Source of the DNA: Sanghuangporus weigelae
Taxonomy: Eukaryota > Basidiomycota > Agaricomycetes > Hymenochaetales > Hymenochaetaceae
Assembly: GCA_033182465.1 (NCBI GenBank)
Contig: CP137325.1
Span: forward strand, 1,860,001 to 1,924,000
Length of the DNA: 64,000 nucleotides
Direction of reading: 5' to 3'
Part shown: positions 1 to 64,000 of the stretch, piece after piece
Numbering within the stretch: the first letter of the stretch is position 1
Layout: each line of letters begins with the position of its first letter
Position numbers and translations under genes: made by a program
Notes under the pieces: model-generated
Database searches by the model: none
What the model saw: the letters and a program-made list of their open reading frames with translations, nothing else
What the model was told of the DNA's origin: nothing

Positions 1-1822
1 ATCAGCCATAAATTTTATGTATTGGGGTATGTCTTGCATAAGAATCATTAGATGTGGTCTGACTCGTCCGCTTAGGCTTCGTTCTGGCTACTGTGTATGT
101 TTCAGTTATTCTACTCTACTGTGCTAGCGTACGAATCACGCATTCACTGGTATCCAGATTATTAGGTGTCACGGTCATTCAAACTTTCATCTATTTTAAA
201 AATTATGACGACAAGGCACCATTGAAATTCCTGGTATCAACATTGATGTGAGTGCACACGACAACCTGTCTGGATGATGTATACTTATTTTTTCTCACTT
301 AGCACTTTGGATATCCTTTCATCTGCTCTGATGGCTCACGTCATATTCTACTACATGGTATGGTACCTGCGGTCTGCATCCACGCATCCATGTCAAATGT
401 GGGAGTCTGACACCTGTAGAAGATCGAGAACTACGGAAACAGCAATTCATTATCAAGTTCTCCGCCTGGGTACGTTGACAGAAGTGTCGGAGTTATCCGA
501 CGTCACTGAACTGGTAGCCATTCAATTCAGGACTTTCTCAGCCGAATGGCTCGCGACGGCGATTGTAGCCTTCCTGTAAACCTTCGCTTCACATCGGCCG
601 TTTCTAAGCGAATCTCATTCGTTGCGTGTTTTTAGGACTCAGATATTTTATGCTTCGCAAATCTACAAGTGTGAGCCTTATCTCTAATCCATTGAAATGC
701 ACCCTCACTAAACCGGCTTAGTACGAACACATTCACACCGATGCATCGTACCTTTTGTGGCAATGGTGAGAGCGAACCGATATCATTCGAAGACAAAACT
801 CATGAATCGTCTGAATCCGTTTAGGTTTTCTTTTCTCTTTTCGCGTTTCGTGAGTATACCATTTGTGTGGAGGTATAATGCAGTGTCTGAATAGTACTTT
901 TCTAGTCTCGAACGTCGGCGAGTTTCTACTGACATTCCATGCTTCTCCCTCGATGACCTTTGCTTCATGTTTAGTTGCGACGATTCTCATAATGATCCTG
1001 AATTATTCCAAAGCAGTCTTTAGTATTACCATTCTCAAGGTGCCTAGATTCGTTGCTTTTCGCGATGTGTTTTCCAACCCACGAATTTCCAGTCTTTCAC
1101 GAGCATTGGCAATTCCTTTGCTGCAACGAGTGATATCATAGCATGCTACGCACTCTGTTTCTTCCTCGCATCTCACAGGACAGATATCGGACGGTAATTC
1201 ATCTCTTCTTGCTCCACTCTGGGCGGGGTCTGACCTGGATTGGATCATATATGTTAGGAACCGCATTACTCTAGTCGACACTCTCATATTCTATACGGTC
1301 AACCGGGGCATCCTTTTCTGCGTCGCTCAGCTGGGTAATATGATCGCATATATCTTAGCCCCAACGATGCTGTATTGGTGCGTTTCTTAAGTGTGTTGTC
1401 ATGCTTTATCATTGGCCTGATTGGATGATGTTGATTGATAGGGTACCTTTCCATCTCTGTCTCAGCAAGTTATACGTCAATTCTCTGCGTAGGTCTCCCA
1501 AGCTACTGGTCACGTATATGATGCTAATAGTTTGCACAGTGGCTCTGTAAGAATATCTGTCTGCACTATAACGCGCATATCTCAATCTGCATCTGTCAGT
1601 CTTAACTCACGTCACTCATTACGCGGAGCTGCGCAAGACGTCAGCAGAATGGACTTTCGCATTGATCCTGCGCCTACTATACCACTCGCTGTGCAGAAAA
1701 CCCGATCGTCGTTCATTAGACCTATCGATTTGCGACGCCTGGAAGATAATGGTACTGTAACTGAGATCAAGGTGGGCGATGATTTGTATTCGGAGCCACT
1801 GAGTGCGACTGACTGTGTATGA
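1..1822 (+). CDS. DUF6534-type multi-pass membrane protein, probably 5'-incomplete and possibly degenerate
   Basis: Exon fragments match the layout of the fungal DUF6534 (seven-TM-like) family. About 170-247 encodes GVTVIQTFIYFKNY, then an intron at 248-302, then LDILSSALMAHVIFYYM (about 303-355). A third piece near 530-615 reads AIVAFL, stop, TFASHR, where the family usually has ...AFLvQtF.aHR, so TAA at 577-579 may be a mutated Gln codon. The region up to 1039 ends ITILK; an intron follows at 1040-1092, then SFTSIGNSFAATSDIIACYALCFFL. Further introns are at 1194-1257 and 1378-1441, giving NRITLVDTLIFYTVNRG and VPFHLCLSKLYVNSL. The last exon holds LNSRHSLRG and a hydrophilic tail ending at 1822. 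I could not place exon 1, so the gene may start before the window. The function of the family is unknown. The assignment rests on motif memory. Confidence 0.55.
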
Positions 1823-2130
1823 GCAGTTCAATCCGGCAACGGTAAAGGTGGAGAGGAGGCCCATGTCACGATAAAAAAATCCTTGATTTCCAGGATCTCG
1901 ACAGCAGTCACTTCTGACGGTGATACATCGCATCTTAGGTTTACCTCTCGACATCCATGTCATGGGTAGACTACAGACCGGGAATGGACATGGGGATGCG
2001 TTCATCCGGAAACGGAATACGAAGGTTGATCCTCGTCTTTCAACGCATTGCATTGTTATTTGTATTCTATTTCAAGTAGTGAACTTGGCCAAGACTGTAT
2101 CCGATTTCGCATCGTTTTGGGCCGTTATCC

Positions 2131-3360
2131 TCATGCAAAATCGTATCTCGTTGTGGATCCAGTGTGGCACATCAGTCGCGACCAAAGGCTATCCGAACCT
2201 CCGGGCATGCCTTCTCGTGCCAATTTGACCACTCTTCGCTTTTTCACACCTCTACCTTCTTTTCCAAAATACCTCGAGCTCTCGAAGCTCCAATGTAAAC
2301 TTCCGATAATCCAGTCCTCTAATCCGCGCGTGTACATAGTAACCTCGTTGTCGATACGCCCTCCGCGGTCGAAAGAGGGTAGGCGCCGTTTGGCTGCGAC
2401 GAAACGCGATACGGCCGCTTCGCATAGATCACCAACGAAATCTACGGCTTCTTGGAGGCTTAGGTTCAACGTTCTCATCGCAATAGGTATCATGTTATGC
2501 GTATCCTCACGAGCATCTTCGACCTTGAACGAGAAGATGTCCTGTATCACGTAGCATGAAAAGTCGTGAGATATGGAAAGTATGCGCATCAGATGAGAGC
2601 TTACGTTCGACCAGGAGACAACATCGTTGGTGCTCTCTCCCAGACACTCTATGGCTTCATGTTCCATGACGAAGTCTGGCAAGTCCAGACCATTAGTGTA
2701 TTCGATAAGCGCCCAGCACGGTTTGCATCCGCTTGTGTCTCGTCTTAGCGTGATGTATTCGTCCAGGTCCATTACTACGCCTGCACGACGGTCGAGGGCT
2801 TGTTGCGAGATTGCACGGAAGAACAAATCAAAAGTACTGATGAAACGAGCCCTCGCCCCTTTCGAAGCAGAGGGTGCAAATCGCGACCAGATGCTGTTCC
2901 AAAGTTTTCATCAGCCATCCTGTCCATTATCCATCATTCAATAGAAGGAGTGTGCTTACTCTCGAGCCATTCGTCCCACTTTTGTGCCGGATTCGAACAT
3001 TGGGTCGCAGATAGATCCGATCACAATTTTTCTTGTATCCATCGCCCCCGATTTGTCCATATTGTCGGAAAGGTCGTCGAGATGAAACAAGAAGCTGAGG
3101 AAGTCGCATGCTAAGCGGAGCTCATTCACGGAAGCGTCTGGATACGTCATCGCGGCGAGTAAACCACATTTTAACCCGCGAAGCGCTATTAGTTTCTTCG
3201 CCCCGAGACTGCCTTGAGAGTACATCCAGGCGTCGGACTGAGCTCCAACTTCTGCGCCATGGGGATTGACGCGCAGAATAAAGGGACAATCGGAGACGAG
3301 ATCGGGAATAGTGAACTTTGTTGCCTTCGTTGGAAAATATGTGGATTTCGAGCGGCGCAT
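2131..3360 (-). CDS. Sesquiterpene synthase (basidiomycete Cop-like class I terpene cyclase)
   Basis: Exons on the minus strand are 3360-2960, 2893-2605 and 2541-2131. The introns of 66 and 63 nt are GT-AG and in frame, giving 366 residues, close to the family size. The Asp-rich metal motif DDLSD is at about residues 95-99. The NSE triad NDIFSFKVE (N230, S234, E238) is created exactly across the second intron and is followed by the typical DTHNMI. WSFESSRYFG near residue 320 supplies the Arg-Tyr pair that senses diphosphate. Enzymes of this class ionise farnesyl diphosphate with Mg2+ and cyclise it in the cytosol; the product cannot be told from sequence. ATG 3360 was chosen because MRRSKSTYFP leads straight into the conserved N-terminal helix. 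No P450 or other tailoring gene is adjacent. All key residues are present, so it is probably functional. Confidence 0.9.
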
Positions 3361-4016
3361 GTTGTGACGAGTAATGGTGATGATGATGGGTAGGTGAGGA
3401 AACTGGTTCACTTAGAAGCCAGGTGGAAAGGAGCTGTTTATAATACGCGTCTCTATCTATGTATGCGTGCTTCGGTACGGAGACAGACAAGCATCTGGTC
3501 TAGCAAATGGCAGAAGTCATTTCGAAGAGTATCCGCGTCAGACGAGCATGAGGAAGGCTTTCGGTGGAAATTGCCCCACAATGATTGAAGTCACCATCAG
3601 GAGATGCATTAGTGGACAGCGGCCAGAAACGCCTAAAGTCTATCTGAAGGCAGTAGGTTGATCGTGAAATCGAATGCCAGCATAATGACACCTGTCTTCG
3701 AAGTCACTCATGTTCAGCTGTAAGAGGCGAAGCTGTGACTAAGTCACCTTAAAATGTACAGAATCATAGATGTCCCCTTGTAACAGTCGGAGCTTTGCGC
3801 ACCTAGCTCGGCCAGACGTAGATGGATTGTTCCCGCATTAGCATTTCGTTTTCAAAAGGTTGCCACAGCAAAGCACATTCTGCAGAAGGGAACAAGCAAT
3901 ATGAAAACAATAAATTAAGGTCTTGTGTCAAAAGACGCTGCAGTCACAAGAAAGAGAGCTGGACTAAATACACATGTTTACAACTGTCTGCATACTTCCG
4001 TACATCCTTAAGCGCG
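3361..4016. other. Intergenic between the terpene synthase start and het-C 3' end
   Basis: Only short overlapping frames without family character are present. It should hold the divergent promoter side of the terpene synthase (just right of 3360) and the 3' untranslated region of het-C. I see no RNA gene or repeat. Confidence 0.5.
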
Positions 4017-7000
4017 TTACCAGCCACCGGGAGGTCGAGGTGGTCCCGGATATCCACCCGGCGGTGGTCCGCTGTAGTAGCTCCCACCGGGAGGTGGCGC
4101 ATATGCATTATGATCTGGAAATCCTGGTGGTCCGCCGGAGTAGGGAGATGGACCTGGCATAGAAAAGCCACCACCAGGTGTGTCCGCATTAGGAAAAGAT
4201 GGAGTACCGTAAGAAGATGAGGATGGAGGAGGACCAGACGGTGGGATGTACGACGGCGTGTAGCCTGCGTGCGATGAATTGTCTGGATGACCAGAAGATC
4301 CGGAATATGGATGAAAAGACGATGGCGGCCCAGGGGGTGGTGCGTAGGACGATGAACCTGGGAAACTTGGTGGTACTTCGTGTTCACTGACTGAACTACT
4401 GATCCGCGTGCTCGAATGTCCAGAATAGTAGTCAGAAGCTTCCCCAGTTGAAGACACAGGCATTGGTTCCGATACGCTTCCATGCATGCCATGTGCGCCG
4501 CTATATCCATAGCTAGAACCACCTGAGTGAGAGCTAGCTGGGACACTGCCTTCCCTGAAACCAAAGCCGGGCTGGTTAGGTCGTGATGTATTGACCTGAT
4601 TGAAGAGCGACTGCGCTTGAGAGACGCCCGGGATCGTGTTCAGGTATCCACCGATGTGTTGTTGTGCGTTATGTGCAGCATTCCATGCTGCTCCCCCTTC
4701 GGCGCTTGATGAACCTCCTTCTCCCGACGCACGAATGTTACGGTGCTCGCGCACGTTTTCCTTTGTCAAACGTGACAAAACCGTGTGTTGTTTGTGCCCG
4801 AGACCCTGAACCCACTCATTCATCTTTTGCATCATCTCACGCTGGATCTGAGAATTGGGATTGTGGAAGTCCGGATGGAACCTGAGAATAGATTCGACAA
4901 GCGTTATGTCAAATCATCTTTTGACGAATAGATGAACATACAAGCATTCCAGGATTTCCTCTGTCGTTTGACGAACATTGGCAGAACTGTCACTCCATGC
5001 TTTTACGACGAGCCTTGTAGCATGTGCAACGACGACCATAGCGATCTTGCCAGCCGGCTCGTTCAGAATAAGATTCTTTAAAAATAAAAGTTTATCAATA
5101 CTGTAGTTTTCAGTACACCACCGACGCTACTCACAAAATGATCTTTACTGAGGAATGAATGCGTTGGATCAGACTGCGATGCTCCATCAATTAAGCGTGC
5201 TACCCTGTACTTTTCTCGGACTTACAGCTCCAGGATTGTTGAAAACCTTGACAGGACTTAATCAGTACTGGGTCGAAGTATCATGCTGGGTCTCAGACTC
5301 ACCTCATATTGATCATGACTATCGATAACCTCGCCAGAAGCTGACATGAGTCCGGTCGTGGCCGTTTTCATCAGTGGTTTGAGATAAGGCTCGAGTGTCG
5401 TAAATATGAACACAGATATGGAATCCATGAGTTTCTCGATGAGTGGACCGAGGCCAGGTATTTTTTCTGTATCAAGATGTCAGTTGGCGGTTTGCTGGAG
5501 CAATCAAGACGCTTAGCGACTGACCAATCGTCTTCTCGATTTTCTTGACAACTACAGGAAGTTTGTAATAAGCTCATGTTATTCTCCAGATCACTATTAG
5601 AGTTGATCATACTAGAGTCTCTAAAAGCCAAGATTTGCCATAGAACCGCATGCAGCTCCTGCGGACTCATATCTTCCGGACGCTTGCCACCAGCAGCAGG
5701 GCCGGCACGGATACGCTCGATGTCATCCATGCCTCGGCTCATTTCAGACCTTGACATGCCCGAACCGGATTCGTCACCGAAAGGAAGTTTACCGAGCAGG
5801 TCTTTAATGACAGTTACAGAGCTGCCACTGTCGCCTGGTCCGCCCGGGCCTGACCGTGAGCGTGCGCTAGCCTTTTCAAGCTCTTTGTTGAGATCGGTAA
5901 CGGAGGCCTGACTCTACGCAAACAAATAATGATCAGACTGTCATCGAAACGAAGAATGGAATGGAAGAGCGTACAATGTGATCTGTTGCTTCGCCTAGTA
6001 GACTGTGGATGAAATCGCTCCCTCCGAACGTGCCTTTCACGCCGCAGATGTTAGCGATGAGCTGTTGGGCATATTGATAATCTCACCTGTAATGAGAGGA
6101 GCTACGTATTTTCTATTCGGGGCTTGAATGCGCACACGATCGCCAACATGTACGAAGACGTGTGTGTGGCCCATTGACACGAGTGCAAGCTCGCAGAAGT
6201 TTGAATGAGCGGTGAAATCTTCGAGTGTATGCATCTGATAATAGCATTCATGGATTGATCGGATACTTAAAGGAACCGAGACGTTCTTACCGCTTGACCT
6301 AGCAGCCTGTAAGATTCATAAAGATCAGCCTTCTGATTGGTCGCGCGATACTGTCGTCCTATGTGGATACATTGTTCCAACGTCCTACGAACAAGTGCCT
6401 TCGACGTGTCCCAAGATCCGTTCTCTGATTGAAATAGGATAGGCTACTTTCCGATGCAACAAGACGAACAACGGACCGTTTGCAATGTAATTCTTCATTC
6501 CCGTACGCGGATCTATTTCAAGCTCGCGAGGATCGACAGGTCCGCGAAGCTTCGGGTGATATCTGCGCGCATCTTCGCCCTCGCCATAGCCTTTGGGATT
6601 ATCGATATGTTCAGTCTATGAAGATTTGTCAGTAAATCAGATCATTGGTACGAGACCTGGAACTCTGACGGGCAGGTACACGCCCAAACGATCTTCTGTG
6701 ACTTCAAACTCGTTGGTCGCATATCCGTGAGCAAGGAAGCCAAGTGCCATGCACAAATTGATAATCGTCTGCCAGGATCCAAGTTAGATACACTGTCTTG
6801 AGATCACACGATAGGAAAGTTTGAGAAACTGAGGCTTGGATGACGACACAATCAAGTGGCGCCTACATGATGCACATACGTACCTGCAGTGGAACTTTCT
6901 TCAGCGTTGCAATATCAACTGCTTGCGAGTAATCACGGAGCCAATTTCTGCAGCATGCGTTTATCTGTCTGTTCTCTGGTCAGGGAGTCTTACTGCTCAC

Positions 7001-7381
7001 CCGAAGTAAATTCTTTTGATATCCAAACCACCAAACTTGCTCCTACCAGCTAATGCGCCCAGAAACCCTGCGCCCGATTTCTTTGCTATATCTGCAAGCA
7101 CATCTTCCTGTCATGATCAGGCGTCAACTGGGATGCCATAAGACAAAGGGGCAACTATTGTTAACGAACGATGTCTCCGTGACGGAAGGCGCGACCCTCC
7201 ATGTATGCAAAGCTACAAATGCGTCTTAACACGCACTGCGGAACAAATCTCAGGTAAGACTGACGAACCTTGGAATGTTACCTGCACCGAAAGCATACAC
7301 GCCATTATTGGGCAAGCACACTGTCAAAACGAAAACTACGATGAATAAAATCATGAGGTTTGATGGCATTTTGGCTGCCAT
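4017..7381 (-). CDS. het-C: Het-C-like heterokaryon incompatibility protein
   Basis: This is a homologue of Neurospora crassa HET-C, a secreted or surface-associated glycine-rich protein involved in vegetative incompatibility. I read 16 exons on the minus strand: 7381-7269, 7212-7170, 7107-7001, 6947-6884, 6768-6664 (end uncertain), 6615-6477, 6424-6291, 6234-6087, 6033-5975, 5913-5613, 5551-5525, 5466-5303, 5246-5226, 5173-5135, 5075-4942 and 4881-4017. Together they give about 820 residues in one frame. A signal peptide covers about residues 1-31 (ILFIVVFVLTVCL core) and is followed by FGAGNIP. Conserved HET-C blocks include MEGRAFRHGDIEDVL, NWLRDYSQAVD, EHIDNPKGYGEGEDARRYHP, GMKNYIAN, LEDFTAHSNFCELAL and GLGPLIEKLMDSI. 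The last 250 residues are rich in Pro, Gly, Ser and Tyr rather than pure glycine repeats. Whether it acts in self/non-self recognition in this fungus is inference. Confidence 0.9.
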
Positions 7382-7834
7382 GTTATCTAAACGTGATAGA
7401 GAGATGCAATGATGATGGAAGTCAAGAAGGAAGAGAGAGTTCTGTGGCACTTGGTGTTATTATGCAGTGCAGTACTGATACTGATCGTGATGGGCGGTGC
7501 CGACCGGGATACAAATTGCCGATTATGGTAATAGGCCGTGTCAGATCCGCTGCGCCGAAGCCATCTTCTTCTCCACCACAGCTCCCAGCCCCTGTACCGC
7601 TGGTCCAGCCAGACCAGGATGACCAGGGCAAACCCGTGCTGCTTCAAAATGTATACTAATTACTAGTAGCTGTATATCAGAAGGTACATAGAAGATAGCT
7701 CTGCCATGGCATAACCTTCAAGCCTATAGATGGGATCTTTGATGCTGTATCGAGTCGAGGAGGCGAAAAGATCACGTGTTTCTCATAAAAGGAGGCTAAC
7801 TTGAACATGCACAGCAACTTTACATGTAAGTATC
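7382..7834. other. Intergenic spacer between divergent genes
   Basis: This 450-bp spacer separates the start of het-C (minus) from the start of the next plus-strand gene, so it probably holds both promoters. The small frames here are not conserved in character. Confidence 0.4.
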
Positions 7835-8824
7835 ATGTCTACAGTCACTCAAGCCCAGTCTGCCTCGCCAACTCGAAAGCTATTCCCTCCGAGGGCTGTC
7901 GTAAATATAATATCTTCAAAGCGGCATGCCAGCTCAAATGATCTAAAGGCAAAGGCAGCTCAACGTCCGGACGGGAACTCCACGAATGTACATAAACAAC
8001 GCCGTGTCGTTTCGACTCCCGCGAGCCGCGAAAACGACAAATCAGACAGTGATTCAGATGCAGAGCAACAGCAGCAGCAGGATGTACCGAATGGAGCGAA
8101 GGCGGATGGTACTCCTGCTCCACAGGGTCTACACAAGTTGACATTCCCGCACGTTGCCAAATTATTCGTCAAACTTCGTCGGATGCAGAAGAAGGCAAAG
8201 GCACATCATATCGATTCAAAGTCGGGTAACGACCCTATCACGCATCCTTCTTTGCTCAGTGACATAGGCGAGCCGGACATTACGAAGAAGCGGGCACGTC
8301 TTGAAATTCAGGAGGATTATGTTTGTGCTGATGGCATAGACGTTGCAAAATTGTTACGAGCAAGTCGCGCAGTCTTGCTTGAGCGTGCCAGCCCTCTTCA
8401 TGCAAACGTCCTGATTGACGAACTGTACGTATCATTTCTGCTATCTGTCCATCTGTTTTCTGGGGAACGCTCATCATGAAATGATTTTGAATGATTACCA
8501 GATGGACATGCTCAATTTGCGGTCCTAAGCATAGGAGCGATGGGAGCTTCAGAGTTCATGTGAGTATTCTTTGTCACACACGATGCCCCACTTCTCCTTC
8601 GCACTTCTCTACGCTGGCACCTGATGTTTCTCGTGTCTTCTATCTGCCTTTAGATCCGATACGCCGCAACCGCCGCCACTTCGTCCTCCAAGCGCGATCC
8701 TCAGCAGCCAGTCGCTCTTGATAAAATCAGTGGCGTACCTGGCTTGATGACTATCACCCAACGCGATACCGTCAGTTTGACTGTTGTCGAGCTCTTTGAA
8801 GAGGCGCAGATTGCTCAGGACTAG
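7835..8824 (+). CDS. Unrecognised nuclear-type hydrophilic protein, 272 residues
   Basis: Three exons, 7835-8424, 8502-8559 and 8654-8824, join in frame through GT-AG introns of 77 and 94 nt. The start at 7835 follows a run without stops. The N-terminal 95 residues are disordered, rich in Ser and charged residues, with an acidic stretch (DKSDSDSDAEQ) followed by five Gln. The middle is helical and basic (LTFPHVAKLFVKLRRMQKKAKAHH), followed by DVAKLLRASRAVLLERASPLHANVLIDEL. The short second exon contains CSICGPKH. The C-terminus (SGVPGLMTITQRDTVSLTVVELFEEAQIAQD) is acidic. I recognise no named domain. The composition suggests an intracellular, possibly nuclear, protein, which is a guess. The second intron could be placed differently. 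Confidence 0.55.
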
Positions 8825-9950
8825 CTTATGATACTTGTGAAATGAAATTCGTTCTCAGAACCGAACCGGTGGTTCTTGTCTGTCCTTCTTTTGCCTTTCT
8901 TTGATGTAATATTCACGGCTTGTCCCGCCCTACTATTTGCGTCCAGAAGAGGATTACATAGTGCATACAGACCTCTTCGAATTAATGTGTATTATATTGC
9001 AGTTGTCGTCTTTACTTCCTTTTCGCTTTGGACTCATTGATGCCGCATTGCACCCGTCGGCCATTCGCTTTCATTCTCGCCCTGTGCAACACACGTTGGA
9101 CCTACTTCTTGCACCTTGGTTCATTCAACTCGTTCATTTCATCGTGCGTTCTCGACTTCTCATTAATTATGGCTATTAATTTCTTGACTTGTCTGTACAC
9201 GTAATCTTCGGTCCTTAGGTCTCAATACATCGATGAGCAGTATGACTGAAATTGAGAGACGCGCTCTCGGAGAGGATATTCCAATCTTTTCTTTCCTCGC
9301 CCTCGATATTGAAGACAAGTCAGTTTGCTGTGCTCTGCTATGACGCACGTGGCACTGCTCGTAACCTCGTGGTGGAGCGCGTTCTTGCCATATCCGCCGG
9401 CCTATTCAATTCAATTCATTCACGGACGGGACGATCTCTCGCCAAGGTGGGATGCGACGGGTTCGTTTGACCAAGCAAGGATGGTGAGTACAACAATCTT
9501 ACGAGTGTTCTTATCCTAAGTTTCCTAACCTTCCTTCTTTGGGCTCCATACTGGACTGGAAAGGATTGACCACGATATGGTAATCACAAGACTGGGAAGA
9601 CCATCTGACCGGTAGTGGGCAGTGTTCCTGCTGGGCTGGAGCTGGAACTTAAGCAGAGGCTCTTCCGTATTCCGTACTTGATGACTCATGTGAGCCTCGC
9701 CGTATCAAGACAAGCACGAGCTTTCTGGTTCTTTCGCCGCTATTACCTTTACGCCACGGTCGATTGCAACTCCAATCGGTCTAGCTAGCCTTTATCGTTC
9801 TGTATCCCGAGACTGAGTGACCAGCAGCTTCCGCCAAGTTTTACTTGCTCCCGTTGTCTCTGATTTCTTCCGTGTCGATCGACGAGGAATTATTAGATCC
9901 ATCATCGGATACCGAAGCACTTATACTCGGCGCTGCACGTCGACTCGAGC
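8825..9950. other. Long intergenic region, nothing recognised
   Basis: This 1.1-kb stretch is moderately T-rich with many pyrimidine runs. The short frames show no domain. It may contain untranslated regions of both neighbours or an unrecognised small gene with introns. Confidence 0.35.
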
Positions 9951-10424
9951 ATGTCCGTGTACTACCAGACAAGCCCTCCGGTATCGCCGCCACGAACATA
10001 TTATCCAGGTTCGTGGCGCGGGTCGGTGTATGGCTCTGAGTATGCCCGTCCGTACAGCGACTACACGGGAGCACCGTATTCTTATTACGCGCCAAATGCT
10101 GGGTATTACCAACGTATGTGTATACCAGTTGCTCATTTCTATGTGCTAAATTTCGTTATCTGATTCCATGTTCGCCTGGATCCTGTAACAGCTGGTCAGG
10201 TGCTAACCGTTGCTCAACCAAGATACACGGCACCGATGGCTTATCGACTTTCCCGACGCTATCCGTATTACGGTACATACCCCTACGCAGGCGACGATTG
10301 CTGCGGATGTGGGCCTGGCGGGTGTTGTAGTTGTTGTTGCGACGATGACCCGAGGTACGATGCATACGCGTATGAAAGAGATGACGGATGCTGTGGATGT
10401 TGTGGACATCGGTGCGCGCGCTAA
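9951..10424 (+). CDS. Small Tyr/Pro/Gly-rich protein with a cysteine-cluster C-terminus
   Basis: Exons 9951-10113 and 10192-10424 join in frame across a 78-nt GT-AG intron to give 131 residues. The N-terminal half is rich in Tyr, Pro, Ser and Gly (YYQTSPPVSPPRTYYPGSW...). The C-terminal half has dense Cys clusters (DDCCGCGPGGCCSCCCDDD and DGCCGCCGHRCAR), 13 Cys in roughly 60 residues. There is no signal peptide or obvious membrane segment. The Cys clusters recall metallothioneins and palmitoylated CYSTM-type tails, but neither pattern fits cleanly. Metal binding or lipid anchoring would be inference. The change of reading frame exactly at good splice sites and the skewed composition make a real gene likely. 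Confidence 0.6.
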
Positions 10425-11068
10425 AGCCAGGAATATTGTAAGAGATTAACTGATAATCCTCCCTTTCCCCGCAAGTCATTCACATCACCATCACCATGGA
10501 TATCGGAGACGGCGTGAGGGCTGCTGTTAGCACTTGCTCCGATCCGTGCTTAACTCCATCTATGTTCCTCACATCTTATCCATGGGATCTACGACATGTC
10601 ATGCTTTTTCGGACAGGCTTGAGTTTTTATTCCGCGAGGAACATGCAATTATTATTTTTTTTCCGTTTGCAGCAGTTACGACTCATTTGATATTCTATCG
10701 TAATACTAATCAGCTGAAGCTAATGTATCGGTATCGTCAAGCCCAGTCCTTTTGTTCAATGTACGATTACAGAACATGCGATTTGTTCTGCAAGATAGGC
10801 CGGCGATAGCCCGATCGAGTGATGTTGAGACTTGCAACATTATATTCATCGTCAAATGAGTTGCTCGTCCGTGGACCCTGGTTCAGGAACGAGTGAAACC
10901 TATGCGTTATAAAAGCTAGATGTCGATCGGAAGGACGGCGACAGGATCATTTAAATGCCAAATGCTGAGGCCTCAGAGCAGAACGAACTGGTCAAAGGAA
11001 GGCAAGGACTGCTTGGTGATAACACTCGCTTCCAACTATCTGAACTTTACCGTCTTTGCTCATTTGAT
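10425..11068. other. Intergenic, no feature seen
   Basis: The region holds AT-richer sequence and a TATAAAAG motif near 10907 without a convincing downstream gene on the plus strand. It is probably the 3' flank of both convergent neighbours. Confidence 0.35.
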
Positions 11069-12631
11069 TCATGCAGCGGGGACGGCGCGACGAGATGAGG
11101 GAGCAGCAATTGCCACAGGAAGATTGTTACTCGCGTTGGCTCCCACTGCAGCGCTATTGTATCCTGATTTGAAATATCGCACGATCCTCTCGCCTGCTGG
11201 ACCTGCTGGACCAGATGGACCAGGCGCTGCAGCAGCATCGGGTCCTACAGGGCCACCTGCAGCCATCTCCGCAGAACCGCCGGGTGCAGCAGCAGGTCCG
11301 CAACAACTCCAGCAGGTCCCTATGCCTGCCTCAGCTTCCACCTCCTCTCCAGCAACTTCTGCGGCTCCTTCCTGTGCGGCTACATTGACGACGTTGGCGG
11401 CACCAAGTCCTGCTCCTGTTCCTATACCTCCAGCTAGACCACCAGACATGCCCATAGTGGTTCTTTGTCCACCCCCGGTGCTGGCAGGGACCATCGAAGC
11501 AACAGCGGCCGGTTGCGTTCCGGTCACGGCTTGTGGGTTGGACGTTTGAGTTTGCATCGCATTTCCAAGTCCTGACGTCACTTGCTGTTAAGAGCATGAA
11601 TACTCGTGACAAAAGACGGGTGTTTGTACGGTGCACTAGTTGGGTAGTATTGTGCCATAGGTTGGGTTGCTGCGCTAATCCAGTGCTGACCATGTTGGCA
11701 TTCCCGGTCGAAGGAAGCTGGGTACCGCCGGTTCCCGTGCTATTACCCATCATCGCACCAGCATTCGCTATAGTGGGATTATAAGCAATTAGACCAGCCG
11801 ATGTCGGCAAATAGGCCCTCTGGGGAGCAACGGGTTGAGCTTGTTGGTAATAAGTGGCCATTGGTACAGTGTTCTCATTCATGATACCAGGCGCAGATCC
11901 CGCAACATACGTCAGTGGTGGGGAGAGGAGCAAAAATTGCGCAGGTTCTCTTCGACGGAGCACGTGAAGTCATTACACGTATGTTCCGAGATCAATAGCA
12001 ACATAATGACGAGCAACACCAGCATGCAGCACAGCAGCAAGTAAACCTGCGCGAGACAGTCAGTGATGCAAGAACAAACAATGGTGGACAACTCACACTT
12101 CACAGAATCCCTGCATCTGCGGCCCTCCAATTCTGAACTTCCGTCTTGATGTCGTTCCTTCGTACACACTTTCCAGGTCCACATCTTCGCTCCCTCTTCC
12201 ATTGGCAGTTTCACTCTGTCGCTTGTCAAGACGCGGCCCATCTGCACGATTTGGATGGGGCATTCCAGCGCGAGGTTGCGGCTGAACGTTATATCTACCT
12301 GCATGCGCGAATGGAGTGTATGGAGGAGGTTGCGACATTCTGTCGGACGTGTTTGCCCATGGAAGGGAGCCTCGTGGGCTATTCGAGACGTCTAGAAGGT
12401 GCTCGATTAGTCGGAGGAGTAAAGTAAGGAACAATAAGCACCTGTCTCGACGACGTTTGTTGATGATCTTCCGTAAGGATTTGGAGATTCTGTCGTTGGC
12501 TTAGGTACTTGAAGCGCCGGTTCTGGCCTTGCGAAGTGTGAACGTGATCCGTCGTCATCCCTTGGTGCTCGATTTTCGTTGACGAAATGCACGGGCGCAG
12601 GCACCGACGTGGGTGGGGAAATTTGAGCCAT
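11069..12631 (-). CDS. Single-pass membrane protein with disordered head and Gly/Ala/Pro-rich tail (exon structure partly uncertain)
   Basis: Starting at ATG 12631, exons 12631-12442 and 12391-12099 join in frame and encode about 161 hydrophilic residues with a PPPYTPF motif. An exon beginning at 12046 encodes a clear membrane helix, VYLLLCCMLVLLVIMLLLI. After ISEHTCNDF the frame reaches a stop at 11912. Downstream, a second frame (from about 11900) reads APGIMNENTVPMATYYQQ and a third (to 11069) is Gly/Ala/Pro-rich (GLAGGIGTGAGLGAAN; GPSGPAGPAGE). Either an unrecognised intron links the helix to the tail, giving a type II-like surface protein, or two genes or a frameshift are present. A plausible link from the second to the third frame uses the acceptor just before CAAGTGACG near 11590. 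I recognise no family. Confidence 0.45.
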
Positions 12632-13155
12632 TGAGGTGAGGACTGGTGAATGGCAGGTTCTGATATAGAAGACCTGCACCGACACGGTTGCTGTGCAACG
12701 CCAGATGCAGATGCAAAGGCATCAGTGATGACTCGGTTGTCAGGTTACAAGACAAGACTGTTGCGGGTTCGCGCCCATGGCCGACGTGAAGTTCACTCAG
12801 TTACAGTGTATCCGGAAAACCGTGTCCCGCGCGACTTCTTTCACTTCACAGCGGGCAAACGATGATTCATAACTAGATGACAAACGAAATTTGAAGTTTA
12901 ATAATGCATTTAGTCACATAATATATTTGATATTTGTTCATTGGCCAAATGCTAAACTATATTTGAAATAACAATAGGGATTTAGATTCCGATTTAGTAA
13001 ACAAAGAGATTATAAGTAAAGTCATGCGAGAAATGCATAATGAAATTTAAAATTTCATCCAGGAAAATATGCTTGTGTTTCTTCATGTGCAAAATTTTGA
13101 ATCATCTCAAGGAAAAAAATTGAAGTATCTATTGTAATCTCTTCAAAGAAGAAAT
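12632..13155. other. AT-rich spacer at the edge of the transposon island
   Basis: From about 12880 the sequence becomes strongly AT-rich, with no long frames and no repeats that I can name. It marks the boundary between host genes and the repeat island. Confidence 0.4.
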
Positions 13156-13171
13156 AAGATGCGTGATCAGT

Positions 13172-13230
13172 GCGCGCTCAGTGCATGATCAATGTCCACT
13201 CAGTGCCCACTCAGTGCCCGCTCAGTGTGC
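13172..13230. repeat. Left terminal array of 11-bp CTCAGTG units
   Basis: The array has about six 11-bp units of the form NNNN(C/A)TCA(G/A)TG. It is inverted relative to the array at 18620-18709, and the outermost 24 bases are identical between the two ends. Confidence 0.75.
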
Positions 13231-13595
13231 GATCAGCATGTATTATCATGAAGAAGTTCTCCAGTACCAGCATGAATCCAGCCAGTTGAGTGTGGCACTT
13301 GTGAAGGCTAACATGAGGTTTGAGTGAGTTTATTCTCTTTGTGTCCTCAACAGGTCAAGCTCACCATTTTGGTTAGAGCGGCATCGTATGGCTCAGGAAC
13401 AGTACATCATACACGAGTGACAAGCTCAAAATCTTCAGAAACAATGCCAACAATTACACAATCAGTACACACATCTAGATATTGCATGCAACTATGCTGC
13501 CAAGGATTTGTATCTACTAATACCCAGATCGAGCGATTGCAGAACGAATACTCCAACCTTCATGTGGAAAAGAAGACCTGGCAGGTGTGTAGCGG

Positions 13596-15391
13596 TGTAG
13601 CGCACTGGCCCCTCCTGTGCCAGTACACTCATACTATGGTTCCCTCCCACTGCAGATACCATATCCCAGTGCCACCTACACCTCAGAGTGTGAGGGTATA
13701 CTCCTACTGTACTCGAGACACTATTTGAGCATGTTTCCATCAATTCCAGCACATGTACTATACTGCAGTGCCCTCCTAAGGCCCAGATCGATATGCTGAT
13801 GGCTCTCTGACACTCAGACAGGTCTGCCAACAACTCCTACCTAGCACCAGGCACTATAGGACACATCCCTTGGTGACTACAGGCTGCCGATCTTACAATT
13901 TACTGTACATACAGCCTTGCGGCAACTCTAGATGCCTCCAAGTTGGCCCCCCATGGCGTCAATCAATGTGGCAGACACTCAGACATCCTCAGGTACCCTC
14001 ACCGATGCCTCCTACAGCTTACCAAGCAGTCCCCCATTGTCTAGGGAGCTATACATTGTCATATCTGCTTACATACCTCATTATAACGTATCTACTACCA
14101 CTCCGGCAGTCCCCTGCAGCACTGCTGCTCTGGCCACTCATATTAGTCACTAGGGATCACCCACACTCTGTATTGAGTGCTGCTGATGCATTGGACACCT
14201 CAGGGACACTGACTGATGCGTCCCTTGTCTTATATACACGATATTAGCCTCCAATTATTAGCTCCAATGTTTCCTGACTTCCCCCCAATGCAGCGGCCCC
14301 CATTAGACCATGTATGGAAGGTAGGCATGTGGTACATCGGCGTGCCAAGCTGTCAACTTGCGCTGCCAAGCCCAACTCTGATGGCGTCCATATTATTGCA
14401 GATACTCAATATTCCATGCTATTGGATGCCTCCCTCACGTTGTCACTTGCAGATTTCACCTGGGTGCTCCGGCAGCGGTCCTTGGCAACCCAGATAACTC
14501 AGGAGGTGTTGTCAGACAGTAGGACATGTTGGCGACAGCAGCAGAGTATATATAGAGCTTATATTAGGTTGGTAGATGATAGCTAAGAGAAGGTAGCAAA
14601 GCACAGACCAGACCAAGTGCCGGAGTTTAAGATATCCCTCACTCTGAGTCTCCCCTCATGTACTGAGCCCCCCCTTTGACTATATACTATCCTTGACATC
14701 TCCTCTTGTTTGATTCACCATTCTACTTACCTTTGCCGCCTCTGATACGGCTCTGCCGCTCTGACATCTGTCACATTTACACTATATTGGCGGATTCGTG
14801 TAGCGTCCCACTCAGTCTGGCACCCCTCTATCCAATGTCAGCAACTATTTGGTGACCCAGGCTTCCTATCAGACTCCTCTGTGGTGCCCTTTCCAGCCTT
14901 TCATTCTAGCTTACTCCATATATTCATCTGGTACGGTCCTTTCCTTCCATCTATTGCATTTATGCTATGTCAGCAGATTTATGCAACATCCCCCTCACTC
15001 CTGCACCCTCTATTTGACATCAGCAGCTATCCAGCAACACAGGCATCCTACCAGATGACCTATTGGCACCTTCTCCACCCACTTGCTCCATTTTAGCTCT
15101 TATATTCACCTTATACACTCTTTGCGACCCCATACCCGATCTTCTATCACGTCAGCAGCCTTCTGTGATCCCCCCCTTTTGAGCGGCGGCCCTATTAGCT
15201 TATCCCTTTCATACTTTAGCATCCCTAGACCCCTCCATCACATCTCCAATGGTTCCTGGCATCTGCTAGGTAGTGGGGATTTAGAGTCTGATAATGTCAG
15301 CATCTCGTTTTTGGAGGTTCCTTCATACATTCAGCACCTATAGTAGGACAGACATCTGTAGCACCTTCAGAGCCACACACCACCTACTACA
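13596..15391 (+). repeat. TGTAG...CTACA repeat, full-length copy A (LTR-like)
   Basis: The 1.8-kb unit begins TGTAGCGCACTGGCCCC and ends CACCTACTACA. Near-complete copies lie at 46796-48613 (+) and 31758-33518 (-). It contains a GAGTATATATAGAG TATA-like box near 14545 but no protein-coding character. TG...CA ends, short inverted termini and the TATA box fit a solo LTR. The sequence GCAG(G/T) flanks both ends if the element starts a few bases earlier, a weak hint of target duplication. It sits inside the Mlp1/TPR fragment. Confidence 0.65.
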
Positions 15392-15534
15392 GCAGTATAT
15401 TAACTTGTCTTGTGATTTATATTAACTTGAGATGTAGAATGTGCAGACTCAACTAATTGATAGGAATTCTGTCTCTGGAGTGGTCTCATATGGCGGACTT
15501 GATTGCTGACATACAGAAAATGCACAATAATGTT

Positions 15535-15609
15535 GACAAGGCAAATGGAAGTGATATGAGACAAGGCAAATGGAAGTGATATGAGACAAGGCAAATGGAA
15601 GTGATATGA
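15535..15609. repeat. 25-bp tandem repeat, three exact copies
   Basis: Three identical head-to-tail 25-bp units start at 15535, 15560 and 15585, each beginning GACAAGGCAAATGG. They lie in the decayed Mlp1/TPR fragment and look like a local replication-slippage expansion. Confidence 0.85.
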
Positions 15610-15881
15610 GACAACTAGGAAGATTTGAGTCCCAAATCTATGACCTGGCTGGCCAAGCGTAAGCATTTCTCTATATCACGTCTACTTTGGCATAGTAACA
15701 TTCAATTATGAATGCTCTAGTCAGGATCTTTAAACTCAGCTTTTCCTGCAAGTATGACACAGTCCGACAAATTAAACTGTAGAAGGATATTGAAGTTCAG
15801 AAACTGCAAACTAAGATTGATTGCTCCATAAGTTAGATGGTTCTGAAAATGAACTTGCTACGCTGAGATGAGCTCACACAC

Positions 15882-17404
15882 TGAAAGGATCCGTTCAAAA
15901 ACTCGCATCAGGATCGACGCGATCAGCAGATCCACACGATCAGCTTTCCAAACGCGACCAGTAACCAAGCCAGCTATCACGGGCCCAAGCGATCGAGCGG
16001 CCTAGGCAACAGTAACCCGTTACCACCTGAGCGCTAGAAGCACTGAAGCGGATACGTAATCCTGCTAACAGCTAACACCGCCGACCGCCTATTACCGCGG
16101 ACTACCACTCTAACACCGCCGACCAAGCAACCAGAGCGACCTCGATCAAAAGAAGCGATCAAACTTCTTAGAAGTCCAGAAGCACAACTACTAAAGCCTA
16201 AACGCTAAAAGGCTAAAGGCTAATAAGGTTTATGGAGACCTCACTGGCATTTCAGCACTGTCAAGTCTGTGCACGAGTTTACATGGTCCTTTATGAAGTA
16301 TACTACATAGTATGCACAGCAACAGTTGGTACACGTGACTGTCACATCGAAACCGAGCGACACCTTCAAGATACAATGCATTCCAACCCACCAAACCCAA
16401 TAGTACCCAAGAAACGAGAGGAACTCACAATTACAACTCGAACCCCTCGAACTGCGAACCCGATAACTTGGAGAATGATTGGATGGTATAGACCGGAGTT
16501 GCACACACCATGTCCAGCATCTACAATACAGGCAAACCTTTATTTACCGAGAGATGCAAACCTGGAGACCAAGTAGTTGCAACTCCTTATACAACGAAGG
16601 ATATGGCATTACATTCGAGACATACGATATGAAGGCAAAGCATGGCTAGTCACCAGAACCCAGCAGAACCTGCCAGCAGAGCTTATGCAGTTCATGATAT
16701 GCCTTGGACCATACTCTACACCGACCCGACACCTTAACACGGACGTGCGAGTTATGCTTACCCTCGCTGGACCTCGAGATGAATTCCGAAGAATCACATA
16801 CCGAGCAGCCTACATCGCTCCAAGAGCAAAGATGCCACTCAATAACGGCAATGACATCGTTATAGAGTACTGACAGTGGAGCATTCCACATCGGAGCACC
16901 ACCTCTATTGTCTCAGTCAGCAACTCCAAAGAATTCTGTCATAGTGGAGACGACCTTACAAAGATTGGAGCAAAGTGGAGCAAAGCGCAGCAGGATGACA
17001 AAGGAACAGATGTAATGGTGGAGAAAGGTGGAGAAAAGTGGAGTAAAGTGGAAACAGGATGAGTAAGAAATAGGACGGAAAATTGGAATATCTGGGAGCA
17101 TAAATAGATGTAGGATTAGGCCCTCATTTCCCCATCTTTCGATCCTCTTAACACACTGGTGTAAAGCTTGCCCTACAGCGAGCTATTACTGTGTGCTTTG
17201 TACTATCACGCCTCTTGGAAATCCCAATCTGCTTTACTATCACCTCGTATCTGAAAGCATCCATAACTCGGACAGCGACTAAGAAGGCTAGTAAGGGACC
17301 GCGTGGTACAGCCAGACGAGGGTAGATAAGATCACCTCTGCACAACACACCGCTGCTTAGGCAAAAGGATCGAACCGGTGTAACCCCGGGCCTACTCCCT
17401 AACA
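15882..17404 (+). mobile_element. Solo LTR (1523 bp) with 5-bp target duplication
   Basis: The element starts TGAAAGGATCC and ends ACTCCCTAACA. CACAC stands immediately before it (15877-15881) and immediately after it (17405-17409). A TATA-like TAAATAG lies near 17100. A second copy at 42480-43937 lacks the last 26 bp. The interior holds a 213-codon reading frame (separate entry). No internal retrotransposon region of this family was recognised in the window. Confidence 0.8.
16232..16873 (+). pseudogene. ORF inside the solo LTR, copy 1 (one nonsense codon)
   Basis: The frame runs from ATG 16232 to a stop at 16873 (213 codons), interrupted only by TAG at 16574-16576, where the second copy has CAA (Gln). 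The predicted protein starts METSLAFQHCQVCARVYMV and includes WLVTRTQQNLPAELMQFMI and RAAYIAPRAKMPL. I recognise no domain. The basic, tryptophan- and tyrosine-containing composition looks protein-like. The second copy keeps this region open but has its own stop elsewhere. Coding inside an LTR is unusual but known in some retroelements; whether this one is expressed is unknown. Confidence 0.55.
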
Positions 17405-18619
17405 CACACCAATCAAATGTCCCGCGAGAACGAGATTTGAGAGCAGATGCAGTGTACCAAGGTGGGTCTATTACAATGTCAAGAGCATCAGTGAACTTAC
17501 TCACTGTATAAAGGCTGCTAAAGAGAAATATTCTCATGAAATTGTCACTCATGCCGAGTCTATCAAGATCGAGAACACTTTTAAGAAGGAGCTCAGTGAG
17601 GCATGGACTTTTTTACATGAGAAGACAGTTTAAGCTGAGACTGCTCAGGCAAACTTGACCGCATCGGAAGCTAGTTGGAACCAGCAGCAATCTTAACGAG
17701 GAGATTGTAGATCTTACAGCTCGGTAAGCATAGCTGTTCTGTTTACTTCCTCATATATCACTAAGCCAGAATATAGTCACAAAGACCTTGCAGCACAAAA
17801 TAGCCTGCTTCACCAACACCTGAAGTCTCAGTTCACAGGCCTCTCATATACATCAAGTTGCGAAATCAAACATGATCGTGCTAGAGTCGGGTGATGGTAA
17901 TAATGTGGATGGCCATGTGATGGAGCTGCATTCTATAATAGCCTATCTGCGCAAGAAGAAGGAAATTGTTGCCCTTCAACTGGAGTTCTCCAAGTAGGAG
18001 AATGCATGACAAAAGGCACAGATTAACCATCTCAGCCAGGCTCTTGAGGAAACAGGGGCAGTGTTGTCAAATGTTCATCTGCACCATTCTACTTATTGTT
18101 ACAATACATTCTAACTCTTTCGAAAGGAGCGTGAAGAAGTGGCAAAAGCTATCAGTAATTCTACTGAGCATGTTGAACTGTTGAAAAGGATAAACTAACT
18201 CAACATTCTCCATGAAAGTGATGCCATGCTTTGTGCAGAGAGTGAAGTGCAAGTGTATAAAGCACGTCAGCTTGAGACGATGCTCAATCCCCTCCAATCA
18301 GAACTGAATCCACTTAAACAAGAAGCGAAGATGCTCCATGCTGAGATTGATGCCAAGAATGCTTAGATTTAATAGCTTAAAGACAAGAGTCGTCAATGGA
18401 AGGAATGGAATGCTCAGCTTCTTACAAAGGCAAGTTAACTGATCTGTATTTAAAGCATTTATACTTGAAAATTTATTGACAACAACTAGTACAATTGTAT
18501 TGACCCAAATGATGTCCAAGCTCTCAATGATGAGATCAAAGACTTACAGATTGATCTCTGTAAGGCCAAGGAAGAGAAGGCAGCTTACACTGCCCAGAAG
18601 GATGCACAGACTAAAATAT

Positions 18620-18709
18620 GCACTGAGTACGCACTGAGCAGGCACTGAGCATGCACTGAGTGTGCACTGAGCAGGCACTAAGTGCACATTGATCATGCAC
18701 TGAGCGCGC
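18620..18709. repeat. Right terminal array of 11-bp CACTGAG units
   Basis: Eight 11-bp units of the form CACTGAGNNNG (two degenerate) are the inverted counterpart of the array at 13172-13230. Confidence 0.8.
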
Positions 18710-18719
18710 TGTAGACTAT

Positions 18720-20312
18720 CAGACCCTCTTAAGCAGCGGCGAAGGCGACGGCGTTCGACCACAGAGAGGCGTTGGCGGTGTCAAAGATCGGAGAGGTAAG
18801 AAGGGATCCAACTCGTGGCTAGACCTCCTGGACAGCTTGGTGCCGTGGGGGACAATTTGGCCCGGAAGCACTGCTGCCGATCGGGATGCGCGCTCAGTCG
18901 TGGGGAGAGCTCAATCGTAAGGGCTATGGTATGATCCGCGTATAAAGAGGACGCCGCCGATAATGTACGAGACAAAGCCGCCGACGAGTCAAGATGTCGG
19001 CGTCGCGAATAAGCAATAGAGCGACAGCGCTGTCGAGTCCTGCGAGCGGCGGCGATTACTAGTAGAGCGACGGTACCGCCGATTACCAGGAGAGCGACGG
19101 TGTTGCCGATTACCAGGAGAGCGACGGTGTCGCCGATTACCAGGAGAGCGACGGTGTCGCCGATTACCAGGAGAGCGACGGTGTCGTCAATTGTCAAGAG
19201 GGCGATGGCGCTGCCGATTCCCAGGACGGGGGATAGCTCTGCCGATCACTTGCGCAGTGGCGAGTGAGCACGTGCCCCTGTTATTCCCTTAAACGGGGGC
19301 GGCGTCTTGTGTCGGCACACGATTTTCGGCGGAGGCGATAGAGAGCAAAAGGGCTAATAGAGACGAGAGGAGTGCACTGAGATCTATTCTGAACTACTGC
19401 TTCTGAACACTACATACATGAGGTCTATATATACTGGGGAATGCTGGGGAAGAGCGTCACAGAGGCGGCGACAGTGACGGCGCGTCACAGGCGCGCAATC
19501 GGTGCGGACCCGAAGATCGGGGCGCGCCGCGAAGCTGCCAAGACACGGGCGCGCGCTGATCGGGCTGGCGGTGATTGGCGCGGCGCATCATCATCGGGCG
19601 CGCTCGGATCGCTAAGTGGTCGCACCACACGAATATGAAACGTCAGGGGAGGCAATAATACTAAAAGGGGAATACGCGAGTGGCCGCCGCGTCCGACAAT
19701 CGGACTCGGCGCACGAAGCAGCATAGTATGAACATGAAACGTGGTACCTGGGACCTTGTAAAACCACTACCCGACGTCGGATAAGCCAATCAACAGGAGC
19801 CGACGAATATTCCATCGGCTATACGGTTCGATATCCTTCCGCCGCCATAGCCGATACATCCGCTGCAACGTTCCAGGCGCCCGCGTATCAGAAAGTGCGG
19901 CTGGCCAAGCGTACTCGGTTTGGGAAGTCTTCGAAGGACGGGGGGCGGCGGACGTATTTGTTGAGCCGCGAATCAAAGAGCGGCGGTTTGGAGGGTCTAA
20001 GGAGCGGCGGAGGTGTAGCGGTCGGCGCACGATGGTATACTGTACAGAGTACTGAGGGGCCTGTACCGACGTACCGGTACAGGCAAGTGCGGCGCACTAC
20101 ACCGTTCCGGCCGGAGGTATTCTGACTATCCACGGTTCCCACAGAGTAGGCCGGAGTCTCGGTCTATCTCAGGGGAGTCTTCTGGATCACCCTTCTTTGT
20201 TTGGTTTCCCCGATTCGTTCTCGCTCGCTCCCTATAGGATCGAACGCCCTAGCCTGCTAGGATCGCACCTACAGACCTAGTCCGATCATCCACCCACCCT
20301 ATTGATCATACA
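18720..20312. other. CpG-rich tract of unknown origin inside the AT-shifted island
   Basis: Base composition changes abruptly to GC- and CpG-rich at the right end of the captured-gene element. The tract contains the 27-bp tandem array at 19065-19226 and short frames on both strands without recognisable domains. The last 150 bp (from about 20160) match sequence at 30480-30620, which suggests that the 3' end of another repeat family lies here. It has escaped the CpG depletion seen around it, so it may be a recent insertion. Confidence 0.45.
19065..19226. repeat. 27-bp tandem repeat, about six copies
   Basis: Units start at 19065, 19092, 19119, 19146, 19173 and 19200, each beginning GAGCGACGG or a close variant and containing GCCGATTACCAGGA. 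On the minus strand they would encode repeated ALLVIGDTV, but no gene context supports translation. Degenerate units extend to the left. Confidence 0.85.
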
Positions 20313-21218
20313 CCGGCAGCAGCCCTTGGCAACCCAGATGACTCAGGAGATGTTGTCAGACAGTAGGACATGTCGGCGACAGCAGTAGAGTATATATAGA
20401 GACCATCATCTTAGAGGAAGAGAGCATGTACCAGACCGAGCACCAGAGTTTGAGATATCTCTCACTCTGAGTCTCCCCTCATATACTGAGCTCCCCCCTT
20501 GACTATATACTATCTTTGACATCTCCTCTTGCTTGACTCACCATTCTACTTGCCTTCGCCACCTCTGATATGCCTCAGCTGCTCTGACATTCAGTGAGTG
20601 AGTAGAAGCTCGGGAATTAACCCTGAGCTTCCTCCACCCCTCTTGCACCTTGTCGGCACCCCTCTGTTTGACATCGGCGGCCCTTCAGTGACACAGGCCT
20701 CCTATCAGACTCCTCTGCAGCACCCTTTCCAGCCTTTCACCCCAGCTTAGTCCATATACTCATCTTATAGAGTCCTTTTCTTTCACCTATTGCATTTACG
20801 CTACTTCGGCAGACTCGTGTGGCCTCCCCCTCATTCCTGCAGCCCTCTATTTGACATTGGCGGCTATCCAGCGACACAGGCATCATACCAGACGACCCAG
20901 TGGTGCCTTCTCCACCCACTTGCTCCAGTTCAGCCCTTATATTCATCTTATACGGTCCTGCCGACCCTGTGTCTGAGTTTTCCACCACATCGCCAGCCTC
21001 CTGTGATCCCCCCTTTTGAGCGGCGGCCCTGTTAGCTTATCCCTTTCATACTTCGGCATCCCTACACCCCTCCATCACGTCTCTGACAGTTCCTGGCATC
21101 CGCTGGGTAGTGGGGATTTAGAGTCTGATAGCGTCGGCATCCCGTTTTTGGAGGTTTCTTCATACCTTAGCAGGACGGACATTGGTAGTGCCTTCAGAGA
21201 CACACACCACCCACTACA
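20313..21218 (+). repeat. TGTAG-family repeat, 5'-truncated copy B
   Basis: It starts inside the unit (GGCAGCAGCCCTTGG) and runs through the TATA-like GAGTATATATAGAG to the end CACCCACTACA at 21218. It corresponds to the 3' half of the full copies and joins copia sequence directly at its right edge. Confidence 0.7.
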
Positions 21219-22175
21219 GTGCTGAATATGGCCAAGGAGGAGTAGAGGGGGCCTCGGAGGTATCACCATCGAACTCTTTGAGGGAGTTTCGTTCTATGGA
21301 GTCGAAACAGGACGTATGTTCGTTAGGTTGTACCTTTGTAGAGCTCGTTGTATTTTAAGAGGGACTGAGATTTTGACAGAATTTTGAGACTCATCATAGT
21401 ACACAGAGAGACCAAGAATGAAAGCGACAGAGCGTGGGTCCTTTTCCTTGAATTTGAAGAGTTTTCCGAGTTCAGTCTTGAAACGAACCACTTCAGTATT
21501 GCGTGGAGTTTTAGGAGTAGAGATGCAAGTTCTGTTCACGTCATCGACGTGGGTTGCAAGTATAGTCTCTCCATTTTTGTCCTTTCTGATGAAGACGGAG
21601 GGCACAGATACACAGCAATGAAAGCTAATACCCTTTAGTGTATTACCAAAATGAAGATACCACGCTCGAGCTCCTTGCTTGAGTCCATATAGAGCCTTCT
21701 TGAGGTGACAAACGGGATAAGAGAATGTGGGGACAGTAAAGCCGGTGGGATATTCAACATAAATATTGTCTTCCTTTAGAGGACTGTGCAGGTAAGTGGA
21801 AGTGATGTCCATGGCAACAAGTGAAGCATGTTGGTTTGCACTGATCACCAGGACAATTTTTGCTGTACGAAAGTCTCCCACTGCCGCAAAGGTCTCTCCA
21901 AATTCAAGACCGGGTACCTGGGAGTCACCTCTTGTGACCCAATGAGCATGGAATTCATATGAACCATTGTCCTGGGGCTTGGTCGCAAACACCCACATAC
22001 TCTTAATGATATGCGTACCTTTTGGTCTCTTCACCACATTCCAACATTCCATTTCTGTCAATTTCTTCACCTCATACTTCATAGCTTTCTTCCACTCGTC
22101 TCCTTCAGCAGAACCAAAAGCCTGGTGGCACTTCAAGGTATTATGGGTTCGGTAGCAAGGTTTGCCATTTTGCAT
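21219..22175 (-). pseudogene. Copia 1 reverse transcriptase (RVT_2), truncated
   Basis: The 293-codon open stretch includes EWKKAMKYEVKKLTEMECW, the MDITSTYLHSPL segment (usually MDVxxAFLnG), KALYGLKQGARAWY and the catalytic-loop relic ATHVDDV (usually YVDD). After NIRPVSTP the frame continues weakly to 21219, where a TGTAG-family repeat begins. RNase H is absent. The altered metal-binding motif and truncation indicate that it is dead. Confidence 0.8.
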
Positions 22176-23333
22176 ACTTCGTGTTTACTCGCTATCTGGT
22201 TGGATTGTCGAGGAACTGGGATTGGACGACCAGAGATTTGAGTTGGTTCCGCGGGATGCGGAGACGGAGGTAAGTAGACTCTATTCCGTGCAATGGAATT
22301 AAGCTCATCGAAGATCACATCACATGAGTACTTGACTTTCCAAGTCAATGGGTCAATCAGTCTGTATGCTGCGTCTTTGTTGTAACCCATCAAATAGTAA
22401 CGAACAGCTTTGGTGGAGAGCTTTGAACGCAATTCAGGTGCCAACTGCACGTATGCCCAACAACCAAATATCCTTACATGGCTGACATCGGGCTTTCTTC
22501 CGTATAGTACCTCGTGAGGGGTCTTCCCATTAACTGATGAGTGTGCGGTTAAGTTGTGTATATATGCAAATGAAGCATATGCTTCTGCCCAGTATCCTTG
22601 AGGTAACCCGGCCCCCTCCAGCATGGAACGGATGGCATCTGAACCTGTCTGGTTCATGCGTTCGATATGACCATTCATCTTGTGACGGTACGGAATGGTG
22701 AGGTGATGTTCAATTCCGTTCTGTGAGTTGAATTCCTTCATTTCATTGTTGACGAATTCCAGCCCATTGTCGGTGTGGAGTGCCTTGATTCAAGTTTCAA
22801 ACTGAGTGGAAAAAAATCACACAAAGTTGTTTCCAGAAGGTGAGGATCACATTCCCTTCTTTATTACTGATAGGGTACACCCATAGGTAATTGGAATACT
22901 TATCAAGGAATTTCAGCGATATTTCAGCACCTGCAAGAGAACAATGACCCATAAACTCGAGATCGGAGTGAATGACATCTCCAGGTGAGGTTGCTCTTAT
23001 TAGTTTTACTGGAGTATGCAAAGCTGACATTTTCCCCAGAATGCAGGTTTCACACTTCAATGCTGGTTCAGTCAATGAGATTAGGAGTCCTGACACCTCT
23101 TGATTCTTTGCGATTTCCTTCACCCTATCGATACCCAGATGTGCTAGCCGGCAATGCCATACTTGAACAGATTGTATGGTATCCTTTTTGTTATTCATGA
23201 GCTTCGCTGACTCTTTTAACACATGCATCTCCAGAATCCAATGATTCTTCTTTAGTTTCGCACAGCCGAAAGGAACACGTGCATTCAACAAGTATAAATG
23301 CGTCACATTGGAGTACGTTGAAACTCCTGTGGG
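22133..23333 (-). pseudogene. Copia 1 GAG-pre-integrase and integrase, frameshifted
   Basis: Reading leftward, the pre-integrase WHCRLAHLGIDRVKEIAK with CETCILGK is followed by the integrase start HSDLEFMGHCS and DKYSNYLWVYP. A frameshift near 22790 leads to a second frame with NGIEHHLTIPYRHKMNGHIERMN (catalytic Glu region), YWAEAYASFAYIHN and GRKPDVSHVRIFGC. This is the normal copia order. The frameshift disrupts the protein. Confidence 0.8.
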
Positions 23334-24750
23334 TGTTCTGATACCAGACAGGGAATATAAAGTTCGAGGGGCTGCCCTAGAATACCTTTGAGTAGTCAGC
23401 AGAGAGTTACACCTAGACCAAAGGTAAGTGGAAATGAAGGGATAAGAGAATATACGAGGGAAGGGTTGTATGAGGGCTGAGGAATGCATGGGAAGCACTC
23501 GAGGAATGGTTCCGAGGATGGACTTCTCCCGAGATTGATGGTGGCGGTGCGAAGGCTAAATCGACTCTCCGGCTCAACTACAAGCTCTGGACTAAAGCCG
23601 ACTAACACAAGGCATGAGAACTAATCTAACTAATGCTACACTAGTCGAACCACCAACTCGAACGTGACTAATCGACCGTGCTAACACACTGGGAAGTGAT
23701 GGCAGCCAATCTCACTCGTAGTCTAAAGTGTCGGAACACGGCGTAACGATTCGAAACGCAATACGATGGACGGAGGGACTGTACGGTGATGTAAAGGGAT
23801 GATATGGTGTCCTTTTCCGACAACAGTGGAGAAGAGAAGGTCTTGCGAGACCGAAAGCACGTGGCGTGCTAGGTAACAGGGTTACGAGCGAAACCAGCCA
23901 AACAGATCGGAACACGCAAGGAGGTTTCGATACGGATGATAGAGACAAGAGGAGTCCTTTACATAAACACGGCAAACTGTACGAATGTACGAACAGCTCT
24001 GCTGTGAAGAGAGATCACCGATTGACTGTACAGAACACGAAATATCGTATATTAGACTTTAGAGACGAGAGAGTCCACTACGAACAAGTAGAACTCGAAG
24101 CTGGGGGACTTGAGACGATGTGAGAACTGCTCAGCTCCCACTAAGCTCACCCCCCACTACGAGAGTCGTGCTATATTTATACTAAACGTCCAAGACTGTG
24201 CCTCCCATCGGTCAGAAAACATAAGCCATAAGAAAAGAGGAACACATATCACTTATCTACAAAGGAGAGGGGTGCATATGAATGGTTAAGGGACACATAA
24301 AGCAGAAAGAAACAATACTAAGCATGGTCGGAACGAGAGCATAAAGAAATAAAAGGGACGCATATAGAATGGTGAAATCATGTGCGAAGCCTTCGGAACC
24401 AGGTGTCTTTGAGCAGAATGAGTCGGAACTTGGGGAAAGAACTTGGAAAGACCTCGGCTAGCCTTACAGGGCAAATCTGCGATGTTTTGAATGGGAGAGG
24501 GACTGTGGACGACGCTGCAGGGTCAAATATCTTTATCAGGAGTACGGATCCGGGATCTGAAGACTTGTGATTGACGTGTGTAGGATTGTCACGTGATTCT
24601 TCCACCGTGTCTGATATGATGGCCAATCATAGAACGGTGCACGTGCCATTTAGACTATGGCATTCTTGCTAAGTCCACTCGCTCTAGCGAAACCAGTCGG
24701 AACTGGGCGAAACCAGTCGGAACACTGCGGAACTGGTCATAACGACTTCG
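23334..24750 (-). repeat. LTR-like insertion inside copia 1
   Basis: The 1.4-kb sequence separates the copia protease from the pre-integrase. Its left edge starts TGTTCTGATACCAGACAGGG. The same edge recurs at 31203-31756, and a related sequence appears near 44000-44900. A TATA-like motif (TATATTTATAC, near 24170) and multiple GGAAC repeats near 24700 fit an LTR. The right edge and any target duplication could not be fixed. Confidence 0.5.
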
Positions 24751-24769
24751 TACGCTCCCAAGCTTTAGT

Positions 24770-25195
24770 CTTACTCTTCAATGTACAATATCCCCGATGT
24801 GCTAGTTTTAGATGTGAGAGTAGATTGGACTGGAGTGTGGGTACATGAAGAACGTCGTGCAGCCTAACACGAGTCGTCCGGCCATATAAGGGGAAGAATA
24901 CTACCACAGTATCAACCCCTATGGCGTCTATGGTATGTACTTCATCTGCCGTTCCAACTGGTATGGGTTCAATCTTCTGGTACGTAACGTAGTTTGATCA
25001 ATCATGTGTGAAATGTGATGTTGCTCCAGAGTCCATGATCCATAGGGACTTGTCGCCAACATCCAGAGGTATACGAGTGACCATTGCCTTAAAACCCCTT
25101 TTATTGAACTTGATATTGTAGGATCCAGTATTTACCATACGTGCAAGGAGTGGTTTGTCTTCGTAAATGGTGGCAGGACTAGTTGCGCGGCTCAT
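24770..25195 (-). pseudogene. Copia 1 aspartic protease region
   Basis: The minus-strand frame reads LWIMDSGATSHFTHD, the retropepsin active-site motif (DSGA), then breaks at a stop at 24998. The following sequence can be read as VLHVPTLQSNLLSHLKL, the usual block after the copia protease. The frame ends at the LTR-like insertion. Confidence 0.75.
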
Positions 25196-25256
25196 GATAG
25201 TGGAGGATCAGGGATTGGTACATTGAGTTTTGCCGTGAGTTGGGCTCTTTTGTTGT

Positions 25257-26811
25257 CTAGCTCCTGAAGATGAGCCGCAAGAGATGCTCATTCATTTTCA
25301 AGGGGTTTGTCTTGTGGTTTGAATCTCGTGGGTCGCTTATGTACACCACCTCCCCCTGGAGCCCAGCAATCATCAAATAAGTGATAGCCTTGTTTGCAAT
25401 AGCCACACAGTGTCTTTGTACCGGTATGATCAGGTCTTCTCTTTGTCTCCTTGTTCCTCGTACTGAAAGCTGCTTCATTCCTAGTCCGCCCAGCATAACC
25501 TTGAGAGTCCAGACGCTCCAGTTTAATGATGAAACATTCTGGATTGGTTTGTTCGTTGAGATAGGACATTTCTCTCCTCCATTCAGGATGTTCACATAAT
25601 GACTTCGTGATGATAGACAACCATTTTCGGTCTGAAAGCTCTCCACTGTGATCAATGTACTCATCTTGGAGTTTCCAAAGCTCTACTATGTGATTCTTCA
25701 TTGATTCTCCAGTATGAATCCGTTTCGTTTCGAGTCGAAGTTCTGCATCTAATTGAGCTTCAAAATTGTTTGCTTCGAAACATTTTAGAACGGATGACCA
25801 TAGTTCGAACGCCGTAGCTGCATTTCGACCAAGTTGATGATACATGGAAGCGTCCATGTTCATTCCAATTTGATGTTTTGTTAAATCATTGATCCGCTCC
25901 TAAGTCTGATGGTGCACTTGCTCAGATCCCAGATTCAGTCTTTCCACACGTCCTTCCGCATAGTCAAGCCAACCCTTCATTTTAAGAGAAGATTTCACGA
26001 GAGTCACCCAAGTGAAGAAGTTCGATCTGTCATTCTTGAGTCAGTCCTTCTCATTCAACTTGTCTATTTGCTGATCTTCCAGTCTCATTTTGACGCTAAG
26101 TCCAGCCGCATGATACGGAAATATAGGATATTGAAATTGGGGATAACCCATGTTCGGAAGGAAGCCAGGCAGAAATTGACCAGGGAATTGATGAGGAAAG
26201 GAATTTTGTCCCGGATAGTGTCTCGGAGCCGGTTGGTAGAGATTAGGAGCAGGTTGCAAACCAAATGTAGGTCCAGGAACATTTACCGGTGAGTGACTCA
26301 GAACGTTCTGGTACCAGTTTGGAAACTGACCAGGTAATTGCAGTGTGGCAAATTCTGATAAAATTGGAGAAGGTGGACCTCCATCGTCGGTTCCAGGCCT
26401 AGGCTCGTTCAGGAAGTATGGCTCAGCCAGTTGATAGTTAGAAGACATAGTTGGGCTCCTGTGCGTCAGAGCACGACTAGATTGGTTGAACCAGTAAGGC
26501 TCAGCAGAAGCTTCGCATTGTTGAACATCAACTCCAGGGTCATTAGCCAAGACTGAAACAGGACACGAAGACAACATTGATGGTAGAGACCCTTCAAACA
26601 GAGAACTAAGATCTTCTGGATTCACGAGAATGCCACTTGAAGTCATGCCACTCGACTCTTCGATATTAGGTAGAAACCTGTCTGTATTCAAATAGAATGG
26701 ATCTAAATTGAATGGTACTAATGGTGAACCAGTCTCTCTTCTTTGTCCTCGAGTACGAGTCATCAACCAAGAAGGGACACTATAAGCAACATAGGTAGCG
26801 AAAGCACACAA
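25257..26811 (-). pseudogene. Copia 1 gag polyprotein region
   Basis: The first open piece (26811-26041) is a Pro-rich N-terminal gag segment. The second (25863-25257) has the UBN2-type gag core (ELWSSVLKCFEANNFEAQL; WKLQDEYIDHSGE) and a CCHC zinc knuckle, CGYCKQGYHLFDDC. A gap of about 180 bp with a frameshift separates them. Gag would package element RNA; this copy is broken. Confidence 0.75.
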
Positions 26812-26892
26812 GGCTCAATAACCTGATGAACACAATAAAACTCAGTCTGCTGTGGTAGTAAACGTAGCAGGCTGAGGTGGCATCAAGACAAA

Positions 26893-28226
26893 TTATGGAT
26901 TATATGCGTGATGATTTACATACCAGAAAGAGCGATGACAAATAATAACACGTGCATTCAACATTGTTGACATCCGTCTTGAACTTTGATGGGTACGACT
27001 GAATGTATAACTGAATCTCCCGCTTGAAGTCAGGATAGTCATCTCCTCCTGTGTACTCTCGTGGTTTGGCCGTTCTGATCTTCTCCGACGACTCTGACAC
27101 ACTTCTGCTTCCTACTCCTTGCGTTTGGAGTGCGAGGGCGATTGCAACACCTAAATCCTTCATCTGTTTCTGGCTCAACGACATCTCTTCTTCCTCTACT
27201 TCCTCTACTTCCTTGGGTATTGTACTCCTGCTAATGACTGGTGGTTCTGGGTCTCTTGGTGTCGTGAACGACGTTGACGGTTGAAGAGGAGGTGCTGGTG
27301 TAATGACTTTGGGTTTAGGAGCAACAGGTGGAGGTATCCTTGATGTTGATGGTTCTGTTGTCAGAGCGTGCAGACTGTTGTCGTGCGAATAGTTCTGTGT
27401 TTGCGCCTGGGTTCAGTGTCCAAGGGAACTAAATACCTTGCGTGTCTTGCGACTTCCAGAACTTTCTTGCGTCGTCCCACTCAAGGTTGAAGAGAGTATT
27501 ATGTAATTATGTAACTTGCCTTGGTAACAGTTCCCCGATTCACTCCAATGAATCTGGGGTAGAGCACAGCGTTGTTTATCAGTTAGGTCCACCTTGATAG
27601 TGAGAGGGTGGGACGGGAATTGGCATGTTCGAACAGGCCTGACCTCAGATGTTCGGCTCGTCTTGGAAGTTGATGACTAAACAGAAGACTTCCAAGTGGA
27701 TGACAAATGAGATATTCATTGACGATTGAACCCTTCGAGTTACCCACGTATACCTCAGCTGATTGCCTCACCAGATGCTAATTTGTAGCGCCACATTGTC
27801 TAGTCTTCTTCGATCTTAACCTCAACTTCTTCGACCTTGATCTCTGACTCTAAATGACGTTGATGTTTGAGCGTTCTTGGCAGTGGTCCTTCAATGTGAG
27901 TCAGTACTCATTTGCCTTGCTTACTTAAGGCAGAGATGACATCATTTGGGTTGAAGTCTGGGTGGTCGTGTACATTGTTAAAGGGAGTGATGAAGTGCTT
28001 AGTTTGTGCACGTTGACGTTCAAGTCTGATAACAAGTAGGAGCCAGGGTGATTGGTTGTTTGTATTGAGAATATCAAAACACGTTGGCGTTAAACACCAA
28101 CAGGCTAGATAGGGGTTGCATGGATGAATCCAGGATGGGCATGATCAAGATGATCGTCATATAACTCCTTGTGTGGAGCAGCAATAGCGAGTGTTTCCAT
28201 AGGCTAGAGGGTAGGTCTTTCTATTA
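26893..28226 (-). pseudogene. Ty3/gypsy-type gag 5' part, copy 1 (minus strand)
   Basis: The frame from 27184 reads MSLSQKQMKDLGVAIALALQ, SSEKIRTAKPREY and DYPDFKREIQLYIQSYPSKF, the same protein as the gag at 41199 on the plus strand. Leader sequence shared with 40140-41190 extends to the LTR end at 28227. The gag is cut off after about 85 residues, where copia 1 begins. Confidence 0.75.
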
Positions 28227-28682
28227 TGTTAGGTGGCGAGACTAACAGATATCGATCTCGAGGCGGCCAACACCACAACAAACAACAGGCTAAATGCAAG
28301 TTGCTGAGCTAGACGCACGCTATGTCGTAGTGAAGGTAAGTAGAATATTTAGTAATACTAGAGTACAAGAGTAGATACCTATCTCGTAGTGAAGGTAAGT
28401 AGAATAGAAAGACAAGGAGACAAAGGAGTCAAACTAGCTACTTATATACACTACGAACGTGAGAAGGGTCTACTCTATTAAGGCGTCACATGATGAAGGA
28501 GTGGGATGATTAGTGAGCATCTTTGTCGGAAGGAACAGATTTAGTCATGGCTGATGACTGAAGATGAATAAGCCATGACGGAGCAAAACGGGATTAGTAA
28601 AAATGGATAAGTAGTGTAGAAGAAGAATATTAAAATGAACAATGATATAAGAAAAGAAAAGGAAAATGTTTGAGTCCTAACA
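28227..28682 (-). repeat. Gypsy LTR, 456 bp, copy 1
   Basis: On the minus strand it starts TGTTAGGACTCAAAC and ends CGCCACCTAACA, with 6-bp inverted ends TGTTAG/CTAACA. GTGTATATAAGTAG near 28455 is a TATA box, followed by pyrimidine-rich repeats TACTTACCTTCACTACGA. It stands directly before the gag leader, as a 5' LTR should. A U3 fragment of another copy occurs at 29562-29783. Confidence 0.75.
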
Positions 28683-28685
28683 CAA

Positions 28686-29561
28686 TTGATATATAGCTCC
28701 ATCACTATTGTTGGATCAGCCTAGCTTACAGACTGTGAAGCTTGCCTGCCTGGCCTTAGTTCACTGGTTATAGTCACTCTTTGAGTGTCTACTTTGTTAG
28801 AAGTGTGATTCCTGACACTCTTACTATTTTGTAGTTTATTGTTCTGTTTATATTGTTTGTTATGACCGCTTTCTTGATCATGTGATGCTTATGTAATCCT
28901 CTGTAAAAGCGGCACAGTTTATTGGTGAGTACTCTACATCAAGTGTACTCACTACTGGACTCAGGTATATAGTTAGACTGTTAATATACATCAAGTGTAC
29001 TTACCACTGGACTCAGAGGTCCATTGCTGGACTTGTGTGATCTAACAGGTTATGAGCCTTGAGCTCTAGCTGCCTGCACTGCCACAGTTTTGAGTTTTTG
29101 GGTTTCAAGAGCTGCTGCTGTTGTTAGAGAAGCTTTTGGTGTTCTGGACTGGCCTTTTGGTGTGTTCCCAGTGTTTCTATCACATTCTGCACCCTTCTGT
29201 GCAGTTTCCATAGTTCCACAGCCCTCTGCTTCTTTGTTTGACTTCTATCAGTGCTAAATTTCCCCAAAACTTTGCCGCTTGATTGCTCCACACTTGTCTA
29301 GCCGTTTTTGACGCCCTTTGGCACACTTACTCGGCCTATGCAGAGCTACTGTCCTGCCAATTTTCAGTTTGATCCGATGCGATTTGACAGTGCTGTAGCC
29401 TTATCACTCTGGGCTATTTCTAACCTCCCTCAGACTTGTGTTGCCTATTCCGGATGAACCAGTGATCCGTTTCTCACAGTTTTTGATCTAACTATTTGAC
29501 CCATTTCCACACCCTCTGTCGTGAAGTTTCAGCCTGATCGGACAAGAACTCACTTTGGACA
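28686..29561 (+). repeat. Copia-2-type LTR and leader-like sequence
   Basis: The first 100 bp match the reverse complement of 39470-39590, the 5' flank of copia 2, at about 90% by eye. The block near 29041 ends TCTAACA followed by GGTTATGAGCC, which could be a primer-binding site. It is sandwiched between two pieces of the gypsy LTR, which suggests nested insertion. Confidence 0.5.
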
Positions 29562-29783
29562 TAGGAAAGGTCTACTCTATTAAGGAATCACATGATGAAC
29601 GAGTGGAGTGATTAGTGAGCGTCTTAATTGGAAGAAACAGATTTAGTCATGGTGAATGAGTAAAGATGAATAAGCCATGACGGAGTGAACGGGATTAGTA
29701 AAAACGGATGAGTAATGTAAAAGAAGAATATTAGAATGAATGATGACGTAATAAAAGAAAAGGAAAATGTTCAAGTTCTAACA
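29562..29783 (-). repeat. Gypsy LTR U3 fragment
   Basis: On the minus strand it starts TGTTAGAACTTGAACATTTTCC-like (about 20 bases shared with the LTR at 28682) and follows that LTR for about 220 bp, then stops before the TATA box. Confidence 0.65.
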
Positions 29784-29787
29784 ACGT

Positions 29788-29922
29788 GCTCAAATGGTGT
29801 CTCGAGTGCAGTAGGAGTATGCCCTCACACTCTGAGGTGTAGGTGGCACTAGGATATGGTATCTGCAGTGGGAGGGAGTCATAGTATGAGTGTACTGGCA
29901 CAGGAGGAGCCAGTGCACTACA
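29788..29922 (-). repeat. TGTAG-family repeat, 5' fragment copy C
   Basis: On the minus strand it starts TGTAGTGCACTGGCTCC at 29922 and follows the first 135 bp of the full copies. Confidence 0.7.
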
Positions 29923-31190
29923 TCGGCCTTTACCAATTGGTACACCTGCTTAAGTACTCTATTTGCCTTGCTCATCGAATTGAGTGCACCTCTCAGAAAA
30001 CCCTTCCAGGACAGTTTTCATATTGTTTCACACTTCCTTGCAGTCCACTTGACCCTTGTCTTGTCAGTTTCACACTCCTTGCTATGATTTCATTAAGCAG
30101 CCTATAGTGGTAAGTAGCTGTGATAGCTGTGGATAGCTGTAGGTAGTTTGGACTGTTTTCCTGATGCATATACTCTCAGCCTGTCTCCTATCTAGTTGAC
30201 TCATCTCCAAGGTGATCAAATTGCCAAAGTATTCACTTAGCTTACTGCAGTATGTCCTGATTGGACTTCTAAGTTGACTATTGAGTATTTCATTATACTT
30301 ATGTCTATTCTCTGCCCCCCTATCTTTAAGTTTCTATCTGCCTTGGTCATTAGATCATATATATAGCCACTTGTTCACATTCTATCCCTCTGACACTTCA
30401 CTCCAGCACCTTTGGCCAGATCTGCATTGGTTGATCATAGCTCACCCAGTCTAGACTAGAGCTTCAGCCCACATCTAGGTTGTCTGCTGGATGCCTCTCC
30501 TTGATTGGCCACCTCAACCCATTTTTGCTTGCTCCCTATAGGACCGAATACTCTAGCCTGCTAGAATTACATTTTATAGTACTAGTTCAATTATCTATAC
30601 ACCTTATCAATCATACACCAGCCTGTGCCAGAAACACTCATATTATAGCTCCTTCCTACTGCAGATGCCATATCCCAGCACCACCTACACCTCAGAGTAT
30701 AAGAAGATAAGATTATGCTTGAGACATCATTCAAATACATTTTCATCAATTTCAGCATATGTACTGTACTGCAGTGGCCTCCTATGGCTCAGATCAATCT
30801 GCCGCTGGCTCCCTGACACCTAGATAGGTCTACTGAAGACTCCTACCTAGTACCAGTCACTATAGGACACATCCCTCAGTAGCTATGGACTATTGATCTT
30901 ACAATTTATCATATATTCAGCTTTACAGTGACTTTGGATGCCTCTGAGATGGTCTCTCATAGCTCTGATTGGTGCGGCAGCCACTGAGACATCATCAGGT
31001 GCTCTTACTGAGGTCTCCCACAGCTTACCAGGCAGTCCTCCAGGTTCTATAAAGCTATCTATTGTTATCTGTGTTCATTCACAGTAGATAGACTTATTTC
31101 TATGTATTCTCTACTGATCTGGCAACAGCCACTGATATTAGTTATCAGAAATTGCCTACACACTGTATTCAGTGTAGCTAATGCATTGGT
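29923..31190 (+). repeat. Strongly decayed repeats including TGTAG-family copy F
   Basis: From about 30621 (CCTGTGCCAGAAACACTC) to about 31190 the sequence follows the first 600 bp of the TGTAG family but is heavily mutated toward T and A. The stretch before it (30480-30620) matches 20160-20312. Nothing coding is recognised in 29923-30480. Confidence 0.5.
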
Positions 31191-31202
31191 GAATCTCCTA
31201 TA

Positions 31203-31756
31203 GACGTTCTGATACCAGACAGGGAATATAAAGTTCAAGGGGCTGTCCTAGAATACCTCTGAGTGGTCTGCAAAGAGTTTCACCTTGACCAAGGGCAAGC
31301 AGAATTGAAGGGACAATGGAATATACGAGGAAAAGGTTTTGTAAGGGCTGAGGAACATGTGAGAAGTGCTTGGAGAAGGATCCCAAGGATAGACTTCTCC
31401 CGAGATTAATGGTGGTGGTGCGAAGGCTAAATCAATTCTCCAGCTCTACTGCGAGCTCTGGACTAAAGCCAACCAACACAAGGCACAAGAACTAATCTAA
31501 ACTTGAGCTATGCTAGTCAGACCACTAACCCGAATGTGACTAATCAGCTGTGCTAACATTCTGGGAAGCAACTGCAGCTGATCTCACTTGTGGTCTAAAG
31601 TGTCGGAACATGGCATAACAATTCGAAATGCGATATGATGAATGAAGGATGATAGCTAGTTGAATCAAAACGGAATACAAGGGGTGGAGGAACTTAGCAG
31701 TGATGGGAAGGGATTGAGAGGATTGAAGGATATGCACAAGATGACGGAATCAACCG
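31203..31756 (-). repeat. Fragment of the LTR-like repeat found inside copia 1
   Basis: The sequence GTTCTGATACCAGACAGGG at its left edge and the following 450 bp match 23336-23790 with many transitions. It is truncated by repeat copy D. Confidence 0.65.
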
Positions 31757-31757
31757 T

Positions 31758-33518
31758 TGTAGTGGGTGGTGTGTGTCTCTGAAGGCGCTACCAATGTCCG
31801 TCCTACTATGGGTGCTGAATGTATGAAGAAACCTCCCAAAACGGGATGCCGATACTATTAGACTCTAAATCCCCACTATCCAGCAGATGCCAGGGACTGT
31901 CAGAGATATGATGGAGAGGTGTAGGGATGCCAAAGTACAAAAGGAATAGGCTAATAGGGCTGCCGCTCGAAAGGGGGGATCACAGGAGGCTGCCGACGTG
32001 GTGGAAACTCAGACACAGGGTCGGCAGGAGTGTATAAGATGAATATAAGGGATAGACTGGAGCAAGTGGGTGTAGAAGGTGCAGATTGGTCATCTGGTAC
32101 TATGTCTGTGTCTCTGGCTAGCCACCGACATCAAATAGAGGGGTACAGGAAGGAGGGGGAGGCCACACGAATCCACCGAAGTAGCGTAAACGCAATAGAT
32201 GAAAGGAAAAGACCGTATAAGATCAATATATGGAATAAACTGGAGTGAAAGGCTGGAAAGGATGGCACAGGGGAGTCTGATAAGAAGCCTGGGTTGCCGA
32301 AGGATCGCCGATGTCAAATAGAGGGGCGCCGACGAGGTACAAGAGGGGTGGAGGAAGCTCAGGGTTAAATCCTAAGCTTCTACACACTCGCTGAATGTCA
32401 GAGCGGCTGAGGTGTATCAGAGGTGGCGAAGGCAAGTAGAATGATGAATCAAGCAAGAGGAGATGCCAAAGATAGTATATAGTCAAGGGGGAGGCTCAGT
32501 ACAAGAGGGGAGACTCAGAGTGAGAGATATCTCAAACTCCAGCACTCGGACTGGTACATGCTCTCTCAGATGATCGTCTCTATATATACTCTACTGCTGT
32601 CGCCAACATGTCCTACTGTCTGACCACATCTCCTGAGTCATCTGGGTCGCCAAGGGCCACTCCAGAGCGCTCAGGTGAAATCTGAGAGCGGCAACGTGAG
32701 GGGGGCATCCAATAGCATGAAATATCAAGTATCTGCAATAATACGGGCGCCGGCGGAGTTGAGCTTGGCACACTGATGTACCATATGCCTATGTTCCATA
32801 CATGGTCTAGTGGGGGCTGCCGCATCAGGGGGAAGTCAGGAAATGTTGAAACCGATGATCGGAGGCTAATATCACATATATGAGACAAGGGGCACATCAG
32901 TCAATGTCCCTGAGGTGTCCGATGTGTCGGTGGCACTCAATACAGAGTGTGAGTGATCTCTAGTGATTAATATGAGTGGCTGGAGCGGCAGTGCTGCGGG
33001 GGACTGCCGGACTGGTCGCAGATATGTCGTAGTGAGGCATGTAAGCACATATGACAATATATAGCTCCCTAGGCAATGGGGGACTGCTTGGTAAGCTGTA
33101 GGAGGCATCGGCAAAGGTACCTAAGGATGTCTGAGTGTCCGCCGCATTGATTGGCACTATCAGGGGCTGACTTGGAGGCATCCAGAGTTGCTGCAAGGCC
33201 ATACATATGGTAAATCATAAGATCGGCAGCCTGTAGTCACTGAGGGATGTGTCCTTATAGTGTCTGGTGCTGGGTAGAAGTTGTTGGCAGACCTGTCTGA
33301 GTGTCGGAGAACCATTGGTGGATTGATCTGGGCCTTAGGAGGGCGCCGCAGTACTGTACATATGCTGGAATTAGTGGAAACGTACTTAAATGGTGTCTTG
33401 AGTGCAATAGAAGTATGCTCTCACACTCTGAGGTGTAGGCAGCACTGGGATATGGTATCTGTAGTGGGAGGGAGTCATAGTATGAGTGTACTGGCACAGG
33501 AGGGGCCAGTGCACTACA
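31758..33518 (-). repeat. TGTAG...CACTACA repeat, full-length copy D (1761 bp)
   Basis: On the minus strand it starts TGTAGTGCACTGGCCCC and ends CACCCACTACA, so the ends form a 7-bp inverted repeat TGTAGTG/CACTACA. The TATA-like box is near 32580. No matching 5-bp duplication flanks it, so its neighbours probably rearranged after insertion. No coding capacity was recognised. Confidence 0.75.
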
Positions 33519-33603
33519 ACATGTATTTGGGTGCACCTCCTATGTGCTTGTGAAGAAAGATCAACACAAGCAGCTGTAGTCCCACACACAGAAATGTGTG
33601 TTC

Positions 33604-34518
33604 TTAGGAGCGGTCTCTCTCAATGTGGACTTCTAGCAGGAATGAGGTTGGGCCCAATTTATGCAGTTTGAAGTGCTTGGTCAGCTCATCTCTGACAGAC
33701 TCATACTGCTGTTTAGACTTTGCAGCAATGGTCATATCATCAACATAGACTAGAGCTCCAACCATATCCGTATACGGGTACAGTCGTATAAAAGAAGCTT
33801 CATATGGATACGGGCATATATATACGCCTGTATATATGACACACCAGACCGTTATATGAATACGGACAGCCTGTATATGGGGAATACGCTGTATATGCCA
33901 GTTACAGAGCAAAAACTGTAGAATGGAAATATAATGAGTTGAACTTGTTCATTTCGAGTTATTTGGACCTTACATAGCGCAAATATAGCACTTTCAGGTT
34001 GTTCACCCCTGCCAGGAAGGGCGCAGAGTCTGAGGCAAATTCATTCAGTGGACCACAATAGAAAGGAGATGCGTGGGAACAGTACTGTATTGAATCTGGC
34101 AGTCCCTTCCTCACTTTGGTAGCCCGGGAATATATTTTTCAAGTAAGTGATCTACCAAATCACCAAAAATGGCATAAAATATATCTAATTCTATGCTACC
34201 AGGAGACATGGGACCTCAGCTCCCGTATACGGCATATAAGCCATAAACGTCAAATTTTTAAACCTTTGAATACGGATACAGCCGCATATATATAGCCCGT
34301 ATATTTTGCTCTTATTGTATCATACAGATACGGCCGTACCCGTATACGGGTTATACGCATACAGTCGGAGCCCTAACATAGACTGGAATGATGATGTGCA
34401 CTTTATCTTGCTGTATACCCAGATGCTGTAATCACAGCGCACTAACTTAAAGCCCATGCTCTTCATCACTGAATTAAGCTTCTTGTGTCATTGGTAGCCT
34501 GCATAAGGCCATAGAGAA
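33604..34518 (-). pseudogene. Copia 2 reverse transcriptase C-terminal part, split by a MITE
   Basis: On the minus strand, 34518-34384 reads ILYGLMQA and, after a shift, KLNSVMKSMGFKLVRCDYSIW. It then breaks at the MITE (34375-33751) and resumes as ALVYVDDMTIAAKSKQQYES with the catalytic YVDD, ending EVHIERDRS at 33604. Removing the MITE and one copy of its 8-bp duplication restores PVYVDD. It should directly follow the plus-strand piece that ends near 37806. Confidence 0.75.
33751..34375. mobile_element. hAT-like MITE, 625 bp, with 8-bp target duplication
   Basis: The element starts TAGAGCTCCAACC and its right end read inward is TAGGGCTCCGACT. ACATAGAC flanks it at 33743-33750 and 34376-34383. 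8-bp duplications and TAG(A/G)G ends are typical of hAT elements. The subterminal regions carry palindromic CCGTATACGGG motifs. There is no coding capacity. Confidence 0.85.
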
Positions 34519-37500
34519 TAGTTGTCAAGCTCCAGATTCTATCTGTGAACCTTGCATTGCTGGCAAGCAGCACAGGTCCAATGTCTCCAAACTTGCATCT
34601 CACAGAGCTTCTGGTCTCCTCCAACTGGTCCACTCTGACGTTCATGGTCCATTGCCTGTCCAGTCTAGACATGGCTTCAAGTATTGGTTCACCTTCATTG
34701 ATGATTACAGCTACTACTGGGCTGTTCTTCCATTGAAGAAGAAGAGTGATGCATTTGCTGCCTTTAAGCAATTTAAGGCCTATGCAGAGAACCAGTTAGG
34801 AGTGAAGATCAAGGCCACTCGTGATGATAAAGGTGGAGAGTATATGTCTAAGGAATGGGACCAGTTCTGTATCACTGCAGGCATCCACAGGCAGCACACT
34901 ATCAGAGATGAACCTCATCAGAATGGTGTTGCAGAGCGTGCCAACAGGACACTTGCAGAGGGCATCACTACTATGCTTAATGAAGCACATCTGCCCTCTA
35001 ACTTCTGGTGGGATGCAGTGGCAGCATTTGTGCATGTGCACAACCGCTCTCCCACCTCTGCAGTATTTGCCAGTACACTCTATGAGCTCTGGTTCCAGTC
35101 AAAGCCAGATGTCTCTCACTTGCGTGTATTTGGGTGCACCTCCTATGTGCTTGTGAAGAAAGACCAACACAAGCAGCTACAGTCCCACACACAGAAATGT
35201 GTGTTCTTAGGCTACCCCTCAAATTATAAAGGCTGGCTGTTCTGGAATCCTCTTACTAGGAAGGAAGTTATCAGTGACTCTGCTCAGTTTGATGAGAGAG
35301 TCTTCCCTGGTACATCCAGAAACCCAGTTCACTTGAGGGTGAATCTGCCTGTACAGACAGAAGACCTGCCAGAACAGGAGGAAGTAGAGAATGCCATTGA
35401 TGTTCTGCCAGCTCCTCCTCCACCACCTGCTTCTGCACATCCAGCAGATCCTCCTATGCCTACACCTACACCTTCACCTCCTCCACATAGTCCTTCATAT
35501 CACTCTCCTTCACCAGCTGCTGATCCACCAAAGCGTGAACATACTATTTCACCACTGCCATCTGAGCAGGCCTTAAAGAAACAAAGGCCTGCTTCTCTCT
35601 GGTGGCCAGATCCAATGTGGAGACCAGTTAGACATCATACTACTGGCTGGTGGGATATGGACTATGTTGGAAAGCGCCTTCCTAGACGTGTGCTAGGCTC
35701 TCCTATTCTACAACAGCACTTTAACTTCAACTCAGCAGAGCCAACTGCATCTGACACTGTTCCTGATACTGACTCTGCAACTCAGCCAGACATTGTAGAG
35801 CAGCCAGAGCAAGATGCTGAGATGGACAGTGATTCACCTGATGAACTGAACATCATGTCAGAGGAGGAGTTGCAAGCTGAAGCACTGATGTTTACTGGCC
35901 TGATGGATTTTGGTGCTAATGTAGGACTGGAGGACATCTATCTGTCTTATGAGGATGCTCTGGAATATGCATTTCAGACATCTCATTGTGCTGAGCATGT
36001 GTTCTCTGCACAAGGAGTGCAACACATCAGTTCTGAATCTTATCAGTGGAAAGACATCAAAGGGCGCTCTGATGCAGACCTCTGGGAGAAGGCAGCCATG
36101 GAGGAGTTTGTCAGTCTGATTGAGAATGGCACATTTGAGCCAGTCAGACTGTCTCCTGGCAGAAAGCCTATTGGTTGCAGATGGGTGTTCAAGCTCAAGC
36201 GCAAGGCAGATGGCTCTGTATATAGGTACAAGGCAAGGCTAGTAGCCAAGGGCTTCTCACAGCAGCCAGGACTTGAGTTCTCTCAAGTGTTTGCTCCTAC
36301 AGCTAAGTGGGCTGCACTTAGAGCCATCCTGGCATTGGCTGCATTTGAGGATCTTGAGCTGTACAGTGTTGACATCTCTACTGCTTTCCTCAATGGTGAG
36401 ATGGAGCATGATGTCTATACTGTGTTTCTGCCCCTTACGCTCAGTGACCCAGTAACGCTCAGTTTTGCAATCTCTCACTCAATTCTCATCCAAAATTCAT
36501 GAAACTTTGTATGTAGATAGTGCACCATTATGACTATGTTATCACAAAATCTGGGCCAAAAGTACTTAGTGCATGCTGAGTTATAGCGCACGCATTCTGA
36601 ACAGATACTTGATTTGAGTGATTTGAGTGAATCAAAATTGTTCTCACGGTATGTGCATCATCTATAAATGTTTCCTGTGAATCAATTAAGATAAAACTCG
36701 GTATAAACGTGGTTGAAGGTATCTGAAAACTATGTGCAAAGTTTCAGAAGCTGATGTTATGTATAAGGAATACTAGAGCATGTCGGAAATTGCTCTGATT
36801 TTTATCATGTAATTATACAGAAAATGAGGTGCAGCAGCCTCTTGAATTTTTTTACACAATTTTCAGGAAAGCAATCTCCAAACTGTTTGCACATTCCAAA
36901 ACATAAGTACAATATGGAGTGATTCTTGAAATTTCATGCTGAGAGACTCAAGGAAAAAATTAATATTACAATAGAGAGTGTAAGGCCAAAAAACATCGGA
37001 ATCGGCCATTCTTCAGTGTTATTTCATCTCCTCTTTCCATCAGATGTCCAGGTGAAAAGATAGTACAACCTCCCTACCTAATCTAGCATGATAATTGCCT
37101 TCTCTATAAGTGACTCTATGAAGGCCTGCACACTGTCAGAAAGAGAGACTGAAGACACACTGTAGATTCCATATCATAGTATGATGCAAGTCTCATAAAG
37201 CAATGTAGATTCAGAACTGACACAGCATCTCCTTATCCATGAGCCAGAGAGCATGTCCATCCTTTGAGTGAAGAGCTCATTGCTATGCACTATTCTTATT
37301 CTTCACTGTCTCACTTAAGTCAGACAAATTTGTGGGTGTCTTATCATGAAATTGTCCATTAATGCAGTGTCTGAGTATTCATGACCATCCATAGATGTAT
37401 TCCAGATGTTAAAATGGTGCTTTTGCGACCATCTTTGAGTTGCTTTCCAGCAAAGATGAGGGGTGAATGGGTGAAAGGAGATGACGTGAGAGCCGTCAAG

Positions 37501-37806
37501 ACGTGTCAAAGCTCCTTTCCCACGACTGAGCGTTTCTGGGTCAGACGCGTGAGCAGTCAATTTTTGAGACTCCCGTCTCATAAATTCAATAAAATATTCT
37601 ACTTAGGCTTTTTTGTTTGAATAAAGTGCAAAATATATTCTAAAGATGTGCACCTATTCTAATGACAACGTTTTGTGGCGAAAAGTATGAACGGAAAATT
37701 TGTGGAAGGAAAAAAAGCTTAGACTGAGCGTTTCGGGCAGAAACACAGTATGATCCAGCCTGAAGGATTTGAGGACTACTTTAGCCCTGGATTTGTTCTC
37801 AAGCTG
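34519..37806 (+). pseudogene. Copia 2 integrase and reverse transcriptase N-terminal part (inverted block)
   Basis: The frame reads CEPCIAGKQHRSNVSK (HHCC zinc-site end), VHSDVHGPLP and FIDDYSYYWAVLPL with the first catalytic Asp residues. It continues GIHRQHTIRDEPHQNGVAER (DDE Glu region), KPDVSHLRVFGCTSYV, a Pro-rich linker, and the RT start WEKAAMEEFVSLIENGTF to VDISTAFLNGEMEHDVY at 36417. It resumes after the mariner-like insertion as QPEGFEDYFSPGFVLKL (37751-37806). About 616 codons are open. Everything around it in this element runs on the other strand. Confidence 0.8.
36420..37748. mobile_element. TA-flanked (Tc1/mariner-type) non-autonomous element, 1329 bp
   Basis: The left end is CTGTGTTTCTGCCC and the right end read inward is the same 14 bases. 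ACGCTCAGT follows three bases further in on both sides. TA precedes and follows it (36418-36419, 37749-37750). Removing the element and one TA restores the copia reading frame through DVYMIQPEGF. The ACGCTCAGT motif recurs in subterminal positions. The interior has no transposase-like frame. Confidence 0.85.
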
Positions 37807-39226
37807 ATTGAGTTTATCTTGACCAACTCCTCAGTCATCAACCTGTTCACATCACCATGATTGAGGTGTGCAAAGCGCCTGTGCCAAATTGTAGTATCAA
37901 GTGGACAGGTGCTGGTAAATGCAGCATAAGCAACGGTGGGGACAATATGGCCATTGAGAGTTGCTGCATTGTTGGGAGTGATGTTTGCAGTGAACAGGAC
38001 AGTTCCATGATGATGAAAAAGCATCTTGTCATGATGAATGGTGACAACATATGATTTGGAACAAGTCAAATACAGGACTGAGAGGAGATTGTTTCTAAGA
38101 TCAGGAACATGGAGTATATGCTCAAATTCAAGCAACTGTCCAGGCTTGCCACCAACTACAGGCTGAAAGCGCACTGTGCCTATGCCAACTGAATAAATAA
38201 CTTGATTGTCGGCCAAATGAATAGGGGTGTGATTTGTTGAGTATTTAGTGAACCAATGACGATGTGGAGTCATGTGGCAAGTGGCACCTGTGTCAGCAAT
38301 CCAGTCAGTTCCTGCATCTGGGATAAGAGGTGAATGGGGATTGGTGTAGTCAAGAGTACTTGCATTGCCAGCAAATTCAGCAGATTCAGCAGATTGTTCC
38401 TGTTGAGCAATATGGGCCTTCTGGCCCTTTCTGCCTTTCCTCCTCTTCTCTTCCCTGTTTCTCATAGCTCTGACATGTGCATCCTTGTAGGCTGCCTGCT
38501 TCATGTAGCAGTTCTCCTCTGTGTACTTAGGAATGCCACAGAAGGTGCAAGTGACACCTTGAGAGGAGATAGGCTTTGCAGCACTACTAGTGGATGTGAA
38601 CATGGCCTGGGGCTGAAGCTGGATGCGCTCTTGACGGTTCTGCTGCTCTTGAGCAAATGCTTCCTTGAGGTTATTCCACTTGAATTCCTTCATAAGGAGC
38701 ACTGCAGAGCGGAAGGAGGCATAGTCCTCAGGAAGAGAACAAATCAGGCATGCACATGCAAGCTCATTCTCAAACTCCTCAAGTTTGAGAGTGCTAGAAT
38801 GAGTGCTTCTAATCTTGTGCAATGCCAGTTCAACCCTGCTCACCAGATTGATGAGAGACTCATCTTCCTTCTTGGTGATGTTGAAGAACTCATCATAGGC
38901 ATTAAAGCATGCAGCTGGGTTGTCCTGCTCATTGATCTTCTGAAGCTCAGTCCACATCTTGACTGGATCATCCATATTGTCCTGCACCATGACTGCATGC
39001 TATGCTCAATTCTCTGGTAGATCAGGCCAGCAGCTTGCTCAGCCTTCTCTTCCCAGAGCTGGACAGCCTCATCTGGAGCACTAGGCTTAGCTTCCTGACC
39101 AGAGGTCAGGCACCACAACTTCTTAACTTGAAGTGTAGCATGCATATCATGCTTCCAGACAGAGTAGTTGCTGTCATTGAGCTTGGTGATGGTAGATAGC
39201 GTCTCAGAGATGATAGGATCAGACAT
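37807..39226 (-). pseudogene. Copia 2 gag, protease and pre-integrase
   Basis: The minus-strand frame starts MSDPIISETLSTITKLNDSN (39226), a typical copia gag start. It shifts frame near 38990 and continues with a UBN2-type gag and a zinc-finger relic (CTFCGIPKYTEENCYMK, with the usual His missing). The protease motif WIADTGATCHMTPH follows (DTGA), then VPDLRNNLLSVLYL and the pre-integrase WHRRFAHLNHGDVNRL. It stops at the inversion breakpoint near 37806. A single-base change near 38990 seems enough to split gag from the rest. Confidence 0.8.
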
Positions 39227-39239
39227 AATGGTTGGAATG

Positions 39240-39910
39240 AGGTGTGGATGAGAGTGGACAGGTGATACTCAGAAGAAATAAGCAGTAAGGAAGTAATGAG
39301 GGAGAGAGCGCTAACAAATTTATGCCTGGAGGTGACAGATCAATGCCAACTAGTGCAGTCTACTACAGTCACTAAAGTATACATAGATTTGCCACAAGAT
39401 AGTGCTGGTCTGTTAGTCTGCTAAGACCCTGCAGGCACTGCTAATTGAGAGAGGCTCTAGGCTTAAGCAGACACTCAAAGAGTAACTACAACCAGTGAAC
39501 TAAGGCCGGGCAGGCAAGCTTCACAGTTTGTAGGCTAGGCTGATCCAACAACAATGATGGAGCCACACACCAATTGACACTAGAGCTGCTAGACACAAAA
39601 TGTAGCACAGACAGGGACCGGATAGGTGGAACAATATGCAAATTGGCACACTAATAGAGGGGAACAAACTAAGGATAACGGCAAAAAGATTGCATAGATT
39701 GGGTTAGCAGATTGGTGGCGATCAATGATTTTTGAAGGCACAAGAACAGCTCACAGTGCAGTTAAACCGCAGCCGATGAAGCTGAAAATCAGTGGACATA
39801 TGCACAGGTATGAGAGCCATGTGCACACGAAAGGGCGTCCAGATCGGATTAGCAGTTGTCGAGAAAATCAAAAATTGCCAGTAAGAGATACAAAATAAAG
39901 AACCTCCTAT
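39240..39910 (-). repeat. Copia 2 LTR-like flank and degraded repeat
   Basis: 39240-39600 precedes the copia 2 gag start on the minus strand and matches 28690-29050. 39600-39910 has scattered similarity to 29060-29560. Exact LTR ends could not be fixed. Confidence 0.45.
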
Positions 39911-40140
39911 AGCTCAGTGTATATAAGTAGCTAGATTGACTCCTTTGTTTCTTTGTCTTTCTATTCTACTTACCTTCACTACGACATAGGTATCTACTCT
40001 TGTACTCTAGTATTACTGAAATCTACTTACCTTCACTACGACATAGCGTGCGTCTAGCTCGGCAACTCGTGTTTAGCCTATTATTTGTTGTTGTGTTGGC
40101 TGCCTCGAGATCGACATCTGTTAGTCTCGCCGCCTAACAT
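39911..40140 (+). repeat. Gypsy LTR 3' part, copy 2
   Basis: It follows the R/U5 half of the LTR at 28227-28682: GTGTATATAAGTAG TATA box, repeated CTTACCTTCACTACGACATAG, and the end CGCCGCCTAACA. The U3 half is absent. Confidence 0.7.
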
Positions 40141-42479
40141 AATAGAAAGACCTACCCTTTAGCCAGTGGAAACACTCACTATCGCTACTCCATGCAAGGA
40201 GTTACATCAACAATCATCATATTGCACCCATCCCGGATTCATCCGAGCAACCCCTATCTAGCCCATCGGTGTTTAACGCTGACGTGTTTTGATATTTTTA
40301 ATAAACAACAATCACCCTGGCCCCCATTTGTTATCAGACTCATTACCAACCCCACAAACGTCGACATACATGGACCAAGCACTTTATTACTCCCTTTTAC
40401 AACATAGAGAACCATCCCAATTTTGACCCTAACGACGTCAGCTCTGCTCTGAGTAAGCAAGGCAAATGAGTGCTGACTCACATTGACGGACCATTACCAA
40501 GGACACTCAAACGTCAACGTCGTCAAGAGCCAGTAGTCAAGGTTGAAGAAGTTGAGGTTAAGATCGAAGAAGATTAGTCAACATGGTGCCACGAATTAGC
40601 ATCTGGTGGGGCAATCAGCTGAGGTATACGTGGGTAACTCGAAGGGTTCAATCATTAACGAGTATCTCGTTTGTCATCCACTTGGAAGTCTTCCATTTAG
40701 TCATCAACTTCCAAGACAAGCCGAACATCCGAGGTCGGGCCCATCTGAACACGCCGATCCTCATCCCACCCCCTCGCTATCAAGGTGGATCTAACTGATG
40801 AGCAACAACTCGCCCTTCCACAAGTCCGTTGGAGCGCATCAGGACATTGTTACCAAGGGAAGCTACACAACACTCTCTTTAATCTCGAGTGGGACGACAC
40901 ACAGAAGTTCTGGAAGTCACAGGATTTGCAAGGTGTTTGGTTTCCTTGGACACCAAACCCAGGAGCAAACACTGGGTTATTTGCACAATAACAACCTGCA
41001 TGCTCAACAACGATGGAAGCATCAACATCAAGGATACCTCCACCCATCGCTCCTAAGCCCGAAGTTGTTACGCCAGCACCCCCTCTCCAACCATCTGCAT
41101 TGTTCATGGCACTAAGAGACCTGGAACCACCAGTCATCAGCAGGAGTATGACACCTGAGCAGGAAGAAGAAGAAGAGATGTCATTAACCTAGAAGCAGAT
41201 GAAGGATTTAGGTGTCACAATTGCCCTTACACTCCAGACGCAGGGAGTAGGAAGCAGAAGTGCATCAAAGTCGTCAGAAAAGATTAGAACGGCCAAGCCA
41301 CGAGAGTATGGCGGAGGAAAGGACTATCCCGACTTCAAATGGGAAATTCAGTTATATATCCAATCATATCCGTCGAAGTTCAAAACAGACAGTGACAAGA
41401 TCATCTTCACCCTCTTATACCTGAAGGATGGCAAGGTGGCGACATGGGCAGAGAGTTACTTCAAGATAACACCCAAAATCGACGGCAACCTACACATCAC
41501 AGAGTCATGGGTGGATTTCCTGAAACACCTTGACTTGTCATTCACAGACCCCAGCCGTCATCACAAAGCTTTCCAAAAGATTGAAGAGCTGCACCAAGGC
41601 GACGATGACACTGACAAGTTCTTCAACAAGTTCGACATCTATCAAACACACGCAGGCCTGACACTAGAGGCCCACAATAGCTGGTTGATCAGTCGTCTCA
41701 GAAAGGTCATGAACCCAAGGGTAGTCAAAGGCGTCATGTGAACGGAACCGGAACCGACAAAGTATGCAGACTGGAGGGCAAGGGCGATCAAGGTCGATCA
41801 AACGGAATGACAGATCAGGGATTTGTTTGCTGAACAATGATGACGAAACCCAATTCAGATGACTCAAAGGACACTCCCTCTACCACAACCGCAACGTCCA
41901 ATGCAGCAACAATTTGCATGACCTTACGTTCCAAACCCCCAACCTTTCAATCAAGTAGATTGTCGAGATGCGACAGGAGTGACATACGGCGGAATGGGTC
42001 AACCAATAGACGTCGCCATGAACCAAGCCCGAGCTCGACGCACATGCTACAAGTGTGGCCAAACTGGCCACTTTATCAGGGATTGCCCATGCGGTTGTGA
42101 GGCAATTAGGTCCATCATCACTGCCTTCAAACCAGAAGACAGACTGGCGCTCCTCAAAGAGCTCAGCAACGCAAAGGAATCAGACTTTGACAATGTCGAC
42201 GTGCAAGCAGTACCAGCTGAGCTGGAAGAGATGGTCGATGGTGAGGGTTTTCAGGACGACCAGGCATAAACGTCGGAACAACTGGTCACACAACTAAAGG
42301 ACTCTTTTCGTCGTGTTCGTTAAAATATAATTGCCCCGATGTACACTATCTAGATTCAAGAATATGAGGCAGTTTTAACCTTCAAAAGATCCTGTCCAAC
42401 ATAAACCCAGAGGAGTCAGAAGACGACAAAGACTTCGATGTCTATGATGACTTAGTCAACAAACAAGCAAGTGCACAAG
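40141..42479 (+). pseudogene. Ty3/gypsy-type gag, copy 2
   Basis: After a 1-kb leader shared with 27200-28226, the frame from 41199 reads DYPDFKWEIQLYIQSYPSKF, LYLKDGKVATWAESYF, SWVDFLKHLDLSFTDPSR and LHQGDDDTDKFFNKFD, the Retrotrans_gag core. TGA at 41739 probably replaces TGG (Trp). After further stops, 41979-42269 carries a CCHC knuckle, CYKCGQTGHFIRDC. Sequence continues to 42479, where the LTR with the embedded ORF starts. Protease and polymerase are missing. Confidence 0.75.
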
Positions 42480-43937
42480 TGAAAGGATCCACTCAAAAAC
42501 TCGCATCAGGATCAACGCGATCAGCAGATCCACACGATCAGCTTTCCAAACGCGACCGGTAACCAAGCCAGCTATCACGGGCCCAAGCGATCGAGCGGCC
42601 TAGGCAACAGTAACCTGTTACCACTCGAGCGCTAGAAGCACCGAAGCGGATACGTAATCCCGCTAATAGCTAACACCGCCAACCGCCTATTACCGTGGAC
42701 TACCACTCTAACACCGCCGACCAAGCAACCAGAACGACCTCGATCAAAAGAAGCGATCAAACTTCTTAGAAGTCCAGAAGCACAACTACTAAAGCCTAAA
42801 CGCTAAAAGGCTAAAGGCTAATAAGGTTTATGGAGACCTCACTGGCATTTCAGCACTGTCAAGTCTGTGCACGAGTTTACATGGTCCTTTATGAAGTATA
42901 CTATATAGTATGCATGGCAACAGTGGGTACACGTGACTGTCACATTGAAACCAAGCAACACCTTCAAGATACAATGCATTCCAATCCACCAAACCCAGTA
43001 GTACCCAAGAAACAAGAGGAACTCACAATCACAACTTGAACCCCTCAAACTGCGAACCCGATAACCTGGAGAATGATTGGATGGTATAGACTGGAGTTAC
43101 ACACACCATGTCCAGCATCTACGATACAGGCAAACCTTTATTTACCGAGAGATGTGAACCTGGAGACCAAGCAATTACAACTCCTTATACAACAAAGGAT
43201 ATGGCACTACATTCGAGATATACGATACGAAGGCAAAGCATGGCTAGTCACCAGAACCCAGCAGAACCTGCCTGCAGAACTTATGCAGTTCATGATATGC
43301 CTTGGACCATACTCTACACCAACCCGACACCTTAACACTGACGTGCGAGTTATGCTTACACTCAATGGACCTCGAGATGAATTCCGAAGAATCACATACC
43401 GAGCAGCCTACATCGCTCCAAGAGCAAAGATGCCACTCAATGATGGCAATGACATCGTGATGGAGTACTGACAGTGGAGCATTCCATATCGGAGCACCAC
43501 CTCTATTGTATCAGTCAGCAACCCCACAAAGATTGGAGCAAAGTGGAGCGAAGCGCAGCAGGATGACAAAGGAACAGATGTAATGGTGGAGAAAGGTGGA
43601 GTAAAGTGGAGACAGGATGAGTAAGAAATAGGACGGAAAATGGAATATCTGGGAGCATAAATAGCTGTAGGATTAGGCTCTTATTTCCCCATCTTTCAAT
43701 CCTCTTAACACACTGGTGTAAAGCTTGCCCTACAGCGAGCTATTACTGTGTGCTTTGTACTATCACGCCTCTTGGAAATCCCAATCTGCTTTACTATTAC
43801 CTCGTATCTGAAAGCATCCATAACTCGGACTGCAACTAGGAAGGCTAGTAAGGGACCGCATGGTACAGCCAGACGTGGGTAGATAAGATCACCTCTGCAC
43901 AACACACCGCTGCTTAGGCAAAAGGATCAAACTGGTG
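42480..43937 (+). mobile_element. LTR copy 2 of the ORF-containing family, 3'-truncated
   Basis: It starts TGAAAGGATCC like the solo LTR at 15882 and follows it for 1458 bp with scattered transitions. It stops at GGTG, exactly before the terminal 26 bp that end copy 1. It is inserted after the gypsy gag. Confidence 0.8.
42830..43471 (+). pseudogene. ORF inside the LTR, copy 2 (one nonsense codon)
   Basis: It has the same 213-codon frame as 16232-16873. TGA at 43037-43039 stands where copy 1 has CGA (Arg), and the position of the stop in copy 1 is CAA here. All other codons are open. Amino-acid differences between copies are few and mostly single transitions. Each copy is thus disrupted at a different site, which implies that the ancestral frame was open. 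Confidence 0.55.
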
Positions 43938-46795
43938 AAACTCCTTGGAACTGTCTGTTAGCAGAGGAGTGTCGCAGTTCTGTTGGGGGCTGTTCTGTAA
44001 GATTGAGATGAATGGAATAGCAGAAGGGTGACTATAGGCCAAAGCTGGGGTGATTCCGAAGGGTCGAGCTAGGTTCCGAAGCAGTTTCGGAGGGGATGAG
44101 TGAGTTGGGATTAAAGGCTGCTGAAAGTATGCGAGGGTGGGGATTTGAGCAGAGAAAAGAAGCCGAGAAGCAAGCAGGAGAAGTTGAGGCGAGGGGGATC
44201 AGCGGTGGCGATACGATGGTACGAACGATGTCCTCACAGGTAAGCCTTCGATGGATTTGAACCCTGGGGAGTAGTAACGATGAGACGAAGCTTGGGACGA
44301 TATTTCCGAAGCTTAGAACGAAGCTAGAGTGATCCTACGAGGATCCGATTCGATGCGATGGGATGCAATGAAACGCAAGGTGTTGCGCAGCGTAACGATG
44401 CGATACGACACGGAACAGAGCGGGGGGGGACGAGAGTTGAACAAAGGGACCAGTAAGTTGCGAGTAGAGACTCTAACAGCAATGCGAGTCGAACTGAGCA
44501 CACTGATCTCGGAACACGACTGCTAGGCAGGGGTCTCGGGACGAATGAAACAGAACTATCGTATATTTGATAGAGGCAAGAGAGTCGAAGTGAGTACAGT
44601 GAGAGTCGAGGTGTTTCGACTGTAGCAAAGAGAGAAGACGAGTAGGACTAGAACTGGGCTTTCCGGTCCAGACTTGACTCCTGTACTGATCTGTGGGCCG
44701 GACTGAACTGAACTCCCCTACACAAATAGATCGTCTATTTATAACATTGTCCATCCTGAGCCTTCGAAGCATCAGGGACCATAAACGAAGAGAAGTCGGA
44801 AGGCATATCTCAAAGGGGAGCATGGAGAACAAAAGACGAGGTGAACATATCTGGAAAGTGGCAAGCACATAGATCATAGGGCATAAAACAAAATATGAGT
44901 GCATATAGAACATAGAGGGGAGAAGTTGGAGCGCATTGCATCGGATCGAAGCTTGGGAGGCGTCGGGCGTCAGTCCCAAGTCTCACAATTCAAATCTTGG
45001 GCTTGGGACTGATAAGACGAGTCGGCTGAGCCTTTTTTTGTGGAGTCGACTGGGTGGCTCAGGCATCTGATCTGCTATCCTTGAGCGATTTCCAACGTCG
45101 TAAGTTTTTCCCCGGCGGCAGTCCAATGCGTGAGGCTGTAATAGATCGCTCCGCTTCGAATCATGTCGATCCACTGTCGTGCTGAGAGTGGACTTGTGAA
45201 TAAATTCTACAGTGCTCTCACAGAGTCAACCGGTCTATTTATCTAGACGGGTAGTCTTCCCTGTTGTTCGTTTAGCTAGGGGCAACTAATTCTTAGACTG
45301 CGTATGATATTGTTGGCCGTTGGGTAAGTAATGGAAGTTGATATGGATGATTTTGGGGTGACAACGTATGATAGGTGTGATTTGCTGATAAGAGTCCTGA
45401 ACTCAAACTTAATACGTACTAGGTTCTAGAAGCAGCACAGTAGCGGTTCTAGCAACCTCGCTTATCGTTATCGGTCCTAGTAGCAACACTCTTCGCAGTA
45501 CTAGCAACCGCACTTATTCTTAACAGGTACTAACAGCAAACACTAAAGTAGTGTCAGCTACCTGTGCAATGACGTATCTGAGTGATATGCTGATGTCAAA
45601 TAAACCACAACACTAATATTCAGCAAGGGTGGGTACAAACAAGCACCTGACTTGAGTGCACCGCGCTAAACAATGACAAACACTTCTGTGTGCTTGCAAA
45701 TCTAGGGTACTGAACAGTAATGAAGTAACAGTAATTAACACCTTAGCTTTATTACCGACTACCTAATTTGTACAGCAGTAACAAAAACTAACACTTTACT
45801 TAGACTTATGACACAAAGTAATAAACTGGAGAGAGATGGTGGTGGTTAAAGGTCAAGTTGCTCTCTCTCTTGGCGTGCTCGCTCGCCTGCCTTATATAGG
45901 CTGAGCTTACTAAGCATTATTAAGCATTACAAAGCAAGGCCAAGAAAATAAACTAAAAATAGGACTCAAATGCACTTGCTTATATAAGAAAAATTAGGTT
46001 CAACCTTCCTAATATAGAATCTGATTTCCGTCTCGGCTTCTTGTCCTGCGAGTCCAAAGCTCATATCCCTTTATGGTATCCTAACAAAGCTTGGACTGCC
46101 TCCTGATTAGGTCATGACACATGCCTAAGCATTGACTCATTGTAACATAGTCGTTGATAGGGAGTCTGAATTGTCTTGCACAAATCTAGGCTCATACCCT
46201 CAATTCTAGTGCGCATTATCGGTCTGCTTCAGGTCAATAAGCGATTTGAATACCTCTGAACGGGGACCTTAAAGAAGCTCGTCGGACCCTGTATGGCTTA
46301 GACCAATTTAGTATAAATTGTATATGAGTGACGGCGTAGTCTCCTTAATTCGTATCTTCTCAAAATGCCTTCTCGCAACCCTTTTGCACGCCTTTCACAC
46401 ATGTGGTGCCGCATGAAGAAGGTGTTGAGGTTAATTCGTAGGCCTTGTCAGATCACCATTGAACAGCTACAGTAAGTGTCAGCATTGATATCCAAGTTGA
46501 TTTATCCTGATGCGGTATTAGAATCATGATTGAGACGACTATTACGACTAGGGTAGAGCCGCTTTTCTTGGTGATTTCGCATTGCTATCACCCTACGCTT
46601 ATCTGGTATGGGCTTCTGTCATTATGCTCATGATTTTCTTTTCTGATCGCATTGGTAGAGCACTTATGAATGAGCTGAATCTGAGTTTCAAGGATTTATA
46701 TGTCGCATCCCATAGAGCTATTGCTTGATAGTAATGACTGATGCTATGCTATTCCTGCTTGTTTATGTCCAGGCAATTTCATAGCCTGACACCGC
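43938..46795. other. Repeat-rich spacer, LTR-like pieces, no gene recognised
   Basis: 43938-44980 resembles parts of the LTR-like repeat inside copia 1, with CGAA-rich sequence and TCTATTTATAAC near 44735. 45230-46370 has a symmetric TATATAGG near 45893 and looks like another LTR. 46366-46476 holds a short frame MPSRNPFARLSHMWCRMKK that I cannot assign. No intact gene is supported. Confidence 0.4.
45420..45545. repeat. Degenerate tandem repeat with GGTNCTAG(T)AGCAAC units
   Basis: Three to four imperfect units of about 40-45 bp contain (G/A)GT(T/C)CTAG(T)AGCAAC followed by CNCTTAT(C/T). It probably lies within an LTR-like sequence. Confidence 0.5.
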
Positions 46796-48613
46796 TGTAG
46801 CGCACTGGCTCCTCCTGTGCCAGTACACTCATACTATGGCTCCCTCTTACTGCAGATACCATATCCCAGCACTGCCGACACCTGAGAGTGTGAGGGCACA
46901 CTCCTATTGCACTCGGGACATCATTTGAGCACGTATCCATTGATTCCAGCACACGTACTGTACTGCGGTGCCCTCCTATGGCCCAGATCAATCCGCCGAT
47001 GGCTCTCCGACACTCAGAAAGGTCCGCTGACAGCTCCTACCCAGCACCAGGCACTATAGGACACATCCCTCAGTGACTACGTGCCGCCGATCTTATGATT
47101 TACCATACGTACAGCCGTGCGGCGACTCTGGATGCCTCCGAGTCGGCCCCCCTTGGCGCCGATCAATGCGGCGGACACTCAGACATCCTCAGGTACCCTC
47201 GCCGACGCCTCCTACAGCTTACCAAGCAGTCCTCCATTGTCTAGGGAGCTATATATTGTCATATGTGCTTACATGCCTCATTACGATGTATCTGCCACCA
47301 GTCCGGCAGTCCCCCACAGCACTGCCGCTCCGGCCACTCATATTAGTCACTAGGGATCGCCCACACTCTGTATTGAGTGCCGCCGATGCATCGGACACCT
47401 CAGGGACATCGGCTGATGCGCCCTTTGTCTCATATACGCAATATCAGCCTCCAATCATCGGTTCCAATGTTTCCCGACTTCCCCCCGACGCGGCGGCCCC
47501 CATTAGACCATGTATGGAAGGTAGGCATGTGGTACATCGGCGTGCCAAGCCACCGACTCGCGCCGCCAAGCCCAACTCCACCGGCGCCCGTGTTATTGCA
47601 GATACTCAATATTTCATGTGATTGGATGCCCCCCTCACGTTGCCGCTCTCAGATTTCACCTGGGCGCTCCGGCAGCGGCCCTTGGCGACCCAGATGACTC
47701 AGGAGATGTTGTCAGACAGTAGGATGTGTCGGCGACAGCAGTAGAGTATATATAGAGCTTATACTAGCTTGTAGACGAAAGGATTCCAAGCCTAGCAAGG
47801 ATTCCAAGAGCATGTACCAGACCGAGCGCCAGAGTTCGAGATATCCCTCACTCTGAGTCTCCCCTCATGTACTGAGCCTCCCCCTTGACTATATACTATC
47901 CTTGACATCTCCTCTTGTTTGACTCCACATTCTACTTGCCTCCGCCGCCTCTGATACGCCTTTGCCGCTCTGACGTTCAGTGAGTGAGTAGGGCTTGGGA
48001 TTTAACCCTGAGCCTCCTCCCCACACTTTATACCTGTCCGGCGCCCCTCTATTCGACGTCGGCAACCCTTCGGCGACCCAGGCTTCTCATCAGACTCCCC
48101 TTCGGCGTCCTTTCCAGCCTTTCACTCCAGTTTATCCCATATATTGATCTTATACGGTCTTTTCCTTTCATCTATCGCGTTTACGCTACTTCGGCGGATT
48201 CCTGCGGCCTCCCCCTCAGTCCGGCACCCCTCTATTCGACGTCGGCGGCCATCCCACGACCCAGGCATCCTATCAGACAACCCAGCGGCGCCTTCTCCAG
48301 CCACTCACTCCATTTTATCCTTTATATTCATCTTATACGCTTCATACCTTCCTGTGGCCGAGTTTATACCACGTCGGCAGCCTCTTGTGATCCCCCCTCT
48401 CAAGCGGCGGTCCTGTTATCCTATTCCCTTTATCCAGCGGCATCCCTAGACCCATCCATTACGTCTCCGACGGTTCCTGGCACCTGCCGGGTAGTAGGTC
48501 TTTGAGAGTCTGATAGCGTCGGCATCCCATTTTTGGAGGTCCCTTCATACATTCAGCACCCTTAGTAGGACGGACATCTGTAGCACCTTCAGATACGACA
48601 CCGCCGACCGACA
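46796..48613 (+). repeat. TGTAG-family repeat, full-length copy E (CpG-rich)
   Basis: It starts TGTAGCGCACTGGCTCC, has the TATA-like GAGTATATATAGAG near 47746 and ends in a variant CGCCGACCGACA. It retains CpG at many sites where copies A, C, D and F have TpG or CpA, so it is the least mutated copy. Confidence 0.7.
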
Positions 48614-48707
48614 CCGCGCCGGATTAAACTGTTACGATGCGGAACATGGCGGAATGTGTGTCACGTGCGTGATTTTGGACCTAGCGCGTCGTTGCTTCTT
48701 ACACCAG

Positions 48708-48733
48708 TGTAACCCCGGGCCTACTCCCTAACA
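48708..48733 (+). repeat. 26-bp LTR 3' end, isolated copy
   Basis: The 26 bases starting TGTAACCCCGGGCC are identical to the last 26 bp of the solo LTR (17379-17404), but the sequence before them is unrelated. CTCAC follows. It may be the 3' end of a diverged LTR subfamily or a recombination remnant. Confidence 0.6.
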
Positions 48734-48738
48734 CTCAC

Positions 48739-49698
48739 GCTGCCGCTTGCAGATTTAGCCTGGGCACTCCAGCAGCAGCCCTTGGCAACCCAGATGACTC
48801 AGGAGATGTTGTCAGACAGTAGGACATGTCGGCGACAGCAGCAGAGTATATATAGAGCTTATATTAGGTTGGTAGATGAGAGATCAGCTTAGAAGTCGGC
48901 AGAGCATGTACCAGGCTGAGCGCCGGATATCCCTCACTCGGAGTCTCCCCTCATGTACTGAGCCTCCCCCTTGACTATATACTATCCTTGACATCTTCCT
49001 TTGCTTGACTCTTCATTCTACTTGCCTTCGCTGCTTCTGATATGCCTTGGCTGCTCTGACATTCAGTGAGTGAGTAAGGCTTGGGATTTAACTCTGAGCC
49101 TCCTCCCCACACTTTGTACCTTGTCGGCGCCCCTCTATCTGACGTCGGCGGCCCTTTAGCAACACAGGCCTCCTATCAGACTCCTCTGCGGCACCCTTTC
49201 CAGCCTTTCACTCCAGCTTAGTCTATATACTCATCTTATACAGTCCTTTCCTTTCTCCTATCGTGTTTACGCTACTTCAGCAGATTCATGCAGCCTCCCC
49301 CTTGTTCTGGCGCCCCTCTATTTGATGTCGGCAACCCCTCGGCAACACAGGCATAGTACTAGATGACCCAGTAGCGCCTTCTCCACCCACTCACTCCATT
49401 TTATCCCTTATATTCATCTCATACGCTCCTGCCGACCCTGTGTCCGAGTTTCCACCATGTTGGCAGCCTCCTGTGATCCCCCCTTTTGAGCGGCGGCCCT
49501 ATTAGCTTATCCCTTTCATACTTTGGCATCCCTACACCCCTCCATCACATCTCCGACAGTTCCTGGCATCTGCTGGGTAGTGGGGATTTAGAGTCTGATA
49601 GTGTTGGCATCTCGTTTTGGGAGGTTTCTTCATACATTCAGCACCCATAGTAGGACGGACATTGGTAGCGCCTTCAGAGACATACACCACCCACTACA
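48739..49698 (+). repeat. TGTAG-family repeat, 3' half copy G
   Basis: It starts inside the unit (CACGCTGCCGCTTGCAGATT) and runs to CACCCACTACA at 49698. It repeats the sequence of 47634-48613 in tandem with copy E. Confidence 0.7.
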
Positions 49699-50239
49699 CC
49701 GATCAGAAGTTCAAGCTTCAGAGGCCACTTTGGCAAAGCCTGAGCAATAGAGTGCACCTTGTGGAACATCTAAAATGAAGGCAAGTGACCATTGGTTAGC
49801 TCGAAATGGCTCGGAATAGTTCTTGATAGTGTGAAATGTTGATGAAGAGATCTAAGAGCCCATCAGAGTCTGGGTCCAGGCTTTGGAGTGCCGATTTCTG
49901 CTCAGGTGACTGGGGTGGTTGTCGGCGAGTTATAATATGATGAAGTATAAACAATGAAGTATGGTATGGCACCTGCAGCACAGTATTAACGAGTCTTCAG
50001 GGTCTTTGAAATGTGACATATGTGCAAGGGAAGGTGAAATGGCGTGTGCTAGTTTATGTACAAAGTCTTAGGTGCGTCCTAAGGTATAACGGAGTGCTTG
50101 GAAGGATTGAGCCATGTCGCATATACTCCTTAGGACTGTTGGAGTTGCTCGGATAGCTGGTGCACCAGTGTGTTGGACACTGGCATAATATGTACAATAT
50201 CTCCCACTGACACTTAAGATAGCACTATGTGCTACACTG
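49699..50239. other. Spacer without recognised feature
   Basis: Only short frames are present. Sequence near 50160-50236 ends GGGCCAGGGCACTACA, resembling an inverted TGTAG-family terminus. Confidence 0.35.
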
Positions 50240-50714
50240 GGCCAGGGCACTACAATGGTTTCTGCCTTCCATCCACAGAGTTTACATGACTGGGACAGAT
50301 CTGTATGGCCTACCCTTCATTCCGGTGCCCCCTTATTCAATCTTGTCAACCCTTCAGTGACACAGGCATCCTATCAGATGACCCAGTGGCATCTCTTCCA
50401 TCCACTCACTCCCTTTTATCTTTTATATTCATCATATATGCTTTCTGTCTCTTGTGACCAAGCTTACACCCCTTTGGTAGACTTTTATGATCTCTCCTTC
50501 CATGCAGTGGCCCCTTTATCTCATTTCTTCCATACTGCAGCATCTCTAGACCCCTCCCTCACATCTCTGATAGTCTCTGGCACCTGCTGGATAGTAGGTG
50601 GATAGAGTCTGATAGCTTCAGGCTTTCGTTTTCAAAGGTTTCTTTACACATTCAGCCTCTTTAGTAGGATGGACATCTGTAGCACCTTCAGATATCCACA
50701 CCACCTACACCATG
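50240..50714 (+). repeat. Divergent TGTAG-family 3' segment
   Basis: The sequence TGACACAGGCATCCTATCAG, the TTTATCTTTTATATTCATC block and TAGGATGGACATCTGTAGCA follow the last 450 bp of the family, with more divergence than the other copies. Confidence 0.5.
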
Positions 50715-50816
50715 ATCCTTCTCTGTTTCTAGGCTAGGACCACCTGATGGTTGCCAAGCTATCACTTCTCTAGTGCTCCATTCCTAGGCTGAGCTTCTGC
50801 CCCTTAGTCCTCAATC

Positions 50817-51424
50817 ATGGGGGAGACTGTGATATCAGGGTTCGGGATTGGCAATGCTAGCCAATCTTCATTGGTTAATCCTGGCAGCTGTGTGTGCTCT
50901 GCTACACTTCTTCTGTGCCTTGCCGCAACTTCAATGTCCAATAGTTGTAGTCCTACACCTGTCATTAGCTATAGCCTCTATCTGAGATGCTCACGGCCAA
51001 ACTACTCATCAATTGTAATTACCCTTGGCTCTGACATTCGCCAAGCCTGCATCAAGTGTTCTATCACTTCTTACATTAGATGTTCAATGTCTGAGGGCAG
51101 CCAAAGGAAAACTGGCCAATTCACTTCCACTGCTGTGTGACTGCACAAGGTCTAGTACTGATGCTGATTGATTCAAGCTCACACACCAACCTTCAGTGCA
51201 TAGACATCCCTATTGCTAAGCCATAAGCCCATGGTGTGGCCACTCTCACATGAAGGATCACATCACAAGTCCGAGCCCAACTTGAATCAGATCAACTCCG
51301 TAGGCATTTCTGGGATAAAGGAACATAATGACGATGCAGGCGCTCTACACGGTCATGACATCCCTGAAGTTCATCCTCCAGACATATAATTTACTCGTAA
51401 AACCCATGCGAAAGCAGTACACCT
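50817..51424 (+). repeat. Possible LTR start after a polypurine tract
   Basis: ATGGGGGAGAC is followed by TGTGATATCAGGG, the usual arrangement of a polypurine tract and 3' LTR start in gypsy-type elements. The 107-codon frame from 50817 has no recognisable domain. The LTR end was not located. Confidence 0.35.
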
Positions 51425-51472
51425 GTGATCATAAACGATGCAATATCTAATAGAACAAACGGTGGCCCAAGC

Positions 51473-53576
51473 TCAATAGAAATCCCGAGACCTGCTGAAT
51501 CGCAAGGCGCGTCGTTCTTTCTGCTCTACAGAGGCAGAAGGCGTGAAAGTCGCTGCGGGTCGAGCCTCACTCGCCGATGCGGAGGCAAAGGCGACGGAGC
51601 TGACAGAGATTGAGGCAGACGAAGGAGACGGAGCAACCTGAGATGACGAAACATGCTCGACGGCTGAAGCACTTCTCGAGGCGTCGCTCGGCCTTGCGGA
51701 GGCAGAAGATGAAGAAGCGGCACTGTGTACCACACTCGATGCGTCAGCAGCAGGAGCGGAAGATTCCGCCTGCTTTGCGGAAGACAGTGTAGAGACCGCT
51801 GGAACGTGGGCAGCCGCGCCTGCAGGGATCCGCGCGGTAGTACACGGCCCATCATCTGTCCAGACACCCGCAGCTCCTAAGCGGGACAAATATGAGTCCG
51901 GCAAACAGAAATAACACACTAGTCGAATCGGACCCACCTCCCGGAGTGTCATTGAATGACCACCATTTCGCAGTCCAGAGGTGGCCATTGAACGTGACCT
52001 GCGAGCCTCCATTGTACTAACAGCGTTGTAAGTATCAAACGAGACAGACGCAGGGACTTCACTCACCGCAATTGAATTTGACCATGAGGCAGCACCTGCA
52101 CAACCACCCGCAGTGGGCGCAGCAGTGCTTGCAGTGCTACTCGTGCTCCGAACGGTGCTAGTTGCCGGAGTAGTCGTCGACGTAGGCCGAGTCGAAGAGC
52201 TCGAGGGCGCAGCAGCACCGCCTGTCATCGCGTTCTTCGCCGCAACGTCATACCGACTGTTCGCTACACCGTCCATCATCAAACTTTATGCAAGAGCATA
52301 CATCGTAGGCACAACGCACCATAAGCCTGACTGGCATCCCACATCATAACACCTCCAAAGCTCGAGAACTGCGCCCGAGTCGTCTGGATGATGTTCGCCA
52401 AGGTCCCGGCGTCGACAAAACCAGAGCCTGCCGCTGTACTTGATGCGGGAGCACCGATGTAGACTTTGACGTTCGGGTTCGGCGATGTGTTATGTGCCCA
52501 ATCATCCCATTGTTGGAAGTTCCAGGCCTGCGACAATTACAACACTCAAAAGAGTCGGAATGAGTAAGGAACGAACAACTCACGTTGGGGTTGTTGAAGT
52601 TCTGTAATCCACAGAAGTTATTATCTAACAATCTCCGTTCAGTGACTCCTAATACCAAATACAAGGACACTCACAAAACTGAACGTAAACCGCATCAAAT
52701 CCAACCGCATTTATTACAGCACCAAGGTTCGCATCCGGGAATGGACACTGCGGCGCTGCCGTGATATAGTACCGCTTACTGGCACCAGCAGCATGGGATC
52801 GAATACGATTGACAAACGCCACGTAAGTCGTCGTCCCACCGCCTTCAATGTCGAGATCAATCCCGTCAAGGACAGCGGAACCAAAGGGACGTGTGGAGCT
52901 TGATCCGCCGAGGAAGATATTCCAGATGTTGTCCGCGAAGGATTCGGCCTGCGAGTCGGAGGTGAGGGTCACCGCGCCGGTTGCACCGCCGATACTGTAG
53001 AGATGTTACAAGAAGAACGATACGCGGGGAAGATCCACGAACCTGAGAGTGACGATCTTGCCGGCGGCTTGACACGTTTGGATGTCGCTCGCCAACGCCG
53101 AACAATTCGGGAGCTCGGAGCCAGGGAAAGTAGCATTATCGTTCGGGTTGCATATCTAATCAGAGCAATTATTAACATTACACCGAGTCGTATACGAATT
53201 CTCACATTGGCGAGATCAATGGAAGGAAGATTGCCCTCGCCAAATGCAGTTGTAAGGAAAGCAACTGGGAAAGTATCCGCGACGCTATCTGATGTACAGT
53301 AGAAGCCCAATCGTTTTTGGAAATTGGCTACATCGCTGTGCGTTGCGCCGTAGGAGTTCTGGCCCCAGTACCTGAGAGTCGCTGCTCAGAGCACATGCAG
53401 CAGGTCAATACTAGGCTACGCACAGTACCAACTAGGGATGCATGAGCCATGACGAATGAAATATTAATGAGAGGAAAAGAAGAGCATACGTTGTCATTTC
53501 GCGAGATATCAAACGCGAATGCGCTCCGCAGAAGAGACAGGACAGAGAACGCGGCGACGAACTTTTGAGCGAACAT
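51473..53576 (-). CDS. Class III (GH18) chitinase with a CBM5/12-like module and Ser-rich tail
   Basis: Minus-strand exons are 53576-53490, 53431-53424 (8 nt), 53371-53206, 53155-53043, 52994-52675, 52624-52584, 52527-52320, 52263-52067, 52016-51938 and 51876-51473, giving 540 residues. A signal peptide covers about residues 1-21 ([16 protein letters not shown]). YWGQNS begins the GH18 barrel. The catalytic motif [11 protein letters not shown] puts the proton donor at about E175 with D168, D171 and D173. After VMMWDAS ends the barrel, a Thr/Ser linker leads to [22 protein letters not shown] ... WTDDGPC (about 373-425), the pattern of a CBM5/12 chitin-binding module. The tail to 540 is Ser/Ala-rich and probably O-glycosylated. 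The enzyme should hydrolyse chitin outside the cell or in the wall. All catalytic residues are present. Confidence 0.9.
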
Positions 53577-54215
53577 TGCACTTGAAAAGAAGCAGAGAGG
53601 GCCTGGAGAGACACTGGTACATGATTATTATCATTCTAAGTTTTATAGTTGAGAGAAGGAGTGTGCCAGCGAGAGCGAAGAGAGAGCATGCGGGCAGAGA
53701 GACGATAAGGCAGAGGACTAGCTGAGGAGAACGAGAAACGGTATTCTACGTGGCAGTACAATAATATTACATAGATCAGTCTAATGACGTGTCATGGCCG
53801 ATAACACTGAGTACAGTACACTCCCATGGCGACAAGAAGATACTCGACGTGGCAGTCCAGGTAAAAGCAGAGAATGAGGTACCCGATACTTCAGCAAGTA
53901 GAATAGATCAGACACAGGTTGCAGTTTCGCTGACATAATATAAGCAAAAAATTAATAGAGCGGCCTCAGCCACTCCTCTCTAAGCAGCCTTGGAATCCTG
54001 TCATCATGGCATTTGTTTGACATTGTGTTTCTTCATTTTCATGTAATGCGAGCAACGGGAAAAGTGACTGGCCTGGAGACCTCAATTATTGCTGGGCACC
54101 TCAGATGACATCGTCGTGCGCACAGACATGGAAGATGGCAGTTGAACAACTCGTCCGTCTCATTTATTTCTAATCTCTGCCATCTCAGGACCCATCAGTA
54201 GTCTCTGGTCTTTCT
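53577..54215. other. Chitinase upstream region, no other feature
   Basis: This should be the chitinase promoter (minus strand). The purine-rich stretch 53590-53700 may be 5' untranslated. No further gene is seen. Confidence 0.4.
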
Positions 54216-55737
54216 TTGCCTGGCTTACCCTGTCTGTTTCAGCTACAGTACTATGCAAAACTCGGAGGTGCTCGACCGGAACGCCGCTTACCAATCTTTG
54301 CAAGCATCCTGGATGAATTATTGACATCGGTATACGTACCAGGAACCTATACGCAGCCGCGTCCCCCAATCTTGAACTTTGGATGCTATTGGATGCATTC
54401 TGTACGAAGGGATTTGCGTAGGGACCGAGTGCAAGTGTGAGCAGGATACCATGCGAGTCTCATGAACAATGTCCCAAAAGACGACAGCAGCAAGAAGAAC
54501 AAAGGGAGTGCAGACTCATGCAGGAGCTTCACAGTTTGCTCATCCTAAAGCTTTCTCTCGCGAGTGCAGCCGAGGTAAATCCTCCATCATTTAGTAGTAA
54601 GCTGACTAATTTGGAATCCGAGCAGGCAGGACTCCGCAGGAGCAGCAAAATGTCGCCGCATCTGACGCTGAAACGACAGTCTCAGCAGATCTTCTGCCAG
54701 TGCCACGCTCTTCGAACGGCGATACCGATGATTACAGTTACCGTTCAAAAGAATGATAATGCAGGACAGTCGTAGCGCGCCGAGTCTGGGAAAACAAGGT
54801 CCTTCAATATTAGTGAACTGCTCACAGACAGCCCGAGTTCGTATGGCTGGTGCTTCAACCTCTAGTACTCTGTCGACATCAACTTCTCAACTGGACTCGG
54901 AGACGGGAGATGATGGCGAGCCCGCTGCGTTTGGCGATGTCTCGGTCACGCGGCCGAAATATAGATGAAAATATGACCCCATCTCATGGGCACACACATG
55001 GTCAACGTACGGTTGGCTTTGTTTCCTCATCGGCAACTACTGCTGGTGTCGCCGGAACTTCAAAGACACTGGACGCAGGCATGGATGCACACGTCGTTAT
55101 CAATACAAATGATGCAGACGATGGGGCTACAGATGGTGTAGTGGCTTTGGAACAGAATGCGGATGTTGATCTTGTCATAGGAGGCCCTCCCGGTCGTCCT
55201 GGTGCTGTTTGATGCGACGCATCGCACCCGCGCAAACACATCCTTACGCCCCGTGCAGTACTTGTCGCGCTACCTTTGCATATTAATAACCATCCTTGCG
55301 ACATTTCCCGTCCTCAAGCGCCTGCCCCTACTGCAATGCCTGTCACTGCAGAAGATGCAGCTCCTTCTCGGGAACCAGACATCAGGAAATTCAGGCAGTC
55401 GATACATGCTAACGTTGTACTGCGGTAGCTCTTGGCTCAGCGCCTGCTCCTAGACCTTCACATCGACGTCATCGCCATCCATCATCATACAGAGGAGCAA
55501 GAACCGTACCGCGAAGACGGCGTGTTACTCGGCCTCCAGTTGCTCGCGTACTTGAGCAATTACTCACATGTTCGTCAGGCATTCTACAAAGATCCCGCAG
55601 TGGCAACTGCACGGGGACGGAATACATGCGCTACAGAAAGCTCCGCATGGCGTCAGACAGAAGACGATCCTGTCGCCGTTGCAGTCCCAGCGGTAGCTGC
55701 TACTGTGGGTTCCAAGATTTCCGATTGTATGTAATGA
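54216..55737 (+). pseudogene. MUB1/samB-like relic (MYND-family regulator without its zinc finger)
   Basis: The best block, 55432-55734, reads DGVLLGLQLLAYLSNYSHVRQAFYK, which resembles the conserved centre of fungal MUB1/samB proteins; these act with the ubiquitin ligase Ubr2 or in morphogenesis. Upstream pieces in different frames have the acidic low-complexity character of that family (NDADDGATDGVVALEQNADVDLVIGGPPGRPGAV, ending at 55212). The frames do not join through clear introns, the N-terminal armadillo-like part is not visible, and no MYND finger follows. I infer a pseudogene or remnant duplicate; family assignment is from memory of the motif. Confidence 0.4.
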
Positions 55738-56993
55738 GCCCAACCAAGATCTTTATCTTCTGATTGAATGGCAGGCAAATTTTACTTCTGGTATCCTCAC
55801 GCTAGGCGTACTCCTGGTGCTCGGATATAGATTCAGTCCAAAGCATTTTGTATCTGCGCATTACATTGTTTGCTTAGAAGACGCGCCGGAACGCGAAATA
55901 AATGCTGAATTGCGCCGCACATGACCGCACTTGCTTGATCACCGCCCTCTTTTCTGGTATAGAATCTATATCTGGGACTTAATGGAACCAAGCAATCATA
56001 CTCACCAGGCTCTCGATCTTCCGACCTCGACAAACTACGTCCTCAGGCACGTTCAAAATGTCCGAGTCGCATCACTTAGCACATTCCCATCTCCCGACTA
56101 AGGGATAGTTTTATCGTCGCGTCAGTACAAACTCGTCCCTTTTGATAAGGCATAAATTGTTTCCCTTCTGTATATTAAGCACGCATTACATGTCGCGGAC
56201 CAGAAGTAGTCATGCACGGAGGCGCATCACGTTCGAGGATGACATGATATTCCGACCCACCAGGATTCTGTTCCCTCTCGAACTTCGATGCACTTTTGGC
56301 TTCCATTGGTGGCTGGCGTTCCCTCTCAGATTTCGATGCGCTATGGAGCGTTTGGGCTGCATTGGTGGCCGGCGGGTTCTGTTCCCTGTCTGACTTACTG
56401 TAAACGTAGGTTTTGGGCTCCATTGGTGGCTATCTTGCGCCTCCCGGCAAATCGAATCGACCTGTCTCATACCGGAAATAACGTTACCTTCCAACTTGGC
56501 TTCACCACGAATGATGTATCTACCCGATTCCCGAAGTGATGTATGCAAGCTATTTCACTCATGGTTCGTGATTTATCTGCCTAGTTTATACTCTCTTCAG
56601 CCTTTCTCAGAGAACAGTACATCGCCAGAATGCATGATATCGCCGCCACGAGCGCTTGCTTGAATGATTTTTGATTTCGACGGCCTTACGACTGTCCTAT
56701 TAGACAACCGCACTTACGTCGGACGATATCTCTCATCTTTAAAATTTCTCCCAGATTCATTAGATTGAAAGGCACGAATGCATCTCACCCGCTCATACGA
56801 AAGATACGTTGAAACATGAATTTTGCAACTTAGATCATGCAAAACGGTTGGGGTTTTCGCTGAGCCACGAAAATATCTGTTTTACAGCGTTCGCGACAAA
56901 AAAAAGAGATGAAATCACGTCTGCTTCAGTATAAAGCTGTAACTTCTCTGAGTGTTGGACTACACACACCAACTCCCTTCAGCTTCTTCGATC
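55738..56993. other. Intergenic with a short repeat cluster
   Basis: No gene was recognised. It contains the imperfect tandem repeats at 56280-56440. The last few hundred bases should include the promoter of the Tri5-like gene: CAGTATAAAGC at 56928 is a good TATA candidate, about 65 bp before the start codon. Confidence 0.45.
56280..56440. repeat. Imperfect tandem repeat, three units around CCATTGGTGGC
   Basis: Three units of roughly 55-75 bp contain TTTGGGCT(C/G)CATTGGTGGC or a close variant followed by a TTCCCT(C/G)TC motif. They are not obviously coding. Confidence 0.65.
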
Positions 56994-58120
56994 ATGTCCT
57001 CTCTAGCAAATGCCAGTGTTCGCGATCCACAGACTGAAAATTTAACTCCCCCGGTACAATTTACGTTCATTATACTGTCTCACCTGCATCATTTGACTTT
57101 TCTCGTCTTAGACTGATAGAGCGTCGCTGCGCACCTTTCTCACTACATTCTTGAAACGATGCAATATTCAATATCAAGGCTCCGAACAACCCATCGCCAA
57201 ATTCGAGGCCCTCTGTATCGCTGAAGCCTCAGCTAGGGGCTACCTTGGCGGCGACGATGCCATTCTTCGTCTCTCCATAGGGGTCGGTGCCACGATAGGA
57301 GCAACAGGCTATGCTCACCTACGTGACGAAGGAGTCAAGATATACATCGCCTTATATACCGGCTTTATGACCTACCTTGACGACGTGTGCGTATCCTATA
57401 TCGACGCAATCCGAGAATTTGTGCCTCGATTTGTTGCTCGTCAACCTCAGCTGCGCAAAGAACTGGACGACTTCGCTGCTCTTCTGCTGGAGATGCCCCG
57501 TTTTCACAATGCTGTGGCTTGTAACATTATTTTGACGAGTACGCTCGATTATATGTCCTCGCTTCTGATTCAATATGATGTTCTCGGAGTTCCTGTGAGT
57601 GGACACAGCCCAAGGCTCTGGCTCTTGGAAGCGTCGCTCTTACTGATGTCTCCCAGGTACCCGAGTCTGCTACAGAATATCCTGTGTTCTTCCGTCGTCT
57701 CTCCGGCATTGGCAATGCCTACGCTGCCTTCATCTTTCCTGCCAGTCTGCCCGTCCATTCTTGGATATTTGCATTCCCAGACATCGCATACTGTGTGTGC
57801 ACTCTCAAGTACGTGTACTTTTTATTTGCGCAGTACTGGCCTAACGCCAATTCCAAAGTGACATGTTGTCCTTCTACAAGGAAGATCTGGCCGGAGAGGT
57901 AGAAGATACTTTAATATGGCTCACTGCTCGCAACCGCAACATATCAGTATACGAATCGCTCTGCGCCATTGGAAACGAGACCGTGGACGCTCACAATCGC
58001 GCCCTGCGCGCGTTGGCGCCGTTCCAAGAAGCTTATGAGGCCTATCGTAATTTCGCGAGTGGGTATCACGGTTTCCATGCCGAGTCAAAACGCTACAAAC
58101 TGCAGGACCTCGGACTGTAG
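56994..58120 (+). CDS. Tri5-like (trichodiene synthase family) terpene synthase
   Basis: Exons 56994-57053, 57112-57594, 57657-57808 and 57859-58120 join in frame to 318 residues, the usual size for basidiomycete Tri5-like enzymes. The Asp-rich region reads TYLDDVCVSYID (D110-D111); the third acidic residue of a DDxx(D/E) motif is absent. The NSE triad NDMLSFYKE (N232, S236, E240) is formed exactly across the last intron, whose acceptor is AAAG. The C-terminal ESKRYKL (about residue 311) supplies the Arg-Tyr pair. The family cyclises farnesyl diphosphate; the actual product is unknown. A TATA box lies about 65 bp upstream. No tailoring enzymes are adjacent. Confidence 0.85.
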
Positions 58121-58890
58121 GGACCAGAGACTGAATCCACATCTACGTAGATCCATTTGTATTTGTCATTTCTGTGTACGAGCGGATATAGAGTATGGAC
58201 TTCCGAAATAAATAGAGACAAAGCACCTGCTTCCATGCTAGCCAAGTACATGAGAATTATGTGTTCCCGACTGCGATTTGCTGATTGCGGCATGCCGCTG
58301 CTGATTGACTGATTTTTTTAGAGAGTAGACCACGCTGGCCGAAAGCGGCGGTGAAGAAAGCAGCTACAATGGAAGCCCGGTCTTTGCTACGCCGCTGTGC
58401 GCTGCGCCGCAAAAGATGTCAAAACGACGAAGAGACACACCACGTCGAACTTCGAAGTGAATATTGCATACGAGAAGCAGAGAGAGCGTCGAGGAAGTGC
58501 ATGCAGGAAAATGGTTAAAACAAGATAAATTATCTTGATGCGTGCACGGTCCTTTTTGGACGTTCTACTGATACTTCCGACCTGATGTCTTTTGCAACAA
58601 CATAGTCACATATCATCAGCATAGCCTGACGTGATGCGACTTCGTACGAGCTGACAAAGCAGTGTCTGGGAGTGTTGCTGACTGATGTGACTCGCTCTTT
58701 ATAAGTCGCCAACAGGTCTTCGCTTTCTACGCTCAACATCGTCGTACGTTAACGGTGAGTGCCCGTTTCCTGCTCAGAATCGTCAGAACGAGGTGTTGGT
58801 GTTGTCTGGATGGAGTTCTGATGGCTGGAAGGGGTGGATGGGTCAACCTAGTTCAGGATGAGATGATGCTGACTGAGCCTTTTTCAGAAA
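58121..58890. other. Intergenic and probable 5' UTR intron of RPL10
   Basis: GTGAGTG at 58754 and the acceptor TTTTTCAG at 58880-58887 suggest an intron in the 5' untranslated region of the ribosomal protein gene, ending three bases before its ATG. The remainder has no recognised feature. Confidence 0.45.
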
Positions 58891-59641
58891 ATGGGTCGTC
58901 GTCCAGCTCGTTGTTACCGCTACTGCAAGAACAAGCCCTACCCAAAGTCGCGCTACAACCGCGGTGTCCCAGACCCGAAGGTCAGTTTCACACTTTCGGA
59001 AAAAAAACTCATTAAATCTGGTTATAGATCAGGATCTTCGACTTGGGCCGGAAGCGCGCATCGGTGGACGACTTCCCCTTCTGCTGTCATCTCGTCTCAG
59101 ATGAGTACGAGCAGCTCTCGTCCGAAGCGCTCGAGGCTGCGCGTATCTGCGCAAACAAGTACGTGACCAAAGTCGCCGGGAAGGATGCGTTCCATCTGCG
59201 CGTGCGCGTGCACCCGTTCCACGTCATCCGGATCAACAAGATGTTGTCCTGCGCCGGTGCTGATAGGCTGCAGACGGGCATGCGCGGTGCGTGGGGCAAG
59301 CCGTACGGCACCGTCGCGCGTGTGAACATCGGCCAGATCATCCTGAGCATCCGGTGCAAGGACTCGAACGCGCCGGTTATCCAGGAGGCGCTCCGCCGTG
59401 CACGGTACAAGTTCCCGGGCAGGCAAAAGATCATCGTTTCGAAGAAGTGGGGATTCACGAATGTGGACCGTGAGGAGTACTTGAAGCTCAAGGAGGACAA
59501 GCGCGTCGTCCAGTGCGTTCAGAGTCTTCGTGTATCTTGAAGTGTTTCTTGACGTTTTGTTGCAGAGACGGTGCCTACGTACAGTTTATCCGGCCGAGAG
59601 GCCCACTCGAAGCTAACCTTCGTGCCCAGCTGAAGGCGTAG
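58891..59641 (+). CDS. RPL10: 60S ribosomal protein L10 (uL16)
   Basis: Exons 58891-58980, 59028-59512 and 59566-59641 give 216 residues, the family's normal length. [21 protein letters not shown] is the invariant N-terminus. [10 protein letters not shown] appears across the first intron, and [19 protein letters not shown] near residue 110 is the conserved internal loop that reaches the peptidyl-transferase centre. The protein joins the 60S subunit late, in the cytoplasm, and is needed for subunit joining. It is intact and the most securely identified gene in the window. A leader intron directly before the ATG is likely, as is common for ribosomal protein genes. Confidence 0.97.
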
Positions 59642-60093
59642 AGAGAGAGATGTATGTATGTAGAATACTGGAAGTGCTATGCTATTTCATTTTCTCGGAC
59701 TGAAGAGTGAAATGCCCTATATTCACTACGCCGTTTGCACTCGATTGACGGTGGCTAGGGGAAACGGGGCAGAAATCAACGACGACCGACGCTTTTGCTC
59801 CCCTTCCTTACATCTGAGCATTGTATAGGCGGCTATTGCACAATGTGTTACATAATATTACATAATATTACGTCATGTCCCATCTTCATCCACCGCCGCC
59901 GCCATCAAGCGCACCGACACCGACACCGGCACCGACGCCAGCGACGACGAGGAGCGCCGCGAGTGATCCGATAAAACAAAGCGTGAACCCGAGTCGACCG
60001 GCGGGTGAACGCTGAGCAGGCACGAGGCACAATATTCATTTTATCTTATATATATTGTATTTGCTCAGTTCAGTCGCTCTCATTGTCTCTCCC
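59642..60093. other. Spacer between RPL10 and the photoreceptor gene
   Basis: It includes a repeated CATAATATTA near 59848-59868 and a CCG/CAC-rich stretch (59890-59990), then TTATATATATTG at 60045 about 45 bp before the next start codon, a TATA candidate. No gene was recognised. Confidence 0.45.
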
Positions 60094-63000
60094 ATGCCGT
60101 TCTCGACGTACTTGCGCGATACAGCACCGACGGACGTCAACTCTCCTCGCTATTGCGCCGACGGACGACCGTCGCAGTCGCAGCAGCAACAGCAACAGCA
60201 GTGCCCAGTCCCGACACACGATGGTTACTCCTACGACTCCTACTACCCGCTCAATGCCCACACTTCCGCCCCTATCTCCGGGCCGTCTTCATCCTCATCC
60301 CCAAGCACAAATGCCAACGCCAACAACGGCGTCAACAGCGACGGCACCATAAACACAGACGTTCTCAACAAACCCTACGTCCTGTCTCAACCCTCTCCTT
60401 CACTGTCCCGCACAGGCAGCGATGGCCTCTTCCAAATGCCCTCCTTCCTCATGGGCAACTTTGGCGGCACACTCGCTCCCGGCGGAGGCGCCGAGGTGCT
60501 CACTCCCAGTCCGCTAGGGATGTTCGACTTTGCCTCGACGCCCTTCCCTCTGCATCCGCACCCGCACCCGCACCCGCACTCGCACCCGCACGACGACGAC
60601 GAGAACGGCAAGTCCTCGTGGCAATCAACGTGTGTATTCCCTTTTTTGAGTAGCAGATAGCACATTCCGCCGCTTGTTCTCGCCGTATTCTCTCGATCGT
60701 GCTGACGTGCGTTATGGAACAGCAAATATTATACCCTCCAATCGACAGATGATGTCGTTGAAACAACATCACCAACAGCGGAGGCGGCGGCACTGGCTCC
60801 CTTGTCCGCCTCGACGTCCTCTGCATCGGAGGCTCATATCGCTCCCCCGGCGGCGTCGCCATTTGGCTATCTTAACACAGAGTCCCCGCAGGATCACCAG
60901 GTGCCTCAGCTCAGCACGGCGCGTGCAGAGGACGACTCGCTCAACGCTGCCGACATCGTCGTCTCTTCTCCCGTCGAGCCCTCATCTGCAATGACAGAGC
61001 CTGGTGCATTCCAGCCGCCCTTAGATCTCTACGCTCCCGTACCATCCTCCGGCCTACCTGTCTATTCCCAATCAGGCTTCGACATGCTCAGCATGCTTGC
61101 TCGTGTCGCTCGTCGACCCAACCCGACTATCGTCCTCGGTCCCGTCGACCTAACGTGCGCCTTCGTCGTCGCAGACGTCCGCCGTGCAGATGCGCCCATC
61201 GTCTACGCCTCGCGCACCTTCTGCGAACTAACAGGGTACTCCGAGAGCGAAAGTCTAGGTCGGAACTGCCGTTTTCTCCAGGCACCAGGTGGACGCGTCT
61301 TGCGCAACGAGGCGCGTCGGTTCACCTCTGCAGAAGCAGTACGCGAGCTGCGCTTCGCACTCGACAAGGACCGCGAGGCACAGGTCAGTCTCATCAACTA
61401 CCGCAAGGACGGGCGTCCATTCGTCAACCGTGTGTCGATCGTGCCCATCCCTGCGGAGGACGGTGCCTCGGAGATCGCGTTCCACGTGGGCTTCCAGGTC
61501 GATCTCAACGAGCAGCCGGGCCTGATTGCGCAGCGCATCCAGGACGGGAAGTTTTATTCGGGTAGTGATTCGTTGTACAAGTCCCAGACGCCCGCGGAGC
61601 GCAGTGCGAGAGCTATGGGGAAGAAGCTGCGCACACTCTTGTCCGACGACTCCTTCCAGTCAAAGGTACCGATCTCGACGTCGTGCAACTCGACTCCGTT
61701 CACAGCAACGGCTAACAATGCAGCGTCGTCGAATAACAACAGCTCGGACTCTTCCACGCCTGCTCCCAACGCCAAATCCAATAATTCCTCTACCAAGCCT
61801 GACTCGCGAGACGAGCGCCAATGGCTCAACCTCGTCCTCCTCCAACACATGCCGGACTTTATCCATGTCCTCTCCTTCAAAGGCCATTTCCTCTACGTAT
61901 CTCCGGCCATAACCCATGTATTAGGGTACTTACCCGAAGATCTCATCGGCAAGTCCGTCGGTGATTTCTGCCATCCTAGCGATGCCGTTCCGCTCTTACG
62001 CGAGCTCAAGGAGAGCGCAGGTCAGTCTTCTACGCTGAACTCGAGCGAGGGTAACGTTGGCAGTCAAGGTGGTCCTTCAGGAGGCGTATCAGGTGCGACA
62101 ACCGAGTCTCAGACGCGGACGCAGACACAAAACGGGCAGCGTGTAGTCAACTTATTATTCCGCATGCGGACCAAGACGGGCGAGTACGTCTGGATCGAGT
62201 CGATCGGGCGATTGCACGTCGAGGCAAGTAAAGGCCGCAAGGCGATCGTACTCAGCGGTCGATCGTGCGCCATGCCGAATTTGCGATGGGGAGTCATCTC
62301 GCAAGCTGGTGGGCTCCTCGGGCCTGGACCTTCTTCCGTTTCACAAGTGCCGTTCAGCGAGGGATCGGAGTCGAGTGAGGCTGGGCAGAATCGCACGACT
62401 GCAGAGCAAGAATTCTGGGCGATGCTATGCGAGGACGGGCTTTTCCTCGTCGCGGGTATGGGCGTACGCGATCTACTCGGGTGGGGAACGGCAGAGATAA
62501 TCGGGCGCTCCGTTCGCGAGTTCATCCTCGATGACAACACTGGGCGTAACCATAGCTCATCTGCTGATCAGGTCGTCCTCGCGCTCAGCAGGATATATAG
62601 CGGCGAGCAAGGCGCACAGACGCTTACATGTCAGATGAAGAAGCGCGATGGCGAGATAGTATGGATGCAGCTATCCCTATACGCCAACGAGTCACGAACG
62701 GCCAGCGGACGCATCATCGTCCAATTCAAGCTCCTTTCTGCATCGAATCCCACCTTTCCTACCCAGTCGTCGTCCCATCCATTCTCGCCTACGAGTTTCA
62801 TCAACCCATCATACCCGTTCTCCTTCAACCCTCCCCATTCTTACTCTTCGTATTCATACAACATGTCCGGCAGATCTTCTGCGACGACGACGACGACGGC
62901 AGGGAGGATCCTGCACCAACCGAACACGAACGTCTTCGCCGAGTTCGAGACGCACCGCGGGACGTCCTGGCAGTACGAGCTGCAACAGCTCAAGTACGCG

Positions 63001-63159
63001 AACGACAAGCTTCGTCAGGAGGTGACGATTCTCGAGGCTCGTCAGCGTAGACAACGGCACCATCATCAACAGCATCAACAACAACAACAGCAGCAGCAGC
63101 AGCAGCAGCAACCGCAGCAGAATCAACAAGTCGCATGGGTCGGCAACGTCCAAGCCTAA
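60094..63159 (+). CDS. wc-1: White-collar-1 blue-light photoreceptor homologue
   Basis: Exons 60094-60629 and 60723-63159 join through a 93-nt intron to give 990 residues. The N-terminus has Gln and His/Pro runs (SQSQQQQQQQ; repeated HP near residue 155). The LOV domain covers about residues 305-420 with GRNCRFLQ; C361 would form the flavin adduct under blue light. A second PAS domain (DFIHVLSFKGHFLYVSPAITHVLGYLPEDLIG) starts near residue 545 and is extended by a Ser/Gly/Thr insert. A third (LFLVAGMGVRDLLGWGTAEIIGRS) lies near 740-840. The C-terminus has 12 consecutive Gln and no GATA zinc finger, as known for basidiomycete WC-1 proteins, which rely on WC-2 for DNA contact. It should act in the nucleus as a light-responsive transcription regulator. 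ATG 60094 is the first in frame after the TATA-like sequence. Confidence 0.95.
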
Positions 63160-64000
63160 TAAAGGACATCGTGCCTTTCTTGCTTTCGCTCTTTCAAAGT
63201 CTGCTTGCTTTCCGAAATATTATTATACGGTACGATAATTGCTAAATTCGCGCTCGCATATCAACGTCCACTATTGCTTCTCTCCATTCTCCGCAATAGA
63301 TAGTTGGTAGAGTCTCTAAATTCGTCTTATCTCCTTTCTTCTCTTCTCTTCACCTGCTTCCGCCTCTGCTTTCCTCCTGCACCCCGTCTGTATCCTTATT
63401 ATACTGCCCCCCCATCGAATTAGCTCAGCCGGACGAACAAAATCCCAAAAAGCAGTAATTCATGTACATAGCACGCAGTTTGCTCTCTGTTGTCGTTGCA
63501 TCGCCGTTTTATACGTTGATTATATATCACACTACGTACATTTTCAAATGCGTACGTAGGAGTTCCCGTTCCATGTTTTTCCATGAACGAGCGAATAACA
63601 AACTGTATTGCACGAGGGGAGAAAACAATGAAACTGAAATGCGCAGTAGGTATGTAGGTACAAAGCAGACATACAGGAAGTAAAGGAAGGAAAAAAAAAA
63701 AGACCTTTTGAGAAGTGCGCGCGCGTATGTACGTATGGATTCTATGGAACCTACATATACCGACAACGACAACAATTCAAGTGACCGATCCTTCAAAACG
63801 TGAATTATGATAAGCGAGCGATCCGATCAATCGAGCAAGGTATAGCTGCGAAATGTAGACAGGGTAAGGGGAATAATGAAATGAACAATCTAATGAGCGG
63901 TTTAGGTACTGAGCGGCCATCTGGCCAATATAGTTGATGCAAGGAGCGACTAAACTTGTACGTATGATAGAATTATGAGTAAGAGAGAAATTCAGAACTC
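63160..64000. other. 3' flank of the photoreceptor gene, nothing else seen
   Basis: The first part is pyrimidine-rich (63180-63400) and probably 3' untranslated. Beyond it the sequence is A-rich with short frames lacking any domain. Confidence 0.4.

What the first reader, a model, noticed from the sequence alone, without database searches (positions are those of the whole stretch)
13172..18709. Inverted 11-bp-repeat arrays enclose a captured nuclear-pore (Mlp1/TPR) gene fragment
Seen: the ends share 24 identical inverted bases and continue as arrays of CTCAGTG-type 11-bp units; the space between reads almost completely as Mlp1/TPR coiled coil with nonsense changes. Known: non-autonomous transposons such as Pack-type elements carry host gene fragments between inverted ends. 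Inference: a fungal transposon family with array-type termini captured this gene. The recursive terminal structure and the target gene make it unusual.
Basis: partly seen in the sequence, partly recalled or inferred. Interest (0 to 1): 0.75.

Follow-up and report, generated by a model that had tools for sequence, protein, structure and literature searches.

The report
Fungal CACTA transposon carrying TPR fragment
In a fungal genome, a mobile DNA element that probably cannot move by itself picked up a piece of the host's nuclear-pore gene TPR/MLP1 and spread it to at least four places; this resembles the gene-capturing "Pack" transposons of plants and is useful mainly as a well-dissected fungal example.

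Summary
The core of the finding holds, with corrections. The CTCAGTG arrays are real, but they are the inner parts of ~390-bp terminal inverted repeats, not the ends. The left end is at 12847 (CACAGCGGGCAAAC); the window copy lacks its outer right end after 18709. Two relatives (C4, 4336 bp; C11, 4864 bp) keep both ends, with 3-bp target duplications. About 3.3 kb of the interior is two later insertions, not TPR; the TPR parts are 13250-13599, 15391-15881 and 17405-18615.

The parent TPR/MLP1 gene lies on contig C9 and has no arrays. All four element copies (C8, C4, C6, C11) share the same right capture junction and an internal ~690-bp deletion and keep introns: one DNA-level capture, then amplification. 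Two elements of 18.6 and 19.9 kb with the same terminal 13 bp, 3-bp duplications, alignable inverted repeats and 11-bp arrays contain CACTA-type Transposase_21. A C13 copy joins this family's ends to their interior.

Best reading: a non-autonomous CACTA/EnSpm element, Pack-CACTA-like, moved in trans. Plant Pack-CACTA and fungal hAT transduplication are known. My searches showed no fungal Pack-CACTA.

The parts
12847..12860 (+). left terminus of the element, CACAGCGGGCAAAC
   Evidence: exact match to the terminal motif of the family
12847..13236 (+). left terminal inverted repeat, about 17 bases shorter near the end than in C4/C11; inner part is the array
   Evidence: 92-94% to the inverted repeats of the C4 and C11 copies over 12865-13227
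13165..13236 (+). left subterminal array of 11-bp units, (A/C)TCAGTG pointing inward
13250..13599 (+). captured TPR piece 1 (parent positions 5875-6233 align to 13250-13596)
   Evidence: 81% to the C9 gene
13600..15390 (.). later insertion, absent from the C4 and C11 copies; part repeated at 20313-21219 (78%)
15391..15881 (+). captured TPR piece 2, ending just past the shared deletion of parent 6634-7325
   Evidence: 72% over parent 6241-6633 with gaps; deletion joint read
15882..17404 (.). later insertion, 1523 bp, TG..CA ends, CACAC on both sides: probably a solo LTR
   Evidence: 94-98% matches in L024, L025, L027 (part) and L030; L024 also matches window 42480-43944 at 93%; flanks read
17405..18615 (+). 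captured TPR piece 3 (parent positions 7343-8556), introns kept
   Evidence: 85% to the C9 gene over 1216 columns; intron alignments
18618..18709 (-). right subterminal array (inner part of the right inverted repeat); outer part not found
18707..20104 (.). unrelated dispersed repeat abutting the broken right end
   Evidence: 33 other near-full-length copies among 73 listed matches, at 92-98%; 40 of 262 candidates were scored

Best explanation
The locus is a decayed copy of a non-autonomous CACTA/EnSpm-type DNA transposon that carries a fragment of the host TPR/MLP1 gene. SHOWN: (1) the family has CACAG..CTGTG ends, ~390-bp inverted repeats whose inner part is an inward-pointing 11-bp array, and 3-bp target duplications. 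(2) One ~2.7-kb internal piece of the TPR gene, introns included, was captured once and lies between the arrays in four copies that share a derived internal deletion. (3) Two elements of 18.6 and 19.9 kb with related ends contain a Transposase_21 (CACTA tnp2-type) domain. (4) The window copy was then interrupted by two insertions, lost its outer right end and gathered C-to-T changes, in excess at CpG. INFERRED: an element-encoded protein binds the 11-bp units, and the Transposase_21 proteins of the large elements cut at the CACAG ends and move the small ones in trans. Capture happened by repair of a gap in the element that copied from the TPR gene (template switching). The TPR piece has no function as protein.
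For: Ends and target duplications: of 13 two-ended copies held, 11 have an exact 3-bp duplication (one more has 4 bp, one none); 0 of 20000 re-pairings reached 11, the maximum being 6. Inverted repeats: C4 397 bp at 96.5%, C11 388 bp at 95.6%.

Single capture: the right junction is the same in 4 of 4 copies, and the left junction in 3 of 3 copies that keep it. Loss of parent ~6634-7325 is seen in 4 of 4. The tree of 7 rows separates the four copies from C9/C7/C1 at 100/100.

Parent gene: Pfam TPR hits; stop-free frames run across both capture points.

Transposase: Transposase_21 matched 3 places; two lie inside C1:195805-215722 and C6:2027145-2045731, whose ends share the terminal 13 bp, with TTT and ATT duplications. 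The C1 inverted repeat aligns end to end with the C4 element's beyond the shared 13 bp (z 5.8, 500 block shuffles). Arrays lie in the same register: TCAGYG at 338 and 349 from the end in 4 of 4 large-element ends and the C4 left end, 349 in the C4 right and both C11 ends.

Link: C13:472463 has this family's inverted repeat and array (88%) and an interior matching the large elements at 67-72%.

Decay: C-to-T at CpG vs other C/G sites: window 58/148 vs 59/444, C6 52/148 vs 45/446, C11 52/148 vs 29/446, C4 21/148 vs 31/446. The TPR duplicates without arrays on C7 (5/148 vs 19/447) and C1 (13/148 vs 27/445) show no significant excess.
Against: The window copy lacks its right end, so its own target duplication cannot be checked. 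The C6 copy is rearranged and has no complete pair of ends; the C4 and C11 copies also carry insertions. The termini are CACAG, not CACTA. blastn found no match between the inverted repeats of the two groups; only the global alignment does. Cross-mobilisation is inferred from ends only. The C13 link has only a left end, and no Transposase_21 match lies there. The capture mechanism rests on junction shape, not on an observed event. The CpG comparison assumes that the C9 gene kept the ancestral bases; the array-less C10 fragment also shows an excess (13/41 vs 19/153, p 0.008), so the excess is not confined to element copies.
Confidence: 0.88

Rival explanations
1. Capture by fusion of neighbouring insertions (the model proposed for plant Pack-CACTA): two copies inserted on either side of the TPR segment and then moved as one. 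This is a rival to the capture step only.
For: It is the favoured model for plant Pack-TYPE elements (PMC8903248, section 9 read). Many short copies with compatible ends exist in this genome.
Against: It predicts remnants of inner inverted repeats between the array and the TPR piece. Both junctions abut the innermost array units, in 4 of 4 right and 3 of 3 left junctions. Stop-free frames of the parent run across both points. Later deletion of remnants cannot be excluded.
Confidence: 0.25
2. The TPR piece was moved by a Helitron or by reverse transcription, and the arrays are incidental.
For: Helitrons capture genes in Pleurotus (PMC4289320, seen in search listings only). Retroelements are common in the window.
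Against: Introns are kept, against reverse transcription. Long terminal inverted repeats and 3-bp duplications are present, which Helitrons lack (recalled).
Confidence: 0.02
3. The element belongs to another DNA-transposon superfamily with 3-bp target duplications (e.g. PIF/Harbinger), and the shared 13-bp end with the Transposase_21 elements is convergence.
For: Between the TPR-type and large-element inverted repeats, blastn found no match; only a global alignment shows it.
Against: Inverted repeats align end to end (z 5.8), arrays lie in the same register, and the C13 copy joins both types. CAC..GTG ends with 3-bp duplications are given as EnSpm traits in fungi (PMC12730594, passages). Plavaka and KDZ matches lie outside the elements. 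PIF/Harbinger transposases were not searched for.
Confidence: 0.07
4. An assembly error or chance inverted repeat beside a TPR pseudogene.
For: The window copy taken alone is truncated and nested.
Against: Array-bounded TPR pieces recur on C4, C6 and C11; C4 and C11 have different flanks and target duplications.
Confidence: 0.01

Closest known systems
Pack-CACTA elements (plants; PMC8903248, passages and section 9 read; the original paper by Catoni et al. was not held)
   Same: Non-autonomous, CACTA-like ends, host gene fragment between inverted repeats, several copies, autonomous relatives in the genome.
   Different: Fungal host; ~390-bp inverted repeats that include the subterminal array; junctions directly at the array; CACAG ends.
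EnSpm/CACTA transposons of fungi (PMC12730594, passages read)
   Same: CAC..GTG ends, 3-bp target duplications.
   Different: Those described there carry a TET/JBP gene; this one carries a TPR fragment and shows no transposase.
hAT transduplication of histone H3 in Pyrenophora and Mycosphaerellaceae (PMC3538342 passages; PMC6710886 abstract and first part of the Discussion)
   Same: A fungal DNA transposon amplified a housekeeping gene or gene piece; in Mycosphaerellaceae the copies decayed by RIP while the original stayed intact.
   Different: hAT, not CACTA; a transcript was captured in the Mycosphaerellaceae case, while here introns are kept; RIP there, CpG-biased decay here; far fewer copies here.
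En/Spm and the 20.5-kb soybean Tgmt* CACTA element (PMC2613891, passages read)
   Same: Short conserved ends, 3-bp duplication, subterminal repeat motifs, ~20-kb size of the autonomous element.
   Different: Plant; different motif; motifs there are asymmetric and in both directions.

Membership tests
CACTA/EnSpm superfamily | CAC..GTG termini | tested here: met
   CACAG..CTGTG in both two-ended TPR copies and in short and long relatives; not the classical CACTA
CACTA/EnSpm superfamily | 3-bp target-site duplication | tested here: met
   11 of 13 two-ended copies held
CACTA/EnSpm superfamily | subterminal repeat arrays | tested here: met
   11-bp units, inward, in TPR and large elements
CACTA/EnSpm superfamily | tnp2-type transposase in the autonomous partner | tested here: met
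   PF02992 inside C1 and C6 elements, E 3e-11 and 9e-11; that these are the partners is inferred from ends
CACTA/EnSpm superfamily | catalytic DDE and C2C/H motifs | not tested
CACTA/EnSpm superfamily | protein binding to the subterminal repeats | not testable with these tools
   needs a binding assay
Pack-TYPE (Pack-CACTA) | host gene fragment between the inverted repeats, parent gene elsewhere | tested here: met
   C9 parent; piece 5875-8556 bounded by arrays
Pack-TYPE (Pack-CACTA) | no transposase of its own | tested here: met
   no PF02992 match in the C4, C11, C8 or C6:18-28 kb copies; the longest C4 frame has no Pfam hit; C11 frames were not scanned
Pack-TYPE (Pack-CACTA) | several dispersed copies with target duplications | tested here: met
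   C4 AAT and C11 TTC; C8 and C6 are incomplete
hAT (as in fungal H3 transduplication) | 8-bp (rarely 5-7) target duplication | tested here: not met
   3 bp
Helitron | no inverted repeats, no target duplication (recalled) | tested here: not met
   both present
KDZ / Plavaka | PF18758 / PF18759 transposase in the family | tested here: not met
   3 and 8 matches, none inside the two large elements or the TPR copies

The most novel reading that the evidence does not exclude
The TPR gene is a recurrent target: pieces of it were captured or duplicated more than once. Besides the CACTA capture there is a ~235-bp piece around the FTEVYAEYVRMQ stretch, dispersed at 11 places that start at nearly the same base (10 of them also end at the same base), and long duplicates on C7 and C1 (perhaps one event). 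The bold reading is that mobile elements gain by carrying TPR pieces, for example by making RNA that dampens nuclear-basket TPR and with it silencing of the elements.
Probability: 0.06. Interest if true: 0.8.

Novelty: new member of a known kind. Interest (0 to 1): 0.45.

Why it matters
It gives a traceable case in a fungus: parent gene, capture junctions, derived copies, short relatives, a joining copy and probable autonomous drivers, all in one genome. That lets the two capture models for Pack-type elements be compared outside plants. It also warns annotators that TPR-like fragments in such genomes can be transposon cargo. Why pieces of TPR recur at so many other places is unexplained.

Tried and rejected
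Plavaka and KDZ as the driver: matches lie elsewhere. Retrocopy: introns kept. Arrays as internal repeats of TPR: none in L022. Lost right end further on in the window: not found. Other host genes in related copies: Pfam found nothing in two C13 frames, and part of the C13 interior proved to be element sequence. The 1055-bp C11 copy was read but not explained. Reading one frame of a Plavaka locus (L067) with stops as X gave no hit. A paper search for TPR/Mlp1 capture gave nothing relevant in its ten listed titles of 30.
Full report
OBSERVATION. The window is C8:1860001-1924000 of a 33.87-Mb, 13-contig genome. The genome has Plavaka and KDZ transposase matches, which suggests, but does not show, a basidiomycete; the species is not known. 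The inverted 24-nt match (13172-13195 / 18686-18709) and the 11-bp arrays are real. They recur at related loci, so they are not chance.

TRUE EXTENT. A search with 12855-13240 listed 72 matches, a lower bound because 40 of 70 candidates were scored. Two copies that carry the TPR piece have both ends: C4:164140-168475 (inverted repeats 397 bp, 96.5%) and C11:244474-249337 (388 bp, 95.6%). They begin CACAGCRGGCAAAC. The window has that motif at 12847-12860 but no right counterpart. Its right array ends at ~18709 against a dispersed 1.4-kb repeat with 33 other near-full-length copies listed. Nine short two-ended relatives are held, seven of them 393-402 bp; most short relatives match only the outer part of the inverted repeat. 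Of 13 two-ended copies checked (11 of this family, 2 large), 11 have an exact 3-bp duplication, one has 4 bp (CCGA) and one none.

INTERIOR. Against the C4 copy, 13600-15390 and 15882-17404 are extra. The second has TG..CA ends and CACAC on both sides, so it is probably a solo LTR. The rest is TPR. The C4 and C11 copies have insertions of their own.

PARENT GENE. The parent is on C9 (L022 plus L064). An N-terminal 1.6-kb query found C9 over its whole length and elsewhere only pieces (14 other rows). Its exon stretches hit Pfam Nucleoprot-TPR and TPR. L022, which holds almost all of the gene, has no array. The element copies hold parent positions 5875-8556, less insertions and deletions. The right junction is the same in window, C4, C6 and C11, and the left one in window, C4 and C11. 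All four lack ~6634-7325. Introns are present. Hence one DNA-level capture, one later deletion, then amplification. The tree (7 rows; the C10 fragment was left out) puts the four copies on one side at 100/100. The C7 (parent 5268-9242) and C1 (5594-8775) copies are 91-92% to the parent, have other boundaries and no arrays. They stand apart from the element copies but group with each other at 91/92, so they may share one origin.

DRIVER. Two large elements, C1:195805-215722 (19,918 bp) and C6:2027145-2045731 (18,587 bp), start with CACAGCGGGCAAA, have inverted repeats of 425 bp at 97.4% and 515 bp at 95.7%, and are flanked by TTT and ATT duplications. Pfam Transposase_21 matched three places in the genome; two lie inside these elements, without stops inside the match. 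blastn found no match between their inverted repeats and the C4 one, but a global alignment beyond the first 13 bases scores -54 against a shuffle mean of -137 and maximum of -88 (z 5.8). Their arrays contain TTCAGTGGGCG-type 11-mers that point the same way and start in the same register: TCAGYG at 338 and 349 in 4 of 4 large ends and the C4 left end, 349 in the C4 right and both C11 ends, 360 in C13; in the window 321 and 332, in line with its shortened end. The C13:472463 copy has the TPR family's inverted repeat and array (88%) and an interior that matches C1, C6 and C5 at 67-72%. This ties the TPR element to the Transposase_21 lineage.

HOW IT WORKS. Shown: structure, target duplications, single capture, amplification, decay. 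Inferred: transposase supplied in trans. In En/Spm the transposase and a second protein that recognises the subterminal repeats are both required and may be provided in trans (PMC2613891, passages). For capture, the junctions touch the innermost array units with no inner inverted-repeat remnant, and stop-free frames of the parent run across both points. This favours gap repair with template switching (discussed for animal Pack-TIRs in PMC8277862, passages) over fusion of neighbouring insertions (PMC8903248). By eye, GTATG is shared at the right junction between parent and array, and in the parent it looks like the start of an intron; this was not tested against chance.

DECAY. C-to-T change at CpG is in excess in all four element copies (Fisher p: window 8e-11, C4 0.01, C6 2e-11, C11 4e-16) and not in C7 (p 0.81) or C1 (p 0.26) (counts; parent taken as ancestral). 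Against a clean split, the array-less C10 fragment also shows an excess (13/41 vs 19/153, p 0.008). The pattern fits methylation-linked decay of the transposon copies. DNA methylase domain matches exist (4), but methylation itself was not measured. The window copy showed 11 stop signs over eight aligned stretches of five parent frames; some stretches overlap and some frames run into introns, so the number is approximate. The C7 and C1 duplicates have stops too.

NOVELTY. Pack-CACTA is known from plants, transduplication by hAT elements from ascomycetes, and CAC..GTG EnSpm elements from fungi (papers above). Searches (17 of 17 listed; 20 of 134; 4 of 4; 10 of 30; 15 of 556; 12 of 13; 12 of 16) showed no fungal Pack-CACTA and no TPR capture in the listed titles and abstract starts. 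The library is open-access only. I therefore call it a new member of a known kind, in a host group where I found none described.

Noticed in passing
C9 TPR gene, parent positions ~4821-5059 (L022, minus strand): This ~235-bp piece is dispersed: 11 other loci at 89-90%, starting at nearly the same base, 10 of 11 ending at the same base. Some repeat seems to have captured another part of the same gene; its carrier is unknown (one, C5:935170, lies between family-type end motifs).
   Followed up: partly
L025 (C7:2580442-2584899) and L027 (C1:978629-982683): Long TPR duplicates (parent 5268-9242 and 5594-8775) with introns, no arrays, no significant CpG excess; mechanism unknown.
   Followed up: partly
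L028, L030 and C10:1800307-1800999: Further diverged TPR fragments (69-85%).
   Followed up: no
C1:195805-215722 and C6:2027145-2045731: Two large Transposase_21 elements with very similar inverted repeats, possibly recently active.
   Followed up: partly
C13:472463 onward (L037): Left-end copy joining the TPR family's inverted repeat to the large elements' interior; right end not seen.
   Followed up: partly
window 19053-19226: 27-bp minisatellite, 6.4 copies, inside the 18707-20104 dispersed repeat.
   Followed up: no
window 42480-43944: Second copy of the probable LTR seen at 15882-17404 (via L024).
   Followed up: no
window 21294-22741, 34652-38990 and 41199-41741: Copia-type retroelement pieces (RVT_2, integrase, gag) on both strands and a Ty3-type gag piece.
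   Followed up: no
window 60802-63159: Long frame with several PAS domains; a white-collar-like light sensor is my recollection, not a result.
   Followed up: no
L028 4104-6953: 950-codon frame with ~135-bp tandem repeats.
   Followed up: no
L059 (C11:1403351-1403752): Short relative without a 3-bp duplication whose flanks continue the palindrome.
   Followed up: no
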